A DNA stretch of 33,230 nt from a virus: positions 1 to 33,230 of the IMG/VR virus record IMGVR_UViG_3300037502_001422, one strand, 5' to 3'. Within the stretch, counting starts at the first letter, position 1. Each line of letters begins with the position of its first letter. The notes beneath the pieces were generated by a model, which was given only the letters and a program-made list of their open reading frames with translations, had not been told where the DNA came from and ran no database searches. This document shows, in pieces, positions 1-33,230 of the stretch. Both the position numbers and the translations under genes were made by a program.

Positions 1-2
1 AA

Positions 3-3000
3 CACGTTGAATCTTTACAAGCTGAATTTAGAAAATACGTAGGTGATACTTATGGTAGTCTGACTTATGGAGACAACATACCATTGTACATGGCTAAAGA
101 GACTTATGAACGTCTCACTAATGGACTTACTGCTGAAGCCAAACGAAAGAAGTTAGACGAAGCATTGAACACCGTAGCTTTAAAGTACATGGTGCATTAC
201 TATGAAGACATGCGTTTGTTTACAGGTTATGCTGGACAGTACCCAGACATGGCTAACTTTTTTAAACGTATCCAGAGTCTGTCTTCATCCGGTACTCCTT
301 TAGTAAACGATGTAGACACTAACCAGGCTGTCATACGTGCTAATAAAAAAGATAGGTTTGTAATCAATGGTGTAGAGAAAACGTATGGTGACGATAGTCT
401 AAAACTGAAAGGTATCATAAAGGAGAAACCACTAGTAGGACCAGTAGTGTCTTTGACAGATGCAGAAAAGCAAGTCTTAAAAGACATCTACGTGAATGGC
501 TTGGTCAACCAGGACAGAGTACCAGCAGACATAGCTAATAAAAGGGCTGAAGAATGGACATCTGCGTTTGAAGAATATGAGGAAGCTGACGGTGCTACCT
601 ATACCAACATGTTCTTCTTTAGAGAGTACAAGGACAGGTTAGGTCAATGGTCTCAAGGACAAGAGAACACGTTCCAAGTAGAGTTGGCTATATTGAACCA
701 AAACACATTGAACCCTACTGTGTATGTGAGCGAAGATTTGAAGGTGTCAGCAAGACCAGAAACAGGGTACGAAGCAGTAAAGATTTTTGATTTCAGAGGC
801 GGCGTGGAGTTAGGCAGAAATGCTTTTAACACCTTGGAGCCAATGACTATGCTCAAACCTATCTATGCTGGACCAGTAACGCACCAAGAGGTCACAGTGA
901 ATGGTATTCGCAAGACCTCTTTTCACCTTATCACACCCAGCATGGCTATGGGTACTGGTAAGTTGAAAGAGATACACGACTATATGCTGTTGAATGATAC
1001 CGATATAGTACCGCTGGATAGTGCCACTAAGAAAGCTGTACCTATCAACATAGAGAACATAGACAGCTTTGGCAATGAAGAAAATGGCTTTTCTTATCTA
1101 ATGGTAGAGTTCTTAAAAGAACAAGTACCTGTATCAAACAAAGAAAAAGGCAGGATAAAGAATGCTACGCAGTCTACTACTATCATGCTGTCTAACCTGT
1201 ACATCAATGGTGTACCAAAAGACTATGCAGGTGAGGACTTTGATGCACTATCTGAAGAAGAAAAAGTAAAACAGAGCAACATTTACAAAAACGTTAAAGC
1301 ATATCGCGATGCACTATATACTGTCATTGACCAGAGCATTGACAATGTTAGAAACGCATTAGGCATTGACGAATCTGAAAAGATTACCAAAGTAGAACGC
1401 ATCAAGTCTGCATTGACAGAACAAGTCACACAGCCTAACTTGTTAGATGCTATTCAACAGTTTGAAGAAACGATAACGCACTTGGATTTGTTGCCAGGCT
1501 TTAACCGTTTAGAACCAGTAGCATTCAGTCTTATTAGCAATGAAGCTATACGCATCAAGAGACCAGGTGAGATGGCAGCGCAGTACAGCGTGTATGGTTT
1601 TGGCAACGAAGATGTAGCAGGTCAAAGGTCTAAGCGTTTAAACACGTACAGGTTGTCAGAAGGCAAAGTGTTACCTGCTGAAGTGATAGTGCCGTTACCT
1701 ATGAGCATGGTAGACACATTGCTTCAGATGACAGGTACTAACCGATTAGATAAGGCTATAGAGAAATACAAAAAGGGGGAGAACAAGATAATCATCAAGG
1801 GTTTGCGTATTCCTAACCAGCAGTTGTCTTTCAACGGTATCTATGCCATAAAGGAGTTTGCCTTACCTACCATGCAGAACTACATCGTGTTACCTTCTGA
1901 GATAGTACCTATCAGTTCTTCTGACTTTGACATTGACAAACAACAACTCTACCTGCCTATATTGGATAGCAAAGGCAAGTTGTCTAAAGATAAAAAGCAC
2001 AAAGCCTACAACGACTTGTTGCAGTCTGAGATTGATTTGTTGTTGATGACTGAGAATTTGCATACATTGTTAGCACCAGTAAACGAATCCTGGCTGAGCA
2101 TAGACTTGTTTGTAGATGTGTTGACTGCTAAAGGTATGTTCAAAGGCGATAAGAACAGCAAGAAAGACAGGGAGGCAGCTACTATCCCATTGAAGTTTCA
2201 AGACTTTGGCAACATAACCAAACAGATACAGAATGGTGTCAACATGGCACAGTCTAAGATTAACGTAGGTCTGGTAGCTAACAACGCTAAACAGTATCCT
2301 ATTGGCATGTTAGACAAGTGGAATGCTACACCTACAGTCATAGTAGATGATAGAAAGGTAGCCAACAAACTGCCATTTGCACAAGACTTGAAACACTACT
2401 ACGCAATGTATGACAGCAAGTACAGACACGTAGTAGAAACAATTAGTACTATCTTGACCTCTCAAGTAGATGGTGTCAAGAATCCGTATGCTGTATTGAT
2501 GAACATTGGACAAAGAACCATTGGCCCTCTGATGTTGATGGTGAGAAGAGGCGTAGATGCAGACTTAGCTATTAAGATGTTGTCGTCACCTCTGATAGAG
2601 AAGTACACCAAGGCGCAAGACTTGTTTGATTCTACGCTAGCTAAGTCCAGAGGGTTAAAGAAAAAAGTTACTAGCAAGATTGCTGGTCAGACAATCACAA
2701 CGTCTAACTTGTTGAACATGGTTTTGACTTATGCTGAACAACAAGATTTAGAAATGTATATTAGCCAAGCTGAAAAAGGTAACTTAAACATTACGGAAGC
2801 AGAGATTAACCAAGCTCTAACTGAATCCACTACTGAAGCAGCCTACAAAGTGTTGGCGGCATACATCTATACGGAAACGTTAGCAGATGAACAACTCTCT
2901 GTGACTACTGCTGCTACACCAGACACTAAGCCAGCTAGGAATGCAGAGATGCTAGACGTGTTTAATGAGAGGATGTTGGATTTGAGAGAGAGCAGCATGA

Positions 3001-5606
3001 TTGACAAGAATCTAAAACAAGGGTTCTTGTCTAAGTTTTATGAGGTACAAAAACTGTATGACTATCTGTATCAGTTTTACTTTATGCGCAACAATGCTAT
3101 AGGTAGTGCAGTAGCTACTCAGTTAGCACCTGCCATTGCAGCGCGTATCTATGGCAATGATAGAAAGGTGAAAGCTATGCGCACCATAGTCAGTGATTTC
3201 AAAGCGTTTATGCTTATCAAGGCGTTTATGAAAGAAGATGCAACGTTATATAGCTTTAACAACCTGGTACTAGGTACTGGTCTAACTAAGGAGATAGACA
3301 AGTTGCTAAAGGAAGGTGAACCACAGATGCGTGACAACTATCTGTTGAATCAATTGCAGAAAGTAGAAATAGGTCAAGACCCATCTAATCCAGAAAACAA
3401 GTTAAACCTATTGCAGTTAAAGGACAGGGGTTCTAGTTCACTCTACCTGTATGATGTATATGACAGCTTCAACGACTTGCCAAAATCATTGCAGTTCAAG
3501 ATGATTGCATACAATACATACGTCACTGGGTTCATGTTCTCTCCATTTACGTTGGATGATGTGATAAATCCAGCGGTGTCAGCAGAGATACAGAAAAAGA
3601 TGTTAGAACCTACACAAGAAGACTTTAACGAGTTTGCCAGTATAGTAGCGCAATTAAACCCTAGCTTGTTTTACAACAAAGCCAGGAAAGGTAGTGAGAT
3701 GGCAATGAAGTACAACAACTATCAACTTAAAGACAAAGAGCTGATGTCAGGTGGCACAAAGGTAGCTAAGTTGGGTAACAACTATGCTAAGCGTTATGAT
3801 GGCAAAGGATATACCAAGATAGAACTTGAAGTGAGTAAACCCGCAACTGCAACTAACGTAGCTGATGTATTAAAAGATGAATGCAATATGTCTGGTTTAA
3901 AAGCGCAATCAGGAATGTCATTTGGATTTACACCTGGCAATGAGTGGGAAATCATTAAAAATTTTAAAGGGCCTTCACATGAGTATGGTGGTATTGACAT
4001 ATTAGTGAAAGGTGGTACTATAAAAATGTCAAACAAAGATGGTGACGTTAAAGCACCTGATGGCTTAGTGGTAGCAGCTAAACCTCCTGTCAACTCCCCT
4101 GTATTTGCAACAACACCTACAAGTGCAGAAATAGATAATTTAGTCTATTCTGCTGATTTACCAGAAATAGAAATAAAAGGCAAAGCTGGTGGGCACAAAG
4201 ATGTAAGGTTTACTGATTATTCAGAACCATTTCACGTGCAAGAAATCAGAACTTATCAAACTCAAAAACAATTAAAGCCCACTGGTACTTTAGATAAAGA
4301 CACATTAGCTTCACTTGGTAAAAAATCAAACGCAGAATTAAATGAAGCATTAGCATTGCGAGAAAGTTATAAGTCAAAGGTAAAAGAACAAGGTGCTATG
4401 TATAAACCAGGTGACGACTTTAGTATGAAACCTGATACTTTTAAAAAACTGAGTGAAGCCAATGTCAAACAGTTGTCACATTGCATAGGTGGTGTGTGCA
4501 GGTTTTTAGATGAAAAAGTAGAACCTGGTATATTTAAAGGTGGCTTTACCAAGAAGGGATTTGACAGTGGTACTTACTTTTCTAACACTGAGTTTGAAGC
4601 TGCGCATAAAAAAGAAGGCTGGCAAAGACATAAGAACTATGACCTTACCACACCTGATACTGGCGACATATTAAGAGTTAGCTATCCTCTTACTAGACGT
4701 AATCACGCTATGTTGGTCATAGACAAACAAGAAAACAAAAAAGATAGTAATAAATCTGTTGTCACCGTAATTGATAATGCTGGAGAAAAAGAAGCACGGG
4801 TTAGAAAGTTTACATTAGAAGAGTTAAATAAAAAGTTCAACAGAGGTTCTGAAGCTGGGTTGATGGAATTAAGTTTTTATAGAAGAACAAAGTTTCAAGA
4901 CAAAGATATTGCAGAACTTCAAAGACAACAGGAAATAGAAATACCAGAAGCATTTAAACCTTACAGGTTATATACACCAACTAAAGTTTTAGTTGAACCT
5001 GATAATAAAGTTACTTCACTATCAAAACCTATGCAAAACTTCATTAAAGGTATAAATGAAACTGATGTTTCCAAGTATACAGATATTGCTCCAAGTCACT
5101 TGCAAACAATAGCTTTGATTTCAGCAGGTATACCAAAAGGAGAATCTGAAGAAGGTGAAGGGCTTGCATATAAAGCAGAAGCAAGTTCTAGATTAGGTGC
5201 AAAGTTATTACGGAAAGTTGTCAAAGGTACTGATTTAGATAAAACGTTAAGCGTGGGCTTAAGTCAAATAAATCCTGCAATGTTGAGTCAACGAATCAAA
5301 GACCAATATTTTAAAGGATTAAAAGACAACGCAATAGAAAGAAAAATAAATACAGATGAGACATTGCAAGGAAAGATTACGTTTGAAGTTATGGTTGATA
5401 GATACCGCATGTTTAGAGACAGTGGTGGTAGTAGATATGGAAACGACCCTAAACTATTCTGGTATGCTTTAATTAATAGTTGGCAGAATCCATCAAAAGC
5501 TACTCAGTCTGAACAAAAATTACAAGATTTAAAGAATTTCAAATGGGACTATAGCAATAACATCATTAACAGCTTAGACCGTTTCACATCAAAAATAATT
5601 GAATAA
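3..5606 (+). CDS. Virion-type DNA-dependent RNA polymerase fused to peptidoglycan-targeting C-terminal domains (5' partial)
   Basis: The frame is already open at base 3, so the N-terminus lies outside the window; residue numbers below count from the ATG at 84 (1840 aa seen). Residues D614, D616 and D618 form DFDID, preceded by an RIPNQQ segment. This is the metal-binding motif and context of the single-chain double-psi beta-barrel polymerases packaged in crAss-like virions, which transcribe early genes after ejection. The C-terminal third looks different: a HEYGGIDI module near 1299, a peptidoglycan-binding-like repeat near 1389-1412, a Cys/His peptidase-like segment (C1467, H1541 in NHAMLVID) resembling NlpC/P60 or CHAP enzymes, and a lysozyme/transglycosylase-like segment with candidate catalytic E1687 followed by GLSQINP. 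The polymerase call is confident; the three wall-related calls come from short motifs only. From about base 3830 the DNA becomes more A+T-rich than before. It ends 1 base before the next start. Confidence 0.85.
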   Translation, partial: HVESLQAEFRKYVGDTYGSLTYGDNIPLYMAKETYERLTNGLTAEAKRKKLDEALNTVALKYMVHYYEDMRLFTGYAGQYPDMANFFKRIQSLSSSGTPLVNDVDTNQAVIRANKKDRFVINGVEKTYGDDSLKLKGIIKEKPLVGPVVSLTDAEKQVLKDIYVNGLVNQDRVPADIANKRAEEWTSAFEEYEEADGATYTNMFFFREYKDRLGQWSQGQENTFQVELAILNQNTLNPTVYVSEDLKVSARPETGYEAVKIFDFRGGVELGRNAFNTLEPMTMLKPIYAGPVTHQEVTVNGIRKTSFHLITPSMAMGTGKLKEIHDYMLLNDTDIVPLDSATKKAVPINIENIDSFGNEENGFSYLMVEFLKEQVPVSNKEKGRIKNATQSTTIMLSNLYINGVPKDYAGEDFDALSEEEKVKQSNIYKNVKAYRDALYTVIDQSIDNVRNALGIDESEKITKVERIKSALTEQVTQPNLLDAIQQFEETITHLDLLPGFNRLEPVAFSLISNEAIRIKRPGEMAAQYSVYGFGNEDVAGQRSKRLNTYRLSEGKVLPAEVIVPLPMSMVDTLLQMTGTNRLDKAIEKYKKGENKIIIKGLRIPNQQLSFNGIYAIKEFALPTMQNYIVLPSEIVPISSSDFDIDKQQLYLPILDSKGKLSKDKKHKAYNDLLQSEIDLLLMTENLHTLLAPVNESWLSIDLFVDVLTAKGMFKGDKNSKKDREAATIPLKFQDFGNITKQIQNGVNMAQSKINVGLVANNAKQYPIGMLDKWNATPTVIVDDRKVANKLPFAQDLKHYYAMYDSKYRHVVETISTILTSQVDGVKNPYAVLMNIGQRTIGPLMLMVRRGVDADLAIKMLSSPLIEKYTKAQDLFDSTLAKSRGLKKKVTSKIAGQTITTSNLLNMVLTYAEQQDLEMYISQAEKGNLNITEAEINQALTESTTEAAYKVLAAYIYTETLADEQLSVTTAATPDTKPARNAEMLDVFNERMLDLRESSMIDKNLKQGFLSKFYEVQKLYDYLYQFYFMRNNAIGSAVATQLAPAIAARIYGNDRKVKAMRTIVSDFKAFMLIKAFMKEDATLYSFNNLVLGTGLTKEIDKLLKEGEPQMRDNYLLNQLQKVEIGQDPSNPENKLNLLQLKDRGSSSLYLYDVYDSFNDLPKSLQFKMIAYNTYVTGFMFSPFTLDDVINPAVSAEIQKKMLEPTQEDFNEFASIVAQLNPSLFYNKARKGSEMAMKYNNYQLKDKELMSGGTKVAKLGNNYAKRYDGKGYTKIELEVSKPATATNVADVLKDECNMSGLKAQSGMSFGFTPGNEWEIIKNFKGPSHEYGGIDILVKGGTIKMSNKDGDVKAPDGLVVAAKPPVNSPVFATTPTSAEIDNLVYSADLPEIEIKGKAGGHKDVRFTDYSEPFHVQEIRTYQTQKQLKPTGTLDKDTLASLGKKSNAELNEALALRESYKSKVKEQGAMYKPGDDFSMKPDTFKKLSEANVKQLSHCIGGVCRFLDEKVEPGIFKGGFTKKGFDSGTYFSNTEFEAAHKKEGWQRHKNYDLTTPDTGDILRVSYPLTRRNHAMLVIDKQENKKDSNKSVVTVIDNAGEKEARVRKFTLEELNKKFNRGSEAGLMELSFYRRTKFQDKDIAELQRQQEIEIPEAFKPYRLYTPTKVLVEPDNKVTSLSKPMQNFIKGINETDVSKYTDIAPSHLQTIALISAGIPKGESEEGEGLAYKAEASSRLGAKLLRKVVKGTDLDKTLSVGLSQINPAMLSQRIKDQYFKGLKDNAIERKINTDETLQGKITFEVMVDRYRMFRDSGGSRYGNDPKLFWYALINSWQNPSKATQSEQKLQDLKNFKWDYSNNIINSLDRFTSKIIE

Positions 5607-5607
5607 A

Positions 5608-5781
5608 ATGAAAGCAGTAAACGTTGAAGTAGAAGGTGGAGAACTTGCTATCAAGAATAAAAAAGGTGACATTGTAATCATACCTAAGTATAAAAGAACA
5701 TGGGTTGAACAAAAGATAAAAGAAGGCTGTCACCAATGTATTGATGAATTTGTAAAAACGTTACCTAAGTACAAACGTTAA
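5608..5781 (+). CDS. Small virion-block protein, 57 aa
   Basis: The ATG at 5608 begins one base after the TAA of the polymerase gene; an in-frame TTG at 5599 would overlap that gene and is less likely. The product is short, basic and soluble, with an EGGELAIKNKKGD segment followed by VIIPK and a CHQCID pair of cysteines. From memory, similar 'E-G-G-E / G-D / I-I-P' modules occur in Bacteroidota phage structural or cargo proteins, sometimes as a domain of larger ones, but I cannot name a function. It is sandwiched between two giant presumed virion proteins and shares their A+T-rich codon use, so a structural or packaging role is a reasonable inference. Confidence 0.7.
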   Translation: MKAVNVEVEGGELAIKNKKGDIVIIPKYKRTWVEQKIKEGCHQCIDEFVKTLPKYKR

Positions 5782-5791
5782 ATAAACTAAT

Positions 5792-8521
5792 ATGGCTTGT
5801 CAGATAAAAAGAAAAGAAGACGGCACTATATCTGAAGTGCTAGCACCTAATGGTAAACCAAGCATACTGTATAGAGACTTGGTAACAACAATTACTAACA
5901 ATGAAGCATCAGTAAATGCAATAAGGTCTGATTCTTATGTAAGTGACATAATGAGTACAGAATATATTGCAAACAACACGGTGTCTGAGTTAGCTTTAGC
6001 TGCATGGAGTAAAGCGTATACAAGTTCATTCATGGATTCATTTGGTTATTGGAATGAAGAAAAACTAGATAACACCGATATTAACGGTGAACCTTTATTG
6101 CAAGAACTATTTCCAGTCTTAAAATCAGCTAAGGAAACTGACGTAAAACAAACTATAGAAGCTATTGCATCAAGAATGGCAAGCAGGATAGGTATACGAT
6201 ACACTATTATAGATGACCCTAATCAAGATTTTAAAGGAAGGGTAGATAATTTTGGAGCTTTTATCAACTTAGCGTATGCAACTAAAGACACACCAATTCA
6301 TGAAATTGTAGCACATCCAATTATCAGAGCCATTAAATCTAAAAAGATAACTAAGGCAAGTGAAATACCAGTTAATGAATTTTCATTTCCAGAAGATGTT
6401 ATAACTGTAAAAGTATATAAAAAAAGAAGTTGGCTTGGGGTTTCAAGTTGGTATTACACTACAACTGAACCAACTAGGGATGAAAATGGTAAGTTAGTAG
6501 ATACTGTAATCAAAAAAGACATACCTATTGATAATAGAACCGTTCTTAAATATTATCAAACAGCAGTTGCATTTAGACCTAATCTTCCAAGTCAATCAAA
6601 ACTGTATTTAAACTTATTGAAAGAATTAGAGTATGGCACAGGAAAAGAAGTTTTAGACCGTATCAAAAGAGATTATCCTTTTAAGGTAAAATTTAATAGA
6701 AGAACAGACAAGTATGAAAAAGTTGAAATTACACTAGCTGAGCAACAAGAAGAAGCTATCGTGGAACTACTTGGCATGATGACTGCTCAGAAATTAGATG
6801 AAGTAAAAGACAAAGGTCTGATTGCTGTACTACGACAATTGCTAAAAGAAATTAAAACTTTTGTACTCAATTTAATGCGTCAAAAAGAAATAGACATTGA
6901 CAACCTGCCAGATAATTTGACACTAGACGATATATCTAACATCATTGCATATTCAGATAACAAACTGGTATTGCCTGGTTATAAAGTCGAATACACCACA
7001 CCAGATAATATGAAGTTTGAAACCTATCAAGATGCTAGTAAACACATTACAAAACTGGTTAAAGACTTAAAGAATGTAGAACCAGAATCAAAAAGTTTAG
7101 TAGACAAGATAGTAGACCCTATAACAGGTAAAGACATAGTGTCTATTTATGTAAACATAGGTTCACCAGAACAATTTGTAACAGATGATGATGGTGGGCA
7201 ATACGTTATACCAGAAAAAGAAAGTTCTGTCACATTAAACTTTGATGACGGTACTACTAAATCATACAATGAAAGTGAGTTACCTGATGCTATGTTTACA
7301 ATGTACATGGATAACTTTTACAATAAGTTAAGGTCAAAAATTGAATACGAAGAATTTCTAGATAAGAACTTAGAATATGAAAAGTCAAAATTGATAGTAG
7401 AAGACTGGAAAAAAGCAAACAAAATTACATACAATCCTAATGAAGTATACAGTAGAGGGTATGAGTTTGTTTCTGTGTTAGGTGCATACGCCAAATTAGA
7501 CGTTGACTTGTTGCTAAAAAATTTAATACAACATATAGAAGACAATCAGAAAGCAGGTGGTGAATTTGTAGTATCGGCTTTTACAAAAAAAGTGGATAGA
7601 AAAAAGAGCGTATTAGAAGGTCAAGGTGGTAAGATAAAGTTTAAGATATATCCACAACCAAATGATATAAAGTGGGCAGCAGATGTAGATGTATACTCTG
7701 GTTCTGTATGGGATGCTTCAAAGTTTGTATCTAAAAAACAATCAGAACTAATGGGCGTAAGTTATACTAAGTATCCAAAGTTAGATAATCTAAACAGAGT
7801 CAAACCTAATCTTGCTGCTACACTTTCTGATAGTGAGAACATATACAACGAATTAGGTATTGCATTAACAGGTAAAAACTTTAGACTAGCGTATGATAGA
7901 GACATTAATGCCGACACTAAAAAACTGATAGACAACATCAACAAGTTATTAGATATGAAGTACGGTAAATTAATTCCTCCGTCTATTATAGAAACCACTA
8001 ACTTTGTAAACATACCTGTACTGTATGAAAATAAAGAGTACAAGACTATTCGTTCATACAGTTATGAAAACGATATGTACAGATATTATGATATTACAGA
8101 CGGTAAGGAAATAATAAAAGGATTAACCTCTGATAAGTTTGTTTTTAAAGAACGTCCAAGAAAAGGTATAGAGCCAAAGATTAAAACTAAAGACATAAAG
8201 AAAAGCATTTTAGAAATCAAGAATGACTACAATGCTAAATCTATTTACGACCTGCAACGTCTTTCTCAAATCAACTTAAATTTAAAAGTTGCTAAATTAA
8301 AAGAAGTCGGCACTAAATACCCTAGGGCATTGATTACAAGTAAATTGGTGCAAGATGAATATGAACAACAATTTACGTTATATGGTCTGTTTCAAAAAAT
8401 ACCATCGACTGTTAAACCTGGCGTAGCTGAACTGTTTGAACAGAATCCTGAGTTGGCTACACCACTACCTACATCTACCAAATGGACTGAGATAAAAAAT
8501 AATTGTTCCAAACTACTTTAA
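5792..8521 (+). CDS. Giant presumed virion protein with HExxH zinc-peptidase motif, 909 aa
   Basis: The ATG is 10 bases after the previous stop. Residues H170, E171 and H174 form HEIVAH in the context TPIHEIVAHP, the classic HExxH zinc-metallopeptidase motif; a third zinc ligand is not assigned. Similar HExxH domains occur in large multidomain phage and MuF-type proteins, where they may process cargo or act on host proteins. The rest (about residues 200-909) is Lys/Glu/Asp-rich, with no membrane segment or further motif recognised. By position it belongs to the set of very large proteins beside the RNA polymerase that crAss-like phages pack in the virion and eject. Its A+T-rich, AAA/GAA-heavy codon use matches the end of the polymerase gene and differs from the ferritin gene after it. 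Confidence 0.7.
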   Translation: MACQIKRKEDGTISEVLAPNGKPSILYRDLVTTITNNEASVNAIRSDSYVSDIMSTEYIANNTVSELALAAWSKAYTSSFMDSFGYWNEEKLDNTDINGEPLLQELFPVLKSAKETDVKQTIEAIASRMASRIGIRYTIIDDPNQDFKGRVDNFGAFINLAYATKDTPIHEIVAHPIIRAIKSKKITKASEIPVNEFSFPEDVITVKVYKKRSWLGVSSWYYTTTEPTRDENGKLVDTVIKKDIPIDNRTVLKYYQTAVAFRPNLPSQSKLYLNLLKELEYGTGKEVLDRIKRDYPFKVKFNRRTDKYEKVEITLAEQQEEAIVELLGMMTAQKLDEVKDKGLIAVLRQLLKEIKTFVLNLMRQKEIDIDNLPDNLTLDDISNIIAYSDNKLVLPGYKVEYTTPDNMKFETYQDASKHITKLVKDLKNVEPESKSLVDKIVDPITGKDIVSIYVNIGSPEQFVTDDDGGQYVIPEKESSVTLNFDDGTTKSYNESELPDAMFTMYMDNFYNKLRSKIEYEEFLDKNLEYEKSKLIVEDWKKANKITYNPNEVYSRGYEFVSVLGAYAKLDVDLLLKNLIQHIEDNQKAGGEFVVSAFTKKVDRKKSVLEGQGGKIKFKIYPQPNDIKWAADVDVYSGSVWDASKFVSKKQSELMGVSYTKYPKLDNLNRVKPNLAATLSDSENIYNELGIALTGKNFRLAYDRDINADTKKLIDNINKLLDMKYGKLIPPSIIETTNFVNIPVLYENKEYKTIRSYSYENDMYRYYDITDGKEIIKGLTSDKFVFKERPRKGIEPKIKTKDIKKSILEIKNDYNAKSIYDLQRLSQINLNLKVAKLKEVGTKYPRALITSKLVQDEYEQQFTLYGLFQKIPSTVKPGVAELFEQNPELATPLPTSTKWTEIKNNCSKLL

Positions 8522-8531
8522 ACATACTATC

Positions 8532-9023
8532 ATGTTATTAGACAAAGAACTATTAGACTTATTCAACTATCGCATTAACCAGGAAGAAGCTAGTTCCAGG
8601 CTCTACCTCAAGATGTCTATCCATCTGCAAGACATTGGTTACTTCAACGCAGCTAAGCTATGGCGTAAGTTTGCCAACGAAGAACTGGAACATGCTGACA
8701 TTGCAAGAGATTACTTGCTGGCATTGGACATTGAACCAGAGACCAGAGACATCATTGTACCTGACAAGACCTTTGTAGGATTAGATGGTGTCATACGTAC
8801 TACACTAGAACACGAATTAGAAGTGACACAGCAATGCGAAGACCTAGCTAAGACTGCTATGAAGCTGACCTGCATGAAGTCTTTCAAGATAGCACAGAAA
8901 TATGTAGAGATACAGATACATGAGTTGGAAGAGTACCACGACATGAAGAACAGACTAGACCTGTTTGGCACTGATCCTCTCAACTTACGCATGTATGACA
9001 ACGAACTAAAAGACAAACTATGA
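8532..9023 (+). CDS. Ferritin (FtnA-type non-haem ferritin), 163 aa
   Basis: The length and sequence align end to end, from memory, with bacterial FtnA (165 aa). Counterparts of the ferroxidase ligands are present: E18 (FtnA E17), E51 and H54 (E50, H53), E95 (E94), Q128 and E131 (Q127, E130). The four-helix pattern and the closing MYDNELKDKL helix also match. Ferritins oxidise Fe(II) with O2 or H2O2 and store it as ferric mineral in a 24-subunit shell; with all ligands kept this copy should be active. It starts 10 bases after the 909-aa gene and its stop overlaps the next start (ATGA), so it is co-transcribed with virion genes. It could protect against Fenton chemistry, alter host iron, or be packaged. 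Base composition resembles the 1330-aa gene, not the A+T-rich stretch before it. Confidence 0.93.
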   Translation: MLLDKELLDLFNYRINQEEASSRLYLKMSIHLQDIGYFNAAKLWRKFANEELEHADIARDYLLALDIEPETRDIIVPDKTFVGLDGVIRTTLEHELEVTQQCEDLAKTAMKLTCMKSFKIAQKYVEIQIHELEEYHDMKNRLDLFGTDPLNLRMYDNELKDKL

Positions 9024-9394
9024 GTTGCGCACCTTTTGAAAGTCCATTAGACAACGCACTGTCTTACTTGTATACTAACAAGGTCATAGATGCTGACTTA
9101 AACGTCAAATCTAAGAAAGCACCTATGTACTTAGAGATGTTGAACAAGCAAGCTGGAGAACCATTGTTTACTGTTTCTAATGGCAAACTGTATCCTATAC
9201 AAGAAGCCTTCAACAGGTTGTCAGGTGACACCGTAAAGACTTACCAGCAGAAGATGAAAGATGCGCGTAAGGCTGCTGTAGAGATATGGAACAACTCAGA
9301 CAAGAAACTACCTGCTACCTTTACGCAAGAAGAACAAGATTACCTTAATGACCTCTTTGACAAAGGGGTGTTAGAACTTAACTGCACACTATGA
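9020..9394 (+). CDS. Hypothetical protein, 124 aa, virion block
   Basis: Start and stop are both coupled to the neighbours by ATGA overlaps (with the ferritin gene at 9020 and the 1330-aa gene at 9391). The product is soluble, mixed alpha/charged, begins MSCAPFESPLDNALSYLYTN and contains a Lys/Gln-rich helix in the middle; no signal peptide, membrane segment or catalytic motif is seen. Because it is locked between the ferritin and a giant virion protein it probably serves that assembly, for example as a chaperone, linker or minor structural protein. That is inference from position only. Confidence 0.7.
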   Translation: MSCAPFESPLDNALSYLYTNKVIDADLNVKSKKAPMYLEMLNKQAGEPLFTVSNGKLYPIQEAFNRLSGDTVKTYQQKMKDARKAAVEIWNNSDKKLPATFTQEEQDYLNDLFDKGVLELNCTL

Positions 9395-12300
9395 GCAATT
9401 GCAAAACGCCTTCCTTCATTGAACTGTCACAAGCAGTAAAGAATCGTCAGTTCTTAAAGATGGCAGAGAACAGTGAACAACCTTCTATCTTAGCTGCGTT
9501 AGACTTCACTTCTGAATACATTGGCCTAGCAGAACAGAAAGTCAATCCCAGACAGGTAGGTGATGACTTGAGACGTTACACACTCATAGACCCTGCCAAC
9601 GGTGCTACTTCAGTGTTCTTGTCTAATCGTGTAACAGACAGTGTAGCCAGGTTTTATCGCAAGATATTTGGAGACACTAAGAAAGACAACACCATACAAA
9701 TGGAGTATGGCACTCAAGTACACAAGGTCATGCAGTTGCTCTTGCAAGAGAAAGTCAAAGGTTACAGAGACAGTGCTTACACGCCAGACTTTGACAGTGT
9801 AGTAAATGTAGCTATGTCTGGTAACTATCCATTGACACAAGAACAGGTAAGCACGTTAGGTGCAATCACTGCTGAACTGTTTACGCAGATGAAGCAACAA
9901 CAAGAACGCATAGACCCTAACAAGAAGTTTGACATACGCACAGAGAATGTAGTCGTTGACCCACGCAGAGACTTAGCAGGTACTACGGATTTGGTAGTAG
10001 TTTATTCTAATGGGACTAGTGGTGTATACGATTTCAAAACGATGTCACCTAAGCCTGGTTCATTCTCTAGAAAAGCTAATGCCATAGAGTTAAACACTTC
10101 AGACTTTGTAGCACCTACTACGCGCATGGGGTGGGAAATACAAATGAATGCGTACAAAGACATTCTGCTTGAATACTACGGTGTTAAAGATGTGTTGTAT
10201 ACGCGCATGGTGCCTATCATCATGGACTACAACTATGATTTAAAGACAGGTAAGATAGTAGGACTGTCTAACATCGTAAAACCTGGTGAACTAAACAAGC
10301 CCAGGTCTGTAGGTGTAGAGAAGTTTCAAAGTGCTGCTGTCAATGAGTTCTTGAAACAACAGTATATCAAAATTGAAGAACTGAAAACTAAGTTAGCTAA
10401 AGCAGCAAGGTTAGAAAGGGCCCCCATAGCACAAGAACTGCAACGTATCTATGATGCTATAGACGACTTTGCCAATAACCTAGCTACCAAAGAGTTTGTA
10501 CATGAAGCTATGGCTATTGCCAACAAAGCAGCTAAGGATGAGTTTGATGGTAGCTTTACAGAACTTAAATCTGCTTACACTTATTTAAAGTCTATCATTG
10601 ATTTCAGCAGAGCATTGCAAGACAGTAGTGATGATGTAGATATCAAGTTGGAAATGGACATGGACTTCATAGCCAAACAAGCTGCCATACTGCATGAGAA
10701 ATACATACAGATGACATTGGATGGTGTACAGAGCAGGTATGGTGCAGTCAACATGCAAGGTGGTGAAATCATACTCAGTGAAGACGACATACTCACACAG
10801 CTAGCCAGCACCACTTCTGAATCGCAGAATCCTATCCTTAGACACGCACAAGACTTGTTTCAAGAAAGTTACAACAAACAACGCAGAGACCTCACAGAGT
10901 TTGACAAAGCACTGTCTAACGTAGAACAACCTCTGATAGAATGGTTGCGAGGAAGGGGAGAGACCTTAGCTGACGTATATAAGTACTTGTTGAACAAGGA
11001 AAAAGGTTTGTTGTATGGTAGGATTTCAGAAGTCTTTATACAGAACGTCACCAAGCAAAGAGAAGATGGCAACGTAGCTTTTTTCAAAGACAACTATCAG
11101 ATTAAGACTGGTCAGAACAAGAAAGGACAGACTTACAATCAATGGTTGACAGCTAACCGCAAAGAGGTACAGACTATCTTAGAGAATCGTTTCAAGTACA
11201 TAGAAGATGCTGGCGCTAGAGCTAAACGTGTATCTGAAGAACTGATAAAGTGGGATAAGCGCAATGATTTGAGAAACAACGAAGCCTGGTTGAACAAACA
11301 CCATTACTGGTTAGAACTCAAACCTGCTGTAGTCAAAGCTAACCTGTCTACTGAATACCAGTTCATAGAGAACAACAAACCATTGAAAGATTACTACGAG
11401 TTCTGGAGGAACACTATTGCAGATTGGAGGTCTGAAGTGGGTTACGACATGATACACAGCGCATTGTTCTACCCTATGGTCAGAGCCAGCATGGTTGAAA
11501 AGCTAGGCAGGTCAGAAGCTTTTGGTACTTTGTTGAAAGACATCAAAGAAGTGTTGGAAGTCAAACAAGACACGCAGATGTTTGGCAGCACAGAGTACGA
11601 AGAAGTAGACCAGAAAAGAGTGCCGTTGTACTTCACACAACCTTTCAGAGATGCTAATGGTGACTTAGACACTACGCAGATGAGTACAGACATGAGTGCT
11701 AGTCTGAGACTAATGGCTAAGACAGTGTACAACCACAAGCACATGGAAGACGTAGAAGCTAACATACTAGCATTGCAAGATGTATTGCAGATGGTCAAGT
11801 ATGAACAAGCAGGCTGGGGTACTAAAGTGTTTGACTTCATGCACAACATAGCTTTGAAAGATAAATCGCAGTCTGGTTCTATGACAGATACCGTGTTTAA
11901 CGCTATCAAAGATTACCATTTGTACGGTATCAAAGTGCAACCTTTTGGCGGCAAACAGTTTACTAAGGTGACTACTGACTTGATGCAGTACTTCTCTTTG
12001 AAGTCGTTAGGTCTAGGTATCATACCAGCTACTGCTTCTTACGCTGCTGCTCAGGTTAGTGCCAGGTTAGAAGCTGCCAAAGGACAAATATGGGATACTA
12101 AGAAGTGGAACCATGCTACTAAGTTAATGGCTACAGACGCTAAGAAATACAATGGCATAGCTTACTTCTTTGGTGTGCATAACGAAGACATGTTGCAAGA
12201 CATCATACGTGCAAGGACAGGTGTCAAGAACATCTTAGGCAATGGTGTGTACAACAGTCAGTTGAACAAATACATAGACCAACGTCTACTCATGGCACCT

Positions 12301-13383
12301 TGGTCTTATGGTCAAGAGAGGTTAGACAACCACATCACAGTAGCTATGGCGCACTCTTATGGCATTGACAGCAATGGTAATGTGAGGTTGTTGGAGAACT
12401 TACCAGAAGAACAACGCATACCTATCTATGAGCGTATGAAGTTTGATGAAAGCACAGGTGCATTCACTATTGAAGGTTTGAAGGAAGAACAGTTGTCAAG
12501 GGCAATTATGCAATTCCAACAAGCTGTAAGGGCTGGTCAGAAAAGAGTGGCAGGAACTTTGTCAGAAGAAGACATTGCATACTGGCAGACTACATTGGTA
12601 GGTAAGTTATTGATGCAGTTCAAGTCCTGGATGCCTTCTATTTTGAAAGAAAGGTTTGGCGCATTGCGATACAATGACATCTTAGACGTAGCAGAACAAG
12701 GTAGGTACAGAGTAGTATGGGAGAACAACGAGTATGAAGACAATGCCAACACGATGGTGTATGTGTTGCGTACTACGTTAAACACTATGGGCTTTGTGTT
12801 GAAGAACTTGTTTACGTATGGCACACCAGCCAGGATGTTAGGTGCTAAGCTGTCTTTGAATGAGGCGCATCTGCAAAAACAATATGCCATGTTAAAGAAG
12901 AAGTACGAAAACTACCCTGGCATGTTGGAAAAGATGCCTACGTTTGAATCTTTTGTCAAGATGAAAGATGGTCAGATACGTGCTGCATTAGGAGAGTTGG
13001 AAGTGTTAGTCCTGTTGACAGCAGCAATCTATGCTTTGGGTGCTGACTGGGATGATGATGGTGAACCTATGTGGTCTGAGATGTGGGCTACACACCAGAT
13101 ATACAAGGTGTTGAATAGGACAAGGACTGAATTGTCGTTTACTAACAACCCTATTGAATATGCTAAACTGGTGTCTAACCCTATACCATTGACAGGTTTG
13201 TTGACACACACGTATAAGTTGGTAGCTAACACATTAGATGAGACTAGAGATGTGTTGATAAACGAGAATGATGCTAGAGATAAAACAGACAAGTTGCATT
13301 ATTCTTCTGGTATGATTATGGGAGTTTATCAGTTGCGTAAGTTCTTTGACGTGCTTACTATTGATGAGGCTGCGGCCAGGTAA
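9391..13383 (+). CDS. Giant presumed virion/ejection protein with N-terminal PD-(D/E)XK nuclease domain, 1330 aa
   Basis: The N-terminal 270 residues carry a RecB/Cas4-like nuclease core in the expected order: H111 (GTQVHKVMQ), D200 (GTTDLVVV), D214-x-K216 (YDFKTM) and Q251-x3-Y255. This family cuts DNA with divalent metal. The following thousand residues are long charged helices with no recognised motif, plus a hydrophobic stretch near residues 1205-1220 (LVLLTAAIYALGADWDDDG). Size and position, last gene of the block that contains the RNA polymerase, suggest a protein packaged with the capsid cargo and delivered into the cell. The nuclease could act on host DNA, in genome packaging, or in processing ejected DNA. 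It ends just before the convergent terminator. Confidence 0.8.
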   Translation: MSNCKTPSFIELSQAVKNRQFLKMAENSEQPSILAALDFTSEYIGLAEQKVNPRQVGDDLRRYTLIDPANGATSVFLSNRVTDSVARFYRKIFGDTKKDNTIQMEYGTQVHKVMQLLLQEKVKGYRDSAYTPDFDSVVNVAMSGNYPLTQEQVSTLGAITAELFTQMKQQQERIDPNKKFDIRTENVVVDPRRDLAGTTDLVVVYSNGTSGVYDFKTMSPKPGSFSRKANAIELNTSDFVAPTTRMGWEIQMNAYKDILLEYYGVKDVLYTRMVPIIMDYNYDLKTGKIVGLSNIVKPGELNKPRSVGVEKFQSAAVNEFLKQQYIKIEELKTKLAKAARLERAPIAQELQRIYDAIDDFANNLATKEFVHEAMAIANKAAKDEFDGSFTELKSAYTYLKSIIDFSRALQDSSDDVDIKLEMDMDFIAKQAAILHEKYIQMTLDGVQSRYGAVNMQGGEIILSEDDILTQLASTTSESQNPILRHAQDLFQESYNKQRRDLTEFDKALSNVEQPLIEWLRGRGETLADVYKYLLNKEKGLLYGRISEVFIQNVTKQREDGNVAFFKDNYQIKTGQNKKGQTYNQWLTANRKEVQTILENRFKYIEDAGARAKRVSEELIKWDKRNDLRNNEAWLNKHHYWLELKPAVVKANLSTEYQFIENNKPLKDYYEFWRNTIADWRSEVGYDMIHSALFYPMVRASMVEKLGRSEAFGTLLKDIKEVLEVKQDTQMFGSTEYEEVDQKRVPLYFTQPFRDANGDLDTTQMSTDMSASLRLMAKTVYNHKHMEDVEANILALQDVLQMVKYEQAGWGTKVFDFMHNIALKDKSQSGSMTDTVFNAIKDYHLYGIKVQPFGGKQFTKVTTDLMQYFSLKSLGLGIIPATASYAAAQVSARLEAAKGQIWDTKKWNHATKLMATDAKKYNGIAYFFGVHNEDMLQDIIRARTGVKNILGNGVYNSQLNKYIDQRLLMAPWSYGQERLDNHITVAMAHSYGIDSNGNVRLLENLPEEQRIPIYERMKFDESTGAFTIEGLKEEQLSRAIMQFQQAVRAGQKRVAGTLSEEDIAYWQTTLVGKLLMQFKSWMPSILKERFGALRYNDILDVAEQGRYRVVWENNEYEDNANTMVYVLRTTLNTMGFVLKNLFTYGTPARMLGAKLSLNEAHLQKQYAMLKKKYENYPGMLEKMPTFESFVKMKDGQIRAALGELEVLVLLTAAIYALGADWDDDGEPMWSEMWATHQIYKVLNRTRTELSFTNNPIEYAKLVSNPIPLTGLLTHTYKLVANTLDETRDVLINENDARDKTDKLHYSSGMIMGVYQLRKFFDVLTIDEAAAR

Positions 13384-13419
13384 AAAAAAGAAGAGGCCGC
13401 CTTTGTAGACGACCCCTTC
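13382..13419 (-). terminator. Rho-independent terminator ending the leftward block
   Basis: Read on the minus strand, arms at 13410-13419 and 13390-13399 form a 10-bp stem (8 Watson-Crick, 2 G.U pairs) with a 10-nt loop, followed directly by eight T at 13389-13382. In the plus-strand RNA the two wobble positions become A.C mismatches and there is no T-run, so it acts mainly for leftward transcription, at the point where the two gene blocks converge. Confidence 0.85.
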
Positions 13420-13439
13420 ACACAATGCTAATAACACAT

Positions 13440-13655
13440 TCAATCTTCAGTAGACTTAGCTACTATTTCTCGTAGTTGGTTTATTTCAGCTTCCAGCTTA
13501 GCTACTTGAAGTTCTCTGCGATAAGTCTCTATAGCCAGTTGTGATAGTTCTTTTGCATAACGAAGGGATGCTTTATTGTCTCCGTAAGTTATACCTAAGC
13601 TGAAAGACAATATAGAAGCAATAAATACCCCTATACTAAGCAACGCTAATTCCAT
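13440..13655 (-). CDS. Small membrane protein with coiled-coil tail, 71 aa
   Basis: Residues about 3-24 form one hydrophobic helix (LALLSIGVFIASILSFSLGI). The rest is a charged helix with heptad-like spacing (LSQLAIETYRRELQVAKLEA), so the likely form is an N-terminally anchored coiled coil. That layout is shared by inner-membrane spanins and by many phage small membrane proteins; without a partner lipoprotein nearby I do not call it a spanin. It is the last gene before the block terminator. Confidence 0.75.
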   Translation of the reverse strand: MELALLSIGVFIASILSFSLGITYGDNKASLRYAKELSQLAIETYRRELQVAKLEAEINQLREIVAKSTED

Positions 13656-13665
13656 ACCAATTGTT

Positions 13666-13998
13666 TTATGGTTGATTGATTTTTTCTAAATCTTTTTTTA
13701 ATTGTTCTAAGAATGACTCTTCGTTGTTGTCACCACTTAATAGAAGGTCAATGTGATGTGCATATACTTCTGCAATACGCAACAAGCTGACTGCTTTTTT
13801 GAATAGTTCTATCACCTCAAAAGAGTATTCAGCGTGGTATTTTTCATCAGGATGGTTTTCATAGTATTCTGGACTTACATAGTACTTACGCAGTTCTTCT
13901 GCGGTTTTCTCTTTGCCATTGTTTTCTATGACATCTTCAAGTTTATCTATAATGTGTCCAATCCTGTGTTGGTCATAATTAAAAAAGCCTCCCGACAT
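13666..13998 (-). CDS. Hypothetical protein, 110 aa
   Basis: An acidic, soluble, mostly helical protein (MSGGFFNYDQ at the start, then YAEYSFEVIELFKKAVSLLR-like helices). Its start overlaps the end of the 283-aa gene by 20 bases, and the next gene begins 10 bases after its stop, so it sits inside the same transcript. The run AGGCTTTTTTAA in its first codons looks like half of the hairpins found upstream of other genes here, but no pairing arm is present. No function is recognised. Confidence 0.65.
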   Translation of the reverse strand: MSGGFFNYDQHRIGHIIDKLEDVIENNGKEKTAEELRKYYVSPEYYENHPDEKYHAEYSFEVIELFKKAVSLLRIAEVYAHHIDLLLSGDNNEESFLEQLKKDLEKINQP

Positions 13999-14830
13999 AG
14001 TTCTTATGTTTTACTGATTTATAAGTTCTTTTCCATCCTGCTGTGTTATCATGTTCACTGTATGTAGAACGTCTTAGAACCAAACCCATCTGCATTAAGT
14101 TGCGATAAAACACATAGGCACCAGGTAGCCATTCTATCCAGTTCACAGTGCTTAGCTTGGTTAAGTATTGTTCTTTGAACCTGCTGTCCATGTGGTGTAT
14201 AAATTGATAGTAGTTGTCCATCCAGCACTTGTGATTGTGGTCTTTGAACACTTCACCCATGTTGCTTATGAACAAATCAATATCTTCTTTCAATGCTTCG
14301 TGTAAGTCTAATGGTAAGTCTTCTTCTTCGACTGAGAACTCATCATCGTCAAAAGGTACACCAGCATGAAAGTGCGTTACTGCTAAAGACTTGCACAGTT
14401 CTAATTGCCATTCAGACAAAGAGTTGTCTACGCCAGGTAGCAACCATGTTTGTTTGCCTTCTTGTATGCCTAACGTAAACCACTTGTGGTCATTGGCTAT
14501 GCGCTGTATGGTGTTGAAAGGTAGGCCAATCAAGTCTTCCAAATCTTTGACCAGTTGCATAATGTAATCTACATTCAATGGTACTACAGTTCCGTGGTCA
14601 TCGTATTTGCCTTCTATGAAAGGACCAAAAGGTACCCATTCTTTAAAGCTGTTGACAAAAGCCAATCCTTTATGCTGTACACTCTTTTCATCTTCAGACA
14701 TAAAGTTAGCTTCCATGTCAATCAGTTCTTGACTAGACAATCTGCTAGGTACTAAGAACTGTATGGAAACAGGGTCTCCATAACGTATAGTTTGATTAGT
14801 TACAAAACAAGTTGAGTTAAAGCTTCCCAT
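13979..14830 (-). CDS. Conserved-looking phage hypothetical protein, 283 aa
   Basis: The longest reading frame would begin at 14890, but its first 20 codons are a translation of a hairpin-and-T-run (14843-14873). The ATG at 14830, giving MGSFNSTCFVTNQTI, follows that element and is the better start. From memory, many phages encode proteins opening with a similar MGSFN...C...I pattern; their function is unknown to me. The body contains an acidic loop (VPFDDDEFSVEEEDLPLD) and several Trp/His-rich stretches near the C-terminus. No membrane segment is seen. The stop overlaps the 110-aa gene by 20 bases. Confidence 0.75.
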   Translation of the reverse strand: MGSFNSTCFVTNQTIRYGDPVSIQFLVPSRLSSQELIDMEANFMSEDEKSVQHKGLAFVNSFKEWVPFGPFIEGKYDDHGTVVPLNVDYIMQLVKDLEDLIGLPFNTIQRIANDHKWFTLGIQEGKQTWLLPGVDNSLSEWQLELCKSLAVTHFHAGVPFDDDEFSVEEEDLPLDLHEALKEDIDLFISNMGEVFKDHNHKCWMDNYYQFIHHMDSRFKEQYLTKLSTVNWIEWLPGAYVFYRNLMQMGLVLRRSTYSEHDNTAGWKRTYKSVKHKNYVGRLF

Positions 14831-14842
14831 AGAGTTGATTTT

Positions 14843-14873
14843 AAAAAACCCTCCCAGCATTACACCAGGAGGG
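14843..14873 (-). terminator. Hairpin with T-run before the 283-aa gene
   Basis: On the minus strand CCCTCC (14873-14868) pairs with GGAGGG (14854-14849) across a 13-nt loop, followed by six T (14848-14843), 12 bases before the ATG at 14830. It has the form of an intrinsic terminator between the 84-aa and 283-aa genes; it may also be a 5'-leader structure. Confidence 0.7.
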
Positions 14874-14890
14874 CTAACCTGAAAAAACAC

Positions 14891-15145
14891 TCACAAATCT
14901 TTTAGCTTCTGTTGTAGATTCTCTACCATGTACTTGTGGTAACTGATAGCTTTGCGAATCTCCATTCTTGCTTTCTTCTTGTATTCTTGCAGCACTTTGT
15001 CTGCTTCATCTTTGTCCTCAGTGTAGTAACCCCAGGCATGGTCTCGCTTTACTTTCTCACCATTGACTATAGCATAGGCACCATCCAGCTTACCATCTTT
15101 TATCTCTTTGATGTCTAAGGAGTTTCTATCTACACTGTACAGCAT
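14891..15145 (-). CDS. Hypothetical protein, 84 aa
   Basis: A TTG at 15178 opens a longer frame, but the ATG at 15145 overlaps the TAA of the preceding gene (TAATG), the coupling used elsewhere here, so MLYSVDRNSL is taken as the start. The product is a small, strongly charged protein: a first half with a beta-like DGAYAIVNGEKVKRDHAWGY stretch and a second half that is one long Lys/Glu helix ending NLQQKLKDL. No function recognised. Confidence 0.7.
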   Translation of the reverse strand: MLYSVDRNSLDIKEIKDGKLDGAYAIVNGEKVKRDHAWGYYTEDKDEADKVLQEYKKKARMEIRKAISYHKYMVENLQQKLKDL

Positions 15146-15306
15146 TAGTCTTCTTGTTCTTTCTTGTACGCTTCCCAATCCAATTGTATCTGTTGCAAAG
15201 TAGTCTTACCGTCAAGGTAGTCCATCATACTCTGTAAACCCCACGCAAAAGGTGCTTCTTTAAGTATGGCTTGCAGTTCTGCTGGTATTTGATGTGTTGT
15301 CTCCAT
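15145..15306 (-). CDS. Hypothetical protein, 53 aa
   Basis: The frame opens at 15342, but the first 12 codons are translated hairpin; METTHQIPAEL from the ATG at 15306, 4 bases after the T-run, is the likely start. It is a short acidic helical protein (ILKEAPFAWGLQSMMDYLDG) whose TAA overlaps the next ATG. No function recognised. Confidence 0.65.
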   Translation of the reverse strand: METTHQIPAELQAILKEAPFAWGLQSMMDYLDGKTTLQQIQLDWEAYKKEQED

Positions 15307-15310
15307 AGTT

Positions 15311-15340
15311 AAAAAAGCCCCCAGGTCAGTTCCCAGGGGC
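15311..15340 (-). terminator. Hairpin with T-run before the 53-aa gene
   Basis: Minus-strand arms 15340-15332 and 15325-15317 give a 9-bp stem (seven Watson-Crick, two G.U) with a 6-nt loop and six T at 15316-15311, immediately upstream of the ATG at 15306. Strong intrinsic terminator form. Confidence 0.8.
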
Positions 15341-15375
15341 ATAAAATTCTATTTTATATACTAATGCAAAAATAA

Positions 15376-16089
15376 TCATTTTCTCGTAAACAAGTTAGGT
15401 GGCGACATAGGTTTTTTGTTGTCAGGTGAAGGTTTTTTTGGCTCTTCATCATCATTATCGTCATAATCGTCATCATCGTCATACATGATTTCTTTCTTTC
15501 CAGTATCCAAACCATACAGACCTAAGTAGACAATGCCAATGATGTGAATAACAAACATCATGCTAGACACAAAAGACACAGGGTCTTTGACAGAGAACAG
15601 TGCTTGAAAGAAATGCACATGCAACAAGTTGTCTACAAAGACTTGCATGTCCCCCTGGCTGTTCCTACCTAACACAATGAACATAGTGTTGACAAATGGC
15701 GGTATGAACACTAAAGCACTAGCCAACAAGACTTCTACCACTTCTTTGATAATGACTACTGGCTTTGCTTTGTGTTTGATATTGTGCGCCACATTGTACC
15801 ACAGACTGAAATACGTCATGCCTGTCACAATGCTCATAGTAGCCAACGACAAGTGCATGGCAATACGCACAGAGTAATTCAAGCCATGTGACGCAGACAC
15901 CTCTGCTGCAATGAAAGCTTCAAAGACGTTCATAGCTGCTAGCAAGACTTCCAAGAAAATAACTTTTTTCTTCTTGAACTCTTTGACTAAGGCAGTACCA
16001 TCATTCTTTGACCTTACAATAAACACAATGATTAAAGTGATTGCTACGATAGCCACCAATGGCATAACAACACTCAGAAAGTTCTCCAT
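15376..16089 (-). CDS. Multi-pass membrane protein with Asp-rich cytoplasmic-type tail, 237 aa
   Basis: At least four hydrophobic segments are visible: about residues 7-26 (VVMPLVAIVAITLIIVFIV), 45-65, 75-98, 110-135, and another near 178-197 (FVSSMMFVIHIIGIVYLGLY). The C-terminus is soluble and extreme: a run of Asp (MYDDDDDYDDNDDEEP) followed by a Pro/Lys tail. The fold is unknown to me. It lies next to an 80-aa single-pass protein and could form part of a phage-made membrane complex, for instance in superinfection exclusion. That is speculation; only the membrane topology is supported. Confidence 0.75.
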   Translation of the reverse strand: MENFLSVVMPLVAIVAITLIIVFIVRSKNDGTALVKEFKKKKVIFLEVLLAAMNVFEAFIAAEVSASHGLNYSVRIAMHLSLATMSIVTGMTYFSLWYNVAHNIKHKAKPVVIIKEVVEVLLASALVFIPPFVNTMFIVLGRNSQGDMQVFVDNLLHVHFFQALFSVKDPVSFVSSMMFVIHIIGIVYLGLYGLDTGKKEIMYDDDDDYDDNDDEEPKKPSPDNKKPMSPPNLFTRK

Positions 16090-16091
16090 AG

Positions 16092-16334
16092 TTATTGAGT
16101 GATAAGCTGCCTAGCGAATAGATTAAACTGTTGCTCCACTTGCATACGTACTTGATGCCTGTTTAAATCAGGATTTTTTAACATCAGCTGGTCAATGATA
16201 ACCGTAGTGTCTATGAAGCAGGTGTTGTTCTGTATGACAGGCGCAACAGCTTTCTTCTTAAACGGGTCAATGATAAACATGACTAATGCCAACGTTACAA
16301 TGAGCATAGCAGGTTTCAACCAGTTAGGTAGCAT
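16092..16334 (-). CDS. Single-pass membrane protein, 80 aa
   Basis: One hydrophobic helix near the N-terminus (residues about 8-24, PAMLIVTLALVMFIIDPF) followed by a basic KKK cluster and a soluble helical tail, consistent with an N-out anchor or an uncleaved signal. Its start overlaps the end of the MazG-like gene by 11 bases and its stop is 2 bases from the 237-aa membrane protein, so the two membrane proteins are probably made together. No function recognised. Confidence 0.7.
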   Translation of the reverse strand: MLPNWLKPAMLIVTLALVMFIIDPFKKKAVAPVIQNNTCFIDTTVIIDQLMLKNPDLNRHQVRMQVEQQFNLFARQLITQ

Positions 16335-16770
16335 CGTTTTTAGAAATAAGGATGTTAGACAAATCAGCCTGTTCGTAATTAGGCCCTTTCATAATCTTGT
16401 GGTCAGAAGCCCTGTGAATAGTACACCTGCCAAACTCGTTGACTTTGTAATACGTATCAGGGTTGTTCTTCACATATTCTTTGGCTTCAGACTCACTGCA
16501 CAATTTAGACAGGTTGCTTTCAGCTACTTTACCAATGGCTCTTTCTAGTTCCCATGCTGTATAACCAGACACCAACACTTTGCCAATAGCTACCCACAAC
16601 AGGTCAGCAGCTTCTTTAAGACCTGCTTCACTGACTTCTGTCTCTGCATTAAACTCTTTCAGTTCTTCTTCAATCAGTGTGTTGTACAACGCCATCACAT
16701 CTGGATTGCGTTCTAGGTCTACGCTAAAGTTGCGCAACCAAATTTCTACTAGTTTAAATGACATGTTCAT
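16324..16770 (-). CDS. MazG/HisE-like nucleoside triphosphate pyrophosphohydrolase, 148 aa
   Basis: All-alpha NTP pyrophosphohydrolases bind Mg2+ through an E-E-x-x-E helix and an E-x-x-D helix. Both are here: E35-E36-x2-E39 (IEEELKEF) and E53-x2-D56 (KEAADLLWVAIG). The later segment (SNLSKLC, then YKV...GPNYEQADLSNIL) resembles, from memory, phage phosphoribosyl-ATP pyrophosphohydrolase-like proteins. Such enzymes cleave non-standard or excess (d)NTPs, or (p)ppGpp-type alarmones in other systems. It ends in an overlap with the 80-aa membrane protein and starts inside the end of the 98-aa gene. ATG at 16770 or 16764 both possible. Confidence 0.75.
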   Translation of the reverse strand: MNMSFKLVEIWLRNFSVDLERNPDVMALYNTLIEEELKEFNAETEVSEAGLKEAADLLWVAIGKVLVSGYTAWELERAIGKVAESNLSKLCSESEAKEYVKNNPDTYYKVNEFGRCTIHRASDHKIMKGPNYEQADLSNILISKNDAT

Positions 16771-17050
16771 TCTGTTTATTTAATAGGTTAAGCAATACGG
16801 TTCTCAACTGCATAATCTCGTTAGATAACTCCATAGCTTGCAGTGCTTTCTTTTCAACTAGGTCTCGTACAAAGTTTATCAGATACACTTGTGCTTCATC
16901 TGGATTGTCAAAGTACTTGGCTAACACACCATCTATAGGTTCATATTTTTCATGCACAGTGCTTTTGTAACCTATACGTGCAGGACTGAAGACTTCTACT
17001 TCAATCTCTTCAATCTTAAACTCTACTTTGTTAACACGATATGCTTTCAT
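16754..17050 (-). CDS. Hypothetical protein, 98 aa
   Basis: A small soluble protein with a beta-like first third (MKAYRVNKVEFKIEEIEVEV) and a helical, leucine-rich C-terminal half (ALQAMELSNEIMQLRTVLLN) suggestive of a short coiled coil. Its start overlaps the 96-aa gene's stop by 4 bases and its end overlaps the MazG-like gene. No function recognised. Confidence 0.65.
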   Translation of the reverse strand: MKAYRVNKVEFKIEEIEVEVFSPARIGYKSTVHEKYEPIDGVLAKYFDNPDEAQVYLINFVRDLVEKKALQAMELSNEIMQLRTVLLNLLNKQNEHVI

Positions 17051-17337
17051 TGTTGTAAGAATTGTTCATATGCTTCATCTAAAGTAAAACCTCGAATGCC
17101 TTCATGTTTAGGCATATAGACCTTACCATTCTTAGCGTTAAGATTGATTTCAAAATTAGTTTCTAACCAACGTACAAAGTCCACTGCTGTAGGCATAGCA
17201 GACGTAGTAGAGATGAAGAACTTGATAGTCTGTCCATCATCTTGCAACTGATGTGTTACTGTTTCATTGCCTTTTAACCAGCGTGTAAACTCCCTACCTT
17301 TGGGACCAATAATTTCTATTCTTGTAATGTTGTCCAT
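17047..17337 (-). CDS. Hypothetical protein, 96 aa
   Basis: The ATG at 17337 (MDNITRIEIIGPKG) lies 9 bases after the T-run of a hairpin; a TTG two codons upstream is ignored. The product is an alpha/beta-looking soluble protein with two similar-sized halves and the tail FTLDEAYEQFLQQ. The next ATG overlaps its stop by 4 bases. No function recognised. Confidence 0.65.
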   Translation of the reverse strand: MDNITRIEIIGPKGREFTRWLKGNETVTHQLQDDGQTIKFFISTTSAMPTAVDFVRWLETNFEINLNAKNGKVYMPKHEGIRGFTLDEAYEQFLQQ

Positions 17338-17345
17338 AAGCAATT

Positions 17346-17374
17346 AAAAAAAGGGAGAGGTGTGACCCCCTCCC
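17346..17374 (-). terminator. Hairpin with T-run before the 96-aa gene
   Basis: Minus-strand arms 17374-17367 and 17360-17353 form an 8-bp stem (one G.U) around a 6-nt loop, followed by seven T (17352-17346). It lies 11 bases after a GTATATTTT element (17385-17377) and just before the ATG at 17337. Confidence 0.8.
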
Positions 17375-17398
17375 CGAAAATATACAAAATCTGACAAA

Positions 17399-18019
17399 TT
17401 ACTCACTCTTAGGCATGGGGCCATGATGTTCCACATTGAATGCTTCATACGTAGGGGGTACATAGAAGTTATCCAATTCGTCATCCTCACCCACTGTAGT
17501 TTCTACGTCAAAGTACTTGAACAATCTTTCTTCAAACACTTCTTTGTATTCTGGATTCTTAGTCAACACAGCATGTAACGCATTGTGTTTGCCTTCATCT
17601 AAAGGTTCAATGCGGAACTTCATAAGTTGACTGGTAGTATACATCTCTGAGAACTTACCTTCTAAGAACCTGTCGTAAGACTTACGCAATGTCCTAGGTA
17701 TCTTAAAGACTAACAGTTGTGTTTTAGTGTCTACTAGACTCAACGGATAACAGTCTTCAAAATACTTGTCTTTTTTGACAATGCGCAATAACTCACGCTT
17801 CTTATCTGTGTCAACATAAACCAATACAAAGAGCCTGTAATCTAAGTACTTCTTAAGTCTTTTAGCCCAGACATACTTCAAGTCATACACACCCCACATG
17901 ACTGGTTTGATGACTCTGAGAGAATGCGCAGAGTTGTAATCCAGGTGTAACAAGAACACGTTACCTAGATAGATACGTGTCCTGTTGATGTATGGTTCTG
18001 TCAAATCAGTCAACTGCAT
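17399..18019 (-). CDS. Hypothetical protein, 206 aa
   Basis: The ATG overlaps the stop of the preceding 256-aa gene (TAATG). The product is soluble, rich in Lys/Tyr/Phe in its first half (KYVWAKRLKKYLDYRLFVLV) and acidic at the C-terminus (VGEDDELDNFYVPP). The pattern suggests an alpha/beta core with a disordered acidic tail. No family recognised. It is the last gene before the hairpin at 17346-17374, so it may end a transcription unit running from the replication module. Confidence 0.7.
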   Translation of the reverse strand: MQLTDLTEPYINRTRIYLGNVFLLHLDYNSAHSLRVIKPVMWGVYDLKYVWAKRLKKYLDYRLFVLVYVDTDKKRELLRIVKKDKYFEDCYPLSLVDTKTQLLVFKIPRTLRKSYDRFLEGKFSEMYTTSQLMKFRIEPLDEGKHNALHAVLTKNPEYKEVFEERLFKYFDVETTVGEDDELDNFYVPPTYEAFNVEHHGPMPKSE

Positions 18020-18789
18020 TAGTTCTTGAAGAAGTTATAAGCAGTGAGTACTTTCTCAGGACGCATAGGGTTAATGGGAGAATTGACTTTAGCGTCGTAC
18101 TTAGGCATGTCATCTGTCATAGCCTGGTACATAGCATAGCGCGTGTACTCACCATCTTTGTTGAAGTATTTGCTGGAAGGCGTAATCAGGTTTTGCACCA
18201 TAGCAGAGAAGTGAGACTTCATAGCTTGCGTGTTGTGTGCTTTCAACGCTACCTTACCTACCTCTTGCGCAAAAGATGCACCAGACAGAGTCTCTCCCAA
18301 CAGAAAATCCATTGCCAAATTCATCTCCTGTTTGCGAGACTGCATGATAGACAAAAACTTGTCAATGCTCTCATAAATCAGATGAAAGTCAGTAGTTGCA
18401 AAGTTGCGCTGCACAATGTCCAACGGGTTAAACACACTCAAGTTAAGACACGCACTGTTCTCATAACCCAGGTACATCTTCATAAACGGATTCTTGACAT
18501 CGTGTGCCCACAACATACCAATGACCATGCTGTAGTTGTCGTTGTTAAAACGATACACATCTGGTTCAATGACAGCTTCTACCAGTACACGGTCTGCAAT
18601 CTTGTATTCCAAATCTTCATCTGTAGCTTGGCGTACAGGTTCTTGCACATGTACAGAGAACTTGTTGGTGTACGTGTTCAACTTATCCATTGCAGGTGCA
18701 AGCACTTCTTCAGGTGAAGGCAGCGTGAGAAAACCATTGCTCAGCTTAGCAGCTTTGTACTGCATCAAATCATTCAAATTCAAGCTCAT
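18019..18789 (-). CDS. Hypothetical replication-module protein, 256 aa
   Basis: The open frame extends up to 18861, but that would overlap the nuclease gene; MSLNLNDLMQYKAAK from the ATG at 18789 leaves a 25-base gap and has normal composition, so it is preferred. The protein is soluble, with a beta-rich middle (VLVEAVIEPDVYRFNNDNYS, then GYENSACLNLSVFNP) and a helical C-terminal part. I considered DUF932-like phage proteins but do not see a convincing match. It follows the two nuclease genes and may work with them. Confidence 0.7.
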   Translation of the reverse strand: MSLNLNDLMQYKAAKLSNGFLTLPSPEEVLAPAMDKLNTYTNKFSVHVQEPVRQATDEDLEYKIADRVLVEAVIEPDVYRFNNDNYSMVIGMLWAHDVKNPFMKMYLGYENSACLNLSVFNPLDIVQRNFATTDFHLIYESIDKFLSIMQSRKQEMNLAMDFLLGETLSGASFAQEVGKVALKAHNTQAMKSHFSAMVQNLITPSSKYFNKDGEYTRYAMYQAMTDDMPKYDAKVNSPINPMRPEKVLTAYNFFKN

Positions 18790-18814
18790 AATACTATTGT
18801 TAAAGAGTGATAAA

Positions 18815-19780
18815 TTAATGCCAAATAGATTGTACTTCTTCCAATACAGGCTTGTCACCAAACACTTGCTGCCAACCTTTAATGTTTACAGTGTTGGTCA
18901 GTGTGTGTTTACCTGTTTCCATTTCAATGTGAATCTTACCTACTTCCATTACTGCACCATACCTGGCTATCTGCAAATCCAGATTGCTAAAAGGTATGAT
19001 TGCAGTGTCTTTGTCTACTGTGGAGTACACTAACAACTTACCTACAGCTGGTTTGCCATACACTTGTTCAATGCCGTAAGTGTAGAATGAAATCTGTATG
19101 TCACTGCGCCTTGCTCTTATTTCGCGGTAGTAATCAGCTAATGGCAATTCAGTGTACTTCAAATCGTAGAACTCTACGCTGTCATCGTATTCAATCAGTA
19201 TGTCTGGCAGTCCTTTGCATGGCACACCGTCAAAGTTGAAGTAGATAGGTTCTTGCGTCTTAGCATGTTCCAACAAGTCTCTGTGCTTGTACCTAACCTC
19301 ATTGGCGTACTCACCTAGCTTAGACCTGCTGGCAGCATCTACTATGGTCTTCCTGCCTTTTTCATGCAAGTGCATCAGGTAAGCTTCACCATGTGCTTTA
19401 GTGATGATGTTAGACATGCGTACAGGCATAGTCCAGTTAGTTTGATACTGTTCTTCCTCAATGACTTGTTTGAGTTCATCCAAGTGTTGAGAGAAATCCT
19501 TAGCTTCTGGATACCGCTTATGAAACACATCTACTACTTGCTTTACCTTACCTCCTGGTATCTTAACGTTGAGATTCCACTGTATGAAGAACAGACTTTC
19601 TAACTCAGGTGTCGTCACCAAGCAATCAAACAGGCTACCTGCTGTCAACAGACCTTCATTCTTTTTGGTCTTTGCTTTTGGATACAGCAGGTCTTTTATC
19701 TTGCTTTGGCTTAACGCTTCCACTTCGTAGTACTGATATATCTTGTCTGCCTTCTCCTGATATGTTTTTAGCATACGCAT
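18815..19780 (-). CDS. PD-(D/E)XK (RecB/Cas4-like) exonuclease, 321 aa
   Basis: Shows the RecB-family order: an ALSQSKIKDLL opening helix, a GSLFDCLV segment at 48-55 where the family has its His/Glu helix, D193 (GLPDILIEY), D206-x-K208 (FYDLKYTE), and Q229-x3-Y233 (the QxxxY motif). This is the family of lambda-exonuclease-type and Cas4-type enzymes, which resect DNA ends for recombination or repair; no Fe-S cysteine cluster is apparent. With the SSB-like protein and Sak4-like ATPase nearby it completes a plausible phage recombination set. The reading frame overlaps the upstream Holliday-junction nuclease-like gene by 125 bases, and the overlapped part encodes the family's opening helix, so the overlap looks real. 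Confidence 0.85.
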   Translation of the reverse strand: MRMLKTYQEKADKIYQYYEVEALSQSKIKDLLYPKAKTKKNEGLLTAGSLFDCLVTTPELESLFFIQWNLNVKIPGGKVKQVVDVFHKRYPEAKDFSQHLDELKQVIEEEQYQTNWTMPVRMSNIITKAHGEAYLMHLHEKGRKTIVDAASRSKLGEYANEVRYKHRDLLEHAKTQEPIYFNFDGVPCKGLPDILIEYDDSVEFYDLKYTELPLADYYREIRARRSDIQISFYTYGIEQVYGKPAVGKLLVYSTVDKDTAIIPFSNLDLQIARYGAVMEVGKIHIEMETGKHTLTNTVNIKGWQQVFGDKPVLEEVQSIWH

Positions 19781-20096
19781 CTACTATTTTCCAAAAGGTG
19801 TCCTGTTCCATGATAACGTAGGTCTTTCCTTTTGGCGACTTGTGAAAAATAAGATTCAACAATCCTTGTGGCATCCTGGCCAACACTTCAATGTAGTTAG
19901 GTCTAACCTTAGCGTACTTGCATTGCACTCCAAAGGGAGCAGTATGAATCAAATCCATACCCATGTCATCTGCTTTCTTGCTCTCAGACCTGGAAGTCAC
20001 AGCATGTATCCATCCTGCTGCCACCCATAGTTTGCGGATAGTCCTTTCAAAGTTGTGACCATTGACCCTGTTTCGTTTACCGTAATTATTCTCCAT
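19656..20096 (-). CDS. Holliday junction resolvase-like PD-(D/E)XK endonuclease, 146 aa
   Basis: The compact nuclease core is visible: E17 (NGHNFERTIRK), R36, D48 (GMDLI) and Q58-x-K60 (GVQCKY), the E-D-(E/Q)xK pattern of archaeal Hjc and phage resolvase-like proteins, with Gln in the third acidic position. Such enzymes cleave branched DNA during recombination or before packaging. About 35 C-terminal residues (RSGSVKPKQDKRPAVSKSK) are a basic, low-complexity tail that coincides with the overlap with the next nuclease gene, so the catalytic domain is not affected by it. Resolvase activity is inferred; a general restriction-like nuclease is the alternative. Confidence 0.75.
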   Translation of the reverse strand: MENNYGKRNRVNGHNFERTIRKLWVAAGWIHAVTSRSESKKADDMGMDLIHTAPFGVQCKYAKVRPNYIEVLARMPQGLLNLIFHKSPKGKTYVIMEQDTFWKIVDAYAKNISGEGRQDISVLRSGSVKPKQDKRPAVSKSKDQKE

Positions 20097-20105
20097 GAAC
20101 GTTGT

Positions 20106-21089
20106 TTATGCAGTCAAGATAAGTGGTTTGACAACAGCACTGTATCCATTGACCACCATGTCATCTGTGTCCTTACCCAAGAATGGAGGGTAGTAGACTT
20201 GTTTAGTAGTACCGTAAATGTCTAATCGTTGCTTTATCCTGTCTGAACCATGCATACCTGCTTCATCGTTATCATACACTATCACACGCTTGTTGTACTT
20301 AGATAAGAAATCCAAGTTGTCAGGCATCATAGATTCAGATTGAAAAGCGTAAGTGTCTAATCCAGTCAGCTTGTTAGCTAAGTAGCCGTCTTTGAAAGAC
20401 TTAGTTACGATACAAGTTGATGTGTTGTTCTGCCATTTCCAGTAATCATTCTTAGTAGCTGTACTCATAGGAAACCTTTCTTGCTTGCTGTTCAAAGGAC
20501 AATAGATTTTGAACCTTGGATTGTCAGCGCCAAAAGTCAATGCGTAACACGGATACGTCTTTGGTAAGGTGTGATATCCGTTGATGTGCATAGACTTGAC
20601 AGAGTAACAAGGCTGCGTGTAACTAAACAAATCTGTGTAGGTTACATTGCGTTTAGCCCAGTACTCTACATCAGCTGTAGTAAAAGCTGGTTTGCCGTCT
20701 AACAAGAATGGTTCAAAAAACATGTCTTTACCATTTGTCCTAGACACTTTGCGTTTGGTACCTGTACATACTACGTTGCCTATGCGCATAGCTTTGTTGT
20801 AATAGTGATAGTCGTGTACCATATTCCATGCTTCAGAATAAGATACTCGTGACAAATGCGATATGGCGTGTAAGATATTGTACTTGTTGTATTGCGTAAA
20901 GGCCCAGTCTGTAAACAACAGTATGCCGTTGTATTGCCTTACGTAGCAAGCAGGTACAGCATCAGACCTGAAAGGAGATGTTATCAATTCATCTATTTCT
21001 ACGTCGTATCCTAAGATGATACGCCATATTTTGAGTTGGTCAACAGTCCTAATCAGGTCTTGGGTTGAGTTCCGTATGATACCGTACAT
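20106..21089 (-). CDS. DnaG-type TOPRIM primase, 327 aa
   Basis: The start is the ATG at 21089 (MYGIIRNSTQDL); the frame reaches 21119 only by reading through a hairpin. The N-terminal part has the PFRSDAVPACYV and ILLFTDWA segments typical of phage DnaG-like catalytic domains. The TOPRIM motifs are at 226-235 (CIVTKSFKDG) and 269-278 (VIVYDNDEAG, with D273 and D275 the metal-binding pair). The first TOPRIM motif has TKS where bacterial DnaG has an EG pair, a variant I recall from other phage primases. No zinc-binding CHC2 domain is visible. It would make RNA primers for the polymerase and DnaB-type helicase encoded upstream. Confidence 0.85.
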   Translation of the reverse strand: MYGIIRNSTQDLIRTVDQLKIWRIILGYDVEIDELITSPFRSDAVPACYVRQYNGILLFTDWAFTQYNKYNILHAISHLSRVSYSEAWNMVHDYHYYNKAMRIGNVVCTGTKRKVSRTNGKDMFFEPFLLDGKPAFTTADVEYWAKRNVTYTDLFSYTQPCYSVKSMHINGYHTLPKTYPCYALTFGADNPRFKIYCPLNSKQERFPMSTATKNDYWKWQNNTSTCIVTKSFKDGYLANKLTGLDTYAFQSESMMPDNLDFLSKYNKRVIVYDNDEAGMHGSDRIKQRLDIYGTTKQVYYPPFLGKDTDDMVVNGYSAVVKPLILTA

Positions 21090-21093
21090 GTGT

Positions 21094-21130
21094 AAAAAGT
21101 TAAGGCGAGGAGCTGTCACACTCCCCGCCT
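21094..21130 (-). terminator. Hairpin with T-run before the primase gene
   Basis: Minus-strand arms 21130-21121 and 21112-21103 form a 10-bp GC-rich stem (one G.U) with an 8-nt loop; after TTAAC comes a run of five T (21098-21094), 4 bases before the primase ATG. It separates the SSB-like gene from the primase. Confidence 0.75.
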
Positions 21131-21149
21131 AGTTAGTTAAAATGCTTGC

Positions 21150-21821
21150 TTAGAATGCTGGCACGTCAGTGTTGTCTACAGCACCTTGCACTTCTGGTTG
21201 CTTGACTTCCCACGGTTCCATCTTGAAGTACTTGGAATTGGGTTCTACCAGTTCTTTAGGATTGGCATCTGTAGTGAAGAAGTGACCCATGTAGTACATG
21301 TCGCTAGGCACATCTGCATAGACAGAACCACGCTTGTAACCCAACACCACTTTGGCTGGAATCTTAGCGTAGTGCGGAGGCAATACACTGGTAGCCATGT
21401 GGATAAAAGCTTCAAAGGTAGGTTCGTTGCCATTAAGACCAGCTAGCCAGGCTTTGATAGCAGCTTCATACACTTCTGCGGACACGTAGCCAGTGATGAT
21501 GTGCTTGACAAAGGCTGAGAAATCAGAAGTCTCTTTGTCATACGCTTCAGTAAGCGTGAGTTGCACAGACTGACCATTAACCAGCTTGGTAAACTGGCTT
21601 GGGTTCTTTTCCATGTTTTTCGCAATCTGCGCTTTGTTCACAGGAAACTTACGCAGGTTCTTGGTAGACCCGTCTTTTTCAAAGACCAAGTCAAGTGCAG
21701 TACCCTGGTAGCGTTCTGTGTTCACATTAGTCAGACCAATGAACTGCAAGAAGCAATCATTGATGCCTGGTTTGAAGGATGAACCTTTGCTGTTTTCTTC
21801 TAAGATAATACCGTAAGACAT
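21150..21821 (-). CDS. Putative single-stranded DNA-binding protein, 223 aa
   Basis: Soluble protein placed between the recombination ATPase and the primase, the usual place for a phage SSB. It ends in an acidic/hydrophobic tip (VDNTDVPAF), similar to the DDxPF tips by which SSBs bind partner proteins. The N-terminal half is beta-rich with aromatic residues and basic patches compatible with an OB fold, but no diagnostic motif is certain. The short leader contains a TAAATTTG box, so it may have its own promoter, useful for a protein needed in quantity. The call rests on tail and context; a recombination mediator is the main alternative. Confidence 0.6.
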   Translation of the reverse strand: MSYGIILEENSKGSSFKPGINDCFLQFIGLTNVNTERYQGTALDLVFEKDGSTKNLRKFPVNKAQIAKNMEKNPSQFTKLVNGQSVQLTLTEAYDKETSDFSAFVKHIITGYVSAEVYEAAIKAWLAGLNGNEPTFEAFIHMATSVLPPHYAKIPAKVVLGYKRGSVYADVPSDMYYMGHFFTTDANPKELVEPNSKYFKMEPWEVKQPEVQGAVDNTDVPAF

Positions 21822-21826
21822 AAATA

Positions 21827-21857
21827 CAAATTTATAAAGTTAAACAATTACTTGCCA
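21827..21857 (-). promoter_or_regulatory. Possible Bacteroides-type promoter of the SSB-like gene
   Basis: On the minus strand TAAATTTG (21834-21827) fits the Bacteroides -7 box TAnnTTTG, with ATTG 21 bases upstream where TTTG is expected. The ATG at 21821 is so close that the transcript would be nearly leaderless. Low confidence. Confidence 0.35.
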
Positions 21858-22639
21858 ATAATAATGCCGTCAAATTTGCAAATAGCATCAACTACTTTAC
21901 CAAGGTCGTTGGGTATTTTGCCAGGAGCCACTTCTGGTATATCGTCAAACATACCAATAGGGCTTCTTGCAGGCGTATCACCAAACTGTTTTAGTTCAAA
22001 CACATAAGTGGTTTCATTCTTGATAACGTCAAAGTGTGTGTTGGCAACCAAGATTATGTCAAACATGCTAGCTATTGGTTTATGATTTTCAATCATTTGA
22101 CCTGACGTAGAAATAGAATGTTTAATCATGCCTACATCATAATTTTCTTTACTTTTTAAATGAAAAGTATAAATGACAAACAAGTCTGGACGGTTAAGTT
22201 CAGGACTTAGTACAATGTCGTCTAACACTTTAAACATTTGATAAGTAGTCACACCTAACGAATCCCAGTCATCTCTATCCATTTTAGACACTGACTTTTT
22301 AACGTTATTGTAACGGCCTAAAACTTTATCTGCCATGACCAGGTTGGCGTCGTCTATGACAATGTATTTTATTTCTTTCCTGTTGACTGAGACATATTTA
22401 ATCATGTCTGCAATCATAATAGGATTGTTCATAGACGCATACTGACCACCTTCGCTAATCTTCTTGTCTGCTTTGAAGACATTGCGCCAGTTGGCAAACT
22501 GAATACGTTTAGCAGGGCCAGCACAACTAATGTAGATAGTCTGTTCTGGAGGTAAACCTTTAATACCTGCCTTTTCATTAGGAAAAATAGAAGTAGACTT
22601 ACCCTTAGCTGGATAACCTACTACTGCAAATGATACCAT
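21848..22639 (-). CDS. P-loop ATPase, Sak4/AAA_24-like recombination ATPase, 263 aa
   Basis: Walker A is at residues 8-16 (GYPAKGKST) right at the N-terminus and Walker B is YIVIDDAN (near residue 95). A minimal RecA-fold ATPase with the P-loop starting within ten residues, and placed beside an SSB and an exonuclease, is typical of the phage Sak4-type single-strand annealing/recombination ATPases. It probably works with the PD-(D/E)XK exonuclease in strand annealing. The C-terminal 60 residues (VFELKQFGDTPARSPIGMF) are conserved-looking loop sequence seen, from memory, in this group. A non-recombination AAA protein cannot be excluded. Confidence 0.7.
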   Translation of the reverse strand: MVSFAVVGYPAKGKSTSIFPNEKAGIKGLPPEQTIYISCAGPAKRIQFANWRNVFKADKKISEGGQYASMNNPIMIADMIKYVSVNRKEIKYIVIDDANLVMADKVLGRYNNVKKSVSKMDRDDWDSLGVTTYQMFKVLDDIVLSPELNRPDLFVIYTFHLKSKENYDVGMIKHSISTSGQMIENHKPIASMFDIILVANTHFDVIKNETTYVFELKQFGDTPARSPIGMFDDIPEVAPGKIPNDLGKVVDAICKFDGIIIGK

Positions 22640-22645
22640 AGTAAA

Positions 22646-23713
22646 CTATTTTAATTCGTAAAAATGATTAGCAGCACCTACAAAGCCCAACCTACCATCA
22701 GCAGGAGAGCCATATCGGTTTTCTACAATGTGAAAGCTGCGATACCTAGCTGAACCTGCTTTGTTAAACTCTACAAAGTCGTACCCTTTGTGTCTGTTCA
22801 ACTTGTATGCAGCATCTGAAGGGTCCATTAGAGTGATGACACAACTAGCATCTTCGGATAAGTTGCCAGTTTCTTTTAAATGTTCTGAAGTAGGGTGTAA
22901 TGAATCACCGTGGTACTTCAACAAGTCCATAGAAATCCATCTGTTCAAATGCACTACTGCTACACTCACAAATCCACAAGCGTTGTTCAACTCTACAATG
23001 TATTCAGACATCTTATCCACGTTCTGTTTTAAAGCAAACCCGCGCTCTAATGGAAGTTGTCGAATATGGTCAATCAAGTTAATGACCAGCTTATTTGGAT
23101 TGTTTGGTGTGTACCCCATGATTTTCTCCACCACTCTTGTAACGTTGTTTTCTACTAACACAATAGGCTTCTTGTTGAACACACCATTTGTCTCAGCAAT
23201 CCTTAGTAGTTCATTTCGTATGCCAGTTGGGTTCTGTTTTGCAATCCAGTTAATCTTGCCTTTGTACAACAAGTTACCAGCTTCATCAAACTTACCTGAC
23301 AATGGTTCAATGTAGTCATTCACAATTCTCTCTACAATGTTGTAATGCTCATCCAACATAGTCACCCTAGACCCATCAGGGTTGAGTTTCCTACCCAACA
23401 AGTAATCAGTACTCAGCGCAATGTTGTAGTCTTTGAATATCTTCCTAGACAAGAACCTGGCTTCCATGACATAGCGTGGCATCTCCGTAGAGACAATGTT
23501 AAATTCCAAATCTATGTCAGGATTAAGTTCTAACAGTGAAGCGATAAAGAACTCCATGCAAAAGATAGACTTACCTACTTTCTGTTCAGCAGCTACCACA
23601 ATGTATTCACCAGGGTTGATACCACCCATGTGCATGTTCATCGTAGTAGAAGCAGTCACAGCACCCAGTACTTTACCTGCTCTGGCTTTTTGTATCTGTG
23701 TTAGTAAGTTCAT
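22646..23713 (-). CDS. Replicative DNA helicase, DnaB/SF4 family, 355 aa
   Basis: Contains the RecA-type motor only, without the DnaB N-terminal primase-binding domain. Walker A is at 43-49 (EQKVGKS) in the context NPGEYIVVAAEQKVGKS, and the Walker B-like strand VINLIDHI is near residue 225. The segment LKETGNLSEDASCVITL matches the DnaB pattern where an arginine-finger region and the H4-type motif lead to a D-x-V strand. It would unwind the phage replication fork ahead of the family B polymerase and interact with the encoded primase. Its stop lies 6 bases from the next ATG and its start overlaps the 166-aa gene's stop (ATGA). Confidence 0.85.
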   Translation of the reverse strand: MNLLTQIQKARAGKVLGAVTASTTMNMHMGGINPGEYIVVAAEQKVGKSIFCMEFFIASLLELNPDIDLEFNIVSTEMPRYVMEARFLSRKIFKDYNIALSTDYLLGRKLNPDGSRVTMLDEHYNIVERIVNDYIEPLSGKFDEAGNLLYKGKINWIAKQNPTGIRNELLRIAETNGVFNKKPIVLVENNVTRVVEKIMGYTPNNPNKLVINLIDHIRQLPLERGFALKQNVDKMSEYIVELNNACGFVSVAVVHLNRWISMDLLKYHGDSLHPTSEHLKETGNLSEDASCVITLMDPSDAAYKLNRHKGYDFVEFNKAGSARYRSFHIVENRYGSPADGRLGFVGAANHFYELK

Positions 23714-24210
23714 GCTATCTTGTACATGGTTTGCGCATCAGATAACAAAAAGTTGGATAGCTTCTTAGCTTGTGTCACTTGACGATAGTAATCTAATGTG
23801 ACTTTTGCTAGCTTGTCAAGATCAAAGTTTTCTGTCAGCAAAACAAACTTGTTGTAGTTGGAAATGGTTTCTTCGTCAGTAGTGAAAATAGAATAAGTCT
23901 GCAAGTTAAATGGAAATCCGTTAATCTGCAAACCGCTTTTTCTTAATTTCTCTACGTATTCGTCAAAACTTGCATTGCTACCCCTTGCAAATAAAGGATG
24001 CCGTAGTGTAAGTCTGCCTTCATCGTCAATCACTGTGAAGTTGATTCTATACTCGTGTTCATTCTTAGACGTAATCATGCCTTTGTCAATCAAGAATCCT
24101 GGTATACCTGCCCATACACCGAAACAGAAAAACAATACTGCTTCAACGTCCATGTTCAGGTCTTCAGCTTTCTCAATAATCTCTTTGTTAATAATCTCTC
24201 TGTTAATCAT
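23710..24210 (-). CDS. Hypothetical replication-module protein, 166 aa
   Basis: Lies between the two helicase genes, coupled to the DnaB-type helicase by an ATGA overlap. The N-terminus is a charged helix (REIINKEIIEKAEDLN), then a hydrophobic VLFFCFGVWAGIPGFL segment that may be a buried core rather than a membrane span, and a helical C-terminus. The location would suit a helicase loader or a primase-helicase adaptor, but no motif supports that. No family recognised. Confidence 0.7.
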   Translation of the reverse strand: MINREIINKEIIEKAEDLNMDVEAVLFFCFGVWAGIPGFLIDKGMITSKNEHEYRINFTVIDDEGRLTLRHPLFARGSNASFDEYVEKLRKSGLQINGFPFNLQTYSIFTTDEETISNYNKFVLLTENFDLDKLAKVTLDYYRQVTQAKKLSNFLLSDAQTMYKIA

Positions 24211-24219
24211 AGCTATGTA

Positions 24220-25434
24220 TTAAGTGAACAAATCTTCAATCTTCATCAACGTCAAGTTGTCTTTGTAGTCTTTTGCAAACTCTTTGAAATTGGTCTCATC
24301 TTTAGTACCTTTTACGTACAAGGCGTATACTGTTGGGTTATCCCCTCTGACAGACCTGCCTCTGCGTTGTATGTTTTGCACTGATTCAGTAGTGAGTGCT
24401 AAGATAACAACAGCGTCAATGTTTTTCAAGTTGATACCTTCGTTTAACATCTTAGCCACTTGAAGAACATCTACTTTGCCACTGTTGAAATCTTCAATAG
24501 CTTCCAGGTTGGTTTTCTTCTTAATCTTGGAATGCACACTGGTACCGTCATTGCTTTCAATCTGTTCTATGTTCTCGTTGAAGACCACATAGCGCTTTCC
24601 TTGCAGGTGTTGTTGTATGTACGGCATGAAAGAGTTCTTGTAGTTGGCCAAGATAGTCTTACGCATACCACCTAACGGCAAAAACCTGGTCTCTCTTACC
24701 CAAGGGTAATCATCCATCTTGCTTCTCCAAAAAGCCAGTTCTTTCTCAATAATGGTCAATCTCTGTTTTAGACTGCAATTGGTTACAGTAAACGCTTTTG
24801 GGAAGAAGTAATTGCGTTGTTCTGCAATATACATGTAGTCGTCATAGTCGTATACTACATCAGCAGGGTGTTCTTTGTCAATGCCTTTAAAGCGTCTTAG
24901 TTCAATGTCTTCAAAGTCTATAGACAGGTCAGGGTCTATCTCCACACCAATGATATGCACAGGAGGGATGATACCATAACGGATAGCTTGTGGCAAAGTA
25001 ACCTTCAACGTCTTTTTAAAACCCATGCTGTTGAGTAACAGTTTCCTCTCGTAAGGTATGCTTGCACTAAGTGCCAACATGTACTGACATGGTATGCGGT
25101 TAATAGACAGAGCATAGTTCTCAGTGACACCATGTGCTTCATCTAAGATGATACCTGTGAACATTGTCTTTTCATACTTGTGTGCAGATTTGTAGTTGCA
25201 AAAGGTAATGTCCACATTCAAGTTGAATGCATCAATCTCCTTTTTGACATTGGCTTCTTGTATATTTTGCGTCATACACCACAGCCACTTGCCACCTCTG
25301 GCAGCAGCTTTGAGAGCAGGCAATGTCTTACCTACACCTGTCTCCCATTCTAGTACGACTCTGTTTTCAGAGAACAATGTCTCTACTGCATTGTCTTGCA
25401 GCTTGTTTAATGCGTCAAAGTTTTTTTGAAACAT
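24220..25434 (-). CDS. Superfamily 2 DNA/RNA helicase, 404 aa
   Basis: Clear SF2 motifs: motif I at 32-37 (TGVGKT), motif II DEAH (ILDEAHG, near residue 97), motif III-like ALSASIP, and motif VI QRRGRSVRG near residue 360. The layout (about 400 aa, few insertions) resembles phage UvsW/RecG-like or restriction-type DEAD/H helicases. It could remodel recombination intermediates or R-loops at origins. It sits between a 95-aa protein and a 166-aa protein inside the replication block. Confidence 0.88.
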   Translation of the reverse strand: MFQKNFDALNKLQDNAVETLFSENRVVLEWETGVGKTLPALKAAARGGKWLWCMTQNIQEANVKKEIDAFNLNVDITFCNYKSAHKYEKTMFTGIILDEAHGVTENYALSINRIPCQYMLALSASIPYERKLLLNSMGFKKTLKVTLPQAIRYGIIPPVHIIGVEIDPDLSIDFEDIELRRFKGIDKEHPADVVYDYDDYMYIAEQRNYFFPKAFTVTNCSLKQRLTIIEKELAFWRSKMDDYPWVRETRFLPLGGMRKTILANYKNSFMPYIQQHLQGKRYVVFNENIEQIESNDGTSVHSKIKKKTNLEAIEDFNSGKVDVLQVAKMLNEGINLKNIDAVVILALTTESVQNIQRRGRSVRGDNPTVYALYVKGTKDETNFKEFAKDYKDNLTLMKIEDLFT

Positions 25435-25436
25435 GA

Positions 25437-25724
25437 TTAGTTGTTTCTAGGTTCAACATAAAATAATACTGCATTAGATTTCATCTCTATAAACGGTACT
25501 GGTTGCACAATGTCAAACAAGTCAGGTAGGTCTAGTTCTTCACCACTACCTAACACCATAGCACCATTGTGTAACACCGCAATCTCATCTTTATCAAACA
25601 GCATTTCAAAGTCTACTTCACCGTCAAATATCATCTGTTGTAACAAGTCAGATTCTTTGTAAGACCATATCACCATAGTCTTAGGGTCAGAGACTTTGAG
25701 CGCCATCAAAGATATAAACATCAT
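25437..25724 (-). CDS. Hypothetical protein, 95 aa
   Basis: Its ATG overlaps the polymerase stop (ATGA), and its own stop is 2 bases from the SF2 helicase start. The product is acidic (DGEVDFEMLFDKDEIAVLHN, then LGSGEELDLPDLFDIV) and soluble, with alternating hydrophobic residues that suggest beta strands. The linkage to a polymerase and a helicase suggests an accessory replication role; no family recognised. Confidence 0.65.
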   Translation of the reverse strand: MMFISLMALKVSDPKTMVIWSYKESDLLQQMIFDGEVDFEMLFDKDEIAVLHNGAMVLGSGEELDLPDLFDIVQPVPFIEMKSNAVLFYVEPRNN

Positions 25725-27568
25725 AGGTCTAACGGTTTACCTTGTAATTCAAGCAGTACTTTCTCTGCTTTAGATTTGTAGAATTGATAGTTCACGTAAT
25801 AAGGCCCTTCGTGATACTTGTTAAAGATAAGCAATCTTACTTTCTTCAAGTCAGATATGAACGACATTTTGTTGTTCCTACCCTTCATCAGATAGTTGCC
25901 TTTCTTGCTGACATAGTACAAGTTTAACCGTTGTGGTAATGGTTCACCGCCAAAATACGCTGTGTAAGACTTGTCTAGTTTCTGCGCACCACAGAAGTCA
26001 TAGATGGAACACTGTTGAAATGTCTCATCAATAGGTATGCCTTTCAACAAGTAATTGTTAACTGCTTTAGGCACAGCTAAGAAATCTACTTTGTTACCTA
26101 GGTCTGGGTTAGTAACAAACCAACCTTTTTCCTTGTAAGTGCCATCATTAAACACACCTAAGTACGAGTTGACATTGTTCATGTAGATAACATCATACGT
26201 AAAATGTTCCAGTTCAAAGCCAGTGTATTCTTCCCATTGTTTGCAGATAGACATAAACATGTCAAACTTGTCTTCAGGTACGTGCATTTCAAAACCATCT
26301 GTGTTAGCCATTACAAGTTCTACGCCTAAGTGACTTACCCATTCCATGAGCATGAGCAAGAACAACTGGCCATTGATAGAGATAGTAAAGAACGACTTAG
26401 GGTCATATATCTCTCCTTTCTCCTGCATGAAGTTACCTACCAGACTGTTAGCAGACAGTTTCAACAAGTTAGCTTCCGGTGTCTTACCTCTGCCAGTGTG
26501 TTTGAGTTCCAATCTTTGCTTTCTGATGTAACCTAGTTGTTGGCTCAGTTTGACGTTGAGTATCTCACCTAACGCAGGGTAGTAACCACTCACGTCTAAA
26601 GAATGAAACACGTAGCCTGGTTTTTTACGTACTGTGCAAGGCTTGTTGACAGTGTGCAAACCACCTTGACGCATCTGTATGTATGCACCTAAGTAATTCA
26701 AGTCATAAGACAATGCAGTGTGTCTAGGGTTAGCTTGCACAGCAGTCAACAAGTCTATCATTGGCTTAGTGTAAAACTTAATCTTGTCACTGATGACTTC
26801 TCTGAAGTACTCAAATTCTCTGGGTTCGCTGATAGGTTCTTTGTTCATAGACAGTGCTACGTTAAGACCTAGCTTGACAGCATCCCATGACATACAGTCT
26901 TTCTTGAACTTGTACGTCTGCATAGCTGTCTTACGCAAATCTATCATCTCAGGGAATGTGGACTTCTTACCTTGCCAGTTGAAAGGTTTCTCCATCAAGT
27001 ACTGCATGATGCCCATGTCGTGTACGCTATTGTATTCCAACAACACAGGTCTCATTTCGTCAGTGACTTCAGCATTGTGTGCTATAGGTAATTCCTGTAT
27101 GACAGGGTACTGCAACTGTATAGCTAGACCTTTCAAACTGATTTTTTTAGTCAGACGCAACAAGTTAGACCAGTACAAGAACAAGTCAATATCAGTCCAC
27201 CTGTGATAGTACTTGTATGGCTTGTATTGTTCATCCTGCCACCAAGCATCCACAGTGATAACAATGTCAGAGAACTGTTTAATCTGCTGCGTAGTATGCG
27301 TAGGATTCAAACGTATGTAGTTCAACACAGGACAGTCATAGTGTTTGCCGTTGAATGTCACCACTTCCATATTGCTTCTATCGCAGTAGTTCAGAAACTT
27401 AATCAGTTCTTCCCTGTCATCTTGATACTTGTCATATATCAAAGTGCAAGTAGTACCTTTCAAGTCTGAAAAAGATACGCAGAAGAAATTGGAAAAACAT
27501 TCTACGTCAAGGCTTATTCTTGTAGCTGCGTAGAGTGTACTGATAGAGGAGCCTGGCATGTACGTCAT
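25721..27568 (-). CDS. Family B DNA polymerase with 3'-5' exonuclease domain, 615 aa
   Basis: Exonuclease motifs: Exo I D21-x-E23 (SLDVECFSNF) and Exo II NGKHYD near residue 75. Polymerase motifs in order: A, SLDVSGYYPAL (near 322, the DxxSLYP equivalent); B, KLSANSLVGNF (near 370, the KxxxNSxYG equivalent); C, ANTDGFEM (near 420). In motif C the first Asp of the usual DTD is Asn while the second, catalytic Asp is kept. At 615 aa it is a short, phage-type PolB. It is the likely replicase of this phage, working with the encoded primase, SSB-like protein and helicases. The first 20 codons overlap the SleB-like gene by 62 bases; the Exo I motif follows immediately, so no later start is possible. 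Confidence 0.9.
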   Translation of the reverse strand: MTYMPGSSISTLYAATRISLDVECFSNFFCVSFSDLKGTTCTLIYDKYQDDREELIKFLNYCDRSNMEVVTFNGKHYDCPVLNYIRLNPTHTTQQIKQFSDIVITVDAWWQDEQYKPYKYYHRWTDIDLFLYWSNLLRLTKKISLKGLAIQLQYPVIQELPIAHNAEVTDEMRPVLLEYNSVHDMGIMQYLMEKPFNWQGKKSTFPEMIDLRKTAMQTYKFKKDCMSWDAVKLGLNVALSMNKEPISEPREFEYFREVISDKIKFYTKPMIDLLTAVQANPRHTALSYDLNYLGAYIQMRQGGLHTVNKPCTVRKKPGYVFHSLDVSGYYPALGEILNVKLSQQLGYIRKQRLELKHTGRGKTPEANLLKLSANSLVGNFMQEKGEIYDPKSFFTISINGQLFLLMLMEWVSHLGVELVMANTDGFEMHVPEDKFDMFMSICKQWEEYTGFELEHFTYDVIYMNNVNSYLGVFNDGTYKEKGWFVTNPDLGNKVDFLAVPKAVNNYLLKGIPIDETFQQCSIYDFCGAQKLDKSYTAYFGGEPLPQRLNLYYVSKKGNYLMKGRNNKMSFISDLKKVRLLIFNKYHEGPYYVNYQFYKSKAEKVLLELQGKPLDL

Positions 27569-27998
27569 AGTAGAAAGTATGGTCTTCGATTTGAAATGCT
27601 TTGAACTTACCTACAAACAACAACCAGGTTCTGTTAGTTGACCTTCGTGGGTTTGCAAAGTAAAGTATGTCAGGCTGTATCAAACGGTATCCAGAAAGCA
27701 CTTCTAAGGCTGCCTTGTAGCTGTCTATGTCGTACTTTCTCTTAAACCACTTAGAGCGTATACCTGTAAACTGATTAGGTTTATAGATGGTCTCTTCAAG
27801 TGATGTTTCAAAGAACTCCATGCGGTTTAATACCACGTTGGCTACAGCCAGCTTACCTTGGTAAGACTGATTTCCAGCTTCAGAATAGACTAGTCTTGCT
27901 AACAATTCTACCCTTTGCTGATGGTTGTCAAAGATAGTAACTTCCGGCAATAAATTAGGTATGGTATCAAGCATCATTAAGATAATAGTACATAACAT
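27507..27998 (-). CDS. SleB-like cell wall hydrolase (endolysin candidate), 163 aa
   Basis: Residues 34-60 (ARLVYSEAGNQSYQGKLAVA and VVLNRM) match the SleB/CwlJ Hydrolase_2 family, with E40 as the presumed catalytic glutamate; these are lytic transglycosylases that cut the glycan strand. A hydrophobic N-terminal stretch (CTIILMMLDTIPNLL) may be a weak signal or anchor. No wall-binding domain is present. It is the clearest free-standing lysin in the window, yet it sits in the replication module, 62 bases overlapping the DNA polymerase. A role in release (endolysin) is the simplest reading; timing would need control because its neighbours are replication genes. Confidence 0.85.
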   Translation of the reverse strand: MLCTIILMMLDTIPNLLPEVTIFDNHQQRVELLARLVYSEAGNQSYQGKLAVANVVLNRMEFFETSLEETIYKPNQFTGIRSKWFKRKYDIDSYKAALEVLSGYRLIQPDILYFANPRRSTNRTWLLFVGKFKAFQIEDHTFYYDVHARLLYQYTLRSYKNKP

Positions 27999-28009
27999 GA
28001 TGTAGTTTT

Positions 28010-28294
28010 TTATTGAACAATACGGTACCTGATTTCTAAAATGTTGTCTCGTATAAAAGAAGCTAGGTTGGTTTCAAAACGTTTGCCAATCTCTACAGCT
28101 TCTTTGTTGTTAGGCGCAATGATTTCAATAAAGTACTCAGAATCTTCTTCTGATTCAACAGTCTGCACTTTGAACTTTTTCAACCATTCTTTTGAATTGG
28201 TAGTCAACCCTTTTAAGAATGATTTGTAGTTTTTTTTGTCAGTGAGCTTGATAAAGATGTGCCTGCCTGGGTCTTTTTCAAGTAATTGGTTCAT
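28010..28294 (-). CDS. Hypothetical protein, 94 aa
   Basis: Basic-to-acidic small alpha/beta protein (HIFIKLTDKKNYKSFLKG, then EYFIEIIAPNNKEAVEIG). The beta-alpha-beta spacing suggests a ferredoxin-like fold, but no family is recognised. It starts one base after the stop of the 48-aa gene and ends 11 bases before the lysin gene, so it is part of the same transcript. Confidence 0.65.
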   Translation of the reverse strand: MNQLLEKDPGRHIFIKLTDKKNYKSFLKGLTTNSKEWLKKFKVQTVESEEDSEYFIEIIAPNNKEAVEIGKRFETNLASFIRDNILEIRYRIVQ

Positions 28295-28295
28295 G

Positions 28296-28442
28296 TTAGT
28301 TGATTAAGAGGTGAATAGATAATTTTGGATTTAAAATGTCTGCTGCCCTACGTTTAACATGTGGACTTATCCTTGCAAAACGCAGTTCACCAGGACTCTT
28401 TCTAACCATATCAAAGAATTTCAAATTGTAAGGTATGTTCAT
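28296..28442 (-). CDS. Small basic protein, 48 aa, possibly a distant member of the mini-protein family
   Basis: The ATG at 28442 overlaps the TGA of the RadC-like gene (ATGA) and the stop is one base from the next ATG, so the frame is fixed by coupling at both ends. It begins MNIPYNLKFFDMVRKSPGEL, is Arg/Lys-rich in the middle (HVKRRAADIL) and ends LSIHLLIN, which resembles the SITLII/SINLII ends of the mini-proteins at 33083-33223 and 29289-29423. Membership of that family is tentative; function unknown. Confidence 0.65.
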   Translation of the reverse strand: MNIPYNLKFFDMVRKSPGELRFARISPHVKRRAADILNPKLSIHLLIN

Positions 28443-28888
28443 ATCAACCCTTCATCTGCAAATGAATAAAACCCTTCTCCACAAACAATGAGATGGTCTA
28501 ACAGTTTGATGTTAAAAAGGTCTAGTGCTTTGACCAGAGTCTTAGTGATGTCGTGGTCAGCAGTAGATGGTCTGAGGTTGCAAGAAGGATGGTTGTGCAT
28601 AGCTACCACATTACTGGCTAACGCATCAATAGCATACTTAGCTACTATGATAGGGTCCACTATGGTGCCAGCAACGCCACCTTTAGAAAGTTCAGTGTAA
28701 CCTACCACTCTGTTAGCCCTGTTTAGCAAGAGCAAGTAGAAAGACTCGTAAGCCAGTATTGAACTGCCAAACAAAGTCTTGTAAGCATTGTATACGTCTT
28801 GACTCTTTTCAATTTTGATGCTGGGAAAATCTGTCTTAGATGGTACTACTTGAATTTCGTACTTCTTAATTGTCTTTTGTGTTGCCAT
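28439..28888 (-). CDS. RadC-like JAB/MPN-domain protein, 149 aa
   Basis: The zinc-binding JAMM motif is complete: H98-x-H100-P and S108-x2-D111 (MHNHPS...STADHD). The length fits the catalytic RadC/YeeS-type domain without the helix-hairpin-helix region. RadC-like proteins are common on phages and mobile elements; their biochemical role is unsettled (DNA repair or a metallopeptidase-type activity has been suggested). The start is 6 bases after the last mini-protein of the second cluster and the stop overlaps the 48-aa gene. Confidence 0.88.
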   Translation of the reverse strand: MATQKTIKKYEIQVVPSKTDFPSIKIEKSQDVYNAYKTLFGSSILAYESFYLLLLNRANRVVGYTELSKGGVAGTIVDPIIVAKYAIDALASNVVAMHNHPSCNLRPSTADHDITKTLVKALDLFNIKLLDHLIVCGEGFYSFADEGLI

Positions 28889-28894
28889 AGTTTG

Positions 28895-29023
28895 TTAGGT
28901 TAAGATTGTAAAGTTTGCAAATAATTCTGAACCACCGTATAAGTTATTGATGATTATCTGTTCGTAATAAACTATTTCATCGTTTAACCAGGAACTACCT
29001 TTTGCTGTGAGTTGTATGTACAT
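28895..29023 (-). CDS. Mini-protein family member, 42 aa (cluster 2)
   Basis: Begins MYIQLTAKGSSWLNDE and ends FANFTILT. The GSSW[LF]N[DK]E block is shared with the 41-aa protein at 29160-29285, and the plan (N-terminal strand, G-S-S turn, C-terminal ITIL-like strand) is that of the large array at 31108-33223. Six bases separate its stop from the RadC start. Function unknown. Confidence 0.78.
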   Translation of the reverse strand: MYIQLTAKGSSWLNDEIVYYEQIIINNLYGGSELFANFTILT

Positions 29024-29028
29024 GTTAG

Positions 29029-29157
29029 TTAAGTTAATGTTGTAGTTATACCAAGGTACTTAGAGAAGTTCTTACAACTGAAAATGGTTACTTTATCGTG
29101 CATTAGCACATTTAGTCCAAACCATGAACAGCCAAATGCGTTTACTTTTATGTACAT
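29029..29157 (-). CDS. Mini-protein family member, 42 aa (cluster 2)
   Basis: Begins MYIKVNAFGCSWFGLNV and ends GITTTLT. The FGCSWF turn matches KGSSWF and KGSSWL in its two neighbours. It starts 2 bases after the stop of the 41-aa member and ends 5 bases before the next. Function unknown. Confidence 0.78.
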   Translation of the reverse strand: MYIKVNAFGCSWFGLNVLMHDKVTIFSCKNFSKYLGITTTLT

Positions 29158-29159
29158 GG

Positions 29160-29285
29160 TTATATGAAATTTAGAATTGCACCATACACGGTAGACTTTT
29201 GTTTAGAACTTCTTTCAAATACATATTGCGCTCTAACCTCTTTGTTAAACCAAGAACTACCTTTATCTTTTATTAGTATGTGCAT
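29160..29285 (-). CDS. Mini-protein family member, 41 aa (cluster 2)
   Basis: Begins MHILIKDKGSSWFNKEV and ends YGAILNFI. Shares the GSSW[FL]N[KD]E block with the member at 28895-29023. Its ATG lies 3 bases after the stop of the 44-aa member. Function unknown. Confidence 0.78.
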   Translation of the reverse strand: MHILIKDKGSSWFNKEVRAQYVFERSSKQKSTVYGAILNFI

Positions 29286-29288
29286 AGT

Positions 29289-29423
29289 TTACCATTGAAT
29301 GATTAAGTTAATGCTGCGTGTATTGCCTACAGGATGTTTATCAGGTTTGCCAACGTTTGCCACTTTTAACCTTTGTTTTGTAGATATACATGAACAACCT
29401 GTAATTTTGAAATCTAATCTCAT
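29289..29423 (-). CDS. Mini-protein family member, 44 aa (cluster 2)
   Basis: Begins MRLDFKITGCSCISTKQ and ends RSINLIIQW; the end resembles KSITLIIN of the member at 33083-33223, and the HPVGNT segment echoes HPLDMR there. Its ATG overlaps the upstream stop (ATGA). Function unknown. Confidence 0.75.
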   Translation of the reverse strand: MRLDFKITGCSCISTKQRLKVANVGKPDKHPVGNTRSINLIIQW

Positions 29424-29557
29424 ATCACAATAGGTGTGCTACCTACCAGGTCTGTTCTAAACTTAGACAAGATAGTGTTATGTAAAGAATACAGTTGTTT
29501 GTAATTAGGCTGTCTGTGACGTGGAGGTATTGGTATCAGAAACACTTGAATCTTCAT
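29420..29557 (-). CDS. Mini-protein family member, 45 aa (cluster 2), overlapping the 84-aa membrane gene
   Basis: Begins MKIQVFLIPIPPRH and ends VGSTPIVI. The first 53 bases lie inside the end of the 84-aa membrane-protein gene in another frame, so the start is less certain than for its siblings, but the MK-I-x-V opening, the length and the ATGA coupling to the next member support it. Function unknown. Confidence 0.65.
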   Translation of the reverse strand: MKIQVFLIPIPPRHRQPNYKQLYSLHNTILSKFRTDLVGSTPIVI

Positions 29558-29759
29558 CTTCTATGATTGTTGTAATGGTAAAGATACTAATAATACCTTC
29601 AATCCAATACCACAACATAAGAGGAACAGTCAATCCAATACCTAGCAGAGGAAGTACAATGAGAGGCCAGGTGAGTACTTCCAACAAGTTAAACGAGTAG
29701 TAACATATCTGAAGGTGAAACATTCTCCACACCTTCTGTTCTGTGGTTAGTTCTTGCAT
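29505..29759 (-). CDS. Small membrane protein, 84 aa
   Basis: One long or two short hydrophobic segments occupy residues about 18-62 (LLEVLTWPLIVLPLLGIG, then LMLWYWIEGIISIFTITTII), followed by an acidic Ser/Thr-rich tail (EDEDSSVSDTNTSTSQ). The fold could be a helical hairpin with both ends on one side. The tail is the part overlapped by the 45-aa mini-protein. The start follows a hairpin by about 20 bases. No function recognised; holin-like size and topology are noted but not sufficient for a call. Confidence 0.7.
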   Translation of the reverse strand: MQELTTEQKVWRMFHLQICYYSFNLLEVLTWPLIVLPLLGIGLTVPLMLWYWIEGIISIFTITTIIEDEDSSVSDTNTSTSQTA

Positions 29760-29777
29760 CGCATATTGCTTAGACAG

Positions 29778-29803
29778 AAAAGCCCTGGCGCATCACCAAG
29801 GCT
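29778..29803 (-). terminator. Hairpin with short T-run before the 84-aa gene
   Basis: Minus-strand arms 29803-29796 and 29788-29781 give an 8-bp stem (one G.U) with a 7-nt loop, followed by only three T (29780-29778), so a weak terminator. A GTATATTTG box lies upstream at 29842-29834, with CTTG 20 bases before its TATATTTG, a fair Bacteroides-type promoter match. Confidence 0.6.
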
Positions 29804-29846
29804 AATCTGCCACTCTTAACAAACTAGGCGATACAAATATACAGTA

Positions 29847-30152
29847 TTATAGCTTTCGTAACAAGTCTGCGTGTACTTTTTCTGGTGTTGCAGTACCACG
29901 TGATTTTACATAGTACACATTAGCACCTACTGCTACCACTTTGACTTTCTTCTTTTCTTGTTTGAAGTACGCCACATCACCTATCTGTAACTTGTTCATC
30001 AGTTGTTGTTTGCGTTCTTCAAGCTGTTTGATTTGTTCTTTGTAGAAAGGAATCATTTCTGGATAACAAGTGTTGTCCATCTTCCTACGCAACATGATTG
30101 TAGCATCGTCTAACTCTTTGACGCTGTTGCAATCCTTTAATGTGTCACTCAT
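29847..30152 (-). CDS. Hypothetical protein with coiled coil and SH3-like barrel, 101 aa
   Basis: The first 55 residues are helical and heptad-like (LDDATIMLRRKMDNT, then EQIKQLEERKQQLMNKLQ). The last 45 form a basic beta-rich unit (GDVAYFKQEKKKVKVVAVGA, then VKSRGTATPEKVHADLL) with the look of a small KOW/SH3-type nucleic-acid-binding barrel. Such a protein could bind DNA or RNA as a dimer; that is inference from pattern. Its start overlaps the end of the deaminase gene by 8 bases. Confidence 0.65.
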   Translation of the reverse strand: MSDTLKDCNSVKELDDATIMLRRKMDNTCYPEMIPFYKEQIKQLEERKQQLMNKLQIGDVAYFKQEKKKVKVVAVGANVYYVKSRGTATPEKVHADLLRKL

Positions 30153-30534
30153 ATTGTTTTGTTTCTATGCCTACTGAGTTAAGAAATTCCAATCCTTTAG
30201 TGTCTTTGTAAGGGTGTATGTACCATAATTCTTTGATACCATGAAAGTATATCTTTGATGCGCAAGATAGACAAGGTGCATGGGTACATACCAACAGATA
30301 ACCTTTGACTTCACATGTAAGCAAGGCTACTTCTTCAGCGTGTAACGTGGTCTCATACAAGTCTTGTGGGTCACTGGTGTAAAATGGTGCAGTGTTATAT
30401 CCCACACTAAGCACATTGCCTTCACTGTCTGTTATCAATGCACCTACTTGCAGGTTGTTGACTTTAGACAGCTTAGCAATTGCTTTTGTGACTTGCTTGT
30501 ACAGTTCTGCTCTTTTATGCGTGTTGTTGTTCAT
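30145..30534 (-). CDS. dCMP/cytidine deaminase-family enzyme, 129 aa
   Basis: The zinc-dependent deaminase signature is complete: H65-A-E67 (TLHAEEVA) and P87-C88-x2-C91 (APCLSC). The general form fits ComE/dCMP deaminase-like phage enzymes that supply dUMP for thymidylate synthesis, although no thymidylate synthase is in this window. The open frame extends to 30579, but the first 15 codons are translated hairpin; MNNNTHKRAELYKQ from 30534 is the real start. A base-editing or defence-related role is possible but nothing in the sequence suggests it. Confidence 0.88.
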   Translation of the reverse strand: MNNNTHKRAELYKQVTKAIAKLSKVNNLQVGALITDSEGNVLSVGYNTAPFYTSDPQDLYETTLHAEEVALLTCEVKGYLLVCTHAPCLSCASKIYFHGIKELWYIHPYKDTKGLEFLNSVGIETKQYE

Positions 30535-30538
30535 AAGT

Positions 30539-30565
30539 AAAAAGAAGGGAGGTACAGAACCTCCC
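30539..30565 (-). terminator. Hairpin with T-run before the deaminase gene
   Basis: Perfect 7-bp stem on the minus strand (30565-30559 with 30553-30547), 5-nt loop, then TTCTTTTT down to 30539, 4 bases before the ATG. A GTATATTTG box is 20 bases upstream of the hairpin (30593-30585). Confidence 0.8.
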
Positions 30566-30597
30566 ATCAAAAAAATCACGATTTCAAATATACAAAA

Positions 30598-30675
30598 TTA
30601 TTCTTCTCGTTTAGCATCGTAGTAAACATACAGTATGATTACTAATGCCATGCAAATATACGCTATCGTTTCCAT
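30598..30675 (-). CDS. Membrane micropeptide, 25 aa
   Basis: METIAYICMALVIILYVYYD followed by AKREE: one perfect hydrophobic helix with a basic/acidic tail, the form of a single-span membrane micropeptide. The ATG overlaps the end of the 146-aa gene; an in-frame ATG five codons upstream (30690) is also possible. Coding is inferred from the clean topology and the coupled position only. Confidence 0.5.
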   Translation of the reverse strand: METIAYICMALVIILYVYYDAKREE

Positions 30676-31103
30676 ATGCACTGTTTCCATTGATTAGTAA
30701 ATTGTCCAGTAGTGCCTAAATATTCTCTGCTGTGTCTCCAACCTGGATAACCAAGCATAGGTTCTGGTTGTACTACGCTGCCAAAGATAGCACCGCATTC
30801 ATCTACGGTGACATAGACACACCAGTCAGGCCATTTAGGTAAAGGTAGTGGACATTCAATGCCGTGTTCGTTAATTAACGTGTTGTTCTGTTTTACGGTT
30901 TGTTCTAGGCTGCGCAACAGTTTAAGGTACCTGTGTTTGAAAGCTAACAGATACAGCAAGTTATCAATCTGTTCTGGTATTGCTTCATCTAGCCATTGCT
31001 CCAGTGTGTAATCATCTCTTTCCAGTGTTGCTCCATACTCTTTGAGTCCTTTGGCAGCACGTTGACTGATGAGGTCAATTAGTTCTTTTTCAATGCTTGA
31101 CAT
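30663..31103 (-). CDS. Nucleotide pyrophosphohydrolase-like protein (DUF550-like N-terminus), 146 aa
   Basis: The first 55 residues read RAAKGLKEYGATL, DYTLEQWLDEA and EQIDNLLYLLAF, which resembles, from memory, the all-alpha dATP/dGTP pyrophosphohydrolase (DUF550/MazG-like) pattern of phages, with E-x-x-D (EQID) as metal ligands. The C-terminal half (WPDWCVYVTVDECGAIFG, then YLGTTGQFTNQWKQ) is a different small Trp/Cys-rich unit that I do not recognise. It would sanitise or reshape the dNTP pool alongside the deaminase. It starts 4 bases after the last mini-protein of the large array. Confidence 0.65.
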   Translation of the reverse strand: MSSIEKELIDLISQRAAKGLKEYGATLERDDYTLEQWLDEAIPEQIDNLLYLLAFKHRYLKLLRSLEQTVKQNNTLINEHGIECPLPLPKWPDWCVYVTVDECGAIFGSVVQPEPMLGYPGWRHSREYLGTTGQFTNQWKQCIWKR

Positions 31104-31107
31104 AGGT

Positions 31108-31269
31108 TTATGTTATAGTTATGAAATAGCCATCTGTAAAACTTGCTAAGTTGATTAGGTATTGTTGGTTTATATTAGGCCCTTTAAAAACTTCTTTATA
31201 GTCTGTATTTGGCCTATAGTGTATGTGCCACGATAGTTTTGTAAATCTTGTGCAATGTATTATGTTCAT
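31108..31269 (-). CDS. Mini-protein array member O, 53 aa
   Basis: Last member of the array in the direction of transcription. Begins MNIIHCTRFTKLSWHIHY and ends TDGYFITIT. It is an obvious paralogue of the next member upstream: KL[SA]WH[IV]xYR, TDY, VFK, PN[IV]N, YLI and YFIT are shared in order. ATG overlaps that member's stop. Function unknown. Confidence 0.82.
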   Translation of the reverse strand: MNIIHCTRFTKLSWHIHYRPNTDYKEVFKGPNINQQYLINLASFTDGYFITIT

Positions 31270-31427
31270 AGTAGTGTTATGAAATAGCTTTCGGTTATAC
31301 TCTCTGATTCAATTAAGTAAGATGAATTTACATTTGGTACTTTAAAAACAGCACTATAGTCTGTTCCAGCCCTGTAATTCACATGCCATGCTAACTTTGT
31401 AAGCGATATGCAATTTGTCAGTTTCAT
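31266..31427 (-). CDS. Mini-protein array member N, 53 aa
   Basis: Begins MKLTNCISLTKLAWHVNY and ends ESYFITLL. Same length as member O and alignable over its whole length without gaps. Coupled to both neighbours by ATGA overlaps. Function unknown. Confidence 0.82.
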   Translation of the reverse strand: MKLTNCISLTKLAWHVNYRAGTDYSAVFKVPNVNSSYLIESESITESYFITLL

Positions 31428-31588
31428 AGTAGTATGTTGAAATATCCATCTGTTGAAGTTTTATACATTAGCATGAAGAACTCGTCACCCATAGGTGCCA
31501 TTCTAAACGTAGGTTTTTCTACTTTATGATACCTGTGAGGAATATGAAACGCAATATTAGTGTGCAACATGTGTCCGTTTATTCTCAT
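31424..31588 (-). CDS. Mini-protein array member M, 54 aa
   Basis: Begins MRINGHMLHTNIAFHIPHRY and ends TSTDGYFNILL. The end (TDGYFN/ITILL-like) and the FHIPHRYH segment place it with members N and O, but it is more diverged and Met/His-rich. ATGA overlaps on both sides. Function unknown. Confidence 0.78.
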   Translation of the reverse strand: MRINGHMLHTNIAFHIPHRYHKVEKPTFRMAPMGDEFFMLMYKTSTDGYFNILL

Positions 31589-31725
31589 TGCAGTGTAATA
31601 TTAATTGACAAGTATTTACTTCTTTCAAAATACGAAAATCTTCTATATGCAGAACTTTGAAGTCGAATCAGATTTTTAAACAAAACGCTACTTCCACTGA
31701 CAGGAATTAATGTATATAGTTTCAT
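31585..31725 (-). CDS. Mini-protein array member L, 46 aa
   Basis: Begins MKLYTLIPVSGSSVLFKNL and ends LSINITLQ. With J and K it forms a close subgroup: M[KR]LY, G[SG][SC]S[VI], K and the IT[IL]LQ/NITLQ end. ATGA overlaps on both sides. Function unknown. Confidence 0.82.
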   Translation of the reverse strand: MKLYTLIPVSGSSVLFKNLIRLQSSAYRRFSYFERSKYLSINITLQ

Positions 31726-31862
31726 TGCAGTATTGTAATGGATGACCTAAACATGCTGACTTCGGTGTAAAATATTTTTCCATACACAGGATATTTAAGT
31801 TGAAATATGCTTTTATATGAAATGCTACCTCCACCAACAGGAACATATATGTATAGTTTCAT
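31722..31862 (-). CDS. Mini-protein array member K, 46 aa
   Basis: Begins MKLYIYVPVGGGSISYKS and ends RSSITILQ, the clearest example of the family plan (strand, GGGS turn, strand). Same length as L and nearly the same ends as J (SSSITILQ). ATGA overlaps on both sides. Function unknown. Confidence 0.85.
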   Translation of the reverse strand: MKLYIYVPVGGGSISYKSIFQLKYPVYGKIFYTEVSMFRSSITILQ

Positions 31863-32005
31863 TGCAGTATTGTAATAGATGAACTAAAACTTCTAGCGTC
31901 AGCGTAAACATGTTTTTCCGTGTACAGGACCCATGAGTTTAAATATGCTTTTTTAAATATAATGCTACATCCACCAATATTATGTATATATATGTATAGC
32001 CTCAT
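31859..32005 (-). CDS. Mini-protein array member J, 48 aa
   Basis: Begins MRLYIYIHNIGGCSIIFKKA and ends SSSITILQ; aligns with K (MKLYIY...GGGSIS...SSITILQ). ATGA overlaps on both sides. Function unknown. Confidence 0.85.
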   Translation of the reverse strand: MRLYIYIHNIGGCSIIFKKAYLNSWVLYTEKHVYADARSFSSSITILQ

Positions 32006-32151
32006 TGTAGTGTAATATTAAATGACCAATCTTGTCTGCTCTCTTTGTACAATGTAATCTGATGTCTAGGTATCTGTTCTTTTGAAAACTTGTAAGCGTA
32101 TTCAAAAGTGTTACAAGAACCTCCCAGTTGTTTCTTAATAAACAACCTCAT
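32002..32151 (-). CDS. Mini-protein array member I, 49 aa
   Basis: Begins MRLFIKKQLGGSCNTFEYAY and ends WSFNITLQ. Shares the MRLxI opening, GGSC turn and NITLQ end with J and L. ATGA overlaps on both sides. Function unknown. Confidence 0.82.
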   Translation of the reverse strand: MRLFIKKQLGGSCNTFEYAYKFSKEQIPRHQITLYKESRQDWSFNITLQ

Positions 32152-32279
32152 ACTAGTATAGGTTTTGTGCTTACATGATCATAAGTAGACGTCATCAAAG
32201 ATAGTCTTTGATTATCGTCTATCTGTTTTCCTTTTACGCTGTAACTCCCATGTAGTAAAAGTACAATTATCAATTTCAT
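32148..32279 (-). CDS. Mini-protein array member H, 43 aa
   Basis: Begins MKLIIVLLLHGSYSVKGKQI and ends STKPILV. The opening is more hydrophobic than in its siblings and could pass for a signal or membrane segment, but the HGSYS turn and the PILV end (compare PILCK in E) fit the family. ATGA overlaps on both sides. Function unknown. Confidence 0.72.
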   Translation of the reverse strand: MKLIIVLLLHGSYSVKGKQIDDNQRLSLMTSTYDHVSTKPILV

Positions 32280-32434
32280 AGTAGTATGATTAGTTTAGCA
32301 TAGTCACTTCTGATTAGACTTTGACTGTTGGCAAATGTGTAAATGAAATAGCTTAGTCCAGCACTACCATCTTGAATTAACACATGGCTTGAGTAGTAAG
32401 CCCAACCTCGTATCTTGAATATCTCTAACCGCAT
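32276..32434 (-). CDS. Mini-protein array member G, 52 aa
   Basis: Begins MRLEIFKIRGWAYYSSHVLI and ends YAKLIILL. It has the MRLxI opening and Gly-aromatic turn; the middle is longer. It starts 6 bases after F's stop and overlaps H by ATGA. Function unknown. Confidence 0.75.
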   Translation of the reverse strand: MRLEIFKIRGWAYYSSHVLIQDGSAGLSYFIYTFANSQSLIRSDYAKLIILL

Positions 32435-32440
32435 CTTGTT

Positions 32441-32560
32441 CTAGTTTAAAACAATTTGTATAGACCTGTTCCAATTTCCAACATTAGAATAGATGTAGTA
32501 ATCTCTGACAGGACAGTCTGCAAAGTTAATAAGTTTTACCAGGTCTTTTTCTATTTGCAT
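32441..32560 (-). CDS. Mini-protein array member F, 39 aa
   Basis: The shortest member. Begins MQIEKDLVKLINFADCP and ends RSIQIVLN, an end like RSINLII (29289-29423) and KSITLII (A). Overlaps E by 10 bases. Function unknown. Confidence 0.72.
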   Translation of the reverse strand: MQIEKDLVKLINFADCPVRDYYIYSNVGNWNRSIQIVLN

Positions 32561-32673
32561 AGTATAGGTTGCATAGATGTGGTGTCAAACTTAGCTAGAA
32601 ATGCAGATACACCTTTCTCACGTGTGTATTCTAGATAACTGCCACCTTGTAAATCAATTAGTCTCAAGTGCAT
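32551..32673 (-). CDS. Mini-protein array member E, 40 aa
   Basis: Begins MHLRLIDLQGGSYLEYTREK and ends MQPILCK. MHLxLI opening with a GGSY turn; the ILCK end matches the I[IV]LCT end of B, C and D. Overlaps D and F by 10 bases each. Function unknown. Confidence 0.75.
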   Translation of the reverse strand: MHLRLIDLQGGSYLEYTREKGVSAFLAKFDTTSMQPILCK

Positions 32674-32813
32674 AGTATGATAGTTGTACCCCTTCTAAGA
32701 TTAAAAAACCAATAACCTCCATCAAATCCTTTGCGTAATCTCTCTTGACCTTTTAAGTTTGCATGAAAAACATCATAGCATGAACCTAACAGTTTTATAT
32801 TTTTCATGTGCAT
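32664..32813 (-). CDS. Mini-protein array member D, 49 aa
   Basis: Begins MHMKNIKLLGSCYDV and ends WFFNLRRGTTIILCT. Ungapped paralogue of C: KLLG, YDV, then GG[FY]xFFN[HL]RRGTTI[IV]LCT at the same positions. Overlaps C and E by 10 bases. Function unknown. Confidence 0.87.
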   Translation of the reverse strand: MHMKNIKLLGSCYDVFHANLKGQERLRKGFDGGYWFFNLRRGTTIILCT

Positions 32814-32953
32814 AATACTATAGTTGTGCCTCGTCTGTGGTTAAAGAATGTAAATCCGCCTTCAAATCTGCTGGTTCTTCGTTCCTTACTTTGAATATTA
32901 CTGCGAGCTACGTCATAAGGTAGCCCTAGTAGTTTGACGTGTTCAATGTGCAT
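32804..32953 (-). CDS. Mini-protein array member C, 49 aa
   Basis: Begins MHIEHVKLLGLPYDV and ends TFFNHRRGTTIVLCT. Ungapped paralogue of D and of the first 49 residues of B. Overlaps D by 10 bases and B by 28. Function unknown. Confidence 0.87.
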   Translation of the reverse strand: MHIEHVKLLGLPYDVARSNIQSKERRTSRFEGGFTFFNHRRGTTIVLCT

Positions 32954-33093
32954 AATATGATGATTGTACCTCGTCTATGGTTAAAAAATGAAAAGCTGCT
33001 ACCAAATCGTCTTTGTCTTTTTTCAGTAGACTTAATGTCACTGGTATCTGTAACGTAAGCACAGCCTAATAGTCTTATGCTGTCAATTTTCAT
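32926..33093 (-). CDS. Mini-protein array member B, 55 aa
   Basis: Begins MKIDSIRLLGCAYVTD; residues 30-49 (FGSS...FFNHRRGTIIILCT) match C and D. It is six residues longer at the C-terminus because its frame runs on past the usual junction into C, making a 28-base overlap, the longest in the array. Function unknown. Confidence 0.85.
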   Translation of the reverse strand: MKIDSIRLLGCAYVTDTSDIKSTEKRQRRFGSSFSFFNHRRGTIIILCTLNTSNY

Positions 33094-33223
33094 AGTTGAT
33101 GATTAACGTTATTGATTTGTGCATTCCTCTAAACCTGTGGCCTGCATTTTGAACTATTACAGGATAGTCAACATGTCGCATGTCCAGTGGATGTCTACCT
33201 CTAAACCTAACATATAGTTCCAT
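33083..33223 (-). CDS. Mini-protein array member A, 46 aa
   Basis: First member inside the window. Begins MELYVRFRGRHPLDMRHV and ends KSITLIINYEN. An RFRG motif occurs twice (near residues 6-9 and 30-33, HRFRGMH). The MELYV opening and SITLII end fit the family. The array probably continues past the window edge 7 bases upstream. Overlaps B by 11 bases. Function unknown. Confidence 0.78.
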   Translation of the reverse strand: MELYVRFRGRHPLDMRHVDYPVIVQNAGHRFRGMHKSITLIINYEN

Positions 33224-33230
33224 ATAGTCC

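Follow-up and report, generated by a model that had tools for sequence, protein, structure and literature searches.

Chained tiny paralogous genes in divergent crAss-like phages and their possible link with a truncated CLec scaffold

Anti-CRISPR arrays are made of tandem, small and fast-evolving phage genes without homologues, and usually contain few, unrelated genes. Among the Crassvirales, the zeta crAss-like phages carry stretches of short ORFs that differ between close genomes, with mixed polarities and no recognisable products (PMC7886860, Yutin et al. 2021). Diversity is obtained in another way by diversity-generating retroelements (DGRs), in which mutagenic copying with the participation of a reverse transcriptase (RT) alters variable proteins such as TvpA, TaqVP and Mtd; the variable regions correspond to the C-terminal 40−45 residues of FGE-type proteins with the C-type-lectin (CLec) fold (PMC6328139). 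DGRs are also found in crAss-like phages, where the RT acts on tail proteins (PMC7290462, PMC12386605). A review of phage small proteins (PMC11323111) mentions neither arrays nor tandem genes nor paralogues. The locus described here has points of contact with each of these systems.

The array, its phage and its relatives

The window, namely the whole stretch of DNA analysed, is an entire IMG/VR record of 33,230 bp, which is probably a fragment of a larger genome. Its minus strand carries replication genes (polymerase, helicases, primase and a Sak4-like protein), and 15 ORFs of 39−55 codons each, A to O, occupy positions 31108−33223 of the same strand (table 1). The sequence-only reading had described these as consecutive frames with almost no spare base, lying upstream of the replication genes. 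The description was borne out, with all frames in place and a coding share of 99.7%, and the location, here in a phage of crAss-like type, is also supported. The number 15 is a lower limit because the contig end cuts the array. At nine of the 14 junctions the genes share the 4 bp of ATGA, at four they overlap further, by 10, 10, 11 and 28 bp, and at one, between F and G, they are 6 bp apart.

Table 1. Features of the minus strand of the window at and near the array.
Feature	Coordinates	Strand	Length	Remarks
Tiny gene A	33083..33223	−	46 aa	First complete gene; contig ends 7 nt upstream
Tiny gene B	32926..33093	−	55 aa	Subgroup B/C/D; overlaps A by 11 bp
Tiny gene C	32804..32953	−	49 aa	Overlaps B by 28 bp; 53% identical to B
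Tiny gene D	32664..32813	−	49 aa	47 aa from second ATG; 10-bp overlap ATGCACATGA
Tiny gene E	32551..32673	−	40 aa	Turn is GGSY
Tiny gene F	32441..32560	−	39 aa	
Tiny gene G	32276..32434	−	52 aa	Sole junction without overlap, 6 bp after F
Tiny gene H	32148..32279	−	43 aa	Junction ATGA
Tiny gene I	32002..32151	−	49 aa	Junction ATGA
Tiny gene J	31859..32005	−	48 aa	Subgroup J/K/L
Tiny gene K	31722..31862	−	46 aa	Subgroup J/K/L
Tiny gene L	31585..31725	−	46 aa	Subgroup J/K/L
Tiny gene M	31424..31588	−	54 aa	
Tiny gene N	31266..31427	−	53 aa	51% identity with O
Tiny gene O	31108..31269	−	53 aa	Final array gene
Ordinary gene next after array	30663..31103	−	146 aa	Matches unnamed PHROGs weakly; resembles MazG by eye
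crAss-type DNA polymerase	25721..27568	−		Query used to find relatives

The best matches of the window polymerase are crAss-like phages, at 26−27% identity. Searches with this protein led to two relatives among IMG/VR contigs, G001 (105 kb) and G002 (102 kb), whose polymerases are both 63% identical to that of the window and 94% identical to each other. Four more, G007, G008 and G009 (polymerase identity to the window, 61%) and G010 (73%), came from an alignment of the DnaB-like helicase. The capsid protein of G001 is 22−25% identical to the major head proteins of crAss-like phages, so that both proteins by which Crassvirales are recognised, the crAss-type polymerase and the major capsid protein, are found. 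With identities as low as these, the window phage and its relatives are assigned from their sequences to a divergent crAss-like lineage. The host probably belongs to the Bacteroidota, since the complete FGE protein of G001 resembles Bacteroidota homologues (44−47% identity), for example from Saprospiraceae.

Arrays at the same locus were found in five relatives (polymerase, 61−73% identical), scored where the contig spans the locus; G009 begins too near the polymerase to count. The array of G010 has 54 genes in 7.2 kb, that of G001 50 genes in 5.7 kb and that of G002 56 genes in 6.4 kb, all three with a coding density of 99%; that of G007, which is also found in G008, has at least 27 genes in 3.9 kb. 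The upstream neighbour of the array is conserved, unlike the downstream context, which is an AAA protein in G001 and the 146-aa gene in the window, with a similar gene in G010; a search with the 146-aa gene gave no relatives. Outside this group, no array was found in the stretches examined of more distant polymerase-bearing contigs (25−31% identity) or of crAss phages from the gut or the sea (cr50_1, cr4_1, cr130_1, a Bohxovirus and Cellulophaga phi14:2). Unannotated gaps of 2−2.5 kb upstream of the polymerase of gut crAss phages were suspected of hiding arrays, but none was found on inspection, and one such gap gave no Rfam match. Blastn and tblastn searches against annotated phages returned relatives of neither the array nor the upstream scaffold discussed below, and a search of IMG/VR with a degenerate pattern for the junction DNA gave chance matches only.

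Tiny genes under selection, with rapid turnover of whole units

Comparison of G001 with G002 yielded 43 pairs of orthologous units, for which, with overlapping codons masked, dN/dS is 0.32 (pS, 0.322; pN, 0.123), the polymerase value being 0.04. The tiny ORFs are thus real, fast-evolving protein genes that turn over unit by unit. The sequence-only reading had named a dN/dS near 1 with frames broken in related phages as the outcome that would speak against an amplified, fast-diverging family; instead, the frames are kept, and the dN/dS value, the arrays of the relatives and the profiles that match across phages (see below) all support such a family. Paralogue pairs within the window give dN/dS values of 0.26−0.99, near saturation. 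That the ORFs arose by chance, or mark a structural or non-coding DNA repeat, would be suggested by their small size alone and has a negligible probability: the longest chain of short ATG-initiated ORFs was 2−5 in 200 dinucleotide-shuffled windows, as opposed to the 15 observed, and 5 in the real window outside the array, and purifying selection acts while dS is ordinary. With overlaps of 1, 4, 7 and 10 bp, a fixed DNA repeat is also not maintained, and the use of AAA and AAG for the lysine of the C-terminal motif is ordinary.

Along the unit, dN/dS of the 43 pairs is 0.23 in the N-terminal zone and 0.24 at C-terminal positions 4−10, against 0.37 for the middle. Since dS is not lowered at the C-terminal motif, its conservation lies at the protein level. 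A role of the motif as a ribosome-binding element for the next gene was considered, the spacing from its lysine to the next ATG (11 nt) being steadier than that from the lysine to the stop, and is disfavoured by the unreduced dS and the ordinary codon use (AAA/AAG close to that elsewhere). The motif is also retained in units free of any overlap with the following gene (6/6 in G007, 2/4 in G001, 4/5 in G002). Taken together, these features favour a motif that acts in the protein.

Whole units are gained and lost as the array evolves, and turnover is very fast. Most units of G001 and G002 are common and in the same order, with a minority private to each, and between the window and G010 BLAST recognises a single cluster, J/K/L with G010 unit 38. 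In G010, 49 of the 53 junctions overlap (by 1, 4, 10, 28 or 34 bp) and all 49 have one frame step in common, as expected if arrays grow by duplication of whole ATG-to-ATG units in which only the stop drifts, a mode of growth that we infer from the junctions. Such behaviour also bears on the possibility that the units are non-interchangeable subunits of a large hetero-oligomer or filament held together by pairing of edge strands. The terminal strands common to all units, and linked translation, which suits stoichiometric output, agree with it; however, a fixed assembly should not tolerate a set of units that changes between phages with 94% identical polymerases and numbers from 27 or more to 56, and it is considered improbable. 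A silent store of donors that recombine into an expressed gene, as with antigenic-variation cassettes, might be recognised in the constant ends and variable middle of the units. However, a start and a stop are retained in every unit, the units together show a dN/dS of 0.32, no expressed recipient carrying a unit was found and the scaffold ends without one, so that a donor store is very improbable.

Across relatives, the tiny proteins are 30−60 residues long, with conserved termini and a variable middle. The C-terminus is a conserved hydrophobic strand, and in the branch formed by the window and G010 the N-terminus follows M-x-[LI]..G-[GS]-x-aromatic. The shared plan that had been read from the 15 window proteins was confirmed by profiles of the two ends built from G010 only, which score the window proteins at z 5.6 (N-terminal) and z 9.0 (C-terminal) above shuffles. 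The C-terminal profile of G001 recognises the units of G007 (z 13.8), which finish approximately with [FIL]-x-[IV]-x-L-K-x-[IV], and that of G010 reaches the other branch as well (z 5.2 for G001). Within the proposed subgroups, pairwise identities are 43−55% for B/C/D, 26−46% for J/K/L and 51% for N/O.

The G-[GS]-x-aromatic turn, taken at first as general, occurs in only about half to two-thirds of the members. In 49 of 69 window/G010-branch proteins a glycine at residues 6−16 is followed by a second glycine or by one of a few other residues, and an aromatic residue or histidine lies three residues past that glycine in 32 of the 49 (GG-x-[YFWH]; P = 3e-14), while the branch of G001, G002 and G007 is without the GG turn. 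The suggestion of β-rich proteins comes from the sequence pattern; the AlphaFold models made for the two branches have low confidence, the one (pLDDT 50) showing a C-terminal hairpin and the other (pLDDT 57) being helical, and are uninformative. No match was found for 28 tiny proteins in Pfam and PHROG, or for the family profile in the PDB, even at E 10.

A truncated scaffold and a possible repertoire of lectin halves

The region upstream of the array can be seen in four genomes, G001, G002, G007 and G010, and in each of them the first recognisable gene there encodes an FGE-sulfatase/CLec protein of 274−318 residues. It matches PF03781 with about 27−40 bits (curated cut-off, 23.3) over profile positions 62−191 of 255, and the sole match of its profile in the PDB is TvpA (E = 1.4e-14, TvpA residues 93−226 of 294). 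The protein terminates approximately 30−44 residues past GNVWKM, after the GLYD-x2-GNVW motif, and no RGGSW or GFR motif was found in its C-terminal region. Thus, it is without the C-terminal half, which bears the variable region in DGR proteins and is the catalytic half in the FGE family; the missing half amounts to 40−45 residues, the same size as the tiny proteins. Only 69 nt separate the scaffold gene of G010 from its first array-type ORF, which ends CGTTTVLI; in G007 and G001 a few further small genes stand between scaffold and array. The window contig may end near the head of its array, as the G010 head ORF resembles genes C and D.

A pattern-based search through 2.9 million viral contigs, whose reach was limited, found relatives of the scaffold in array-bearing contigs only, and none of 11 relatives lacking the array matched PF03781. 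With scaffold and array both confined to one clade, their co-occurrence counts as one phylogenetic event. No reverse transcriptase (PF00078) was found in G000, G001, G002, G007 and G010, of which G000 and G007 are fragments; control genomes do match.

An FGE-family gene adjoining an array of small peptides recalls RiPP systems, in which case the units would be precursors on which the FGE-like enzyme acts. The catalytic cysteines of FGE sit in the C-terminal half, precisely the part that the scaffold does not have, and cysteine makes up only 1.5−3.6% of the residues of the tiny proteins, with no conserved Cys position in the end profiles; this reading is regarded as highly unlikely.

The explanation that we tentatively prefer, at less than even confidence, is that of a selected chain of tiny genes whose products would complete the CLec scaffold as a repertoire. 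All units would be translated from a single transcript by termination-reinitiation, and each tiny protein would be the variable half in detached form, made up of a strand, GG-x-aromatic, variable loops and a last strand, and would complete the truncated scaffold. One scaffold and approximately 50 halves would then give a stored and expressed repertoire of binding surfaces. These would be directed at a variety of targets in the host, with the interior of the infected cell as the most likely site of action, in counter-defence or takeover, given that the array adjoins replication genes rather than tail genes. The specific claim of some 50 detached halves sharing one scaffold with no reverse transcriptase is possible but somewhat doubtful.

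The collected C-termini of FGE proteins read RVLRGGSW...CRVSxR...P...GFRLAL, and the tiny proteins match this end in length and in the order of its elements, namely a strand, G-G-x-aromatic, a variable stretch and a last strand [GS]-x-x-L-x-L; one unit ends DIGFRIVVK, recalling the GFRLAL end of FGE. The G010 unit profile aligns co-linearly with FGE over 38 columns (FGE columns 227−266 of 278) with a score of 13.6, against 6.4−9.4 for control profiles, and none of 60 column shuffles reached its C-terminal score; motif-anchored alignments inflate such scores, and column shuffling and reversal control for this only in part. The hhalign probability between the tiny family and the C-terminal half of CLec is below 5%. 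Single tiny proteins are not clearly above shuffles when compared with this half, the group-mean z being 3.0 for G010 and 3.6 for G002, while the window, G001 and G007 stay near 1. The eight GG-type proteins of the window, compared alone with FGE, match in register with no further signal; in the G001/G002/G007 branch the last strand alone matches the CLec half, and the arginine that precedes GG in FGE is not enriched among the tiny proteins.

The support being modest, the split-lectin reading is considered about as probable as that of independent small peptides for host takeover or counter-defence, amplified in one operon and unrelated to the upstream CLec protein, which is likewise a serious candidate short of an even chance. 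Size, fast turnover, a variable middle and missing homologues all fit independent peptides, and Acr-like arrays of short genes have previously been suspected in crAss-like phages (PMC7886860). However, a single paralogous family of approximately 50 genes with conserved ends is unlike the usual Acr loci.

Significance and comparison with known systems

A chain of some 50 genes of approximately 40 codons would be largely lost to gene callers with the usual length limits, so that phage annotation could lack whole loci of this type. Should the units prove to be variable halves of a lectin, they would represent a new way of holding and expressing binding diversity; should they instead be independent peptides, the arrays would be an unusually large and ready-sorted library of proteins likely to act on host factors.

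The sequence-only reading knew of no described system of this form, and no comparable array was found in the open-access literature; the novelty of the array is provisional, as most subscription journals lie outside this scope. The zeta crAss-like regions (PMC7886860) share with it the order Crassvirales and short ORFs that differ between close genomes, but the tiny array lies on one strand, has mostly one frame step and consists of one family under selection. Anti-CRISPR arrays are alike in their small, tandem, fast-evolving genes, but here dozens of paralogues with conserved ends are linked by ATGA-type overlaps. With the DGR-bearing crAss-like phages (PMC7290462, PMC12386605) the common trait is diversification of a protein in a crAss-like phage, whereas this locus has no RT and adjoins replication genes. 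Finally, the scaffold is a sequence relative of TvpA, and the C-terminal 40−45 residues that DGRs diversify (PMC6328139) have the size of a tiny protein; in contrast to DGRs, the five genomes yielded no RT, the scaffold stops before the variable region and, in place of mutagenic copying, diversity would sit in approximately 50 separate genes.

Larger proteins in the window and its relatives

Approximately 9 kb upstream of the array of tiny genes, two crAss-like relatives, G001 and G002, and these two only, encode a second FGE-sulfatase protein, which is complete and could be either the source of the array or its partner. Both relatives also carry homologues (61-62% identical) of the 1330-aa ORF of the window, residues 106-274 of which match a PHROG exonuclease family. 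The upstream small-gene region of another array-bearing relative, G010, includes a 235-aa protein, which, from its repeats, reads like a pentapeptide-repeat protein.

Positions of the features discussed in this part
Feature	Location	Strand	Details
Second FGE-sulfatase protein, complete	G001 C1:90150-90809		RGGAY...GFRLAL
Second FGE-sulfatase protein, complete	G002 C1:72048-72704		RGGAY...GFRLAL
Pentapeptide-repeat-like protein	G010 C1:412-1119		235 aa; A-[DN]-[LF] repeats
TATATTTG motif	window 30660, 30592, 29841	minus	three copies
Unannotated stretch	cr50_1, MT774375.1 about 44,405-46,918		
Very large ORFs	window 1-13383	plus	1867, 909 and 1330 aa

Unannotated stretches in gut crAss phages

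The gut crAss phages cr50_1, cr4_1 and cr130_1 each contain a stretch of 2-2.5 kb without annotated genes, placed some kb upstream of their DNA polymerase gene; chained ORFs were absent from all three on examination, and that of cr50_1 gave no Rfam match.

Promoter-like motifs beside the array

Three copies of TATATTTG are found in the window among the ordinary genes immediately downstream of the array, with none inside it, and the motif resembles TAnnTTTG, the Bacteroidota -7 promoter element.
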